From Bolinopsis microptera (Eukaryota > Ctenophora > Tentaculata > Lobata > Bolinopsidae), in NCBI RefSeq assembly GCF_026151205.1, contig NW_026971788.1:1-60161 (forward strand): DNA of 60,161 nt. The letters are read 5' to 3'. This document shows positions 1 through 60,161 of the stretch, piece by piece. Made by a program: the position numbers and the translations under genes. The first letter of the stretch is position 1. Every line of letters starts with the position of its first letter. Under the pieces are notes generated by a model. That model was not told the origin of the DNA and did not search any database. It saw nothing but the letters and a program-made list of their open reading frames with translations.

Positions 1-476
1 TCGAAATCGACCCGTTAAGAATGCAATGTAAGCGTGATGGTTGTTTTTGCGTATTTGTTACCTGTTAGTGTTACTAATTAATCAACAGGAGTCAGGATCA
101 TAATGTTGATTGTATCGATAAAACATGGATTTTAAGGCATAAGTAAGCATTGTTGAGTTCTGAAACAAAGTTTAATCGATTTCTCGTGCAATTTTAGGAT
201 AGGGATGGTCATCAAAATAAGTTTATAACAATGTCAATATTTTGGTAAATTTCTAGCTTTCTGCCAGAAAATAAATTTTCGGTTTCTATTATAGGGGGTA
301 ATTAGGTATAAACTACAGTACAGCTGTACTTACACTCACATTCACAAGCATGCAAGCTCACCTGGTCCAATGAGCGGGAAACGGAGAACCTCAGGCTCAT
401 AATCACGTGACCTCAGACCTAATCAATTGGGTTCTGGCCTGGTCAGCCCCGTGTCACCCGATCTTGAGGTGACGTT

Positions 477-544
477 TGTAGGTTTACAACCTACCAGGAC
501 GCGCGCCGAGCTGGAACAGATATTTTACGAGTATCACCCGTTAA
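477..544 (+). mobile_element. Miniature element of the 92-bp TGTAGGTTTACAACC family (internally deleted, 68 bp)
   Basis: Begins TGTAGGTTTACAACC, a 7-bp hairpin with a 3-base loop, and ends ATCACCCGTTAA. It is flanked by the 9-bp repeat GGTGACGTT/GGTGACGTA (468-476 and 545-553). It lacks the middle 24 bp present in the full-length copies at 32689 and 36819. The same deleted copy sits in the right-hand transposon copy (31781-31848), so it inserted before that transposon was duplicated. Confidence 0.8.
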
Positions 545-1506
545 GGTGACGTACGACACCTCGTTTACCCAATCAATGTCTGGAAGGCTGCAAATTTTCA
601 CATGCCAAATTCACAAGATTCTTAAAGAGTTGTGCGAGATGACGATACATAGAGGCCGCAGAATTATGAAGACTACCAGATCCTGGTGGAACCTAAGCGA
701 TCCATGATATCACGACACTCGACAGGCCCTACAGTACCTATCCAGCTTTGCTCGCTGCCTCAGAGGAATTTCTTGTGATGTGTTGGCGCCAGGAGAGATC
801 ACTGTCAAGTGTTAACATACACACCGAGATCTTTCACGACATCATCAGAAGATATCGATGCGGCTACCGGACAACTGAACCCAATTTGGACTTTTCCTAG
901 ACAGGTTAGCTTGGGAAAATAATTATAAACCCAATCAGACTTCCTAATTAACTTTGAAACGACAACTGAACCCAACCGTCGCTAGAAATCAATAAGGTTT
1001 CCAAATACCGTTCTACTTCTAGTTTAGCTGCTGCCTGGTTTCTAGTGCTATAATTTCGGATAAGTACTGGCAATGTGAATGGACAGAGCCTCAAACGCAT
1101 CATCAATACTGGACAATACTGTCTGCTGATGTACTTGCTGAAGACAACCATGATTCGATGCTGTGACCACCATCTCTCTTCCTTGTGTATTGATCCGATC
1201 TGTATAACAAGTTTACTAATAGATGACAAGGTCTCAGGTGCCTTTCGATCCCGAGATCTGATCTAATAAGCTTACGTGTTCACATAGCGTGCCGAAAAGG
1301 ATACGATCCACTGCTCCTCAAGCATCGAGATCCGACCCAGGGCTCGAGATCTGAACCATGGCAGGCCCTCCCAAAGCATCAGGAGTCACGAGATCTGAGT
1401 CAAGTAACCTGAGCCAAGTATCCAGCATGCTAATGGTGCGTTCCATCAGCTTTGGAAGATATGAAACAGTGGAACTATAAGAACACCCATCAAGATCCGT
1501 ATCTAC

Positions 1507-4500
1507 ACGATACACGATTTACACGATTAGAAAATGTATTTGTTATACTGGAATAATAACAATTTTAAAATATAAAATAAGTCACTTCCCTCTGAAGTAG
1601 AACAGATGATGGGAGAGCTTTAAACATGGCGATGGAGGGAAGCGGTGTCTCACCGCTGGGAGGTAAATTAATACCCGTATCGCGATGGTAAAATTTTATG
1701 ATATGAGATCTCAAGTAAAAAATAACACAAAAAATAAAAAGTGAATGTTGTCAGTGTAGTGAAATCGGAGGCAACATTAATAAAGACGTATACACTTAAA
1801 CCGTTACAATTATAGTCCCCATCTTGTTTTAAATACTCACAATAAAATACACACAAAAAACACACAAACGTCCCCAAAACATTAACTTCAATTTATATTT
1901 CCCTAGTTGAAATTAACTTATTTTATGAAATTGATACATTCGAGAAGATATCGTGATTACATGGTAGCCATCCATGATCCCCATTTAGCCCTAGGTTTTG
2001 TATATGAAGCAAATGGTTCTTAAATCTCTTTTTAAATAGTGAAATTGACAAAATATGATACGGTACATCATGATCAAGGAGATAATTTAAAATTTTGGAT
2101 GCATTAAAAACAAAATTACTATTCTTGGTCTTAGACATTGAGAATTTAGGATATAGCAGTCTGCATGATCTACTTGACTTGCTAAACCGGCGATAAACAT
2201 CAACAGGAATTTGTTCTTTAAGTAGCCTCATTGCAATACATCCAGTAAAGTATGTAAATAAGTTAAACAAGGTTAATAATTTCAAACGAAAGAACATTGG
2301 TTTCGTATGTTGAAACTTGTGATCAATCTTTGTTGTTTTTCTACTCACAATACGAATACATTTTTTCTGCAACACAAACAGTTTTTGCAGCAAAGGATGG
2401 TGAAAAACAGCACCCCACAGTGGTATACAATACATTAAATATGGTTGAACAAGTGAAATATATACTTGTCTTAACACTTTGGCTGGTACTATAGAACTTA
2501 TGGAGTAGAGTGATCCGCAAGATTTTGAAACTTGCGTTATTACATTGGTAATATGATCATTCCACGTTAAATTAGAATTAATAATGACTCCCAAAAATTT
2601 ACACTTATTCACTTGATTAAACTGGTTGTTAAGTATTCCAACAAACTTTTGATTCTTAGGAACTTTACTACTTCCGAATTCCATAAAACAGCATTTTTCA
2701 AAATTAATGATTAACCTATTTAAGCAGCAATAGTCGTGAATCTTTGATAATACCTCATTAGCATTTTTGTAGAGTAAATTTCGGTCTTTATTTTGAAGAA
2801 AAAGGTTTAAATCATCTGCAAAGAGGATAAATTTAGCTAACTCACAAATATTTGCCAAATCATTGATAAAAATAATGAAGAGCAGGGGGCCTAACACTGA
2901 CCCCTGTGGAATACCACAGGTTATTTTCAAGAGACAACTTTCGAATCCCCCATAGCTAACATACTGAAACCGATCTGATAAATAACTGTTTAATAATTTA
3001 ATGACATTTCCTCGAATACCATAGTTCTCCAGCTTTTCTAACAAGATATTATGCCGCACTGTATCGAAAGCTTTGGAAAAATCTATAAATATACCTAATG
3101 TAAAATTCTTATTATCGATAGCATCATGAAGATTTTCTACTGCTGAAACAAGTGCATGAAAGGTTGAGTGCTTACTGCGGAAACCAAACTGATTATCACA
3201 GAAAAGATTGTGCTTATTAAAGAAATCAGATACGTTTTTATGTATTAACTTCTCGAAAATCTTAGCAAAAACAGGTAACATTGAAATAGGACGATAATTG
3301 CTTATATCAGAAATAGATCCTTTATTCTTATACAAAGGAATTATTTTTGCTGCTTTTAATTCTTTCGGAAAATAACCTTCATTTGCACATTTATTAAAAA
3401 TATCAGCCAGTAAAGGACTTAAAGTGGTAGCTAAAAGTTTGAGGACCCTAGGAGAATAATACGTACCCTTGCTATTATTAAGCTTACTTATAATATTATT
3501 TATTTCTTCACTTGAAAAATTAATATCCGATAGCTCGCTTATGTTCCTCTCAGGCATATATTTATTAAAATCTGTTAAATCCGCGTTAGCATTTTCACCA
3601 TACGTTTTTAGTAAAAGATCATTAGCAATATTAACAAAATAATAATTAAAATTATGCGCTGCATCTTGATTAGGAAAAACTAGTAATCTGTTTGATCTCT
3701 TCCTACCTAGTAAACCGTTTATCAGTTTCCAAGTCTTTTTCAAATCATGTTGATTTGCTTTAAAACATTTATCAAAATACTCAAATTTTTCTTTACTTCT
3801 AATAGCATCAAACACTCGTTTGTAATCAACATATTTGTTCCAATTAACTCTAGTTTTATTCATAACCCAAATATCATAGAGTTTGTTTTTAGTGTCACTA
3901 CTCTTGGCCACTCCTATTGAAATCCAATCAGAGCGAAGAAGAGAATTATTACCACTAGACTTCTGACTTTTAATAAACCACTTATCATACAGAGTTTTAA
4001 AATTTCTGTCAAAAAAGGAATACATATTTTCGGCAGAATCACTTTCAAGATCAAATTTTAATAATTTAAAATCATTCAAAAACCCTTGTAATAAAAAGTC
4101 ATTAATATTTACTTTATTTCTATTTCTACACTTTTCGTTAGGATCAAAATTATAGTCCAAAACTACGAATGTAGGAAGGTGACGACTTATATTACATCGT
4201 ATAAGGCCGTTACAAATTATGTTAGATATATTGTTAGTAAGTATATGATCAATACATGTGCCATTTAAGCCTCCAAAATGAGTAGCACGTGAGATAATTG
4301 GTAAAAAGTTATTGCTAAACATGCAGTCTAAATATCTCCTAACAACACTAGAATTGGAGTTATATAGATTTACATTAAAGTCACCAAGAATATAGCTTTT
4401 GTGTCCCTTAAATGTGTTCAATTTACTTAAGATACTGCCAAACATATCGATAAATGAATCAAAGTTTCCACTTGGTGATCTATAACAATTAACAACTAGT

Positions 4501-5845
4501 AACTTTTCAGATTTAACTGTTATTTCAACACAAAGTGATTCAAAATCAACGGTAGAATAACAAAGCTCAAATTTTTGATTAATATTATTAAATTTGTCAC
4601 GCAAAAACGTTACCAAACCAGAACCTTTGTGTTTAAGCTTTCCATCCTCCTTCAATAATCGATTAAGTACAAATTTATTATAACCCGGTATGTAAAATGG
4701 TTGTGACTCATGTTCTGTTACATTAGTTTCACAAAGGAAATATCCATCAGCTTTGAAACGTCCATGGTGCACTAAAAAGCAGTCAAAATTTGATCTGAAT
4801 CCATCAATATTCAAACTTAATAACGATAATCCATTGTCGTTCATTTTTTCTTCAAAATCATCTAACTTATAATAGACGCACTGACGCAGTATCTGGCTGC
4901 AATCTTGTAAATTCTCGCTAAGAGTTTCAACATCCGGGATAAAATCTATCATTTCATTGTAATAATATTCAAAAGGAGCAAAGAACGGTTGTTCGGAATA
5001 AAAATCAGTTTCAATATATTCAACAGTACTGGTAGTAGCAGTGTTTAAGTCAAGTAAGGGTAAGGGCATACATGACGAACAAATATTAGACTTAACACAG
5101 TTCTTGTGCAACATTTTGAAACATTGTTTACACTGTGCAATCTTTTCATTAAATATATCAATATTTGTTAAACATGTCACACACTTATAATACTCAATAT
5201 AATCGTCATAGCATATTTTACAATACCATACAAATTGCTGAAGTATAAATATGGTACTATTGTCTAGCTTTAAACAAGATCCATGATATATGTCCTTACA
5301 GTTGTTGCAACGTAGAATGAATTGGTGAAAGTACAAAATTTTATGACAGAAGACGCAATGCTTACGGTCAGAGGGAATGAGGATGTTGGGAAGGTTCATG
5401 TTTGAAACTCCGTCATCCATAACTCTCTGTTAGAAATATTAAAATCTGAAAAATAGTTGTATTAGAATTATTCATCTCACGGTGTGAATTCAGTATTGTT
5501 CAAAAAGGGGCTCTCACAAAACAAAAACTCTTTAGGTTCAAAAGTAGGCACACAAATCAACAAATCAGCAGTATTCCTAATCAGCTTAGGATTACCGTTA
5601 GCATTCATTCTCAATAAAACATTCCCATTCTTGTAGTCAACCCAACAAGAGTTTAGTCCACCAAATCTGACAGCATCGTTGACCTGCCCTAATAATGCCG
5701 CTCGTTTATATGTTATATTGGGCTGTACCCCGACACCCTTTTCGGGGTTCTCAAATGGCAATTTCTTTTTATCTGGGGAAATGTTTTTAGTGCTTTTCCT
5801 ATTTCTAAACACTTTCTGTGCTGTTGATCTATCTTTGAAGCGAGC
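1507..5845 (-). mobile_element. LINE F: CR1-like non-LTR retrotransposon, 5'-truncated
   Basis: This block is absent from the matching site in the right-hand transposon copy (23930-23940), which fixes its limits. On the - strand it holds a short ORF1 remnant (5854-5477), the full ORF2 (5420-1923), a 3' UTR and a 3' end made of short repeats of the type ATCGTGTA (1507-1530), the usual 3' signature of CR1-type LINEs. The 5' end is cut inside ORF1. Four or so target bases seem to be missing at the junction, so no clean target duplication is visible. Confidence 0.85.
1923..5420 (-). CDS. LINE ORF2: PHD/zinc finger, endonuclease, reverse transcriptase (1165 aa)
   Basis: One uninterrupted frame. 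Residues about 20-115 hold two Cys/His clusters of PHD type (CVFC, CNNC, HGSC, CKIC, then CVTC, CKQC, HKNC, CSSC). Residues about 195-430 form an APE-like endonuclease, with SLNIDGF at the start, a CETN segment for the catalytic Glu, ILGDFN, and a SRHLP segment where SDH is usual. The reverse transcriptase (about 640-920) shows NYRPISMLPVFAKIFEKL, FIDFSKAFDTV, GIPQGSVLGPLLF and the catalytic FADDLN. The C-terminal 200 residues match the tails of the other LINEs here. The product would nick DNA and copy its own RNA at the nick. Being intact, this copy is probably young, but its 5' truncation means it is unlikely to move on its own. CR1/Daphne-like is my best clade guess. Confidence 0.93.
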   Translation of the reverse strand: MDDGVSNMNLPNILIPSDRKHCVFCHKILYFHQFILRCNNCKDIYHGSCLKLDNSTIFILQQFVWYCKICYDDYIEYYKCVTCLTNIDIFNEKIAQCKQCFKMLHKNCVKSNICSSCMPLPLLDLNTATTSTVEYIETDFYSEQPFFAPFEYYYNEMIDFIPDVETLSENLQDCSQILRQCVYYKLDDFEEKMNDNGLSLLSLNIDGFRSNFDCFLVHHGRFKADGYFLCETNVTEHESQPFYIPGYNKFVLNRLLKEDGKLKHKGSGLVTFLRDKFNNINQKFELCYSTVDFESLCVEITVKSEKLLVVNCYRSPSGNFDSFIDMFGSILSKLNTFKGHKSYILGDFNVNLYNSNSSVVRRYLDCMFSNNFLPIISRATHFGGLNGTCIDHILTNNISNIICNGLIRCNISRHLPTFVVLDYNFDPNEKCRNRNKVNINDFLLQGFLNDFKLLKFDLESDSAENMYSFFDRNFKTLYDKWFIKSQKSSGNNSLLRSDWISIGVAKSSDTKNKLYDIWVMNKTRVNWNKYVDYKRVFDAIRSKEKFEYFDKCFKANQHDLKKTWKLINGLLGRKRSNRLLVFPNQDAAHNFNYYFVNIANDLLLKTYGENANADLTDFNKYMPERNISELSDINFSSEEINNIISKLNNSKGTYYSPRVLKLLATTLSPLLADIFNKCANEGYFPKELKAAKIIPLYKNKGSISDISNYRPISMLPVFAKIFEKLIHKNVSDFFNKHNLFCDNQFGFRSKHSTFHALVSAVENLHDAIDNKNFTLGIFIDFSKAFDTVRHNILLEKLENYGIRGNVIKLLNSYLSDRFQYVSYGGFESCLLKITCGIPQGSVLGPLLFIIFINDLANICELAKFILFADDLNLFLQNKDRNLLYKNANEVLSKIHDYCCLNRLIINFEKCCFMEFGSSKVPKNQKFVGILNNQFNQVNKCKFLGVIINSNLTWNDHITNVITQVSKSCGSLYSISSIVPAKVLRQVYISLVQPYLMYCIPLWGAVFHHPLLQKLFVLQKKCIRIVSRKTTKIDHKFQHTKPMFFRLKLLTLFNLFTYFTGCIAMRLLKEQIPVDVYRRFSKSSRSCRLLYPKFSMSKTKNSNFVFNASKILNYLLDHDVPYHILSISLFKKRFKNHLLHIQNLGLNGDHGWLPCNHDIFSNVSIS

Positions 5846-5854
5846 AACTTTCAT
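5477..5854 (-). CDS. Remnant of LINE ORF1, fused to a start codon from the insertion target
   Basis: A 125-residue frame lies 56 bp upstream of ORF2 in another frame. Comparison with the empty site near 23925 shows that the first three codons (Met-Lys-Val) come from the host transposon, where the same Met-Lys-Val leads into a different reading. The remainder (Lys/Arg-rich, then LGQVNDAVRFGG, ending NNTEFTP) is the C-terminal part of a LINE ORF1. I do not recognise a domain. It could in principle be translated from the accidental start; more likely it is simply the truncated 5' end of the LINE. Confidence 0.6.
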   Translation of the reverse strand: MKVARFKDRSTAQKVFRNRKSTKNISPDKKKLPFENPEKGVGVQPNITYKRAALLGQVNDAVRFGGLNSCWVDYKNGNVLLRMNANGNPKLIRNTADLLICVPTFEPKEFLFCESPFLNNTEFTP

Positions 5855-6381
5855 TGGCTAGACGGACACGTTGTCAGAATGCCATAGACACAGTTTCCCA
5901 ATTTTTTACTGGATTAGAAACCAAACTATGGGAAGAGACTGAGAGGACGACTCCGTAAAGGCTGGATGGCCTGTGTTCTCGAGGATGCGGCTGACAGGTG
6001 TCGATAACATCAGCAGAGACGCAGTAAAACAGTTAGCTCTAAAACGAGTGGAACACCGTAGAAGAGATGTGTGTGATGCAGGCCACTCCAACGACTGTAT
6101 TAATATTTTACCGGGGTAAGCACAGGGCTCCAATGCTCTAAATTACAGTGGTCATGATCTATCCTATCTAGTAATAATGACCACAGTCCCCTGCGAAGAA
6201 GAAGAACCTAAAAATCCGATCGTTGGGTTCAGTTGTCGTATTTCCTTGGGTTCAGTTGTGATATGACCTGGGTTCAGTTGTCGTTTTGGGATTTAAGCTG
6301 ATTTGTCACCCAATTAAGCTGATTGGGTGCCTGTTAACTGCGTGGGAACTAGGTTCAATTGGGTTCAGTTGTCTGCCACCC

Positions 6382-6630
6382 GGAATTGTCTGTGACATAC
6401 GTTGCATGCCACTTTTCGCGCAATGATATTTGTAATACGTAACATGTATCAAATAAGGAATTAAATCTAATTTCTCATTAGAGCTAGGTAGGGTTTTAAC
6501 ATATGCTTTTTCATTTGTTAAAGATTGAATTAGGGTTGAGATCAGATTAAAGGGTTAAACTTAAAGTTTCGAATATTCGTTCAGGGCCAGCTAAAGAACG
6601 GGTTGAAAAAGTCACGTGACAGTCGAGTGT
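6382..6630. repeat. 249-bp repeat, inverted copy at 33362-33611
   Basis: The sequence from GGAATTGTCTGTGACATACG to CACGTGACAGTCGAGTGT recurs as its reverse complement at 33362-33611 with few changes. It starts exactly where the left transposon copy ends. It contains at 6393-6452 a copy of the TTGACATACGTT miniature element described at 6830. No coding potential seen. Confidence 0.8.
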
Positions 6631-6803
6631 AGATCGAGTGATTAACCATCATCGGTATAACTATAAGTGCAAGCAACTTTTTACTTCACAGTACTTAGAA
6701 TGCCAATTTTGAATCTACATTCACGGCGCTAAATCTTTTAAAGCTTCTTGCACTTAATATAATCTTGCACTTAATATAATCTTGCACTAATAATAAATTT
6801 TAT

Positions 6804-7150
6804 GGCCAGGTAGCGCAGTTGGTTAGCCATTGATACATGTTTCGTATGTTTCGTATGTTTCGTATGTTTTGGCGGCGCGCGCTTCGCGCGCGAAAAGTGG
6901 CATGCAACGTATGTCAAGTTAGCCAGCTTTGCAATCGTGAGGTTGCGGGTTCAAATCCCACTGCCTGCCTGGTCGTGGGGTGAGTGTCGTTGACATTCAG
7001 CTAAGGATCGTGAGTGGTCTATGCAGCCCCCCGGTCTACTCAGCCGAATTCTCGAGAAATCGGGTGTGAGGGTTAAATGAGGAGCTGCACATTGCAGCAA
7101 AGTCTCGGGCGAAGAAAGTATGGTACACACTACCTTAACCGTCACTGGCT
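6804..7150 (+). mobile_element. tRNA-derived SINE, interrupted by a MITE
   Basis: A tRNA-like head has a 7-bp acceptor-type pairing (GGCCAGG with CCTGGTC near 6980), an A-box-like stretch (TAGCGCAGTTGGTTAGC) and a B box (GGTTCAAATCC, about 6949). After the head come CTAAGGAT, CTATGCAG, CTACTCAGCCGAAT and GGGTTAAATGAGG, which recur in the same order in the second SINE at 21665. The head is split by an 88-bp element at 6830-6917. The 3' end is not sharp. Confidence 0.75.
6830..6917 (-). mobile_element. hAT-like MITE (TTGAYAYAYGTT family) inside the SINE
   Basis: Inserted in the SINE with a perfect 8-bp target duplication GTTAGCCA (6822-6829 and 6918-6925). Ends are an imperfect inverted repeat, TTGATACATGTT against TTGACATACGTT. 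The centre is a GC-rich palindrome (GCGCGCGCTTCGCGCGCG) and there is a small triplication of CGTATGTTT. Other copies lie at 6393-6452, about 33549-33608 and 36421-36499. An 8-bp duplication and short inverted ends fit hAT-type MITEs; no transposase is encoded. Confidence 0.8.
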
Positions 7151-7185
7151 AAAAACAAATCCTTCGGCTTCCTGTAATTGGCTGG

Positions 7186-7305
7186 TTGACGGATGTTACT
7201 CGTCTAAATTTCTTCGAAGTAGCGCGCGCCGCTTTCTTCTCGAAATGCTCGACGGCACGAGCTACGAAGTAGCGCGCGCCGGGCCAGATCATTAACAATG
7301 GTCAA
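7186..7305 (+). mobile_element. MITE with TTGAC ends and GC-rich palindromic core
   Basis: 120 bp, from TTGACGGATGTTACTCG to AACAATGGTCAA, flanked by a perfect 9-bp duplication ATTGGCTGG (7177-7185 and 7306-7314). The terminal repeats pair imperfectly (TTGACGGATGTT against TTGACCATTGTT). Inside, the phrase GAAGTAGCGCGCGCC occurs twice. Related copies are at 36160-36296 and 36410-36611. Confidence 0.8.
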
Positions 7306-7416
7306 ATTGGCTGGTTGCACCTGTGTAACAATATGGCTGTTGGAATACTCCGAAGTAAAATAAGTGTCTAGATTTAAAAAAAAATCTCTACGCGAAGAGA
7401 AGCGTACTGTCACATA

Positions 7417-8516
7417 ATGGTACAGTTATGTGGTACTGTTACGTACTGGTACAGTTATGTGGTTCTGTTACGTACTGGTACAGTTATGTGGTACTGTTAC
7501 GTACTGTTACAGTTATGTGGTTCTGTTACGTACTGGTACAGTTATGTGGTACTGTTACGTACTGTTACAGTTATGTGGCACTGTTACGTACTGGTACAGT
7601 TATGTGGTACTGTTACGTACTGGTGCAGTAACGTGGTACTGTTACGTACTGGTACAATTATGTGGTACTGTTACGTACTGGTACAGTTATGTGGTACTGT
7701 TACGTACTGTTACAGTTATGTGGCACTGTTACGTACTGGTACAGTTATGTGGTACTGTTACGTACTGTTACAGTTATGTGGTTCTGTTACGTACTGGTAC
7801 AGTTATGTGGTACTGTTACGTACTGTTACAGTTATGTGGCACTGTTACGTACTGGTACAGTTATGTGGTACTGTTACGTACTGGTACAGTAACGTGGTAC
7901 TGTTACGTACTGGTACAGTTATGTGGCACTGTTACGTACTGGTACAATTTTGTGGCACTGTTACGTACTGGTACAGTAACGTGGTACTGTTACGTACTGG
8001 TACTGTTATGTACTGGTACAGTTACGTGGTACTGTTACGTACTGGTACAGTTACGTGGTACTGTTACGTACTGGTACAGTTATGTACTGGTACAGTTACG
8101 TGGTACTGTTACGTACTGGTACAGTTACGTGGTACTGTTACGTACTGGTACAGTTATGTGGTTCTGTTACGTACTGGTACAGTTATGTGGTTCTGTTACG
8201 TACTGGTACAGTAACGTGGTACTGTTACGTACTGGTACAGTTATGTGGCACTGTTACGTACTGGTACAGTAACGTGGTACTGTTACGTACTGGTACTGTT
8301 ATGTATTGGTACAGTTACGTGGTACTGTTACGTACTGGTACAGTTACGTGGTACTGTTACGTACTGGTACAGTTATGTGGCACTGTTACATACTGGTACA
8401 GTTATGTGGCACTGTTACGTACTGGTACAGTTATGTGGCACTGTTACGTACTGGTACAGTTACGTGGTACTGTTACGTACTGGTACAGTTACGTGGTACT
8501 GTTACGTACTGGTACA
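7417..8516 (+). repeat. 1.1-kb minisatellite, 29-bp unit, about 38 copies
   Basis: Tandem repeat built from GTACTGTTAC, GTACTGGTAC and AGTTATGTG blocks; variant units replace TATGTG with ACGTGG or swap GGT/GTT. GTAC and TACGTA palindromes occur all through it. Because 29 is not a multiple of three and the unit has no stop on the + strand, long frames are open in all three + phases, each with a 29-residue period (Trp/Tyr/Cys/Val-rich). I take this as a composition effect, not a gene. A few shortened units (for example near 8003-8020 and 8080-8100) show unequal exchange or slippage. Confidence 0.95.
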
Positions 8517-9655
8517 ACTAAAGTTACCTGGCAATCGTTTTTAGAGGTAAGAGCTTGTACCAAATTAGACTTCAGTCTATACTAATACATTGGTTTGTGT
8601 GACTTCTGTTTTTGACTAATATTTTAGGTTCACCATGATGTACGTGACCGTAACAGCAATTACATCAGAAAACCCTGAGATAACGGCTATTTATCGCTCA
8701 TCACTCATGGCTCTGTTAAATCTAATCATGATACTCCGGTAGGAGGTTTTACATCATTTGATATGGATCGATGGATTCAAACTCGATTCAGAATGTTCTA
8801 CGTTTTAGAATTTTCCTCTGATGTAACGTTCTTAATTTTAGGCTTAAAGATTACTCAACCAATTTTCACTGGCAATTTCCAGTTAAAGTTTGAATGATCT
8901 GTGTTTCTTATCAGTCGCTTTGTTGAATTTCTGTTATTAATGTAGCCTAGACTTAGACCGTTCCAGGCAGACCTTCGTTGATAAAGTAGTTTTTAATTTT
9001 CACCTCTGGTGGCGGAGATTTTCATTATCGAGTTTCAATGATTGTAAAGAGTATTTGCTAATTTTCTGGACGTTGATCTTCTTATCGATGTTTAACAATA
9101 AAATTGGCAGCAGAGGAGACACTTACATATCCTATGAAGCCAACTTTGTGCTGGAAGCTGCAGATTTTTCCAACAAAACGATTACAAAAAGATTGGAGGC
9201 TAATCCTTTCGTGTTTTGCACCTGCTGTTACCGTCCTTTATCTTTTTATTTAGTACTAATATTTGTAATCGAATTTAGATATATTTACCGACATGATGTC
9301 GCAATATGTTTTGTAGGGCCATCATGTGATCTTATTTTCACTGATATTAATTGGTGACAACGTTATCGGTTTGTGCCATTAAGCAATCTCGGGCCTCTTC
9401 GCACGCCCCATTTTTCTTCGTTCAAAGTTGTTGTTAATACCGAATACGTAAATAAGATTTGGAACCATCAGCGGATAAGACCGCGTACATTATGAAAACC
9501 GAAATGCAGTCTGAAAATCAGTTAAGTGATTAAACACATATTTAGTATTTACCTGAGTTATTTGTAGTTGTACTGATAATTTTTTCCTATTCCAATTCAA
9601 ATTAATCTCTTCTCACAAGAGTCATTGATCATACAGAAAGTCCTCTTGTTTCAAG
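8517..9655. other. Upstream region of the SLC7-like gene, no supported coding sequence
   Basis: About 1.1 kb of AT-rich unique sequence between the minisatellite and the first recognisable transporter exon. It should contain the promoter and any upstream exon. The small open frame at 9055-9357 has no recognisable content. I see no clear TATA box or CpG cluster. Confidence 0.5.
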
Positions 9656-12600
9656 TTCCTCCGATAACTCACCAATCGCTCAGATGTGAGGTGATTGCGA
9701 ACCAAGATGCTGTCCCCCCCTCCGACCCTCCTCCCCCTTATTCTGTCTCTTCAGCTGAAACGGAGGGTGGAAATGAGGATCTGGACAAAGAGGCCGAGGT
9801 GGGAGTTTGTACTTGCGGTCCTAAGGGATGTGGGTGTGGGTGTGCCAAGGTAACCATGGACAAGAACATCACTGTGTTACACGGTATGTATTTAAAGTAC
9901 CTGATCGTGCGCATTTTTTACCTATTCATAACATATATTGCATTTTTATTGCTAGTACCTGATTGAGCTCAGTCTACTGTACCCCCCTCCCAACGGGCTT
10001 AGCATTAGTTCATTCAGGAGTGTGCATTATCGTGGGTACGATCATTGGGGCAGGGATATTCGTTTCCCCAAACAGCGTGTCGAAGCGTGTCGGCTCCCCA
10101 GCCATGTCAATACTAATCTGGCTCGGAGGTGGTGTCCTTTCTACTATAGGTAGGCATGTTTTTATTCGCATTTTATTTGCATTTAAATTGCATGAATATA
10201 AATCTCTAAGTTATTAGATTAAATTAATGGCTCATATAATATTACATTCTATGAACCCCCCCCCCCCCCCCCCCCAGGAGCTATTACATTCTATGAACCC
10301 CCCCCCCCCCCCCCCAGGAGCTATTACATTCTATGAACCCCCCCCCCCCCCCCCCCCCCCCAGGAGCTATTACATTTCTGGAGCTTGGAACGATGTTACC
10401 TAAAAATGGTGGACAGATGATTTATCTTAGAAAGGCGTTTGGAGGTCTTCTATCATTCCTGTCCTGTTATCTTCTACACGTACTTTTAGGGGGACTTCGT
10501 GAGTAAATATTATCTGTTTATTCTTTTATTGAAGACTTTTAGTATGTGATTATTCGGCTTTAAAGACTCGCATAGGTTTACTTTGATCAAGAATCAATAG
10601 TTCCCACAGTCAGACAACGAATGAGTTTAAAAATTCCAACAAAATCTTTATAACATCATTGGTAAAACATTTTCGGACATCTTCAGTACCTAATAAAGAT
10701 AAGGGTTAATACTCCAATTATATCAGAAAATTTTAATTTGAACTAAAGGATGTTAGCTGTAAAAAGAAGCCAAACTCTCAAAAATGGAATGGGAAGCACT
10801 CGGGTATGGGGGGTTGTGAGGCCCCAACTAGTCGGAAAAAATATACTAGTCCCTGCATTAAGGGTGAAATAATTTAAGGACCATTATCAAAAGTTTTATT
10901 TTCAAATAAAAGTGGCATACCAAAAGGATCACATGAATTAATACCATATGGTTTCAAGGTTCTGAGTTTTTGTATAAGTAGATGTTCGTTAACTTCTAAA
11001 TTACTAGGACTAGAATTCTTTAGGATAAAAACATTTACTTTGAAGTGAAGATAAAACTTTAAATTTTACTGCCAAGTCCCCTATAATTGAATTAACGTTA
11101 CCTGTTACCGGGGTGCAAGATTGTACGCACCAGACATGGCAGATTTCATTGTCCTAGTCTAATTTAAAGTTATGCTAGGCAGAGCAATAGGGTTCCTGAC
11201 GTTTGGGAAGTATTTCTGGGCTGTCTTCTACGATAATGCTGACGATGTTCCGGAATGGGCCAACAGGATCCTTTGCATTGTTGTATGCTGTGAGTAAAAC
11301 ATAGTTAATTCATATAGATTGTAGGATTAATATTGAGGGCGTGTAGATACCCCAGGACAATATGTGTTTCATTTTCGATCTCAAACTATTTACCTATGGA
11401 ATACTGAACTGTGAAATGTTTACATTTATCTGTACTTTCAATAATTCTGAATAATAACCTCCAAAATCCTACCAGGGACGATCATGAGCCTAATAACTAT
11501 CTACCCGAACCTTACTCTTAAGATTATTGACGCTGTTACCTTCTTTAAAATGGCGTCCCTCGCTCTCATCATCATACTTGGCTTCGTCCATTTGTGCCAA
11601 GGTGAATTTAATGAAGCCCACTACCCCAGGTAACCATGGTAACCACTAATCTTTCATCAAAATTACTTTCAATTCAAACAGAGATCTTTTAGCGATTTCG
11701 ATTACACATGAACATCAGACCCATAATTAATATTACCGACTAATCGTGGGGTGAAGGATTTCAAAATAAACTTCTGTAACATTTATAGACGAATAAATGC
11801 AAATATATAAACCCAAACTTGCCACTAGGACACACGGAGAACATAACGGTAGGATTTGAGAATACAAGCTGGAAACCACAGGAATGGGGGGAAGCTTGGA
11901 ACAGTGTTCTGTGGGCCTACAATGGCTGGATCTCTCTTTCTGTCATGTTGGGCGAGGTCAAGGACCCCAGGTTCAAGTTTTAAAGAGACCAACTTTTTTG
12001 GGGCACATGAATGGAAAAGAAATTTCGCGTGAATGGAATAGGAATTTTAGCCGAGGGATTTTAAACAGGGGATCTTCCCAGGATGCTGCCAAAAATAGTG
12101 GCGATATCAATGACGATAGTGACGATACTGTACGTCTTAGCGGTCACATCCTATCACATTGTACTCGATATGGATACCATGATGTCTGGCTCAGCTCTTG
12201 CTAGTGTGAGTTGCAGATATCCTGCATTTTCGCTCATTTTTCCGGCCTATTTTCCGATCCAAACATACGACTACAACACGTTCTGATTACACTGATTTGA
12301 ACATTGATAAGCTCCACGTCAAATGTAAATAGCTGAAGCCACCGTATTTTCTTAACAGAAACTAGCTGGTAAAAAGATGGGACAGTCAGGAGAGGTGTTC
12401 TATGCTATAGCTGTGGCTGTCTCCACCCTGGGTAACGCCATGTGTGCTTCTCTTGCAGCTAGCAGGTAAAACTATGTTACAGTTAATTCCAGGTTTCAAG
12501 CATAGATCATTTCCATAACAAAATTAAAAGGCTTTTCATATATTACTTGCTTTCTTAAAGCAGCATACGTGTTCGCTTGATCGACTCCTTACAGTTAAGG

Positions 12601-15600
12601 TGATACTGCTGATTTGATTTGAAACTTTTACAAAATAGCAAATATACAAATGTACAGCAAATCGAACAAACATATAAAATGGGCCGAAATGTATAAATGC
12701 TATAAAGCGTGGGTCAGTGAAACAAGTACAGAGGACAACTTTTAAAACACGAGGTTTATGGCCGCCCAAAGTCTCAATAACGTCACCTCCACCTAGTAAT
12801 AAAATTATGAAATATGAAGTGTGAAACAAATTATGAAATATGAAGTGTGAAACAATCAAGAAATAGCTCGTATATAAATTATAAAATTGTCTCTCAAATA
12901 CAGATAACGTCCGAAAACTATTAAGATACGCAATACTCATTCAAATACTGATCAGTGTCCGAGAGACATGAATTGCTTCACGGTGGTTTCTTATCACGGC
13001 TACAGACTTTCCCGTACCGGATATAGTGGTCGAGGTGAGTCTGTTCAACCCTCTTCTTCTTCAGGTCGGTAACCAGATGTTTCCTCGTTGCTCGTTCTTC
13101 GCTAGATCTATCTGGACAGATCCATACATTTTTGTGGGTCTCAACTAGCCTCAGTCTTCCTGTTTTCGTCAGAATCTGTTGAACCGCTGTAGAGCTTGGG
13201 ACAGTGATCTTTACTGGTCGGATAGTCGTACTACCTGGCCTCTTCCTGCCGACTCTAGTCGCTTCGAAGTGAGGTTTCTCCCCAATCTCCTCCAGAACTG
13301 CGGTTACTAGCGCTGGAAGCTGTTCTCCCTCTTCTTCTTTCAACTCAAACACAATCAGGTTCTTGCTCCTGTCCTCCTCTGCAGCCACACTCTTCATCAC
13401 CTTCTTCAGGATGTTACTGTTGCAGACCGTACCACTTGCACTGTTCTGTTGTACAGCTGCACTGTAGCTCTTAATCCCTGACTCCACCGTTGTTTGCACT
13501 GTCTTCTTAACCGACGTCTTAAACAACTCTAGTTCTTTGTCCTTCTGCACAAGCAGCTGGCCCTGCAGCCTGATCAACTTATCCTTGTCTTCTAACGCTT
13601 CCGTCTTCAAGAAATATATGATCTCCTCCATTTTAGCCATCTGGCATTCATGCCGTTGAACGAGGTCTATTGCTTCCACAAGCCGAAGTGCCAGATGCTT
13701 TTTATAGACAGTTGGAGCCATAAATATTTCTCTGTCCATATCTCCACAAATATCTCTGTCGTCGATTTTCAGTTCTTTTCCCAGCGTATTGAACCACTTA
13801 GTAACACTGTCCTTCAATTTTGTCTGTTCATCATACTCGAATCCTTGAATTTGGTCCAGAGAGATAATAATAATAATAATAATAATCTCTTGCCCTGCAA
13901 GCCCTGTTTCTTGTTTATACAACATATTATAACTATGTAATAAACATTTTTTGTAGTGTAGGATTGTTTGAATTTCTATTTGTTAATTCATATAATATAC
14001 ACTTTATGATTGTTTCGCCCATTTTTCTTCCCTTGCATTGCAAGCCCTGTCTCTTGTAAAAACATCCACTTTTGTAGATACACACAGTCTCTACGTCTTT
14101 ATCCTCTGGTCCCTAGGGTCAGCTGACTCCGGGCCAGAGGAAAATTACCGATTGCCAAGGTTTGATGCCTAGGCAGTCGAGACCTCTTATTGAGACCCGA
14201 TATAATAATAATAATTAATAATAATTCTGAGTAACCCCCTCCCATCATATCCACGTACCCACTACCCAGGTTCCTCCAAGCTGGTGGCAGAGGTGGAATA
14301 TTACCCGGCTGCTTTGGTCTCGTCAACAAGCGGTTCAAGACACCAATGTTCTCCCTTTTATACGTGGTATGATCTACTCAAGTTGTGTTTTAACGTTTGA
14401 TCATCCTCAATTTGCTTGAATCTTTAAAATGGCGAGCTGGAGGCAAGTCTTACAAGTTCTAATCCGACGTATCAGAGGTACTTCGGCTAGTGAGTTATGT
14501 CAATATGTGATATGTCCAGTTTAAGGTTAAGGCTGGATCTGGAGGAGTCATTTTAAGGCCTACGAAATAATTTTAATCGCTATTTTGTCGATCTGAACAT
14601 CCTGCAACCTTTGAACGTCCTCAAATTGCTTGAATCACAAAAATCGCAAACTTGAAGTCAGTCTTACACGTTTTAATCCGACGTATCAGAGCTACTTCGT
14701 CTTCAGCTAGTGAGTTATGTATAATTGAAGGTTAAGACTGGATCTGGAAGAGTCGTTTTAGGGCCTATGAAATAATTTCCACCAGTATTTTGTCGAGCTA
14801 AACATCTTGCACCCTTTGAAGTTTGAACATCTTCGAATTGCTTGAATCAGAAAAAATGTCGAGCTGGAGGCCAGTCTTATAGGTTCTAATCCGACGTATC
14901 AGAGCTACTTCAGCTTGTGAGTTACGTCTAATTGGAGGTTAAGGCTGGATCTGGAGGAGTCGTTTTAGGGCCTACGAAATAATTTCCACCGTTATTTTGT
15001 CGAACTGAACATCCTGCACCCTTTGAAAATCATCGATTTGCTTGAATCTCAAAAATGGCGAGCTGGAGGCCAGACATTTTCAGTTGTGTACTATTTAATT
15101 AAAGTGCTATCAACCAAAATAACGTTATAAAGACCCAGAGTTTACGTTGTGCTATTTGTATCAAATAGTTGATAACATGCAGCGGTCAATAAATATAATA
15201 ATAGTTTTACAATTTATATGCTATATGACTTAATTAATTGAACCAAAAGGTTGTCTGATCTATCATAATACAGATGGTAGCATCGACGATATTCATTTCG
15301 TTTGGGAACGTGTTCAAGTTAATCAACACCGCCTCCTTCACCAGCTTTGCTTTCACCAGCCTGTGTGCGGTTGGACTCCTCGTGATGAGAAGAAAGTTTC
15401 CTGATCTACCGAGACCTGTACAAGTTAGTTCAAACCTTTTAGTTAACTAGTTGTGGGTATTGGAGACCTGTACAAGTTAGTTCAAACCTTTTAGTTAACT
15501 AGTTGTGGGTATTGGAGACCTGTACAAGTTAGTTCAAACCTTTTAGTTAACTAGTTGTGGGTATTGGAGACCTGTACAAGTTAGTTCAAACCTTTTAGTT

Positions 15601-16344
15601 AACTAGTTGTGGGTATTGGAGACCTGTACAAGTTAGTTCAAACCTTTTAGTTAACTAGTTGTGGGTATTGGAGACCTGTACAAGTTAGTTCAAACCTTTT
15701 AGTTAACTAGTTGTGGGTATTGGAGACCTGTACAAGTTAGTTCAAACCTTTTAGTTAACTAGTTGTGGGTATTGGAGACCTGTACAAGTTAGTTCAAACC
15801 TTTTAGTTAACTAGTTGTGGGTATTGGATTGTAGATCGTGTTATTAAACCTCTATCGGATTCTTACTGCAAGGTTGATAATGTTGATTATCTTTTTGCCA
15901 TTTATTTGACCCCTCCCACACCAGGTGTCTCTACTGTACCCTATCGCTACAATCGTGATGGGAGTCTATCTTTTCATCATACCTTGGATCACTAACTGGT
16001 CAATGTGTTTACTTTGGACTGGACTCACTCTTGCTGGAGTTCCAGTTTATTTCGTCTGTGTCAGAGGATATTACAGACCTAAATTCTTTGTATCTTTATC
16101 TGGTAGGTGTTCAATGACATGTTGAATTACGCCCTGTTAGGTTGGCAAAGCCTCATGATAACGTATTTAAGTAAAGAAATTCAGTAAACTAAGTTTGTCT
16201 TGTAAAGCTTTTGGCTCAATATTCCATTTTCGTGAAAGCGGACTTTTTACAACTGTTAAGTAGGGTTACCTAACGCATTGCTTACGTTTGTTCTTTTCAG
16301 AATCATTCACCAGCATCGCAGCGAAGATTCTAAATTCTGAGTAA
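9656..16344 (+). CDS. SLC7/LAT-family amino-acid transporter (spliced gene, one exon apparently missing)
   Basis: Exons joined by phase: about 9656-9883, 10018-10149, 10364-10498, 11179-11289, 11476-11601, 11829-11970, 12082-12205, 12359-12465, 15275-15423, 15925-16102, 16301-16344 (stop TAA). TM1 carries CIIVGTIIGAGIFVSP, the unwound substrate-binding helix of SLC7 carriers; FLELGTMLPKNGG, LWAYNGWISL and RRKFPDLPRP are further family landmarks. Twelve-helix plasma-membrane exchangers of this family usually pair with an SLC3 heavy chain through a loop Cys; the matching segment here (FYDNADDVPE) has none. The N-terminus has a Pro-rich PPPPYS (a PPxY motif of the kind bound by Nedd4 ligases) and a Cys cluster (CTCGPKGCGCGC). 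No in-frame ATG precedes 9856, so the start is either there or in an unseen exon. About 30 residues before and within TM8 are not found between exons 8 and 9. Confidence 0.9.
10241..10376 (+). repeat. Triplicated splice-acceptor unit with poly-C tract at exon 3 of the SLC7-like gene
   Basis: The unit ATTACATTCTATGAA, a run of 16-28 C, then CAGGAGCT occurs three times. Each repeat carries a complete acceptor (AG at 10276-10277, 10316-10317 and 10362-10363) plus the first exon bases. Distances of 86 and 46 bp from the third acceptor are not multiples of three, so only the third acceptor keeps the reading frame at the C-run lengths given. Such C runs are easily miscounted. Confidence 0.9.
12560..13925 (-). 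mobile_element. Antisense LINE-derived segment in intron 8 of the SLC7-like gene
   Basis: Contains an ORF1-like frame (13925-12978) followed on the - strand by a 3' region (about 12975-12560) that recurs in the same orientation at 32965-33360. It has no ORF2, so it is either a truncated LINE or a non-autonomous derivative carrying only ORF1. An (ATT)n microsatellite lies at its 5' side (13865-13890). It occupies much of the interval where the missing transporter exon would be expected. Confidence 0.7.
12978..13925 (-). CDS. LINE ORF1-like protein: coiled coil plus RRM-like domain (315 aa)
   Basis: The first 25 or so residues include poly-Ile from the microsatellite and are probably not original. 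Residues about 85-150 are a heptad-rich coiled coil (MEEIIYFLKTEALEDKDKL onwards). Residues about 190-300 resemble the RRM and C-terminal domains of L1-type ORF1 proteins: RSKNLIVFELKEEEGEQLP, then TRVGRKRPG, RPVKITVPSS, ILTKTGRL and RSSEERATRKHLV. Such proteins coat LINE RNA as trimers. It is not recognised as a host gene. The frame is open to the end, so it could be recent. Confidence 0.75.
   Translation of the reverse strand: MLYKQETGLAGQEIIIIIIIISLDQIQGFEYDEQTKLKDSVTKWFNTLGKELKIDDRDICGDMDREIFMAPTVYKKHLALRLVEAIDLVQRHECQMAKMEEIIYFLKTEALEDKDKLIRLQGQLLVQKDKELELFKTSVKKTVQTTVESGIKSYSAAVQQNSASGTVCNSNILKKVMKSVAAEEDRSKNLIVFELKEEEGEQLPALVTAVLEEIGEKPHFEATRVGRKRPGSTTIRPVKITVPSSTAVQQILTKTGRLRLVETHKNVWICPDRSSEERATRKHLVTDLKKKRVEQTHLDHYIRYGKVCSRDKKPP
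14395..15085. repeat. Tandem repeat, about 4 copies of a 165-200 bp unit, in intron 8
   Basis: Each unit includes TCCGACGTATCAGAG, TAAGGCTGGATCTGG, TACGAAATAATTT and ATTTGCTTGAATC. Copies differ by about 10-15 percent and in length. A single diverged piece of the same unit, inverted, lies at 23221-23275, so the unit is a dispersed element that expanded locally. No coding content. Confidence 0.85.
15411..15828 (+). repeat. 52-bp minisatellite, 8 near-perfect copies, starting in exon 9 and repeating its splice donor
   Basis: Units start at 15411, 15463, 15515 and so on to 15775. Each contains the last coding bases of exon 9 (GAGACCTGTACAA) and its donor GTTAGT, so eight identical donors stand in a row. 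Only the first keeps the frame: reading through a unit meets TAG after nine codons. Copies are essentially identical, which implies recent expansion or homogenisation. Confidence 0.95.
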
Positions 16345-16749
16345 AAGAGTCAACAGCTTAACTAAGAATGCTAGAGTTACCAGTTTGAGTTACCAGTTAC
16401 CAGCTCAATAAGAATGCTAGAGTTACCAGTTATTATGTTCAATAATTCAGAATTTTGTAAGATATAATATAATATTAATAATAATGTTATTACAACTTTA
16501 ATAATTTAAACCTTTTGAACCATTCCTCTTTCTATCAACCATAATTTCAACGTCTTGGAGTTAAGAGGAATAGTTGGAGTAATTTTAAAATGTTTCAAAA
16601 CAAAACTTTCAAAATTGTCATGGGATCATATTGTGATTCTAAATATATGTAAAAATGCCGAAAAACCTGAGAATAGGCCTTACAGTTTAATAACTTCCAT
16701 ACAGTTGTATAACTACAACAGTTGACTTTCGTTAGAATAAATAATAAAT
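16345..16749. other. Short spacer between the two convergent genes
   Basis: About 405 bp, very AT-rich, separating the SLC7-like stop (16344) from the last GSS exon (- strand, stop at 16750-16752). It must hold both 3' UTRs. A short repeated phrase, AAGAATGCTAGAGTTACCAG, occurs twice (about 16365-16435). No further feature is seen. Confidence 0.6.
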
Positions 16750-17954
16750 CTATGATAAGGAGCTCTCTACAAAATACGGAGAGTCCATGGCTGAAATTCC
16801 CACACAAAGACCACCTTCGTCTTGATAGCCAGCCCTACAACCCCACTCTTTATCACGTCTCCAGAACTATCCGCAGTACAGTACACTGAGCAGTACCCAA
16901 ACTATAACACCAAATTAGCAATTATTATTAGCAATATTTTGAGGAGTATTGTTGTATCCAAACAGGAATCATATCATTAGATCGTTAGGGTATTTTAAAT
17001 GTATTTTTAAAACCTTAACAAATTAAAAAGTACGAACCTCAGATACGGTACCCAGCTCCTCTGACATGACTCCCTGTTTCACGAACTTGGTGTTCAGCAC
17101 GGGGGAGTTATCCTCCTCATCAGAATAAACTGAACTCTGGCCGGGTCTCCTGACAGGGAGAGGAACTTCTCCTTCATTTCCTGGTCCCACAGATTGTTTC
17201 CTCCTCCTTCTCGTTGGGGCTTCAGTACGTACTTGTTCGGATTTTCAATGCCTGTAAAGTGTAAATTGCTTCTTGTAAAAGCATTCTTCATGAGTTTAGC
17301 AGCAAATTACCACACGCTGTTGTATTTCTTATCTTATGATAAAAAGGTTGTCCGTTATACCATATCCCAAAATATTTTCCGTTGCTAACTGAAAAAATTA
17401 CAAAGGGTTCGTCAGCGAATAGAAACCTAATTGTGCATTTTTATCACCCTCCTCGTTCAAGTTCAGAGCTAAAGTCTCACAAAACAAACTAAGAATATCG
17501 TCCGTAGCCTCTGGAGATGATGTGTATTTTTCTAGAATATTCCTTTGAGACAGAAGCATCTGGAACAGCTTCATATTCACTATCTGATGTCTGACACATG
17601 GTACCTGAACGTAGTGTTATGTGAGGAGAAATTTGTACTTTTTGTAGCAATTTAAGATTCGCCTAAAATTAAATCACAAATGTAATCATCATAATTAGAT
17701 AACTAACCCAAACTGATGAGGAAATTTAGCGACTGAATTTGTAACCGTGCAGTAATAAACCAATTCCAAACTCACATTAACAGCAGCACTGAACTCCATG
17801 TCCCGCCTCGCTCTCCAGAAATCTGGAGACTTGTAATGAGCAGGATCGTACATGGTCCTAAAGTAGAGAACAGCTACCTCCCTATCATCCACAAAGTAGC
17901 GGCCATCCTGTACGCTGCCGTTATCCACCAGGTACCCTGAAGTGTACCTGACGT

Positions 17955-18116
17955 GTACCTGACAGTTGGAACTCCTGACGTCTCCAGACAATTCAGTAGC
18001 GCCTGGAATGAGGGGATGTTCAGGTACCCTGCAGTGTACCTGACAGTTGGAACTCCTGACGTCTCCAGACAATTCAGTAGCGCCTGGAATCAGGGGATGT
18101 TCAGTACTTTCTTTTT
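17955..18116 (-). repeat. 81-bp tandem duplication covering the acceptor and start of GSS exon 6
   Basis: Units 17955-18035 and 18036-18116 are nearly identical. Each carries the acceptor ATTCCAG and the following GSS codons (ALLNCLETSGVPTVRYT). The duplication is 27 codons and keeps the frame. Next to it an 11-bp unit GTGTACCTGAC is doubled at 17942-17963. Removing both gives an exon of exactly 72 codons with phase 0 at both ends. Confidence 0.92.
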
Positions 18117-18221
18117 TATCACAGAAAAATTTGCTGTATATTGTGATCCATGATGGACCCACAATAGACGATATTAACCTCTACTAGCTTCAGTTAATCC
18201 ATCTTCAACAAAATAGGAATT

Positions 18222-18602
18222 TTGGCTCTTCCTAATCTCATTGCAAAAAGCTGTCTAACTTTGATGCACAAGGTTTATATGGGAGTAGCACCATCGAGTA
18301 TCTGTAGTATATTTGAAAAATCACCGCTTAGACAAACGGAAAGGAGAAATCCAAAGTATTTTGAAATTAAGTTCAACAGATTACGCATCACCGATTATAG
18401 CGTCTCTAACGTAGGACCACGATTATATAACAACACGATAAACGAAATAAATAAAATCCTTCCCTTCAACGTACCTAAGTTACAAGATAAGTTTATTAAT
18501 TCATACAAGGACAACATTGTACGTTACTTACTGGACAAACAAAAACTTGACCTAGAAAACCTTTCGTGGACGGACAAGAACTTTGTCCTTTACAACTTTT
18601 AA
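18222..18602 (+). pseudogene. C-terminal tail of a LINE ORF2 in GSS intron 5
   Basis: A 126-residue frame, ending LSWTDKNFVLYNF, with the look of LINE ORF2 C-terminal tails: a YMGVAPSSICSIFEKS segment, RLRITDYSVSNVGPRLYN and a run to FINSYKDNIVRYLL. No catalytic domain is present, so it is a 5'-truncated insertion, antisense to GSS. Family assignment is by pattern only. Confidence 0.6.
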
Positions 18603-18989
18603 ACAAAATATTAGCAAAATATAACAGCTGTAAGAATCCTAAACGTTAGTGCAGTCAAATAAATGAACTGCGATAATGCATTTGACAGTCAGTCACTGCA
18701 ATTTATTCTGCAACTTATTTTTCAATTTTCACTGCCACACTTCTTAAATTTGATCCTTCGAACAGCTGTTGAGCAATGAAACGCAAACATAATCTTAGCA
18801 AAATGAATATATTTCTTTTATCTTCAGCATTTAATCAGTCACATAATCTGAGAATTTCAATGGTTAGTTTGAAAATGTCAAAAATTCTCATCAAAAATGT
18901 AGTAAAGTCTCAAAAAAATAATTAATTAATTTAGCATCTCGTCAAAATGGAATAGTTTAAAATCGGAACAAAATTAATGGCATATACTA

Positions 18990-19009
18990 ATCGTCCACCA
19001 TTGCAACTA
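18990..19009 (-). repeat. Degenerate partial copy of GSS exon 5 sequence
   Basis: Twenty bases identical to exon 5 (19502-19521, coding IVAMVDD), followed by a looser match (CCACACTT). Outside this the resemblance fades and an in-frame stop follows on the - strand. It looks like a decayed partial exon duplication. Confidence 0.55.
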
Positions 19010-20110
19010 CTGCCACACTTAGGCTTATCTTGCCTACACATTTAAAAAAAAACGAAATTCCTTGCGCACCGCGTACTAAAATTACTTGGATTTCTACCGC
19101 TTTGATAAATGACTACAAGAAGATGGGGAGTACTTAATATTGTTGATTTATATAATATAGATTATTTATTCTTTAGTGTAGATTAACTTTATTTTTATAT
19201 ATTTTACCAAGTGTGAAGGATCAACCATACGTTATTGATATTTTTGAAATATTTAACGATAAATTGATATAATAATAAATGATTGTAATATTTTATTGAG
19301 GCACATGCCACCCCATCGCGGGTTTACTACTAGTTTATTTTAAAATAGGTATACTGCTAAAAGGATTTGTTCTCAGTTATAATTATCATGAAAAATACTG
19401 AAATGCATTTCACTGTTTATAAAAATCTTCATTAAGATTAAGAACTCCAAAATTCTAACAGGCCCTACTTGTTGGTCGTAGTACTGAAATTGCGGTCCCT
19501 TATCGTCCACCATTGCAACTATACATTTCCTCCCACACTTGTACCTAGTGTTGTACAGTTCGTAACCAGTTCGTAGACCTTCACTGTAACCTTATCAAAT
19601 GACTGTTAATACAGTTGTTAACTTACATTAATTAAGAATATGTTGAACTTTACTAAAAATGGTTTAAATTTCTTATTGCGACTTCATTACAATGAGAATT
19701 AAATGCCAGGACATTAACTGCAGCTTATTTAGTACAGTCAAATACGTCTTTTTGTCGGACAAAAGTCAGAGATTTTGTCCAACAAAGGCATAAATTAGGA
19801 CGTTTTTGACTGTACTAATTATCACAAGTGGAAATTTGAATTTATATCTTAACGAATATTTGTTACCTTTGATATTGTTGATTTTGTAGTTGAAATGGGA
19901 TGTGTCAACGTTGAATTTGTTCAACAAACTCCTGTGGTAGTGATAAACTCCTTCGCTTAAATGACCAAGACCACACGCTATTAAGTTAAATTCAACCTGC
20001 AGAATAATATTACGGTGTGTACTATATGGTAAAGGATGTTTGCTCTCTTAACCCATTCAAAACATCCTTAATTATTGCACTGAGAAACAGCTACACACAT
20101 GTAGATTTTA

Positions 20111-20395
20111 GTGGAAGCAACAAACCAACTCGAACATATCAACATACCAACATATCAACATACCAACTCTAAAATACCAGCTCGAACATATCAACATATC
20201 AACATACCAACATATCAACATATCAACATACCAACTCGAGCACACCAGCTTGAACATATCAACATAATATCATCATACAAAATTGAACATACCGATATAT
20301 CAACATACCAAAATATCAACATATCAAAATACCAACTTGAACATACCAACATATCAACATACCAAAATATCAACATATCAACATACCAACTTGAA
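20111..20395. repeat. AACATATC/AACATACC minisatellite abutting the donor of GSS exon 3
   Basis: Irregular array of 8-9 bp units (CAACATATC, CAACATACC, with CAACTCGAACA or CAACTTGAACA spacers). On the - strand the unit reads TTGGTATGTTGATATGTTG and starts at the GSS exon 3 donor (TTG|GTATGT at 20387/20386), so many donor-like GTATGT copies lie downstream. An antisense open frame here overlaps the exon but is mostly this repeat. Confidence 0.85.
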
Positions 20396-21664
20396 TTGTC
20401 CGTTAAGATACGCTTCTTCTGAAGTAGGATCTTGAGTTGCGTACATAAAATCGTGTCTGTTGAGTAATAGTATGATCTTGTCTTTGTGGGATTTTGGTAA
20501 ATCTTTGTAAATTCCAAGCAATCCTGGGAGGTGGTAGTATAATAATATTACTTGCTACCGCAGACCGATACGTATTTTAGTGGCAAGCTGGAAGCTGATT
20601 GGCGAATAGTTGATACGGAAACTGATTTTCAGTCAATTGTATGATCAGTGAGGAGAAATCTTTTTTTATTTCTCTTGTATATTTTGGACTTTTGGGTAAA
20701 CTTACTTTTTACAATCACATTGGGTCAGACATTACTATATAATTTGACTTTTGAATCATTTATTTTGAATCCGTTTAATCTGTTTCTTTAACGTTGCTTC
20801 AGTTTTTACCTTTTGCGAGCGGGTCATGCTTGGCGACAGGAGAAAGATACTCTAAAATAGTATCTGTGTCCTTGGAAAGTTTATCTAGAACAAGATTAAG
20901 TTCCGGCTGTAATCGTTCCCCGCTCTCATAATCCGTTAGATTTACTGGGATTGGGGCTGCTGTGATTGTTGTACAAAATGTACTACCCTAAAGAAGGTGG
21001 TGGTCAAATATATCTTGAACTTCGATCGGAGCGGAGTGAAAATTAGGATGTGATTTTATAACGAATAAAAAACTAGGAATGTCGACTATAAAGCTAGGTA
21101 TAAATGATGATGAAGGTGTAACCCGAAAATAAACGACAGAATTCAGAAAGTTACCGTCTTAATTCGTACTTTAGATCTAAACAAAAACTTACGTGAGAGT
21201 CCAGATGTTTCAAAGCTCGGGAGTTCAATTGTAGTTCAATTTCGTGAACGCAATTTTGAGTCTGCCTTGACAGGATCTTTTGGATCACCTCTGAAGACAT
21301 TATATCTGCTTTATACAGGCTTCGGGAATGAAAGTAATATCAAGTTAATATTTTCACGATAGTTTTAATTGATAATACTACGACTAGGAGTGAAAATGCT
21401 TTTTCCAGATAAAGGAAAATATTCAACGTTTCAATATGAAATATCACTACATCATATTCATGTACTTAAAATTTTTTAACCAAAAATCAAAACTTGAAGA
21501 TATAAATACAAATCTGAGGCAAAATTATTGTATAAATTACTATAACTTTTAATTCAAATGTAAGCTAAATCCAAAAAGTCTTGAGACAAACAAATCGTTA
21601 AAAAATTACTCCATTATCCAATGAACATACGACAGCAAATTAAAAAAATATATATATACAACTT

Positions 21665-21835
21665 GGCTGGGTGGCCTAGTGGTTAGAGCTTCCGCCTTCT
21701 GTAAAGAAAGTTCAGGGTTCGAATCCCAGTGTCACTCAGTCTAGGGGGTAGCTAAGGATTCATTGGATCTATGCGGTTCCTCGGTCGACTCAGCCGAATG
21801 ATAGGAAACTTGATTGAGGGTTAAATGAGGTGGGG
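21665..21835 (+). mobile_element. tRNA-derived SINE, second copy
   Basis: Head with acceptor-type pairing GGCTGGG with CTCAGTC (wobbles allowed), A-box-like GGCCTAGTGGTTAGAGC and B box GGTTCGAATCC. Its body shares CTAAGGAT, CTATGCGG, CGACTCAGCCGAAT and GAGGGTTAAATGAGG with the SINE at 6804. It lies about 365 bp upstream of the GSS start codon. Not called a tRNA gene because the anticodon arm does not pair well. Confidence 0.75.
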
Positions 21836-22184
21836 TGCCTGTGCCAAAAGATCAAGAATCTTAGGATACTCCTTCAGAACATCTACAATGTAGTGTACTG
21901 TAAAAAAATGGCGGTCGAACTATTCGATGACCCTGTAGAGGAATCTACAAACTTTACAAATAATACAAATTATTAACTGTGCATGATTGATGATACATAA
22001 AATGAGCGTGAAATGCATTGTGCAGACTGCAACAGCAAACAAGCCTTAGGGCAAGGGAGTGTTCACTTATCATGTAACCAAGTTGTGAAAAAACATACAA
22101 CAAACATCATCATCCAATGTGAACGAAAATGGAAGGCTAGGAAGTAGATTTAATTTCGATCAGTCACATACAAATAAACATTGA

Positions 22185-22210
22185 TATACAGGGTGGGCCA
22201 AAAGTCAGTG
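22185..22210 (+). repeat. Short motif shared with 38161-38186, possible end of a DNA transposon
   Basis: TATACAGGGTGGGCCAAAAG followed by TCAGTG occurs here and at 38161. The form resembles terminal sequences of Tc1/mariner-type and similar elements. No paired inverted end was found for either copy. Confidence 0.45.
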
Positions 22211-22418
22211 TGCAAACGTTGGGTCTTATACCTCCACCGTGTTTTATATTTGAGGGTTGTTGCTTTGCAGATGGTTTACTGTACCTACTGGTTCGAGGAT
22301 TCCGTCACCAAAATTTGAAAATTCGAATATTTTAGACCACGCCCATTCAATATTAAAACACTTATATTGTTCTCCCCGAACATGCTAGATGTCTAATTTT
22401 TTTAGGGTTCCCGTACTG

Positions 22419-22520
22419 TAGTGCGACACGTACCCTAGTGCGAAGCCTTCAAGATTGACACTGTCGCACTAGAGTACGCTACCTGGATCGTAGTGCGACA
22501 CGAACTAAAGTGCGACAATA
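22419..22520. repeat. Small cluster of TAGTGCGACACG direct and inverted repeats
   Basis: TAGTGCGACACG at 22419-22430 and 22490-22501, TGTCGCACTA inverted at 22462-22471, and weaker forms at about 22435 and 22506. It could be a miniature foldback element or its remnant. The flanks (21836-22418 and 22521-23220) hold no supported feature. Confidence 0.5.
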
Positions 22521-23220
22521 AACTTTACACTTTTACATATTCAATAAAAATGTATCATTGCAATACAATGTTTACAATGTCGGCTAGGAGGTAGTTGTCT
22601 GAGCATCTTCTGGTTGATCTTTCACTGGGTTAGATCCTGCTCCTTCTTCAGGACGTCGATAAATCGCCAGATAGTAGGGTTGTTGCAGCTCTACTATGAA
22701 TCGAAAACCGTTGTGCCAACCCTCAGCAATGTTGGTCATCTGAACCGATCATATGAAAGTACTTCCGTACTGCTGAGTTCTCTGCGTTGTATTCCGGAAC
22801 TAGGTCATGTTGCTGCATCTTCCTCAAAAGTGCTTGCTTGTGGTGGAAGAAACTTGGGTGTCCGGAATAGTCTATGCCGGCTACCGCCCTTATCCCGAAA
22901 TACTAGGTAGCAACCCGAAAGCAACCCAAAGAGAGTTTACAGCATGTAATTGATGTAGACTTATTACAATTCGTAATGAATGGGAAAATTGAGCGACCAA
23001 TTTCATTCTCAATTTCGGTATCACTATCATATTGCATTTGCAGACGGTCGTTCAAATTGATATCATTTACTTTTGTTTGGGAAAGAGAAACACTGGCAGC
23101 AGTCAACTATACCCAATTGTAGGTTTTTGTCCAATCAGAAAATAATTTTGTTAAGCTTTCTGATGAGGCTCACAACAGAAAGCTTAATATTATTATTCAG
23201 TATAAAATAATTTAATGTTC

Positions 23221-23275
23221 AGTTCGACGAAAAACCGGTGGAAATTATTTCGTAAGCCCTAAAATGACTCCTATC
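23221..23275 (-). repeat. Diverged single piece of the 14.4-15.1 kb repeat unit
   Basis: The reverse complement reads GAGTCATTTTAGGGCTTACG, then AAATAATTTCCACCGG, matching the intron-8 tandem units. It shows that the unit is dispersed. Confidence 0.7.
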
Positions 23276-24308
23276 TGTCCCCTCATCGTTAACCCGGTGG
23301 GGTTGCACCAGAGTAAGTTCCAACTTCTCAAGCATGTTAAGAACCCTGAGCTAAAGAAACCCTACATTTTTGATTTTACCATATGGTGCATCGATGGGTG
23401 GCAGACAACTGAACCCAATTGAACCTAGTTCCCACGCAGTTAACAGGCACCCAATCAGCTTAATTGGGTGACCAATCAGCTTAAATCCCAAAACGACAAC
23501 TGAACCCAGGTCATATCACAACTGAACCCAAGGAAATACGACAACTGAACCCAACGATCGGATTTTTAGGTTCTTCTTCTTCGCAGGGGACTGTGGTCAT
23601 TATTACTAGATAGGATAGATCATGACCACTGTAATTTAGAGCATTGGAGCCCTGTGCTTACCCCGGTAAAATATTAATACAGTCGTTGGAGTGGCCTGCA
23701 TCACACACATCTCTTCTACGGTGTTCCACTCGTTTTAGAGCTAACTGTTTTACTGCGTCTCTGCTGATGTTATCGACACCTGTCAGCCGCATCCTCGAGA
23801 ACACAGGCCATCCAGCCTTTACGGAGTCGTCCTCTCAGTCTCTTTCCATAGTTTGGTTTCTAATCCAGTAAAAAATTGGGAAACTGTGTCTATGGCATTC
23901 TGACAACGTGTCCGTCTAGCCAATGAAAGTTAGCCTTGTAGATACGGATCTTGATGGGCGTTCTTATAGTTCCACTGTTTCATATCTTCCAAAGCTGATG
24001 GAACGCACCATTAGCACGCTGGATACTTGGCTCAGGTTACTTGACTCAGATCTCGTGACTCCTGACGCTTTGGGAGGGCCTGCCATGGTTCAGATCTCGA
24101 GCCCTGGGTCGGATCTCGATGCTTGAGGAGCAGTGGATCGTATCCTTTTCGGCACGCTATGTGAACACGTAAGCTTATTAGATCAGATCTCGGGATCGAA
24201 AGGCACCTGAGACCTTGTCATCTAGATGTAGGACGGCTATCACCTGATCACGGAGCGGCTATTTTCCTGTCAAGCGATACTCTGAAACGTTATCAAGTAC
24301 GGTCAGAA

Positions 24309-26357
24309 GTGGGTTTTGACTTACAAATAAACGCTGTCAAGCCATCCTATAGGCTCCTATTCTTCAGCTCTATTACGGACTCTGATTATCGCGAGCAATC
24401 CCTGACCTGGGACGGAAAAGATCTACCCAACAACAGTATCCGGCCAACGCAGTTTACCAACAAGCTTGGATACAGAATTGGGCAGGTTCATATCTATCAG
24501 CAAACACTCGATAACTTCACCAAGGCTGACTTCACATTGCTTCTTGATGCTCTAGAGCAACACACATCCAGCAAGGACTCGCTTGAAGACATGAAGACCC
24601 GAGCAAAAGTATTACTTGAAGACCCCTATGATAGTCCAAACTACGCTGCTGTGAGTGTGCTGATCAACAAAATGAAGCACAAAGAAGTTAAGGAGGAACT
24701 CACAGCGTGCAAACAGGCTATTGACGGTGCTGCAGCAATTTGTAAGCAAAGGTTGTGTCGATACCTTACAGAAGCAAGCGAAACTTCTTACATCACCAAT
24801 GCCCCCGAGGAGAACCTCTCCAAGACTGCCCCAATTCCAGAAACCTGCACTTCTCCGACAGATTTCCACTTTACCAGCTCTCTGCCCAACGCTGGGGACT
24901 TTCTCAAGTCAAGGGCATCTACTACCCGGCCTAAGGTTAACGTCAAGAGGAAGATACGAGAGTCGGATAGAATCACATCGGACAGCTGCTTTCAGGGCAT
25001 TGAAAGTTACATCAAATCCCTTGACGAAGCAACTAACAGTGATATCTTGAAAGAACTTGAATTCCTGAAACTTAGTACGGAAGGTGCTCCAAAGGCTAGG
25101 AGAAAGAGAATCTCTCAGTATATCCGCAAGACTTCTACCTCTGGGTCCTCTGAACAACTGAGCCTGATCGATAACAGACTAGCAGTGATCGAAAAATCAA
25201 ATATTTCTATCAGCTCAGCTCTAGGAGAAGTGCAAAAAGATCTGGATGAACTAAAGCTTACCAAGATGCCCGCTGATAAATCTAAGGGAGATTGCAAGAA
25301 CGCCACAACGTGTTCAAACGGAGTTGACCTCTTGAAAAATCTAACCAAAGCAAATCAAGATACCAGCTTACTTCTGGAAAAGTCCCAAAGCAGTTTAGAG
25401 GGCCTCACTCGAACCCTCAACGAAACTATGACTATCAAAAGGGATTTAGAAGCATGGCATGATAGCTTCTTCAAAAGCGAGGACAGCAACAAAATTGAGG
25501 AGATTCTAGCCATCCTAACATCATCAAAATCATCAAATCGGAGTAATTACCAAAAGAGGCCGAGTAATGAGACCCACGAACAGAATGAGAATTATGTTCC
25601 GAGATCCCCGCGCAAGACAAGGACCAACAGAGATATCCCCGGTCTTCCTCCTGAGCGAGGCCAAAGAGAGTCATACAGAAGGAGTGAGAGGATTAACACC
25701 GATCACAGGAACAGTTCCAGAAATGGAAACACTACACACTCATCTGATCGATCTAAAAGATTGAGTAAATCATCAGCACGGAAGAAACAGAAAGTGGTCC
25801 TTCTTTGTGACTCAACTATGCGGAGTTTCAAGTCAGAGGAGTTCTCCAAGAGATATGATGTCTCCATGATCTACAAACGCAGCTGGGACGAGCTCAGCTC
25901 CTGTTTGGGTGAAACTGCTGAGGAGATATCAAACAAAAACCCAGACGTAGTTTACATCCACCTTGGTGCTCATGACATCACGAATGGCCAACCGATTGAT
26001 TCTCTAATCAACACCTTTGTCCAGAGCACTGAAAAGATCCTCCGAGAAACATCACAAAAGTGCAAGGTGGTCATCTCTCATCCAATCATCTGCAATCAAA
26101 CCGATGGAGGGGGACTTAGAGCCAGACAACTTATCTCAGAGGCAATTCACAATCTCAAAGATGATAGAGACAAAGCAGACTTCTGGACTAGAACTCGGGA
26201 GAACAAGAACTCCAACTTCTTTCCTGAAGATTCGGAACTTCCTCACAATTACATGTTGACCTCAAACAAATCTCAGCTCAACGACAGGGGTATCAGGGTC
26301 ATTATGGGCAACTTCAGGACCAGCCTCGACAACACTTTCACCAGAGGCTCTCGTTAG
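24309..26357 (+). CDS. LINE ORF1 with C-terminal SGNH/esterase-like domain (682 aa)
   Basis: Residues 1-490 are polar and low in obvious domains, with several Lys/Glu-rich helical stretches. A basic segment (about 445-495: Arg-rich, ending SARKKQKVV) leads into a domain that starts VVLLCDSTMRSF and continues with VVYIHLGAHDITNG, CKVVISHPIIC and a C-terminal LNDRGIRVIMGNF. These are the block I, block III and block V regions of SGNH hydrolases, as found in ORF1 of several CR1-like LINEs, but the block I Ser sits in CDS rather than GDS and the usual GxND is GAHD. Role: RNA-binding or esterase function needed for retrotransposition, not settled for this family. The frame opens without ATG (GTG at 24309); the first ATG is about 95 codons in. 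Confidence 0.85.
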   Translation: MGFDLQINAVKPSYRLLFFSSITDSDYREQSLTWDGKDLPNNSIRPTQFTNKLGYRIGQVHIYQQTLDNFTKADFTLLLDALEQHTSSKDSLEDMKTRAKVLLEDPYDSPNYAAVSVLINKMKHKEVKEELTACKQAIDGAAAICKQRLCRYLTEASETSYITNAPEENLSKTAPIPETCTSPTDFHFTSSLPNAGDFLKSRASTTRPKVNVKRKIRESDRITSDSCFQGIESYIKSLDEATNSDILKELEFLKLSTEGAPKARRKRISQYIRKTSTSGSSEQLSLIDNRLAVIEKSNISISSALGEVQKDLDELKLTKMPADKSKGDCKNATTCSNGVDLLKNLTKANQDTSLLLEKSQSSLEGLTRTLNETMTIKRDLEAWHDSFFKSEDSNKIEEILAILTSSKSSNRSNYQKRPSNETHEQNENYVPRSPRKTRTNRDIPGLPPERGQRESYRRSERINTDHRNSSRNGNTTHSSDRSKRLSKSSARKKQKVVLLCDSTMRSFKSEEFSKRYDVSMIYKRSWDELSSCLGETAEEISNKNPDVVYIHLGAHDITNGQPIDSLINTFVQSTEKILRETSQKCKVVISHPIICNQTDGGGLRARQLISEAIHNLKDDRDKADFWTRTRENKNSNFFPEDSELPHNYMLTSNKSQLNDRGIRVIMGNFRTSLDNTFTRGSR

Positions 26358-26429
26358 TCCTTTTTCGTTTCTTCATCTTTTCACCTTCTTTTCGTTTCTC
26401 TCCAGGTCCCTCTCTGACCTTTCCTCATC

Positions 26430-29400
26430 ATGGACTTTGCTAACTCTATTATCTCCTGGAACGTAGCAAACATCCATGGCCTTCTTGGTAACAAGACAGA
26501 AGATCCAAACTTTCTCAATTTTATCACACCTCACGACGTTATCTGCCTCCAAGAAACTGGATGTGAAGTGTCTCTGAAAGGATATAAATCATACAACAAC
26601 ACACGCAAGACTGGGAGAGGTGGTGGTGTCACCACATTGGTGAAAAACTCGATATTGAAGTACTGCTCAGCTGTTGACATCAATCTAACTAAAGATCTCT
26701 CTATGAATATGACTATTGTCAAATTCACGAACCCAGGAACTAAAACTAACACCTTTCTGGTGAATAGTTACATACCACCAGCAAACAGCTCGAAGAACAG
26801 TCGGTTTAGCAACTCGGAGGCCAATTTTGAAGCTCTCCAAGCAGAAATTAGCAATCTCCGCGAGACCCCCGAGGATGAAATTCTTCTTGTTGGTGATCTC
26901 AACGCCAGAATAGGCTTGTCAACCAAGCTGCTGTTGTACGACAGAGCTGAAGAATTTGAGCTATTCCCAGAAACAGGCCGAACTTCCCAGGCCATGATAG
27001 TTCCTGATTCTGTCCCAATATCAAAGAGCAGATGGAGTGAAGACAAGTGCACTAATAGTCATAAGAAGCAACTTCTTGACCTCTGCGGATCAGAAAACCT
27101 ACTCATCCTGAATGGACGTACCATTGGGGATTCCACTGGAAAGTACACCTGTTTCAAGTGGAATGGCAACAGCGTAGTGGACTATTTCATAGCATCTTCC
27201 AACTTCCTTCATAGAGTGAGAAGTCTGACAGTCGGTGAGCACACCTTGTATTCGGACCACAACCCAGTTCTTCTCAGCTTGCGGAAGCAGCATTCGGTGA
27301 TGAACACTCAAACACCTGGAGATTCCACCCTCCGTTATGATGACGCTCCATTCCGATACAAGGTCTCAGAAAACAGTTTACTCAACTTCGCCCAGTCGTT
27401 CGAGGAGCCAGATATAGTCAACAGAATCTCGAACTTGCACAATGCTGCTGACGCTATCCCGACTACCCAGCAAGGGGTGAAGGAACTGAGTGACAAGATA
27501 ACTGATCTCATCAATTGCCTGGCAAAAAGAGAACTCGGTGTCTCTAAGCAAGCAAAGCATCCTAAACCAAAGTTCGATTCTTGGTTTGATGGTAATTGCC
27601 ATGCAGCCAGGCGACTCTTCAAGCGGTCAATCAAAGTTGTCGACCAAAACCCCGACAGTCAAAGGATCAAAGCCCGACACCGTGCCAACTCGAAAAGTTA
27701 CAGGAAGATCATCAATAAAAAGAAGGATGACTTTTTCAAAAGACTGAACAAAAAAATCAAGAATGGTAAAGCTATCTCTTGGCGGGATTTCAAGAAATTA
27801 AAGAACTTTAAGAAAGATGAGGTTCAAACCGATCCCGAACAGCTCCAAACTTTTCAGAATTTTTATGCTAATCTTTACTCCGACTCCCACCCAACTGTTG
27901 ACAGTCTTACTAAGAAAGCCCTTCTTGAAGAAGCTGACACATTTGCTAAAGGATCCGTGCCAAACGAAGCTTTAAACAGCCCTTTTACCATTGAAGAGCT
28001 GAACGGTGCCATCAACAGTCTGAAGACTGGCAAAGCGTCATCCTTTGACCATGTCAGTAACGAGATGATCAAAAGCCTAAACGAGAACATGAGAAATCTA
28101 CTTCTTAAACTTTTCAATCTCTGTTTGACCACAGGTGTGTATCTTTGGAGTAAAAGCGTGATAACGCCGTTACACAAGAAAGGCTGCATTAGAAATCCCG
28201 ATAACTACAGAGCTATTGCAGTCTGCAGCTGCATTGGCAAGCTATTGTCAACAATGCTGCTATCGAGACTTGTCACACACCGGCAAACGACACATTCAGA
28301 TCCGCCCAATCAAGCTGGATTCACCAAAGGGAGCCAATGTAATGATCACATTTTCACTCTGATATCGATCATTGAGAAGTACAAGAGAGTAAAGCAGAAG
28401 GTCTTTGCTATATTCATTGACCTTCGTAAAGCCTTTGACCTTGTATGTCGACAGGCCCTCCTATTCAAACTATCATGTTATGGTGTTAATGGTGGGTTCT
28501 ACAACATCATCAAAGACATGTACAGCAAGTCGGAAGGACATATAAAGATCAATGGCAAAATCAGTGAAGCCTTCAGTATCCTGAAAGGGACAGAGCAAGG
28601 TCACCCTCTTAGTCCAGAATTGTTCAAGGTGTACTTCAAAGAGCTCTCTGATCTCCTCAACGAAGCCCTAGCCAACTGCCCCATGCTTGCAGGACTTTCA
28701 GTAACTCATCTAGCCTGGGCTGATGATTTAGTTATTCTTGCCCTTGACCAAGAATCGCTGCAAAAGCTAATCACGATCATCACGACGTACTGCGATAACT
28801 GGGGACTGGAAATCAATATATCCAAAACCAAGTTTATGGTTTTCAACAGTAAAGCTCCGGATACCCCTAGTTGGCGTCCCAAAGCACATGGCAACGACAT
28901 CGAGATGGTCTCCCACTACTGCTATCTTGGCATTCTTATCAGTAGCAATGGTAAATTCCGACAAGCCACTGATTCTCTTTACCGCAAAGGGCTCGGAGCA
29001 TATTTCAGCCTCAGAAGCACAATCGATCGCAGATTTGTTGACGCCTCATGCTTCCACAAGCTTTTCAACTCACTGGTTAAGCCCATCTTACTGTACGGCT
29101 GCCAAGTCTGGGCACCCACTCTTCCAGAGGTAACAAAAGTTCTTTCGTGCCTCATGAGGGATCAAAACTTGAACAACTCAATGACCCACATGGCAAAGCA
29201 ACAAATCGAGCAGGTTCACCTCCGTCACCTGAAGTTCCTCCTTGGGATAAACAGACGGGCTACCAATGCAACTGCATGGGGTGAGACAGGTACGTACCCA
29301 CTACTGATCGAAGTATTAAAACTAAGTGTCAAATACTTCAAAAGGATAATGGGTCTTCCATCGTCTCAACTGGTGAAGGCTGCTATGACTGAGCAAATAA

Positions 29401-30071
29401 ACTTGCATCTTTCGTGGTACTCTGGAATAGAAAACATCATCAAGTGCTTCAACAACATTGATCCTAGAACATATGCAAGGAACTCTTCGCTTCTACTCAA
29501 CGCAACTGCGTTTGCAGACGCTTGCAGTCCAGACGAGCTGGTAAATAACTTTCAAAAGCTTTTTACAGACTCCTGGAGATCAAAGATTAACGAGAGCAGG
29601 AAACTCACTTTCTACAAGGACGTCAAAACAGTCTTTGCATGGGAGCCTTACCTCGATTATGCAAGAACTCTCAATGACAGAAGATCAACAGCTCAAATAA
29701 GGTGCAGTTCTCACAGACTCAGCATAGAAATTGGGAGATACGACAAAACACCTCTAGAGAGCAGAACTTGCACCTTTTGTGAACTGAAAGGATCAACCGG
29801 GATCATAGAGGATGAAACACACTTTCTCACTTCCTGCCCACAAGGGAAGGCTATCAGAGACAAGTTTACCAGAGCTAGTGAAAGCTTGGGAAACAGCAAT
29901 GACAACGGACTGAACAACATTGTCAACACTCTCTCTCGTACCGAAGATCTTTACGGTAACCTTAACGAGCAGGATGTGAACTTGATTAGACTTTCATGCT
30001 CAACCATCAGAGAAATGTACAGTCTGAACCTCAAGCACAAAGACAGCCTTCGTGATGAAGATGGAAAGTAG
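26430..30071 (+). CDS. LINE ORF2: endonuclease, reverse transcriptase, C-terminal zinc motif (1213 aa)
   Basis: Residues 1-290 form an APE-type endonuclease: ISWNVANIHG, CLQETG, LLVGDLNARIG, VVDYFIAS and YSDHNPVLLSL. The reverse transcriptase (about 510-800) shows VITPLHKKG, NYRAIAV, FAIFIDLRKAFDLV, GTEQGHPLSPELF and LAWADDLVIL, so the usual YADD box is WADD. Near residue 1115 is a C-terminal CTFC...EDETHFLTSC zinc motif. The start ATG at 26430 follows a pyrimidine-rich spacer. The domain order is that of target-primed reverse-transcription LINEs. Clade not fixed; the tail differs from LINEs A, B, D, F and G in this window. No stop or frameshift. Confidence 0.95.
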   Translation: MDFANSIISWNVANIHGLLGNKTEDPNFLNFITPHDVICLQETGCEVSLKGYKSYNNTRKTGRGGGVTTLVKNSILKYCSAVDINLTKDLSMNMTIVKFTNPGTKTNTFLVNSYIPPANSSKNSRFSNSEANFEALQAEISNLRETPEDEILLVGDLNARIGLSTKLLLYDRAEEFELFPETGRTSQAMIVPDSVPISKSRWSEDKCTNSHKKQLLDLCGSENLLILNGRTIGDSTGKYTCFKWNGNSVVDYFIASSNFLHRVRSLTVGEHTLYSDHNPVLLSLRKQHSVMNTQTPGDSTLRYDDAPFRYKVSENSLLNFAQSFEEPDIVNRISNLHNAADAIPTTQQGVKELSDKITDLINCLAKRELGVSKQAKHPKPKFDSWFDGNCHAARRLFKRSIKVVDQNPDSQRIKARHRANSKSYRKIINKKKDDFFKRLNKKIKNGKAISWRDFKKLKNFKKDEVQTDPEQLQTFQNFYANLYSDSHPTVDSLTKKALLEEADTFAKGSVPNEALNSPFTIEELNGAINSLKTGKASSFDHVSNEMIKSLNENMRNLLLKLFNLCLTTGVYLWSKSVITPLHKKGCIRNPDNYRAIAVCSCIGKLLSTMLLSRLVTHRQTTHSDPPNQAGFTKGSQCNDHIFTLISIIEKYKRVKQKVFAIFIDLRKAFDLVCRQALLFKLSCYGVNGGFYNIIKDMYSKSEGHIKINGKISEAFSILKGTEQGHPLSPELFKVYFKELSDLLNEALANCPMLAGLSVTHLAWADDLVILALDQESLQKLITIITTYCDNWGLEINISKTKFMVFNSKAPDTPSWRPKAHGNDIEMVSHYCYLGILISSNGKFRQATDSLYRKGLGAYFSLRSTIDRRFVDASCFHKLFNSLVKPILLYGCQVWAPTLPEVTKVLSCLMRDQNLNNSMTHMAKQQIEQVHLRHLKFLLGINRRATNATAWGETGTYPLLIEVLKLSVKYFKRIMGLPSSQLVKAAMTEQINLHLSWYSGIENIIKCFNNIDPRTYARNSSLLLNATAFADACSPDELVNNFQKLFTDSWRSKINESRKLTFYKDVKTVFAWEPYLDYARTLNDRRSTAQIRCSSHRLSIEIGRYDKTPLESRTCTFCELKGSTGIIEDETHFLTSCPQGKAIRDKFTRASESLGNSNDNGLNNIVNTLSRTEDLYGNLNEQDVNLIRLSCSTIREMYSLNLKHKDSLRDEDGK

Positions 30072-30173
30072 TCCTTCAGCCAGCTCTCTTCTGCTTTTCT
30101 CGTTCTTTCTTTCCTTCTCCTTCTGCTTTGGATCTGTGACGGATGCTATGAGCGACTCTTGGGACTTTCCGTC

Positions 30174-30207
30174 CCTACATGGGCTTCCGGCCGTGCGTCC
30201 ATGTAGG
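30174..30207 (+). other. 9-bp stem-loop in the LINE E 3' UTR
   Basis: CCTACATGG and CCATGTAGG pair perfectly around a GC-rich loop about 100 bases after the ORF2 stop. It might be part of the 3' structure read by the reverse transcriptase, but its distance from the element end (about 880 bp) makes this a guess. Confidence 0.45.
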
Positions 30208-31780
30208 AACTGTGGGGCCTTCAGAGTGATAGGGTTACAATGGTTGTTAGTACAGCAATGGATCGCTCCATTGGCCCGACCTCCGAGACGGGGTATCCGA
30301 GAGGACCCTGGTCGTGACCAGCTCTGCACCAAAAGGTGTATTCTGGCGCCTGAAATCTTGGACCGTAGTCTGCGTACGGGGTAGACTGCCACGGACGATT
30401 TTGTTACACGGGCCGCTCACTGCATTCTGATTTTAGCCAGACCTCAGCAGGTGGTTTGTCTCCACTCTTGTTTCTTTTTTCTTGTCCCCCTGCATCCTTT
30501 CCTTCTCCTTTGCTTCCCCCCTTTCAGTCTTCATTTTCTGTATCAGCCCCATCAGTCTCATCAGTTTTAGTCTTCAGAGCCACTTGCTCCTACGACCGCA
30601 CCTTACTGGCTCACTGCATTTGGCCCAAACGGCATTTTAATTTTCCTTTTTTTTAACTTGCTTACTGTGCATTTCTTTTTTTGCCCTAGCGACTAGCGCG
30701 CGTTCGTGTTCCCGAGCATGCCATCTCAGAACACCTCGGGTACACTTGTTCGTCCAAGTACCTAGTGGTCGACACTTTGACAGTCATCACACTGTTCTGG
30801 ATTATGGCACAGTTGACATGAAAACTTTTTCTTATCAGTCATTATCATGTCACCCATCACAACATTTTGAACTTCGATAGTACCTCACATGAATTTATCG
30901 ACAGTTAACTCTCTTTCACTAAGACATTCTTAACTTTGTCACACATTTTCATTAGACACCTACATTTTGAGAATCATTTAATTTTCGATTGGAACTTAAC
31001 CGAATTAAGACCTAGTGTGTGTGTTTGAGCGATTTGTACAACATTTCTGTAATGTTTCAAATTATATTCAAATGTTCTAAAAATGTTCTAATCTATTAGT
31101 AAACTTGTTATACAGATCGGATCAATACATAAGGAAGAGAGATGGTGGTCACAGCATCGAATCATGGTTGTCTTCAGCAAGTACATCAGCAGACAGTATT
31201 GTCCAGTATTGATGATGCGTTTGAGGCTCTGTCCATTCACATTGCCAGTACTTATCCGAAATTATAGCACTAGAAACCAGGCAGCAGCTAAACTAGAAGT
31301 AGAACGGTATTTGGAAACCTGTTAAACTGTTATTGATTTCTAGCGACGGTTGGGTTCAGTTGTCGTTTCAAAGTTAATTAGGAAGTCTGATTGGGTTTAT
31401 AATTATTTTCCCAAGCTAACCTGTCTAGGAAAAGTCCAAATTGGGTTCAGTTGTCCGGTAGCCGCATCGATATCTTCTGATGATGTCGTGAAAGATCTCG
31501 GTGTGTATGTTAACACTTGACAGTGATCTCTCCTGGCGCCAACACATCACAAGAAATTCCTCTGAGGCAGCGAGCAAAGCTGGATAGGTACTGTAGGGCC
31601 TGTCGAGTGTCGTGATATCATGGATCGCTTAGGTTCCACCAGGATCTGGTAGTCTTCATAATTCTGCGGCCTCTATGTATCGTCATCTCGCACAACTCTT
31701 TAAGAATCTTGTGAATTTGGCATGTGAAAATTTGCAGCCTTCCAGACATTGATTGGGTAAACGAGGTGTCGTACGTCACC

Positions 31781-31848
31781 TTAACGGGTGATACTCGTAA
31801 AATATCTGTTCCAGCTCGGCGCGCGTCCTGGTAGGTTGTAAACCTACA
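31781..31848 (-). mobile_element. Miniature element of the 92-bp family, deleted copy
   Basis: Counterpart of 477-544, inside the right transposon copy. 9-bp flanks TACGTCACC (31772-31780) and AACGTCACC (31849-31857). Confidence 0.8.
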
Positions 31849-32359
31849 AACGTCACCTCAAGATCGGGTGACACGGGGCTGACCAGGCCAGAACCCAATT
31901 GATTGGGTCTGAGGTCACGTGATTATGAGCCTGAGGTTCTCCGTTTCCCGCTCATTGGACCAGGTGAGCTTGCATGCTTGTGAATGTGAGTGTAAGTACA
32001 GCTGTACTGTAGTTTATACCTAATTACCCCCTATAATAGAAACCGAAAATTTATTTTCTGGCAGAAAGCTAGAAATTTACCAAAATATCGACATTGTTAT
32101 AAACTTATTTTGATGACCATCCCTATCCTAAAATTGCACGAGAAATCGATTAAACTTTGTTTCAGAACTCAACAATGCTTACTTATGCCTTAAAATCCAT
32201 GTTTTATCTATACAATCAACATTATGATCCTGACTCCTGTTGATTAATTAGTAACACTAACAGGTAACAAATACGCAAAAACAACCATCACGCCTACATT
32301 GCATTCTTAACGGGTCGATTTCGAGTGACCAATAATCGTCGTGACAATAGTGATACGTC

Positions 32360-32653
32360 ATGACTCATGTGTTCCTAATCGTCATCTGCAGCAATCAAGA
32401 GACAGGAGCTACCAGAAACAAAGACACGATGATGATGCTCTTCAAAACATACGTCCGCTCTATTACCGAGTATTGTTGTGCTCTCTGGTCGCCTCACCTG
32501 CAGTGTGACATAATCATGATTGAGTCGATCCAACGCTCATTCACTGCAAAAATAGCAGGATACAAGCATCTTAGCTACTGGGAGCGCCTGAAGCAGCTTG
32601 ATCTCTACTCCCTACAGCGCTGCCGCGAAAGGTATATGATAATCCTTGTCTGA
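32360..32653 (+). pseudogene. LINE reverse-transcriptase tail fragment
   Basis: The part after about residue 25 (LFKTYVRSITEYCCALWSPH, then IESIQRSFTAKI and SYWERLKQLDLYSLQRCRER) is the standard thumb/connection region of CR1/Jockey-type reverse transcriptases. It starts about 60 bp from the end of the right transposon copy. No catalytic domain remains. Confidence 0.8.
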
Positions 32654-32688
32654 AAAATTATATTTACTACGGTGAGATTCCCAACAGT

Positions 32689-32780
32689 TGTAGGTTTACA
32701 ACCTACCAGGACGCGCGCCGAGTTGGACTCGTCGACGGTCCAATATATGGAACAGATATTTTACGAGTATCACCCGTTAA
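32689..32780 (+). mobile_element. Full-length 92-bp miniature element
   Basis: TGTAGGTTTACAACC start, a GTCGAC-centred palindrome in the middle, CACCCGTTAA end. Flanked by CCCAACAGT (32680-32688) and CCTAACAGT (32781-32789), a 9-bp duplication with one change. Confidence 0.85.
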
Positions 32781-32920
32781 CCTAACAGTGTAAACATTTC
32801 TTTCCAACACTCTCAAAGAAAAGATGTTACATGTCTTCTTCCTCTTGGCGGATCAAAATACAAAAGCACCAACACCATGAAGTTCCATTCTTTCCCTTAA
32901 GTGCCTCTGCTTTGTATATT

Positions 32921-33360
32921 GTAACGCGATGCGTTACTGTGCCGCACCGCGCACCCAATGAGGCTTCTCACAGCTACTGCTGATTTGATTTGAAACTTTT
33001 ACAAAATAGCAAGTATACAAATGTACAGCAATTCGAACAAACATATAAAATGGGCCGAAATGTATAAATGCTAAAAAGCGTGGGTCAGTGAAACAAGTAC
33101 AGAGGACAACTTTCAGAACAGAAGTTTTTTGGCCGCCCAAAGTCTCAATAACATCACCTCCACCTAGTGATAAAATTATGAAACGTGAAAAGTGTGAAAC
33201 AATCAAATAATAATGTATTTATATAATATAATTGTCTCACAAATACAGATAACGTCCGTAAACTCTTAAAATACTCCTACAAGTACATATTATACTGATC
33301 AGTGTCCGAGAAACATGAATTACGTCATCATGGTGCCTTCTTAACCCGGCTACAGAGTCT
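32921..33360. repeat. Repeat shared with intron 8 of the SLC7-like gene
   Basis: About 32985-33360 matches 12605-12975 in the same orientation, with small gaps. Before it, 32921-32975 is a truncated TTGTAGCGCGATG-type MITE (GTAACGCGATGCGTTACTG, GCCGCACCGCGCACCCAATG). Probably the 3' end of the same LINE family as at 12560-13925. Confidence 0.7.
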
Positions 33361-33361
33361 A

Positions 33362-33611
33362 ACACTCGACTGTCACGTGACTTTTTCAACCCGTTCTTTA
33401 GCTGGCCCTGAACGAATATTCGAAACTTTAAGTTTAACCCTTTAATCTGATCTCAACCCTAATTCAATCTTTAACAAATGAAAAAAGCATATGTTAAAAC
33501 CCTACCTAGCTCTAATGCGAAATTAGATTTAATTCCTTATTTGATACATGTTACGTATTACAAATATCATTGCGCGAAAAGTGGCATGCAACGTACGTCA
33601 CAGACAATTCC
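33362..33611. repeat. Inverted copy of the 249-bp repeat at 6382-6630
   Basis: Reverse complement of 6382-6630 including its TTGACATACGTT-type miniature element. The open frame at 33478-33747 falls in it and has no support. The following 33612-34017 is unique, with one GC-rich patch and no feature. Confidence 0.8.
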
Positions 33612-34623
33612 TTATACGGTCGTATCACGTGATCGAGACAGTTTTTCGCCAATATCTTGCCAAGGTAGCATTTTAACCCTATGCCATTTCAAAAAAAATT
33701 TACCGGCGGGCGGGCTCGCTAAATTTAAAAGCGATATTTTTAAATAATCGCGGTTTGTGCTCATATCATGCGCGACACAAAATGATTGCACGCGTGACGC
33801 ATTAACATTCTAATTTTCAAGCATCTGCAGCAGTGCAGCACGTGACACAATTTACTATTCAGCCAATCATGAATCAGAGGACGGGAATACACAATCTGCA
33901 GCAATGTTAAAGTTGTAAACTTTTATTCGGCCCGAAATAAAACTTTTTGGGATTACTCGAAACCATTGCTATGCGACGTTGTCCCAAATTTTGCTCCTGG
34001 AGAGCTAACATTAGTTTTGTAGGTTTACAACCTACCAGTAGGCAGTGCGCCATCGACAATAAGACGCGCGCACTGACCATTGAATGGTTTTTTAGCTCTT
34101 ATTTCGGCCAGCACATTATTTTGGAAACAATCGAAAAGTTATAATACTTCCCATATAACAATTTTGTTGAAATTTGGTCAGCGTACGTAAACACTTATAT
34201 TTTACTGAACCTAATTTAGTTTGAGCAATTTCGATGGTCAGAATTTGAGTTATCAACGAATTTATAACTATTTTGTCATTTTTAGACCTCTTAATCAAGG
34301 CCAATCTCTCCCAACTAAATTAGGTTCGGTTGTTAAGTATGATTGGAAGGTTCTGACAAATTTTCAGCATGATTCATGTTCAGGAACCGAAGATATGACA
34401 GAATAATACGACAAAAATCAACGAATTTCGTCAAATTACGCGACTTTTACACCTAATTTTGCTCCAAAAGCCGCGCACCATCAAATATGGCACCTAGGCG
34501 AAACTCACTGATCATTCCAAAAAGGTATAATAAATTTGGTACTGTGAAAATTCTCACAGTCTCTAGAAAACGATGGTACAAAAATTTTGAAAATCCGAGC
34601 AAGTTTATTTTTATCGTGCACCG

Positions 34624-34720
34624 CCTACTACCAGGACGCGCGCCGAGTTGGACTCGTCGACGGTCCTGTATATGGAATATATATATATGGAACAGATATT
34701 TAACGAGTATCACCCGTTAA
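34624..34720 (+). mobile_element. 5'-damaged copy of the 92-bp miniature element
   Basis: Matches from CCTACTACCAGGACGCGC to CACCCGTTAA, with an extra TATATA stretch in the middle. The 5' hairpin is mostly lost and no target duplication is seen. Other fragments are at 34018-34038 and, inverted, 37970-38008. Confidence 0.7.
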
Positions 34721-34725
34721 ATCTT

Positions 34726-35730
34726 CAGGCATTCTACTGACATGTCCAAACCAACGCAGCCGTTTTGTTGTTATTATGTCAGCAAGAGCAGTTATTGATG
34801 CCCTTCTTAAAACATCCTCATTACTTACTCGATGGAACCACCTCACTCTCAGGATTCTTCTTAAGCAGTACTGATGGAAAGACTCCAATCTTCTTGTCTG
34901 CACTTGAGTCGTGTTCCATATCTCACATCCATAGGTCAGAATGGTAAGAACAGCTGCGATGTAGATTCGCACTTTGTTGTTAATGCTTATGTTCTTATTC
35001 TTCCAAATGTTGTTGAGTTGGTTAAAAGCTCCAGTTGCTTTTCCAATCCTGACACTTATTTCTTTATCAATCTTGCCATCTGATGTAATTTTGGCACCCA
35101 AATAAGTGAATTGAGTGACCTGCTTTGCAGAGTTTCCATCGACAGTTATATCTATGGTCCTATTCTCTGGAAGTGGGTGCTGCGATGTATCTTTCCCAAT
35201 GACCATGATCTCTGTTTTCTTTGCGTTCATCTTTAAACCCCCGAGCCCACAGTATTTCGCAATATTGTCCGTAGTTTCTTGCAGTCCTTCAACAGTGTCA
35301 TCCATTCCTGCAATGTCATCAGCATAGTCCAGATCAATGACACATTTTTCCGGTTGTCTGGAACTTTGTCTGTACTGAAGAGTAAAACCACGGGATATAT
35401 TTTTAAACTTCTCTGCAAGTTCTAATCCCCAGTTAAGTACAAGATTAAAAATGGGGGGCCCTTGCACATCACCTTGTCCAGTTAATTGACGATGTCAATT
35501 CATGGCAGCTCGGCGCGGCACAGTAGCGCATCTCGCCGATCTAGCCAGAGAAGCCTTATTGAGTGCGCGGCGCGGCACAGTAACGCATCGCGCTACAACT
35601 TGTCCAGTCCCCGAATCGACATCAAACCATTTTGTCAATTCTCCATTGACACGAACTGCACTTTCAGTTGCTTTAAAGAACGCTTTGAAAACATTGATAT
35701 ATTTTGTCGGAAGTACCTACTTCATATACT
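34726..35730 (-). pseudogene. LINE H: reverse-transcriptase fragment, split by a MITE
   Basis: On the - strand the reading TESAVRVNGELTKWFDVDSG-TGQ (35730-35608) is cut by a 117-bp MITE (35598-35482) and resumes as GDVQGPPIFNLVLNW, then CVIDLDYADDIAGM (catalytic YADD), QFTYLGAKI and a long C-terminal region ending RLRWFGHVSRMPED. The tail form is that of RTE/L1-like or related LINEs, different from the CR1-like ones in this window. Both ends are lost. The left limit coincides with the end of the damaged 92-bp element. Confidence 0.88.
35482..35598 (-). mobile_element. MITE (TTGTAGCGCGATG family) in LINE H
   Basis: Flanked by a perfect 9-bp duplication CTTGTCCAG (35473-35481 and 35599-35607). 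Removing the element and one copy of the duplication restores the LINE H reading frame, which confirms the limits. The ends are weak inverted repeats (TTGTAGCGCGATG against TTAATTGACGATG). Contains two GGCGCGGCACAGTA phrases. Confidence 0.85.
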
Positions 35731-36159
35731 TTATCGAAGTTTGAATATTGTCACTCCGCAAGCGTTTTTGCCAAATTTTCGACGCGCACTAAGCGCAAAA
35801 GCATTTAGTTGTTATCAATTGGCATCCGCGCGTTCATCATAAATTTCAAACAGCTATAACTCAGCGAGATTATGTCCGTTCTAGCTCATATTTTCACACC
35901 AAATAGAAAACAATGTAATCTTATTGCTGACAAAATATGAATATAATTACTTTATTTGCCTTAGAGTAATAGACTGTCAAAGTTTAAAACGCGCATTGGT
36001 ATAGCACGTAACTAATAAGGCCAAATTTATACTTCTTAACATATTATCGATTCTTAGACATCATACTATTGTGTCCAATTAGCGGTTAGGTCTCTAAACT
36101 CGTAGCAGAAAACACGTCTTTTTGCCCGTAAGAGCCTCTACTATATAGCTAACTATGTG

Positions 36160-36296
36160 TTGTCCATTGTTAATTGATTAACCCGGCACGCGCTATTTTG
36201 TAGCACTTGCGTCTTGCACTCTTGCCTCGGGCTAATATGTCGAGAAAAAGGGGCGCGCGCTACTTCGAAGAAATTTGGACCAGTAACATTTGTCAA
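36160..36296 (-). mobile_element. MITE with TTGAC-type ends, second copy
   Basis: Related to 7186-7305; the - strand reads TTGACAAATGTTACTGG through GCGCGCGCC to CATTGGACAA. Flanks ACTATGTG/ACTATGTT, an 8-bp duplication with one change. Confidence 0.7.
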
Positions 36297-36409
36297 ACTA
36301 TGTTTTATTTTAAAACTTTTGATATTAATATTATATTAATGGAATGTTGTTAGTAAACTTTATGCACACAATATTTATAGCATCTGCAATATTAATTTTG
36401 ATTAAACAG

Positions 36410-36611
36410 TTGACCATTGTTTGACATACGTTGCATGCCACTTTTCGCGCGCGAAGCGCGCGCCGCCGAAGGTATATTGGGATACGAAACATGTATCAAA
36501 CCATCGTTAATGGTTTGGCCCAGCGCGCACTACTTCGTAGCACTTGCCATCTTTCGAGAAGTAAGCGGTGCGCGCTACTTCGAATAAATTTAGACGAGTA
36601 ACAACCGTCAA
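36410..36611 (-). mobile_element. MITE with TTGAC-type ends, third copy, itself interrupted
   Basis: Flanked by a perfect 9-bp duplication ATTAAACAG (36401-36409 and 36612-36620). The interior contains the nested MITE at 36421-36499; without it the element is about 115 bp, like the copy at 7186. Confidence 0.85.
36421..36499 (+). mobile_element. hAT-like MITE (TTGACATACGTT family), nested in another MITE
   Basis: Flanks ACCATTGT (36413-36420) and ACCATCGT (36500-36507). The core palindrome is TTCGCGCGCGAAGCGCGCG. It is the + orientation of the copy at 6830-6917. Confidence 0.85.
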
Positions 36612-36818
36612 ATTAAACAGTAAAATTGTTTCATGTCTGCAGTGACAAGGTTGCTCTAACCAGAGCCCTCTCGCTTGCAGTACGCATAAACACATTACCT
36701 GGGGACCTCAGGCTATTATGTTCACAAACCGAATAGAGATTAGGCGGAATGACAGGCTGAGCGCGGCCCAGTAAGTAGACACATGGTTATGTGAAGTGAC
36801 AATGCATTGTAGCAAACT

Positions 36819-36910
36819 TGTAGGTTTACAACCTACCAGGACGCGCGCCGAGTTGGACTCGTCGACGGTCCAATATATGGAACAAATATTTTACGAGTAT
36901 CACCTGTTAA
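36819..36910 (+). mobile_element. Full-length 92-bp miniature element
   Basis: Perfect 9-bp target duplication TAGCAAACT (36810-36818 and 36911-36919). Sequence as at 32689 with two or three base changes. This copy sets the family limits most clearly. Confidence 0.9.
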
Positions 36911-36998
36911 TAGCAAACTAGCAAGTTCCGTGTGCATAACTGTTCCAATAAAATGTATGTGGTATAATCATTCACTTCAGCTGAGAACACAACCATAC

Positions 36999-37105
36999 TT
37001 GTAGCGCGATGCACTACTGGGCCGCGCCGCGCATCCAATATAATGCTTCTCGCAACCACCCTTATGCAGATCGGCGAGATGCGAAGGATTGACATCGTGA
37101 ATCAA
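36999..37105 (+). mobile_element. MITE, TTGTAGCGCGATG family
   Basis: 107 bp with a perfect 8-bp duplication AACCATAC (36991-36998 and 37106-37113). Ends TTGTAGCGCGATG and, inverted, TTGATTCACGATG. Confidence 0.88.
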
Positions 37106-37200
37106 AACCATACCGGACCTTTTTTCAGTCTGAACATCTCAGGACCACTTTCAATAAATTGCACGGTCAAAAAACGCCTAGTACGTGAGGTGTCATGGGG

Positions 37201-37308
37201 TTTGTAGCGCGATGCACTACTGGGTCGCGCGCGCGCATCCAATAATGCTTCTCGCAACCACTGCTTATGCAGATCGGCGAGATGCGAAGGATTGACATCG
37301 TGAATCAA
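37201..37308 (+). mobile_element. MITE, TTGTAGCGCGATG family, second tandem-lying copy
   Basis: About 95 percent identical to 36999-37105, with its own perfect 8-bp duplication TCATGGGG (37193-37200 and 37309-37316), so it is a separate insertion and not a tandem duplicate. The following 37317-38247 is AT-rich with no supported gene. Confidence 0.88.
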
Positions 37309-38247
37309 TCATGGGGTCCCTGGCGTATAAGTTAGTGTATTGATGATTGAGCAGAAAATACCCGTAAGGCATTCTTTTATAATTATAAATTAGTATTGTA
37401 ATACAAACTGGCCTGTTGATCTTGAAAATTCTTGACCTATAAAACTTTGCCAACATAACACATTTTTCTCGGTGAGCTTTAACATTAACCTGAATTGTAA
37501 AATAAGTAATACAAGTTTTTGAAAATTTTATAAAATTAATTGTAATAAAAATACACAACAAAATTAACGCATATTACAAATCTGGGTACTAATGGCTTAA
37601 TGGGGATGACATCCATGTTTTCTTACAGATGACAGCGATTAACTACAAACAAGCGTCCAGTATGTACTGTCGTTGCAGTATTGAATAATGAAACCCAGAA
37701 TCACTGTCAACGGCATTTTTGATTGTCGATGCAATCCAGGGTGATACAGGACCGGAGAGTGCACAGTGCAGACCGTAAAGTTTACGCACCCACTCTTGCC
37801 TCCTGAATTCTTGGTTGGATAGACATTTATGCAAATTTGGTCGTTTATACTCAAAGTCCCCTTTTTAATACTATAAAAAAAGTAGTATTATTTGTGTCTG
37901 GAGTTAGCTTCATTCAATCATAATAATATCAATATAATTAATATCAATATCAGACTTTAAAACTATCGTCCAACTCGGCGCACGTCGACGGTAGGTTATA
38001 AACCTACAAAAAAGGGAGGACCCCCAACCCATGTCGCTGAGACACCTCACAGCAAGTAGACCGAAGTGGCCTTGCTTGCGAAAGGTGTACCAACTACTCG
38101 TCAAAGCGGTGGGTTGGGAGACCCCCTGGGATCATTTCGTCCGTAAAATTTTACACAATATATACAGGGTGGGCCAAAAGTCAGTGGGCATACGTTGGCC
38201 TTAATAGCTCAGTCACAGAGTGCCCAATTGAAATAATTCTTTCTGGT

Positions 38248-38735
38248 ATGAAAGTTGTTGATGGGTCTGTCGTTGATGGGTCTGTCGTATTCTGCTCCTG
38301 TATCTACCGTCCACCTGGGTCCTTGGGAAAGTTCCTCTCTGATTTTGAAGATTTCCTGACGGATGCATTCTCAAAATACAAGCATTTCTTGCTATGTGGA
38401 GATGTTAATATGCACCTAGATAGAATCTCTGCTCATGTGAGTGAGTGGAACACCATACTATCATCTTTTGGGCTTCATCAACTTGTCTACTCACCAACAC
38501 ATAAAAAAGGTCACATCCTTGATCCTGTTATTTCTTCACACAAAGTAGTGGATCAAACTTCTGTCGAGGTAATGCAAAACATGGCCAAAAGCTTCCCATC
38601 CTGTGACCACTATCCAATTATATTTCAGCTTCATAAGCCTCCTGACATCGACAAATGTGAGAAAGTCATACGCTTTAGAAAGATCAGAGACATAGATAAG
38701 GAACAATTTAAAGGTGATTTATCTGTTGCTCTATT
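38248..38735 (+). pseudogene. LINE A, endonuclease part
   Basis: Frame with IYRPPGSL, FLLCGDVNMHLD and SCDHYPIIFQL, the C-terminal half of an APE-type LINE endonuclease, then RFRKIRDIDKEQFKGDLSVA. It breaks off at about 38735 into a poly-T/AT-rich segment (38736-39086, nothing recognised). The reading resumes at about 41437. The start is 5'-truncated, with a small doubled phrase (VDGS twice). Confidence 0.85.
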
Positions 38736-39086
38736 TTTTTTTTATTTGAAAATTCAATTAATTATTATATATATAAATCAAGCGTTACATTTCAGCCATG
38801 CAAAATTACAATGACATATTTTGATATACTAATTGATAAATGGTACTGCAATATAAGTTGCTTAATGTTTGGCCAAATGACAACTAACTAAAAGAGAAAA
38901 ATAAACTTGATTATATAATAATTAATTCGGCTGAACCAACACATAGCAAGAGCCACATTAACGTTGGGGCCGTCTACCAAATTTGAATGACATACAATAA
39001 CAAAAAATCAAACATATCATAAATAATTATATATGGATTTTGTTCATTACAATTCCGTCACAACTGATAGAAGAAAAAAGAATAGG

Positions 39087-40634
39087 ACAAACAAAGATTT
39101 CGAATGCTCTAATCTAAATTTTGACATTAAGTCTACCCTAGGGTCCACACATCCAAAATGATTATCTTGAAATTGAAAATTAGCTGGGTGTGCATTTTCC
39201 TTTGTCTTACTAACGTGTGTGAGCGCAGTGTAGTGAGAAAGTGTTTTTAACAGATTTATTATTAGACTTAGGATTATGATTTTTAATATATTACATTGAT
39301 ATAAGATTTATTTTTGATAGGTACTTAATAAAGTTGATGAATTTCCCTCCCTATTAAAATTTTAAACCCATTTAGTGAAAATTGATAAACGAAGATCTAG
39401 ATATTGATACATATTATAACCAACATTGCTTATATTCTGCCTTGTAAACAAAGAGCAAATCTTCTTAATGCCTTCTTCCTGTCCTAAAACTAAAACTTCA
39501 TCCTATTAAAGTAAAGGCCAGTTGTTACCACAAGCTATTATACCGTCCCTCTCAAAAACATGCCTCAGCTATCATATTTTACCTTTAAGTTATTATATTC
39601 ATAGACATGTCTGAGTGGTTATGTTTTGTTGTTTCACACACACTCATTCCCTTAGCATGTAAATACAACAAGGATGTAAATATAGAGGATTCAGGTGAAC
39701 GGAACGAGAGCTAACCCTGAAGGGCAGGTAGTGTAATGTTTAGCTTATTTTGGTTTCTATGTAGTAGTTTCAGTTTCTTTGTAGTAGTTCCTTTAGTCCT
39801 AGGTTTGTAGTTTTGGGGTTACTACTTTCTAACATACTTTCTTATATTTACAGGGTTGTTTTTAGTTCTAGTGAGTGTCTGCTGCTGTAAGAGTGAAAGC
39901 CAGACAAGTCAAGTTCCAGTGTGTGTGTGTGTCACGGGGACCACACAGAAGAACCTAAAGAGAAGATCTAGTGTTTGTGAGTAAGGGAATATCACAACAC
40001 GTTCACATCACTTCTGGGGAAGTGATAGAAGAATTAGTTTCTAAGAAGTTAGAAGAAGTTAGAAGAAGTAGTTTATAAGAAGTTTGAACTGTTATTAAGA
40101 AGGATTTACAGTTTTGGGAAGATTTGTTTGTAATCACTTTACCACACCACTCACGAGGTTAAGTGAGTGAGAGTTGTGTTTGAGGTCTGTGTAGAGTGAC
40201 GTGCAGTGATAGTGAGTGCAGCGTCAGTGTGCTAACCCATTACCAATTTGTTAACAATTCATTTACTAACCCATTTAACCAATTGTTACCAATTTAGTTA
40301 CTAACCCAAATTACAACTTGTTTTACTTTGTCTCCCGTGATTGATCAGAACATACAATTTAACATCAGCCTCCATCAAAAACAATTTTAGTTTTCAGTCC
40401 TTCTAGTTTCCAAAAATCTACCGAGCTAGTGTTCTGGTGTGCACAAAAGCCCCTAAGCCCGTGCATTCCTTGCCCCGCTAGCTGCCAGTCCTTGACAAAC
40501 TTCCAATAGCAAAGATCAACTAGCCATTTACAAATTGAGCACTATACAATTTTAATTGTTTTAAATATTTGACTTTGTAAAATGAGCTAAAACATTGATT
40601 TATTAGTTTCATTGATTTATTAGTTTCATTGAAG
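39087..40634 (+). mobile_element. 3' tail of a second LINE B copy, with an insertion
   Basis: 39087-39569 and 40365-40634 match 47368-48112 nearly base for base, from the last ORF2 codons through the 3' UTR to the doubled ATTGATTTATTAGTTTC end. It is a 5'-truncated copy inserted in LINE A. The 795-bp block 39570-40364 is extra. Confidence 0.9.
39570..40364. mobile_element. 795-bp insertion with 5-bp duplication, solo LTR candidate
   Basis: Comparison with the uninterrupted LINE B tail (47845-47860) shows an exact insertion flanked by TCAGC (39565-39569 and 40365-40369). It begins TATCAT and ends TTTAACA, not the usual TG...CA. There is no open frame. The size and 5-bp duplication fit a solo LTR; a non-autonomous DNA element is possible. 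Confidence 0.6.
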
Positions 40635-41436
40635 AATCTCCCTCCAAATTTTAGTGTCATCTGCATAAAGGGCGATATTGGTGCCTTCAGAGACACAGGA
40701 GAACATGTCATTTATAAATATTACAAACAATAGAGGGCCAAGTATAGAACCTTGAGGGACACCAGACCGAACTGGTAGAGAGGAAGACGTTTGGCCTCCT
40801 ATCACTACTTGTTGTTGTCGCCCCTCAAGATAGGACTTGATAAATTTAAGCATTAGTCCATCGACTTTAAAAATATTCTTTAATTTACTTAAAATGAGGT
40901 CATGCGAAACGCTATCAAAAGCTTTCGCAAAATCAAAATATATTATATCAGTCCTGGACCTGTTGTTCAGTGCAAGTGCAAGATTGTCCGTGAAAGGTAT
41001 CATTTGGGTTGTGCATGAACGTTCATTAACAAAACCGTGTTGTCGGTCATCCAACAGATCAGAACATGCAGCGTATAATGCAGTCTTTATGCACCTTTCA
41101 AATACTTTCATTACAAGAGATGTTAACGAGATAGGCCTGTAGTTCTCAACCGAAGACTTATCACCCTTTTTGTGCACTGGTACTACAAGTGCCAGCTTCC
41201 AATCAGGGGGTATGCATCCGCTTGAGAAAGACAGGTTAAATAAAACACTAAGTGGGTATGCAAGGCTTTGGGCACAGTTTTTGAGGACTTTCCCATGAAT
41301 CCCATCAGGGCCAGGGGCCTTGTTAGGATTTAACTTTTTAAGAATCAACAGAACATCTTCTCTACTAAACACAAGACTGGAAAAACAATCATCACGAAAA
41401 TCTATGTCAATGCCATAATCGCTCTCTTGAGAAAAC
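40635..41436 (-). pseudogene. LINE C: reverse-transcriptase fragment
   Basis: The - strand frame has [68 protein letters not shown] and the catalytic YADDTKIW. Upstream it includes [17 protein letters not shown]. It is cut just after the YADD box at the LINE B tail (40634) and on its other side where LINE A resumes. The form is Jockey/CR1-like. Not the same family as its neighbours. Confidence 0.9.
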
Positions 41437-42587
41437 TGCTATCTGAGTTGGTTTTTGAAGAAAAGAGCTTCTCTGATATTGTGACTCAATTTAACAATGG
41501 GTGTCAACATATACTAAATGTACATGCTCCAGAATATTCCAAAACCATCAAAGACATTCCCACTGCTCCCTGGTTTGATGGCGAATACAAAGTTGCTAGA
41601 GCCGATAGAAGAAAGGCTGAGAAAGCCTGGAAAAAGTCAAGTCTCGAAATTGATCATTCTATCTTTGTTCATTTGCGAGAGCACTGTTCAGAGCTGACTC
41701 TCAAAAAGAAAAAACTGTTTTTCTCTAATACCTTCCAGAAATACAAACACTCACAAAAGAGCCTTTACAAATTTGTAGACACTTTCCTGGATAAAGAAAA
41801 GGACCTCACTTTACCATCTTCAGAAAATCTTCAGGAAACTGTAAATGCCTTCAACCAGTATTTTACTGAAAAAACTGAGAAAATCCGAACATCATTTCCC
41901 AACACTACTGTGACTAATAGTTCTCCAAACTTCAATGGCCAGGCATTATCTGAATTTAGAAAAGCTACTATTTTTGAAGTCAGAGAATTGATCAAAGAAT
42001 CTGGCATCAAAACCTCATTGATTGATCCACTACCTAAAGAACTCTTGTCAGAGCACCTTGAGCTAATCCTCCCTACCCTTTGTGATATTATCAACGTTTC
42101 TCTTTCAACCGGAAGTATGGAGGGAATCAAGTTAGCACATCTCACTCCCCTGATCAAAGGTGACTCCCTAGACACTGAGAATTTAAAGAATTATAGACCC
42201 ATCTCTAATCTTACATTCATCGGTAAACTCATTGAGCGCTTTGTATTAAAATGCCTCAATGAACATCTAGCCAAGAATAATCTCAACATTGACCACCAGT
42301 CTGGTTACAAAAAGCATCACAGCACAGAAACACTCCTCATTACCATAGTCAATGACCTCCTCATAGCCACTAATGAAAACACAGCAACAGTTGTAATGCT
42401 TTTAGACCTGAGTGCTGCATTCGACACAGTTGACCATATCAAATTGATCAATATATTGAAGTGTGAGATTGGGATTGCGGGAACAGCCTTGAAATGGTTC
42501 ACCAGCTTCATCCGTGGTCGTTGTCAAAAAGTCAAGATAGGTGACCTAGAATCTGAAGAAATTGTAATAAAGTTTGGTGTCCCACAG
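41437..42587 (+). pseudogene. LINE A, linker and first half of the reverse transcriptase
   Basis: Continues the reading of 38248-38735: ILNVHAPEYSK, TAPWFDGEY, then HLTPLIKGDSLD, NYRPISNLTFIGKLIERF, VVMLLDLSAAFDTVDH and VIKFGVPQG. It stops exactly after GVPQG at 42587, where antisense gag sequence begins. A short continuation, LGPVLFNIYIRSIY, is found at 48341-48378, so about 5.75 kb has been inserted in this box. The YADD box and everything after are missing. Confidence 0.9.
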
Positions 42588-42588
42588 G

Positions 42589-42976
42589 GCTGGTGTTCCA
42601 CGCTTGAGATACCGCACACAAACTGATCCCTTATTCTCTCATTCAGTTGGGCCTGCTCAAACATACACTTGATTGCCTGCTCTCTCAGTTTAGTGACAAA
42701 CTGTCCTGTGTCCTCTCCACTTCTTTGCTTCAACATATAAAACATATGGCGCTCAGAAAGTATCGTAGGTTTCGGTGCCATGTGAGCTTTGAGAACTTCC
42801 TCGATGGATTTTAGGCTTTCTCCAAGGAGTTCTTTTGGTGCTAAAAGATTCTTAATCCTCGTGAACATTTCCGTATCCATCGAATTCATGAGATGTATCA
42901 CCACCTTCTTTCTCATGGTCTCTGTAGCATTTGTTTCTGCATCAGATGGTGCGTCTGGGTTCGCGAATGTTGGCAT
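42589..42976 (-). pseudogene. Gypsy-like Gag fragment, main part
   Basis: The - strand reads MPTFANPDAPSDAE, MRKKVVIHLMNSMD, FTRIKNLLAP, then ERHMFYMLKQRSGEDTGQFV, LREQAIKC, LNERIRDQFVCGI. The pattern of Phe and Arg with Glu-Asp/Glu-Ser, a short Leu-Arg helix with Cys, and the DxFVCG close is that of Ty3/Gypsy capsid domains. It ends at the LINE A junction. The matching N-terminus is 5.1 kb away at 48113-48193. Confidence 0.8.
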
Positions 42977-42989
42977 TGTCAGATCCTGC

Positions 42990-44042
42990 TCTTATACTGG
43001 TGATTCAGACCCACCCCTATCCCCCACAATCCCAGCACCCCTTGCCTCAGCCATAGACGCAGTTACATCAAAGTGCAGACTGACCCATAAGCCCAACTCC
43101 ATCCTAATAAACTACTACCCTCCCTCAGTTGATACCACCACTAGTAGCAAGCTCCCTTTTCACTCTGACGATGAGTCTGAGATTATTGCTAACTCAGAAA
43201 TTGCTACTATCAGCATAGGCGACGTCAGGAAGGTGCGCTTTAAGTGCATCTATGAGACCGGAAACGAAGCCTCAACTGAGTATGTTCATAGTGTGAGTCC
43301 AGAATCTAACTCAGTGTATGTGATGACACGATCGTCACAAGCCTGGTATCGTCACGGTATTGATGAAACAGGTCCTGCTGAAACTCAGTCTTCTGTGCAG
43401 ACAGGAAGGTTCTCCATCACACTGAGAACTGTGAGCAAACAGTTTAGCCGGAGCTGCATCATCATGGGCGACTCTAACACCAAGCCCATCAAGTTCGGTG
43501 TCGGTACTGGAACCCTTGGACAGTCCTTCCCAGGTGAACGTGTTAAAGCCAACAAGGTCAGTGCAATAGACCCTAAGCTCTGCATTGGTTATAGCAACGT
43601 CATCTTAGTTTGTGGGACCAACGATCTACGAGTTGAAAATGTGCAGTCACCTGGTGATATACACCAGCTGGTAGACATTCTCCACCTGAAAATCCAGCAG
43701 ATCCAGAAACTGTGCCCTAAGGCGAAGTTGTTTGTCACAGCAGTTTTACCGTCTAGACTCCCTAAGATGAATAAAAACATTATGGCATTCAACAGCTTGG
43801 TTGATGAAATGTTGTACTCTAGCTTTAACCAGACTGTATGGCACCTTGGTGTTGGCCACTTTTTAGACGGTAAAGGGTTGCTTGCTATGAAACTCGCGAG
43901 AAATGGTGATGAAATCCATCTCGGAGAGCTTGGTATTGCTAAATTTGTGAGATGTCTGAAACAGTGGGTGTATGTGAGGGAGAGACAGGAGAGAGTAAGA
44001 CAAAGGAAGGCCACCCGACCAGTGGGAGTTTATCCCACTTAG
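42990..44042 (+). CDS. LINE B ORF1 with SGNH/esterase-like domain, 5'-truncated
   Basis: The open frame nominally begins at 42789, but before about 42986 it is antisense gag, so the true ORF1 part is about 350 residues. The C-terminal 200 residues form an SGNH hydrolase-like domain: SCIIMGDSNTKPIKFG (block I, GDS), VILVCGTNDLR (block III, GTND), LFVTAVLPSR, and EIHLGELGIAKFV near the end (block V, IHL). This is closer to a catalytic consensus than ORF1 of LINE E. It ends with TAG at 44040-44042; ORF2 begins seven bases later in the same frame. Confidence 0.85.
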   Translation, partial: SYTGDSDPPLSPTIPAPLASAIDAVTSKCRLTHKPNSILINYYPPSVDTTTSSKLPFHSDDESEIIANSEIATISIGDVRKVRFKCIYETGNEASTEYVHSVSPESNSVYVMTRSSQAWYRHGIDETGPAETQSSVQTGRFSITLRTVSKQFSRSCIIMGDSNTKPIKFGVGTGTLGQSFPGERVKANKVSAIDPKLCIGYSNVILVCGTNDLRVENVQSPGDIHQLVDILHLKIQQIQKLCPKAKLFVTAVLPSRLPKMNKNIMAFNSLVDEMLYSSFNQTVWHLGVGHFLDGKGLLAMKLARNGDEIHLGELGIAKFVRCLKQWVYVRERQERVRQRKATRPVGVYPT

Positions 44043-44048
44043 TTTATC

Positions 44049-47000
44049 ATGATTATGAAACTTATTAAAGATGTGTGCGACCCCTGTAGTAAATACATTA
44101 ATATTGGCCAGCCACTCTTAGAATGTGAAAATTGCAGCAAAGTTGTTCATACTAAGTGCTTCAGATCCGCGAAATTTACAAGCAAAAACGGTCTATGTAT
44201 GTGCAGTGATTGCTGTAGTACAATAGAAGATAGGTATTGCCCATTTCCAAGCAGCCAAAGATATGATGATTCAGATAAATTCTATGATACAAACAACCAG
44301 GAAGATGTCACCATAGCTAAATTCTCTTCAATACTTGAAGACTGTAAGCGTTACACAAAACAAGAACTAGCAAACTCAATCAGCAAACTTTTTCCTGAGA
44401 AAAATAAAAATTCTGCTTATCTGCCTGCTCTGTTTTGCAATATAGATGGGTTTGCTAGTAATTTTGACAGCTTTTTAATAGAACATAAGACCCTCCCGTG
44501 TAATTTTGATGTCATTGGATTGGCTGAGACCAACATCGATCCAAGCCAACAAGGCTTATACCAAATCCCCTCCTATACAACATTTTGTCAAGTACCATTC
44601 CCTGATAAGAAAAAAGGAACAGGAGTATCCTTATATGTCTCTGATCGCCTGAATGCTGTAGTAATCGAAAATCTATCTCACTGTACAAAAGATATTGAGT
44701 GCTTATTTGTTGAAATTACTCTTAGCTCGGGTGATAAACTGACATATGGGGTTGCTTATCGTCCTCCAAATGGCTGTAGTGAGACCTTTTGTCAAACTCT
44801 TGAGGATATATCTAAGCAGTTGGCTGGTAAAAAGTTCCATATTCTTGGCGATTTTAACTCTAACCTCCTCAATGTACAAACCTCCAGCCAGCTATTTGAG
44901 GACACGTTACTTCGTAACAATATGTATCCTACTATATCACTTGCTACCCACTTCCGTCCTAACTGTAAAAACTCATGTATTGACAATATCCTCACATCAG
45001 AGATAGATCATGTACTTCTCTCCGGTGTATTGAATGATAGGATTGGTGACCATGCCTTTATATTCACCTTCACGTCAATTCCTACCGAAAACAGTACTGA
45101 AAAACTTAAACATGTTCGCTACTATGATTATTCAAGTTCCAAACTCACTAATTTTGTTAATGAACTCGAGGTGAAGGTGAATGACTTGACTCCCTCGGTA
45201 AACTTCAATGAGTTCTTGGACTGCTTCAATGAAACACTTGATAAACACTGTAAGCTTGATGTTCCAAAAGTTACCAAAAGGACTCCCAAACTCAACCCGT
45301 GGATTACCGATGGAATCATTGTCTCAGTTGAAAGAAAACATGAACTCTGTAGAGACTGGTCAAGCACTGTAACAAATAGAAACCCTGAGGGTAATGTACT
45401 GCTCTATAAAGTCTTCAGTGACTACCGAAGAATGCTTAAAAGTATTATCAATGTCGCCAAACGATCGTACTACTGCAATGAAATCCATAAAAATATAGAA
45501 AACAGCAAAAAAACGTGGCAGATAATCAATGAGCTCAGGGGCAAGAAAAAGAAGCAAACTAAGCCTCCCTTTATCATAAACAACGAACGAATCATGAATC
45601 GTAGAGTCATAGCCAATGGATTCAACTCTTACTTTGTTTCTATTGCCCCTAAGCTCAATGAAACACTTAGTAGCAGTGAGGCCTCTGGTTTACCAATTCT
45701 CCCTATAAAAACATTCTATGATTTCCTTGGAAAGACTAATGAAAAATCGATTATGTTAGAAGACTGTACACCTTATGAGATAACGGAAATAATAAAAGGA
45801 TTTGAAAATGGAAAAGCAAGTGATATTCCTGTTAGTGTAATCAAAAGATCATCTCACGTAATTACACCGATCCTTAGTCGATACATCAACATCTTAATGT
45901 CTAATGGCACGTTCCCCGACGTTCTAAAGACTGGTAGAATAACTCCTGTATTTAAGAAGGGAAACCCTGAAGAGATAGAAAACTACCGCCCAATCTCTAC
46001 TCTCTCTATATTTGGTAAAATCTTTGAAAAGATCATTTACTCAAGAATATATTCGTTTGCTAGCTCACAGGGTATAATATCTAAAACACAATTTGGCTTC
46101 AGGCAGTCACACTCTACTTCACATGCAGTTAATCACTCAGTAAACCTTATAACTGAATCTCTAAAACTTAAGCATCATGTCTTAGGCATATTCATAGACC
46201 TTAGCAAAGCTTTTGATACAATAGATCATGGTACATTACTTGTCAAATTACAGGGCTATGGGATACGTGGGGTGGCAAATGATCTTATAAAAAGTTACTT
46301 AACAAATAGATCACAATATACTGAAGTTGTTGGTGAGAAATCTGACGCCTTGAAAATACAGTTTGGAGTCCCTCAGGGTTCGATTCTTGGACCTCTCTTA
46401 TTTCTCCTATATATTAATGATATCGCCAACAGCTCCAGTTTGGGATCATTTGTCACCTTCGCTGATGACACCAATATATTTGTGACTGGGAAATCTAAAA
46501 AGGAGGCATATATGCGTGGTAATTCTCTTTTAGCTAGTTTATATTCCTACATGCGAGCAAACAAACTCCATGTCAACTTGTCTAAATGCTGTTTCATTCA
46601 CTTTAAACCAGCATCGTCCTCCCAGACTGACAATAATTCTGAATATACTCTAACCATTGATAACTTTCCAATAAAACAAGTTGCATCTGCTAAGTTTCTG
46701 GGAGTCGTCATCGATGAAAAGCTAACCTGGGAAGAACATATAAAATCACTTAGGCGTTCTCTAGCCATGCAACATCAACTCTCTGCCGCCTACGCTGCTC
46801 CCTCCCAGATTTCTTACACCGCCAGTTGTATTACACTCTATTTGAATCACACCTCTCCTATTGTATCACGGTTTGGGGTGGGGCAGCCAAAACTCGTATA
46901 AGTTCTGTATTCAAAGCACAAAAATATTGTCTCAGGGTACTGTTTGGCGACAGGGAGGCATACCTAGATAAATTTAAGACCTGTGCTCGTGCTCGACCGT

Positions 47001-47443
47001 TTGGCAACCAAAATCTGAACAAAAAATTTTTCTTGAAAGAGCACACGAAACCTTTGTTCAAGGAACACGGAATACTTGCCGTCCAAAACCTGTACACTTA
47101 CCATTGTTTCCTTGAGCTCTATAAAATCATGAAATTCCGTGCTCCGATTTCCCTCCATGAAAATTTCACCTGCTCAAGTAGGAAACCCACCCTTATACTA
47201 AGCCAAGCAGACCCCCCTGACAACTTCAATAGCAGAACGACTCGTATTTGGAACGTAATTGTGCCTAAGCTTGGTATACGTGACTACTGTCTAAGTGTGG
47301 CCTGCCTGAAGTCTAGGATGAAGCAATCACTGCTCGTCAACCAGCATAACCATGCTGATCTTGATTGGACAAACAAAGATTTCGAATGCTCTAATCTAAA
47401 TTTTGACATTAAGTCTACCCTAGGGTCCACACATCCAAAATGA
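44049..47443 (+). CDS. LINE B ORF2: PHD finger, endonuclease, reverse transcriptase (one frameshift)
   Basis: Residues 9-60 are a PHD finger (CDPC, CENC, HTKC, CSDC). The endonuclease (about 120-350) has ALFCNIDGFASNFD, GLAETNID, HILGDFNSN and a GDHAFI close. The reverse transcriptase (about 600-830) has [51 protein letters not shown] and FADDTNIFV. The frame of 44049 ends at 46901; the C-terminal part (YYTLFESHLSYCITVWGG onwards) is in another frame that overlaps and ends at 47443. Comparison with LINE G places a one-base indel near 46765. The domain set matches LINE F, to which it is a distant relative. Confidence 0.92.
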
Positions 47444-48112
47444 TTATCTTGAAATTGAAAATTAGCTGGGTGTGCATTTTCCTTTGTCTTACTAACGTGT
47501 GTGAGCGCAGTGTAGTGAGAAAGTGTTTTTAACAGATTTATTATTAGACTTAGGATTATGATTTTTAATATATTACATTGATATAAGATTTATTTTTGAT
47601 AGGTACTTAATAAAGTTGATGAATTTCCCTCCCTATTAAAATTTTAAACCCATTTAGTGAAAATTAATAAACGAAGATCTAGATATTGATACATATTATA
47701 ACCAACATTGCTTATATTCTGCCTTGTAAACAAAGAGCAAATCTTCTTAATGCCTCCTTCCTGTCCTAAAACTAAAACTTCGTCCTATTAAAGTAAAGGC
47801 CAGTTGTTACCACAAGCTATTATACCGTCCCTCTCAAAAACATGCCTCAGCCTCCATCAAAAACAATTTTAGTTTTCAGTCCTTCTAGTTTCCAAAAATC
47901 TACCGAGCTAGTGTTCTGGTGTGCACAAAAGCCCCTAAGCCCGTGCATTCCTTGCCCCGCTAGCTGCCAGTCCTTGACAAACTTCCAATAGCAAAGATCA
48001 ACTAGTCATTTACAAATTGAGCACTATACAATTTTAATTGTTTTAAATATTTGACTTTGTAAAATGAGCTAAAACATTGATTTATTAGTTTCATTGATTT
48101 ATTAGTTTCATT

Positions 48113-48193
48113 GAAATGGTATCTGAACTTCTCAAACCAGTTTGAGATGTCTGCATTCGAAGTTAGTAAGTCTTTATAAGTCCTCGTCGCCAT
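48113..48193 (-). pseudogene. Gypsy-like Gag fragment, N-terminus
   Basis: Starting at ATG 48193 on the - strand: MATRTYKDLLTSNADISNWF then EKFRYHF, cut at the LINE B end. With the part at 42976-42589 it forms one Gag N-terminal/capsid region split by LINE B. The 5' side (48194-48340) is AT-rich and may be the leader or part of an LTR; no primer-binding site was recognised. Confidence 0.65.
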
Positions 48194-48377
48194 TGTGGTA
48201 ATGTAGAGGAGAAGTAACAACTCGTTTTAATCCATAGAAAGGCTATAAAAGGAATATGAATGAGTTAGTAAACAATGTCTAATAACCATATACATATTAA
48301 ACAATTCAGAGTATAATATCAAATATATCAATAAATATAACACTTGGCCCTGTGTTGTTCAATATCTACATCCGCTC

Positions 48378-49109
48378 AATTTACTTTGTGAAAGTGCTTG
48401 TGGACGTATTTACCACATAAAAAACTGTCTACCTATAAAACTGCACAAGCAGATATACCACACACTATTTGAATCACACCTTACGTTCGCCATCTCAGTA
48501 TGGGGTGGTGTCTCTAACCAAGTTATCAACCCTGTATTCTTAACACAGAAGAGATGTATTAGAATAATTTTTGGAGATGCAAACTCATACCAAAACAAAT
48601 TCAAAACATGTGCTCGTTCTAGACCTATTCAATGTAAAATACTGGGTAAATGTGAGTCTAATGTTGATAACTCTGTTAATCCACGTATCAAACCATGTGC
48701 AAAGTGTGTCCGCTCTAAATCGGTAGTTCATAATAAACTTGTTAGACCCTTATGTTGTCAAAAACTAGGAGCTGAATTCTATTCCAAGGAATCAACCAAA
48801 CCATTATTTAACAGTCATAAACTCCTTACTGTTCATAATCTTTACAAACTTCGTACTATAACTGAACTTTTTAAAATAGTGAAATATAGGGTACCCATAT
48901 CTCTCTACTCTTTACTTAACATGTCTGAACTGAGGGATGACCGTCTAATACCACCAAAGCCAAGCCATAACTTTATTTATAAATCTTCTTGGCTTTGGAA
49001 TCAATTCAAGGACTCCAATCCACAGAACAAACCTGACTTTGTGAACACATCCTGTAACTCAATCAAATCAAGGCTAAACCGATCTCTTCTAAAAGCTTCT
49101 ACAAGTTAA
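48378..49109 (+). pseudogene. LINE D: C-terminal tail of an ORF2
   Basis: 5'-truncated. Readings: LLCESACGRIYHIKNCLPIK, IYHTLFESHLTFAISVWGG, FLTQKRCIRIIFGDANSYQN, and to the end SRLNRSLLKASTS. There are clear counterparts in LINEs B and G. The frame seems continuous from 48378 to the stop at 49107-49109. A Cys-rich insert (CESNVDN to CAKCVRSKS) sits between the FGD block and the ESTKPLF block. It has no catalytic part. Its 3' UTR is interrupted by the Penelope-like element after 44 bases. Confidence 0.85.
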
Positions 49110-49153
49110 ATCATCGTATCTCTTATATGTTTTTAACCCAACTCCACTCAGTT
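49092..49153 (+). repeat. 62-bp direct repeat, left flank of the Penelope-like element
   Basis: Identical to 51996-52057. It includes the last codons and stop of LINE D, so it is target sequence, not element sequence. The 12 bases CGATCTCTTCTA stand before this copy (49080-49091) and after the other copy (52058-52069). Confidence 0.92.
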
Positions 49154-51995
49154 TTATTTTGATACGCAACACCACCCCTATGGATCAGACAGCAAACAGT
49201 GCAGAATCCACAGAAACACCTAATCAACACACCAACCTTACAACACAAACACCTAATCAACACACCAACCCTACCACCCAACTTTCATTTAATGACTCAC
49301 TCATATCACTATTTGGACAGCATGCATCCACACTGGCCAAAACCACCTCTCACAGCATAGAACACATGGCCATTAACTCATGTCACATATCATTCCTGAA
49401 AGCCTGCCGTGATCACTCACTCATCCCTAAGGGACTCAGACTCACCAACCCACTATCCACCAAACGCTCAACTGAAGTCCTCACTCACGCATCTAACCTC
49501 CTCATCACTGAAAGACTCAACCACTATCGCCTCAAATATGCACAACACAAACGCACTTATGAGCACAACCTCAGACACATAGAATCACTCATAACCCCTC
49601 AATATTTTCAGAAACTAGGACACCTCAACACCAAAAAATCCTCATACACCCACAGAAAACAACTCCTTACTCACCAAAAGAAGTTCGCGGTACTACTCTC
49701 AGAATACGACACCCCGTTCCTCTCACCCTACGACACTCTTAAAACGCTCGACATACCCTCTCCCACATTTCATGGTCCCCTCCTCAAGACCTCACCTACC
49801 CCCAAGAAAGACACCACAGCCAAAACAGTGATCAACCTCTCTGGACAGACCCTCTCCACAGCTGAAACTGACGTACTCTCCCTTGGACTGAAGTTCGTCC
49901 CGACACCCACCTCAGATCCTACCCCCGACCTGGCTCCCCTCATACAGAATATCACTAAACAACTAGGAGAAGGCATGGAAGCCTCAGCCACATATCAGGT
50001 CACCTCTGTATTATCTAAATTTGACAATAAACGTGACATGACCACCGACAATTTGACTCCACAACAACGTACCGCTCTTAAATCTTTAAAATCTAAGAAA
50101 TCAGAATTGAAATTTCTTCCTGCTGATAAGGGCAACGCCACTGTTGTACTTACTCACGATCAATACATAACCAAAGTTACCGACCACTTATCCTCAGGTA
50201 GTTACACCCTCTTAACGAAAGACCCCACTCAATCCGTTACCACTAAACTACAGAAAGTCCTCAAGAAACTACACACCGACAAGAAGATCACGACCGACCT
50301 ATACCACAAGATGCGCAACCTACATCCTAGATGGCCTCAACTTTACGGACAACCTAAGATACACAAACCCGGCGCACCTATCCGTCCCGTAGTCAGCTTC
50401 TACAACACCCCCCTCCAAGCCCTCCACAAAGTCCTCGCATCTTTCCTCAAACCCCTAGCCCAGAACCCCTTACGCCTCAAAGACTCTTCCGACTTCAAAC
50501 ATCGCTTCGACTCCTCTCTCAATCCCTCCTTCCACTACCACGCCTCCTTAGACGTCCAATCCTTGTACACCTCCTGTGACATGCGCCTAGCCCTCAAAAC
50601 TGTCATCTCCTCCTTTGAACAGAACCCCTCTCGTCTTCCCTCCAATGTCACCACCACCACCATAGGCTCCCTTATCAACTTTTGCCTTGACAACTCATAC
50701 CTTGAATTCAACGGCTCCTTCTACTCCCAAGACGAAGGTGGTACAATGGGATCCCCTCTCATTGTTGAACTAGCTGAAATCCGCCTTGCTGAAATCGAGA
50801 CCTTAGCTTTATCCTCATGTCCTGACCCTCCGAACACTTACTCCCATTTCGTTGACGACGGCCTTGGATCTTTCAGAGACAGAAACCACGCAGAATCCTT
50901 CCTTACATTCCTTAACTCCCTTACTGAAGACCTCAACTTTACCCAAGAACATCCCTCTACACACGGAACTATACCCTTCCTTGACGTTCTCATCCACCCT
51001 GACAAATCCACATCAGTCTACAGAAAACCCACCCACACCAACCTCTACACCAAGTACTCCTCCTGCACCACCAACTCATCTAAGAACGCAGTTATCCGAT
51101 CACTGACCAGAAGAGCCCACAACATCTGCTCACCCCAACACCTTGACGACGAACTCCAGACAGTACGACACATTTGCCTCCAGAACGGCTTCCCTCCTCA
51201 CCGCATCACCACCATCATGGACGAAGTACAACGGAAATTCACCAACCCCTCTCGCCACCAATCCCTAGCCTCATTCAACCGACAGACCCGTGAACATGCC
51301 CTTAGTGTTTCTCTTCCTTTCCATCCCTCCCTATCCAAACCCATCTCCAAGATACTCGGACAACACGACATCAAAGTCACCCACTCCTCTGCTACCTCCC
51401 TCCGCAACCTCCTCACCAAAACGAAGACCACACCCCCTACTCACCTCACTCCCAACACCATCTACGAAATTTCCTGCTCACAGTGCCCCTCCAAATACGC
51501 CGGACAGACCTACAGACCCTTGGTCCACCGCATGAAAGAACACGAACGATGCTACAGACTCAACAACGCCATCGACGAATCCACAGACAGAATAAAATCA
51601 GCCCCTGCACATCATGCCCTGACCACCGGCCACACCATCTCCTGGAACAACATCGAAGTCCTCAAATCCCTCACCTCACGCTCCCAACTTGACCTCACAG
51701 AACACGCAGCTATACAAATACGACAACCAGCTATGAACAGAACAGACCGCGCACCCAAATGTAGTTCCCTCTGGGACCCCATTCTTCCTAAAATTGCCAA
51801 ATCCTTAAAGTCCAGACCATCTGGCATTTCCTTCTCAACCTCAACAGAAGACTAAATTTTTTATTGACATTGTACTGTAATTTTCACTTTTCCACCCACA
51901 CCTCCCCCACCCTCCATCCCTGACACCACTCAATCACATATAAGCATTGTCCACCACATCACATTCAGCTGACGACGATTAACACATGTTTATTG
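49154..51995 (+). mobile_element. Penelope-like retroelement (PLE), apparently complete in its coding part
   Basis: 2842 bp between 62-bp perfect direct repeats. It contains one long frame with a PLE reverse transcriptase and a GIY-YIG endonuclease. Its base use (C-rich, A-rich on the coding strand, few G) is unlike the surrounding LINEs. No long terminal repeats of its own were seen. Confidence 0.92.
49180..51855 (+). CDS. Penelope-like polyprotein: reverse transcriptase plus GIY-YIG endonuclease (about 891 aa)
   Basis: The frame is open from 49159, but the first ATG is at 49180. The N-terminal 300 residues are Thr/Pro/His-rich with a helical stretch. The reverse transcriptase (about 310-640) has FLPADKGNATVVL, PQLYGQPKIHKPGAPIRPVV (the PLE template-grip motif), ASLDVQSLYTSCD (motif A), EGGTMGSPLIVELAE (motif B) and YSHFVDDGLGSF (motif C, FVDD). 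After about residue 790, IYEISCSQCPSKYAGQT, HRMKEHERC and the closing NRT form a GIY-YIG nuclease with the CxxC found in many PLEs. No lesion is seen, so the element may be recent. Motif B ends VELAE where SPxxAN is common. Confidence 0.95.
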   Translation: MDQTANSAESTETPNQHTNLTTQTPNQHTNPTTQLSFNDSLISLFGQHASTLAKTTSHSIEHMAINSCHISFLKACRDHSLIPKGLRLTNPLSTKRSTEVLTHASNLLITERLNHYRLKYAQHKRTYEHNLRHIESLITPQYFQKLGHLNTKKSSYTHRKQLLTHQKKFAVLLSEYDTPFLSPYDTLKTLDIPSPTFHGPLLKTSPTPKKDTTAKTVINLSGQTLSTAETDVLSLGLKFVPTPTSDPTPDLAPLIQNITKQLGEGMEASATYQVTSVLSKFDNKRDMTTDNLTPQQRTALKSLKSKKSELKFLPADKGNATVVLTHDQYITKVTDHLSSGSYTLLTKDPTQSVTTKLQKVLKKLHTDKKITTDLYHKMRNLHPRWPQLYGQPKIHKPGAPIRPVVSFYNTPLQALHKVLASFLKPLAQNPLRLKDSSDFKHRFDSSLNPSFHYHASLDVQSLYTSCDMRLALKTVISSFEQNPSRLPSNVTTTTIGSLINFCLDNSYLEFNGSFYSQDEGGTMGSPLIVELAEIRLAEIETLALSSCPDPPNTYSHFVDDGLGSFRDRNHAESFLTFLNSLTEDLNFTQEHPSTHGTIPFLDVLIHPDKSTSVYRKPTHTNLYTKYSSCTTNSSKNAVIRSLTRRAHNICSPQHLDDELQTVRHICLQNGFPPHRITTIMDEVQRKFTNPSRHQSLASFNRQTREHALSVSLPFHPSLSKPISKILGQHDIKVTHSSATSLRNLLTKTKTTPPTHLTPNTIYEISCSQCPSKYAGQTYRPLVHRMKEHERCYRLNNAIDESTDRIKSAPAHHALTTGHTISWNNIEVLKSLTSRSQLDLTEHAAIQIRQPAMNRTDRAPKCSSLWDPILPKIAKSLKSRPSGISFSTSTED

Positions 51996-52057
51996 AAAGC
52001 TTCTACAAGTTAAATCATCGTATCTCTTATATGTTTTTAACCCAACTCCACTCAGTT
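51996..52057 (+). repeat. 62-bp direct repeat, right flank of the Penelope-like element
   Basis: Exact copy of 49092-49153. The segment just before it (51969-51998) contains CTGACGA and GAAA, the spacing of which recalls a hammerhead core, but the stem between them does not pair properly. Confidence 0.92.
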
Positions 52058-52069
52058 CGATCTCTTCTA

Positions 52070-53206
52070 GATGCCCAAAACAGGTTCGATAATGAGTGGC
52101 ATAATGACAACTTTAACAGTTTTGGACCATGCTAGATTATTGATAAAAACGTGGAATTTATGTAAACAAATACTTAATTACTTAAATATTGCCGTTTCCG
52201 TACGGCGCTATACGTAATATATGTTAAAAGCGCGCCGCAGCTACTCCCTACTTCAACATTTGCGCAGGTTTCTTAAGCGCGCACGTACGTTTATTCTTGG
52301 CCGTTAATCAGACCCATGACATAACGCTATAGGTGGCAGTGACTGTAATTTTCTTCAACAATTACTGAATTATCCATCCATAAAGTGATTTACAAAATGA
52401 CACCTAAACCTCGTGTTTCGGTGTTCACTTAAACGGTACTTGGCGGCTGAACTGTGGTGTCTGACGTTTGCAGCTAGATCGGACTCTGCATGATATTGTA
52501 TTAGCAAATTTGTATAGTGTATTATAATTGTTTAGTGTTTATGATACTCTGCAACCTGGTAGCACGGCTGACACAAAAACAAAATGTTGGCCTGGCTTGT
52601 GCATAACCAAGTAAATAACACGCACTCCGATAAAAGCCGTCTGGAGAAACTCCGCAAAATGTTCATTGTAGTCAACGGGCACAAAGAAGCACTACTAGCA
52701 ATTTTGTCCTTTACCCTCCTACATAATTTGAACATTTTTGTGGCTAACTCATTGAACAACATCTGAATTAAAATGTGTCTAGTATTAAAAGATTCAGTAA
52801 GTAATTTTTTCATGTACGCTGTACACTGTAGTTAGTAAATGCAAATCAAACTTTTTCGATCAGCCGCGCTGAACCAGTGTTGCACTAGGTAAAAATTGTG
52901 TATATTTTGTTCATTTTTGAGTGTAAATTAATTTATTAATTTATCACAAATTATTTTATTATAATATAACCACTTATGTGAAATGGTTATTTTGACTTGA
53001 AATATTTGAACTAAATATGAATTGATTGTGGGTATAAAATAAAATTTGTTTTACTAAAAATTTGTTTTACTAGTTATCCGAATATTTTATGATTTTTCAT
53101 CTTTAATATCTTGTATATCATTTTGTTAGTCTGATGAGTCTCATACATAGATTTCTTGTGGTCATCATCTATTTTTTGTTAGAAAACCTGCTAACCTTTC
53201 TTGGAT
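52070..53206. other. Unique AT-rich stretch without a supported gene
   Basis: About 1.1 kb. Short open frames (52532-52813, 52584-52766) show no recognisable content. One GC-rich patch near 52215-52290 (AAGCGCGCCGCAGC). The last 6 bases are part of the flank of the next element. Confidence 0.5.
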
Positions 53207-54440
53207 GGACACGTTCATTTGAGTTTGAGGATATTGGTAAATATAAGTGACCCTATTAAAAGGCACAGTGTAGTTGACTTTGTCACACTATGAAATTACT
53301 TAAACCCTTGATGGTTAGGATAATCGTCTCATCCTCCAGGCTAACTTTGTCACATAACGATATCTTCTTCAGGTGATAAGATATCGCTTAAATACGGCCG
53401 GCACGGAAATGGTTACATTGTCACACTATAAACAGGTGACGGAGTAAATATGGACCCCTTGCTGCCGTTTTTGACCAAACTTTTGAGTGTCCAGTTGATT
53501 GGATGGGTACATATGACCATTACCTACATATTTGACGACTTTTTTCGTTAGATGGTGCATTCAGGTTTACTCTGTCACACATTAAAGAAAATATGTGATG
53601 AATGTTTAGGGCACCCTGATAAGCAATGCTGAGTAGTGTAAGTTTATTTGATGGCCTGGAAGTGCTGGGAATTGTTATTATATCATATAGTCGTAAGGAA
53701 TTAAAACACAGAAGGCACAACCAAGCTTACTTTGTCACATAATCTTGATGATATCTGAACATGTGTGAAATTGAACAAATAATGATATACCAGCTTAAAC
53801 CGCTTATATTATACGTACTATGGATCAAACAACACTGCTAGTACCATGCACCAGTCACATAAATCATTATCAGGTGGTAATATGTTAACAGTGTCACAAT
53901 TAAACTACCGCAACATGGTCAAAAATAGGGTAATTTCGTCACAAAAAATTATTATAACTCTGTTAGCTCCTTGCTGGCAAAATAACTAGTTTATCGAAAT
54001 TTTTTTGATGATAAAGTTACATAGTATTCTAATAGAGGTATAGTTCTTCAAAATAGGGGCAAGACATGTTTACTTTGTCACATCAGTTATTATAAGAGTT
54101 AGGTAATCGTCATCAGATTAAAAGATATTTTTCGTAGTTTGGATCGATTAATACTTTAATATACCTGCAATAAATCCTATGCCAATTTTAACACACTATC
54201 TTGATACTGTTGGGGCAGGGAAAGTTAATTTTGTCACATTTTCAATGTCTTTGACAAATAAATCTAAATTTTTAAAATTGAGTTCTTATGTTCTGGACAA
54301 TATTCTTCCAATCGTTTTGAAAGAATGTTGAATTCTAATAGAGTGATAGATCTTCAAAATAGGGGCAAGACATGTTTACTTTGTCACATCAGTTATTATA
54401 AGAGTTAGGTAATCGTCATCACATTAACATATATTTTTTA

Positions 54441-57384
54441 ATAAAACAAAAGTTAATAAAACAAAAGTTAAATTTATTACCAATTATTCAATCAATACAT
54501 ATCATAAATTCTAATATTGGAAACACAATGCAGAATGGATGTCTTAAACTATAATTTGTTGTCACTAATAATCTATTTACTTTCAAAGTTGAAATTTAGT
54601 TAAGTATGAAATGCCACCACATCATAGTTAGGGTAAAATATAATTCTTAAAAATTTTAAAATTAAGAAGATTGCTCTATGACTTAAAATTTAAAATTTAG
54701 CTAAAGATGTCTAATTTTTAAATAGTTGGTTACAGTTTATGACAGTACTGGCATGACCAATTTTATTGTGGCTGGTAAAAGGACCCAGTTGCCTGTAAGG
54801 GCTTTACCGAACCCCTGGGGACCACAATGTGATAGGATCAGGCCAGATGTTTCTATGTAGAGCAATTTATTTATTTCGGAGCTATGGTTACGTGGTATAG
54901 TTGGTGGTCATGTTTAAAGGTCAGTTTATCCTTGTGTGCTAATTATCCATCCAGATGCTTAGTGATGTGAGTAAATCATGCCCTTCTACATTATATAACG
55001 TTTAACTATAAATTTGTTTTTACCACAGAAACTGTGGCACTAAGGTCAAGAATTAAAAATTTGTACTCTCATTGATAGTTAAAGCGTTTTTTTTTTTTTT
55101 TCCCCAGCACTACTACACAACAAAAACCTGTCGGCCCACCGAGGAAACACAGTCGCAGAACAAAGAACCCAATTGTGCTCCTCTATTCTGCGATCGTGTG
55201 TATTTACTATAAACTAGCTAAATGCAGTTAGTAAAATTTTCTGGAATCATTCAAGTCGTTTGATTAGTTTATGTGTCAAAGTAATGTCCATGATAATCAT
55301 ATTTTTGGATCCCCGGTGGGCAAACACTCGTCCCAAAGGCTAAGGCAAACCTGTCAATGTTTCCCCATACGAAGTAAGGAGAACACATACTCAGCCTACA
55401 ACTCCACCCATGGGACGAGACGTCGTGAGCCTCAAAATATATAGCATATACCCAGTCAGCAAACACTATACACAACATACATACGATACCAATCAATGTA
55501 TAATGCCATTACTTCATTTAAAAGAAAATACATCTGCTATCTAATTTTTAAAAAAATTGAAGAATAAACCTGAAGAGAGGAGAAGGAGAGAGGGGTTTGG
55601 GAGAGGTAGAGTAGGAAAACAACAAGATCCTGTGCCGCAGGATTTTAAAATTTGTTGTATGATGATTCGTTTTGTGTCGTCTCTTAGATTAATATAGGTC
55701 TGATACCCTTGTCATGGTTTTTTGCAATAACACCGTGGTTTACTCATGTGATTATGTTTACTAAATCAACCTATTTCAATGATAATTCATTTGCATCAAA
55801 GTTGTAACTGCACCAAAGTTGTCGGTCATATTTAGACTGTAGTTCTAACAAAGATTTCTTAAGATTATTCTTGAATATACTGATGGGCGTGGAGAAGTCT
55901 ATTTCACTTGTTGACTTACGGCAGTGATTCCAAATACTAGTTGATTGATAGATGAATAGTGAGGATGGAGTGGGTGGGATGAAGTAGTTGTCTCGTCTTG
56001 GTGACCTGTTGAATAAAGAGAACATTGAGATTGGTGATTGGAACTTATTAATTTTGAACATTTCCAGTAAACAGTGCAACTTATGAAGATTGTGGACAGT
56101 CAGGAAGTTATACTCGTTACAGATTGGTTTACTGTGTTCTAGTTCAAAGAAATCTTTGCCTAACATCTGCTTGATAACTTTACCGGTCTTATCCCTAGTG
56201 ATAGGCCTTACTCTGGCACATGTTTTGAACTTATTGAAGTATGCATCATTATCACCAAAGAGAATTCTTATGCATTTCTTTTGTGTTTTAAATATGGCTT
56301 CTAGTTTATTATTTGATACACCTCCCCAAACAGATATTCCATAACATAGGTGTGATTCAAAAAGGGTGTGGTACAGGTCCTTATATAGTTTTTTAGGTAC
56401 ACAGCGTCTAATTCCACATAGTCTACCTATCTCACATTTCAATTTACGGTTTAACGCTCTTAAGTGAGCATCCCAGTTCAGTTTTTGGTCAATAATGACT
56501 CCAAGAAACTTAGTTTCCTCCACCTTTTTAATTACTATATTATTTAGTGTCAGTTCTAATTCATTGGTGTTTGAATCTGGTTCATTTCTACAGTTCGGCT
56601 TAAAGTGGATATAGCAACATTTCTTTATGTTGATATGCAGCAAGTTACTCTTCATATACTGATGAACAAGTTTAAGAATTTTATTAGCTTTGCAGTAAAG
56701 TGTTTTTATACATTTATCTACAACAAATATGTTGGTGTCATCGGCAAAAAGTATAAACTTACCTAGGTCTGATACTCTATATATTTCATTGATGTAGATA
56801 ATGAAAAGCAAGGGACCTAATACTGACCCCTGGGGCACACCAAATATTACAGACAGTTTTTCGGATTCTTCTCCAAGTACTGAAACATATTGCTGTCTAT
56901 TAGAAAGGTAACTGGCTATCAATTTATTTGCAGTCCCTCGAATTCCATAATCATTCAGTTTTTTAAGCAGTTTATCATGACAGATTGTGTCAAAAGCTTT
57001 ACTTAAATCAATGAAGATGCCTAGTACGTGATTTTTATCTCTTAAAGATTTTTCAATGTAGTCGACAGAAAAGTTGAGTGCATGGCTTGTCGAGTGATTT
57101 TTTCTAAAGCCATATTGATTTTCATATAATAATCCTTGCGACTGAAAGAAACTGTAAAGCCTGGAGAATATGATTTTTTCAAGTATTTTACCGAATATTG
57201 CTAAGGTTGAGATAGGCCTGTAATTTTCAAGAAGCTCAGCATTTTCTTTCTTATATATTGGACTTATTTTACCTACTTTTAGGTCGTCTGGAAAAAATCC
57301 CTGTTGCATACATTCGTTGTACAATACCGATAGTAGTGGGCTAATTTTGCCTGATACTGCCTTTACTATATGTACTGGTATGGT
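54441..57384 (-). mobile_element. LINE G: 5'-truncated non-LTR retrotransposon
   Basis: Inserted within a tandem unit of the surrounding element: the sequence before 54441 and after 57384 continues the unit seen at 54120-54170. The 3' end carries doubled AAAACAAAAGTTAATA (54441-54470). It has a 1.3-kb 3' UTR that includes a T15 run at 55089-55103 and small frames without content. Confidence 0.88.
55771..57384 (-). CDS. LINE G ORF2: reverse-transcriptase part and C-terminal tail
   Basis: Open from the truncation (TIPVHIVKAVSGKISPLLS) to the stop at 55771-55773; the first Met is at 57324. It contains ENYRPISTLAIFGKILEKI, LGIFIDLSKAFDTICH, GVPQGSVLGPLLFIIYIN, the catalytic FADDTNIFVV, KFLGVIIDQKLNWDAHL and the YHTLFESHLCYGISVWGG tail block. 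Closest in this window to LINE B, about half of residues shared by eye. The endonuclease and PHD regions are absent. No stop or shift. Confidence 0.93.
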   Translation of the reverse strand, partial: TIPVHIVKAVSGKISPLLSVLYNECMQQGFFPDDLKVGKISPIYKKENAELLENYRPISTLAIFGKILEKIIFSRLYSFFQSQGLLYENQYGFRKNHSTSHALNFSVDYIEKSLRDKNHVLGIFIDLSKAFDTICHDKLLKKLNDYGIRGTANKLIASYLSNRQQYVSVLGEESEKLSVIFGVPQGSVLGPLLFIIYINEIYRVSDLGKFILFADDTNIFVVDKCIKTLYCKANKILKLVHQYMKSNLLHINIKKCCYIHFKPNCRNEPDSNTNELELTLNNIVIKKVEETKFLGVIIDQKLNWDAHLRALNRKLKCEIGRLCGIRRCVPKKLYKDLYHTLFESHLCYGISVWGGVSNNKLEAIFKTQKKCIRILFGDNDAYFNKFKTCARVRPITRDKTGKVIKQMLGKDFFELEHSKPICNEYNFLTVHNLHKLHCLLEMFKINKFQSPISMFSLFNRSPRRDNYFIPPTPSSLFIYQSTSIWNHCRKSTSEIDFSTPISIFKNNLKKSLLELQSKYDRQLWCSYNFDANELSLK

Positions 57385-57555
57385 ATTTGTAGTTTGGATT
57401 GATTTATATAGGTAATAAAGCAGCCTATGCTAATTTTTACACACTATCTTGAAATTGTTGGGGCATGAAAAGTTAATTTTGTCACATTTTTAGTGACTTT
57501 GACAAATTTAACCTAAAATTGTTAAACTTAAGCTCTGATGTTCTGGACATTATTC

Positions 57556-57925
57556 TAACTAGCAGGAACCCGTCAAACCTTTAAGACTGGTGTCAAGGCT
57601 CTTTGGTGGCCGGATCAGTTTCCTACCCTAAAGTCTCCCAGTGAAAATAATTATTACCTATTTAATTCGCGTTTTTGACACCACTTGGGGGTCCAAATTT
57701 TGGGTACTAAAATTCTTATTCCTTGGCCAATTTTCGATTTTTTCATGCTGATTTGAAGGCCATTAAAGCATTTGAATCAGTTAAAAAAGTTTCAGTTTTA
57801 TATCTTGTACGGTTTTTGCGGAAACCCGTGTTAAAGTTGATGCCGTGGTGTCAGTAAAATGGTGCGGATAAATAAATATATATATATATATATATATATC
57901 GTCTCGCTTTATATATAGTAAGATA
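57556..57925. mobile_element. About 365-bp insertion ending in a TA repeat
   Basis: Interrupts the unit seen intact at 54290-54365. It begins AACTAGCAGGAACCCGTC and ends near an (AT)n run and TATATATAGTAAGATAG. The AACTAGC...AACCCG start followed by a TATATA-rich end is a form I have seen in widespread eukaryotic interspersed repeats, but I cannot name the family with confidence. No coding content. Confidence 0.5.
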
Positions 57926-57984
57926 GAGGTATAGAATAAAGATCTTCAAAATAGGGGCAAGACATGTTTACTTTGTCACATCAG

Positions 57985-58066
57985 TTATTATAAGAGTTAT
58001 TATAAGAGTTATTATAAGAGTTATTATAAGAGTTATTATAAGAGTTATTATAAGAGACTATTTCAT
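57985..58066 (+). repeat. 12-bp tandem repeat (ATTATAAGAGTT), about 6 copies
   Basis: Local expansion of a phrase present once in each of the units at 54090 and 54395. A simple slippage array within the candidate element. Confidence 0.9.
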
Positions 58067-58752
58067 TCTATAATCATTGTTTTTAATCTATTTACGATTT
58101 CGTATAATTTTTTGTGACAATGTTAACATCAACTGATCTTAACTTGCATCAACTACATTGTCATCATATAAAACTTTCCCGCCTTTCAAACCAAAATCAG
58201 ATATAAATAATTCGCCCAAAATTTTAAATACCATATATTGTGACAGAATTAACCTCATTTCCCAATAACGGAGTGCCTGTATTAGCTAACTATTCAAAAC
58301 AACATATTTTAGGGCTATGATTGGTAGAGCAACCATCAAATAATGAGTTGAAAGGGTTTTTAGGACACCTCACAGTAGAATAGAGGTATGGTATCATGAG
58401 TGTGACAAAGTTACCCAAATATTGCCTTGTAACCGTTCGATCTGTGCCCATTAACCAATGTTGTATCATAATTGTTAGATTGACCTAATTTACTATATTT
58501 CAGACCAAGGAATGATAATTAGACAACTGCAGTTAACTAAGTCACACAAAATGTGACATTTGAAACATTATAGTGCCTAACAACAATAGATTTTCTTTTT
58601 GAGCGGTGCATATGGGAGTATGGGTTACGTGGCTAATGTTCAGAACTTCTGAACGTGCTAGGTTAATAGATGTCAAAATTAAGCCACTATCGTCAAAAAC
58701 GCTATTATTTTTGTTTACCAATATCCTCAAACTCAAATGAACGTGTCCGGAT

Positions 58753-59389
58753 ATCTTCTTGTTTGGTGTATCTGCCTTATTCAGTCAGGATTTTACTTGC
58801 AGCAATAAACTTCCGTTTTTACTCCTGTCCAAGGCGAGATGCACGATCTCTACTGTCATTTAGGTATCATTTACAGCTGAGCATAAGGGTTAAATTTAAA
58901 TTATTTAACCTTTTGGTGCTGTATAAAAATAACATTAATTTATTATTATTATTATTATGACTTACTACCACTACTGGTTCGAGGAATTTGTCAAATCGAA
59001 AAATATTCGAGTTCTTTTTTTTCAAATGAAGGTTCATTTTTGCATTTATTTGATAATTTGGATAGTCGGATTGAGCTAAATTTTATTGAATTCTGTTTGG
59101 CCATTCGAATTACGTTTAAGTCCTGAAAAAATTAGAACTGTAGCTTCTCAGACGACCGAGATATGAAGCATAACGAGTTTATTCATTACGTGTGATCAGG
59201 TGATAGGTTTACCTAATCACGTGATTAGGTGACCCCGTTAACCACCCCGTTAAACATTATGGGAATTGTTAAGGGTGCCCAATTAAGGTGTCGTGTCACG
59301 GTGTCACATAATCACCCAGTCAATTTTGTTAACGAGATACAGAAGATACTTGATAACTTCGTCATTTCTAATCCGTTTTGCCTCATGTT
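58753..59389. other. Unique sequence after the candidate element
   Basis: Short open frames only. The stretch 59190-59290 is rich in CACGTGATTAGGTGACC-type phrases and GGTGTC repeats but no defined repeat was delimited. Confidence 0.45.
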
Positions 59390-59815
59390 TTCAGATTAAA
59401 AAAGGTGACCTTGACCACCTTCTCACCTGCAAACTACGTGTTAATGACCCACAACCAAATTATAGACACAATGGCCAACATCCTGCGTGAGGTATGTCAT
59501 GATGTGAAAGTTGAACATCAGCTACTTGGAGAGAGTTTTGAATGTGGAGAAGGCTACCTTCACCCCGGCTGTATTCCTCACATCTGGAGGAATGTCTAAA
59601 GAGTGTAAGCAGTTCCTCATAGCAAGAAAAAGGAAGGAGAGATACTGCAATGTAGTAAGGCATGTGAGAACAAGGATAAGATTTGCAATGTTGAGAACAA
59701 CTCTTATTGCTCTATGAGGGTACCGAGGAAAGAAGGTGGACACCAAACATGGGATCCATCTATCAGAAGTCTCATGCAAGCTCATCCCTGCCTCTATGAT
59801 GGAGTAGATCATGTG
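59390..59815 (+). pseudogene. Broken retroelement-associated domain (internal deletion)
   Basis: Two readings in different + frames: MTHNQIIDTMANILREVCHD followed by VKVEHQLLGESF (about 59440-59535), then VEKATFTPAVFLTSGGMSKE, CKQFLIARKRKERYC and HVRTRIRFAMLRTTLIAL (about 59545-59715), with KVDTKHGIHLSEVSC in the same frame after one stop. I recognise both halves as the start and end of a domain that follows reverse transcriptases in many invertebrate retroelement-derived frames (RHN...A..L..VC.DV.VEP, then TFTP.VFS.SGG); the middle, about 100 residues, is deleted at 59535-59545. Function of the domain is uncertain to me (nuclease-like). Confidence 0.6.
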
Positions 59816-60161
59816 TTTTGAAACTTGTATATATTTGATTGTTAAAGTTTTAAAATATTGGTGTTCTGCCATTTGCAACATTAAAAATTGTATTGTGCTC
59901 TGCCGATTACATCACTTGATCTAATTGAATGTTTACATTGTTTGAATGACCTTTTCCCCCCTTGAGTCTATAGACTGGCCCACAGAATACTTCTTACCAA
60001 ACTAGGCAGATACGACATAAGAGGAGTAGCTGGGTAACTCATATTAATTATCCATATGCATACGAACCAAGAAACTAGGACCTGTGACCAAACTTTTGAG
60101 GGGGTCCCATAGCATCATATTGCTGTCTCTTGATACTTTCCTCCTTGATTCGTGACCATAT
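59816..60161. other. End of window, nothing supported
   Basis: AT-rich, no open frame of note. The phrase ACTAGGCAGATACGACATAAG and GGTAACTC near 60000-60040 loosely recalls LINE ORF2 text (K-L-G-R-Y-D-I-R-G-V) on the + strand, too short to call. Confidence 0.35.

Follow-up and report, generated by a model that had tools for sequence, protein, structure and literature searches.

Comparison with Described Transposons

Non-autonomous derivatives of DNA transposons with terminal inverted repeats (TIRs), MITE-like or larger, combine short exact ends, a target-site duplication of fixed length, many young copies, and the lack of a transposase. The En/Spm element of maize and other CACTA elements carry several short subterminal motifs to which the transposase binds; their termini begin with CACT, and their duplications are short, usually of 3 bp. 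The Tetris element reportedly belongs to the P superfamily and has a foldback structure. In Drosophila virilis, a satellite was derived from this foldback element, a DNA transposon whose internal tandem repeats can expand (PMC4079207). Sola2 transposons generate AT-rich 4-bp duplications of the form AWWT, for example, ATAT, AAAT, and ATTT (PMC3627910).

The element described here was found in a 60,161-nucleotide stretch of Bolinopsis microptera DNA (the window, to which all coordinates refer unless a copy is named). It shares the listed properties of TIR transposon derivatives; however, it is at least 2.2 kb long and contains an internal array of conserved sites, and the autonomous parent of the present family was not found in the copies examined. 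The row of short subterminal motifs resembles that of CACTA elements, with binding only putative in our case, whereas the termini are GGACAC and the duplications are 4 bp long. The expandable internal repeats are similar to those of Tetris, which has a foldback structure in place of the 35-bp ends seen here. A literature search by description revealed no account of this family among the records listed, and the window has no Rfam match at the gathering threshold. The element in itself is of an ordinary kind.

Ends, Target Sites, and Copies of the Element

The window copy is bounded by exact 35-bp inverted repeats located at 53207–53241 (+ strand) and 58714–58748 (− strand), which extend to 40 bp at 95% identity and give the termini GGAC..GTCC. 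The GGAT tetranucleotide directly abuts the left end (53203–53206) and the right end (58749–58752; neither duplication is assigned a strand). Both features had been proposed in the earlier note and are borne out.

When a 31-nt end piece was searched with up to three mismatches, it was found in 1011 places of the 264.65-Mb host genome, while the reversed-sequence control was found in none. Many near-identical copies are dispersed through the B. microptera genome, and intact ones are about 2.2 kb in length. Both flanks were read in 12 copies, and every one of these shows a duplication of 4 bp (ATAT in eight, ATAA in three, and GGAT in one). Eight single-flank loci are omitted from this count (L003, L006, L007, L018, L019, L020, L044, and L049); their lone flanks finish in ATAT or ATAA. 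The inverted repeats coincide with the element limits in many copies, and the duplication length is constant, as the proposal of a non-autonomous TIR transposon with further copies of the same ends had predicted. Comparison of the first 800 bp of seven copies (21 comparisons) gave 94.6–99.6% identity, with a mean of 96.8%, and the family is, to judge from these sequences, one of abundant and young DNA transposons. The proposed alignment of empty sites succeeded for one of nine joined flank pairs: the flanks of L014/L015 are continuous without the element in L033, with approximately 70% identity over 405 query bases, which represents a paralogous empty site. The other eight pairs revealed no empty site among the loci fetched.

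Sola2 is the best superfamily lead, an unproven one. If a Sola2-type transposase mobilized the element, the latter would be a non-autonomous Sola2 element. The AT-rich 4-bp duplications are a point of likeness, and ATAT, present in 8 of the 12 copies, fits the AWWT form, whereas ATAA (3/12) and GGAT (1/12) fall outside it, and the Sola2 families described have ends of 12–21 bp, compared with 35 bp here (PMC3627910). We consider this assignment possible but rather unlikely.

GTCACA Motif Row and Internal Array

The 5542-bp interval of the window copy contains 18 GTCACA cores, compared with a mean of 2.6 and a maximum of 8 in 300 draws from a first-order Markov model; the estimate of about 18 motif copies was therefore correct. 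The TTAAYTTT extension (up to four mismatches) adjoins 16 of the 18 cores. Twelve extended motifs read inward on the + strand; their 14-mers start at 53274, 53341, 53412, 53566, 53726, 53885, 53930, 54069, 54225, and 54375 in the left part and at 57473 and 57967 in the later array. Three others on the right side read inward on the − strand (58113, 58239, and 58401), and one, at 58533 on the + strand, reads outward. The motifs do mostly face the center, as had been supposed (15/16). Two motifs also read outward in L008 and L012, which are intact copies. The suggested spacing of roughly 40–160 bp is observed in those intact copies that were scanned, and two inserts disrupt it in the window. The first GTCACA lies 68–81 bp from the end in four of the six older copies aligned at the left end (75 bp in subfamily A) and is lost in the remaining two (L040 and L068), and in several further old copies GTCACA is scarce or absent.

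Conservation was evaluated by comparing two subfamilies with 76% identity, each represented by one copy. The GTCACA cores keep 109 of 114 bases, a level found in 0 of 5000 random draws. The full 14-mer is at background (206 of 266 bases, with a random mean of 200.5, and 1692 of 5000 random sets as high), so the 14-mer form of the motif put forward earlier must be narrowed, as regards conservation, to the 6-bp core. This core appears to be under constraint, as a protein-binding site would be.

Such constraint would also be expected if the array served a host DNA-binding factor, for example, in expression, looping, or replication, and the transposon spread it. In placozoan Mutator elements, the motifs at the transposon ends have been reported to be linked with chromatin loops, but the motif reported for ctenophore loop anchors is GC-rich and unlike GTCACA (PMC12221973). 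In addition, the majority of motifs at either end face inward, which is what end recognition predicts, and a host role for the array seems improbable. It is also quite improbable that the row is a functionless relic of tandem duplication: 6 of the 19 cores in the intact subfamily A copy L012 are indeed inside the duplicated part (its positions 863–1514), but the single-copy flanks alone keep 75 of 78 core bases, and only 4 of 5000 random sets were as high.

The array itself contains a repeat at 54026–54132 (+ strand, 107 nt compared) with a second copy at 54332–54438 (+ strand, 94% identity), and the stretches 54176–54259 and 57424–57507 are 89% alike. These pairs agree with the view of the internal units as diverged tandem copies, whereas the stretch at 57983–58056 (no strand assigned) is a 12-bp tandem repeat, AGTTATTATAAG, in 6.2 copies. 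The suggestion that the array grows inside the element was confirmed by the L029 and L030 copies, whose length is mainly due to array growth; a unit of approximately 302 bp with two motifs is present 5.2 and 5.9 times in them, respectively.

Nested Insertions in the Window Copy

The window copy measures 5.5 kb, compared with about 2.2 kb for an intact copy, because a 2946-bp retrotransposon piece and a 364-bp insert lie inside it. The left subterminal region with the first array units (53242–54439, + strand) is 98.8% identical to an intact copy. It is followed by the 2946-bp insertion (54440–57385, − strand), a gap relative to the intact copy L008; the insertion contains a reverse transcriptase (RT) at 55774–57324 on the − strand (PF00078, E-value 1.2e-36) and is taken as a 5′-truncated non-LTR retrotransposon. 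The array resumes at 57386–57558 (+ strand, 99.4% identity to L008) up to the second insertion (57559–57922, no strand assigned), also a gap relative to L008; we guess this insertion to be a retrotransposon tail. The last partial array unit and the right subterminal region occupy 57923–58748 (+ strand, 99.3% identity to L008). As judged from these alignments, both insertions are later and foreign to the element. Of the original delimitation of the element as 53207–58748, the ends were right, but nested inserts make up over half of the sequence between them. Although the RT sits between the inverted ends, a 5.5-kb composite element with its own RT is refuted by intact copies, which lack the RT and continue uninterrupted over its site, while other long copies carry different inserts, mostly elsewhere in the element; the chance of such a composite is next to nil.

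Search for a Transposase

The longest stop-to-stop frame in seven intact copies (six of subfamily A and one of subfamily C) has 86 codons. The long transposase-encoding relative that the earlier note had proposed to look for was recognized neither in 23 long copies with ends 3.6–14.4 kb apart nor in 19 copies with diverged ends. The long copies were taken among the pairs listed, with the 3.3-kb pair at C2:15486861 left out, and mostly the inner part alone was fetched. Eleven of them (L021, L024, L026, L027, L028, L048, and L054–L058) have inserts with RT frames, and one (L022/L023) has a Penelope-like insert; both labels come from frame reading, not from Pfam. The L025 insert shows what looks like a 9-bp duplication and includes a frame of 125 aa, presumably MULE-like, for which Pfam gave no match. 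The L043 copy contains a 5.8-kb insert flanked by TTAA, L050 has an insert with a TTG duplication, and L047 has one with CACCCC ends. The inserts of L032, L045, L046, L049, and L051 contain no recognizable transposase. The diverged-end copies were sought by an exclusion pattern and by an older TIR type, and comprise nine copies (L034–L042) and ten copies (L059–L068). Of these, L065 is a usual member of subfamily A, whereas the rest have the same ends and old interiors and no recognizable transposase. The L063 sequence continues into a frame with a BTB domain, which probably belongs to a host gene, and a short hAT fragment is present in L067.

Matches of four transposase families were compared with 376 entered ends (97/100, 100/100, 100/100, and 79/94 rows among the ends listed; small contigs and odd end forms were left out), and the genome scans give lower bounds. 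The matches entered were 23 of 26 for piggyBac, 86 of 88 for MULE, 98 of 114 for DDE_Tnp_4, and 148 of 150 for the hAT dimerization domain (150 of 366 candidates scored); second pieces of one gene, near neighbors, and small-contig matches were left out. No entered piggyBac match lay within 8 kb inside the entered ends; piggyBac elements duplicate TTAA and have 5′-CC..GG-3′ termini, whereas the present duplications are ATAT/ATAA/GGAT and the termini GGAC..GTCC. None of the entered MULE transposase domain matches lay within 8 kb inside these ends either, with about one match expected by chance. For DDE_Tnp_4 (PIF/Harbinger-ISL2EU), one match was inside the ends against 1.1 expected. Three hAT matches were inside, against 1.7 expected, and hAT elements produce 8-bp, not 4-bp, duplications. 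None of the four families is clearly enriched inside the 376 ends entered, and on this set all four were rejected as candidates. The KDZ transposase domain had no match in the host genome or in any control genome.

Proposed Mechanism and Significance

The element is best described as a cut-and-paste transposon of the non-autonomous type, and its motif array appears constrained. It has no recognizable transposase of its own and has kept the motif row; therefore, it probably depends for its mobility on an enzyme from outside the element. We regard this identification, together with the scheme that follows, as highly probable as a whole. A DDE-type transposase, either encoded at another genomic locus or lost in recent times, would bind the inverted ends, and the mostly inward GTCACA sites, as putative binding sites, may load it on the element ends or loop it over them. 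The unit of approximately 302 bp would multiply through unequal exchange or replication slippage, which would provide more sites, and the window copy acquired its two insertions afterwards. A bolder version, which we consider very improbable, is that the transposase represents an undescribed DDE superfamily or a deep Sola branch and needs a long inward GTCACA row, and that non-autonomous copies profit from multiplying their sites, in a selfish arms race for transposase within the element.

The family is a marker of recent transposition in the B. microptera genome. It also offers many young copies of one element that differ in how many conserved sites they have. Should the transposase be identified, a comparison of copy number with site number would be a natural test of whether a non-autonomous element competes better with more subterminal sites.

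Ends, Copy Number, and Insertion Sites

The 35-bp inverted ends of the window copy (53207–58748) are exact, at the positions given in the earlier note, and GGAT lies outside both the left and the right end. A search of the 264.65-Mb host genome for a 31-nt end piece with up to three mismatches found 502 forward and 509 reverse places, a count that includes the ends of a second subfamily, C, which differ by 2 bases; the reversed piece, used as a control in the same search, was found at 0 places. Among the 100 places listed, 82 make 41 facing pairs, with a distance between ends of 1.77–2.60 kb in 29 pairs and longer in the rest. The genome search proposed in the earlier note returned many copies, and the limits of six complete ones (1,874–2,230 bp, assembled from fetched pieces) coincide with the inverted repeats. 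The longest stop-to-stop open frame in these six copies is 85 codons. Over the first 800 bp, they and the window copy are 94.6–99.6% identical (mean 96.8%, 21 comparisons); therefore, the family is young.

Exactly 4 bp are common to both flanks in 12 of 12 copies with both flanks read (ATAT in eight, ATAA in three, and GGAT in the window copy), so the duplications sought beside the ends of other copies are indeed there. The proposed alignment of empty sites succeeded for one of nine joined flank pairs: the flanks from loci L014 and L015 match an uninterrupted relative without the element in locus L033. At ~70% identity, this match supports insertion there but does not fix the place to the base. 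For the other eight pairs, no empty site was found among the fetched loci.

Structure of the Window Copy and the GTCACA Array

When the 5.5-kb window copy is aligned with the intact copy in L008, three blocks (98.8–99.4% identical) and two extra stretches, 54440–57385 (2,946 bp) and 57559–57922 (364 bp), can be distinguished. The extra stretches are later insertions into this copy; the first contains a reverse transcriptase on the minus strand (PF00078, E 1.2e-36). Because of this, the earlier pairing of 54350–54440 with 57390–57555 was correct, these being two halves of one unit.

The element interval contains 18 GTCACA cores, whereas a Markov model matched for composition yields a mean of 2.6 and a maximum of 8 in 300 draws. 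The observation of inverted ends with motifs is real and above chance. The longer motif originally described, TTAAYTTTGTCACA, fits 16 of the 18 cores with up to four mismatches, and these mostly point inward, as was claimed (12 from the left side or array and three at the right, with one outward).

The array repeat unit is 301–303 bp and carries two GTCACA sites ~150 bp apart. There are 5.9 units at 96% match in L030 and 5.2 at 94% in L029, and the array of L010 has fewer units than those of the other five aligned copies. Since unit numbers vary between copies, the array both gains and loses units within the element, which bears out the growth suspected from the window alone. Judging by these differences, growth may proceed through unequal exchange or slippage.

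Constraint on the Core

The complete subfamily C copy in L031 is 2,734 bp long, has an ATAT duplication and an end beginning GGACACGTTCATTGAAG, and shows 75.8% identity over the length of a copy of subfamily A, to which the window copy belongs. For 19 GTCACA cores picked in one A copy, 109 of 114 bases are the same in C; random 6-mer sets keep 86.0 on average, and 0 of 5,000 reach this value. In the single-copy flanks alone, 75 of 78 core bases are kept (4 of 5,000 random sets are as good). The GTCACA core is under constraint. The full 14-mers are no better kept between A and C than random ones (206/266 vs. a mean of 200.5). Thus, the relevant motif is GTCACA; of the motif proposed earlier, the core is conserved, but the full 14-mer is not above the random level.

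Six older copies (L040, L042, L061, L062, L067, and L068) align with the A left end past the inverted repeat. The first GTCACA is 68–81 bp from the end in four of them and 75 in A; L040 and L068, apparently copies of one another, have lost this site, and their first GTCACA is at 150. Related ends, e.g., GGACATGTTCATTTGAAGTTGAGGATATTGG, mark old copies ~67–78% identical to A in the longer alignments. Therefore, the lineage has probably long been resident in this genome, and A and C probably spread recently.

Search for a Transposase and Classification

The long transposase-encoding relative suggested in the earlier note did not appear: 23 copies with distant ends show no transposase belonging to the element, but unrelated inserts or longer arrays, and none was seen in 19 copies fetched for diverged ends, where L067 has a short piece of hAT. 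Genome matches of four transposase families were also placed against 376 of the known ends, scoring those no more than 8 kb inward of an end. Such positions are occupied by 3/148 hAT matches (1.7 expected by chance), 1/98 DDE_Tnp_4 (1.1), 0/86 MULE (1.0), and 0/23 piggyBac (0.3). A genome search for KDZ, run without a working control, gave no match. The matches are lower bounds and the ends are those among the matches listed, so a transposase may still be present. The 4-bp duplications exclude hAT, whose duplications are 8 bp, and piggyBac, whose duplication is TTAA.

AT-rich 4-bp duplications are reported for Sola2 (PMC3627910), a candidate superfamily for the element. The GGAC/GTCC termini exclude Chapaev, which has CAC termini (PMC4079192), and piggyBac is also excluded by its CC..GG termini (PMC10045372).

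Other Elements and Repeats

A 2OG-Fe(II) oxygenase (AlkB-type) domain, PF13532, was found at window 42789–46898 (+) and L021:8097–9401 (−) in two Pfam searches (E 1.3e-18 and 7.4e-22). In the window, its frame stands immediately upstream of a frame for endonuclease and reverse transcriptase, and in L021 such frames are nearby, so a non-LTR retrotransposon apparently carries the domain. Window 24309–30071 (+) also looks like a non-LTR retrotransposon; in its first frame there is weak similarity to a GDSL/SGNH hydrolase (PF13472), whose E of 0.0038 does not reach the curated cut-off. We take the 898-aa frame at window 49159–51855 (+), which has no Pfam match, to be a Penelope-like element whose end resembles GIY-YIG. 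Long overlapping open frames of one repeated word (TVTYWYSYVVLLRTGTVMWYCYVLVQL...) at window 7417–8585 (+) are apparently a tandem repeat array.

Element ends stand in rows on contigs C1 (12307988, 12310377, and 12312768 (+), then 12315280 (−)) and C3 (14148052 and 14150896 (+), then 14152987 (−)). The same-direction ends, spaced ~2.4–2.8 kb and followed by one opposite end, are perhaps head-to-tail tandem copies, a satellite in the making. L043:1525–6801, continuing into L044, is a TTAA-flanked 5.8-kb transposon with GGGGGCA ends, Kolobok-like by these two features; similarity of its frames to a 3'-5' exonuclease is indicated by a weak PF16473 match (E 0.051). The transposon at L050:593–4426 has TAGTACAGTCAAATCCGTC ends and a TTG duplication; Pfam gave no match for the one frame tried, and its frames, we assume, resemble a protein present in many animal genomes. 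Six full-length actin matches are clustered in ~100 kb at C10:11726819–11822979, all six free of stops and introns in the matched part.

Proposed Mechanism and Significance

The ends, 4-bp stagger, copies, and constraint on the core are observed. In the most likely mechanism, a transposase provided in trans would cut at GGAC/GTCC and insert the element, with a stagger of 4 bp, at sites resembling ATAT, aided by the mostly inward-pointing GTCACA sites; we infer this enzyme, its binding, and a benefit of more sites. Within the literature searched, the family is new and represents a known type of element. The constrained core and variable array put it slightly above the routine, and there is a small chance of something new in the partner of the family.
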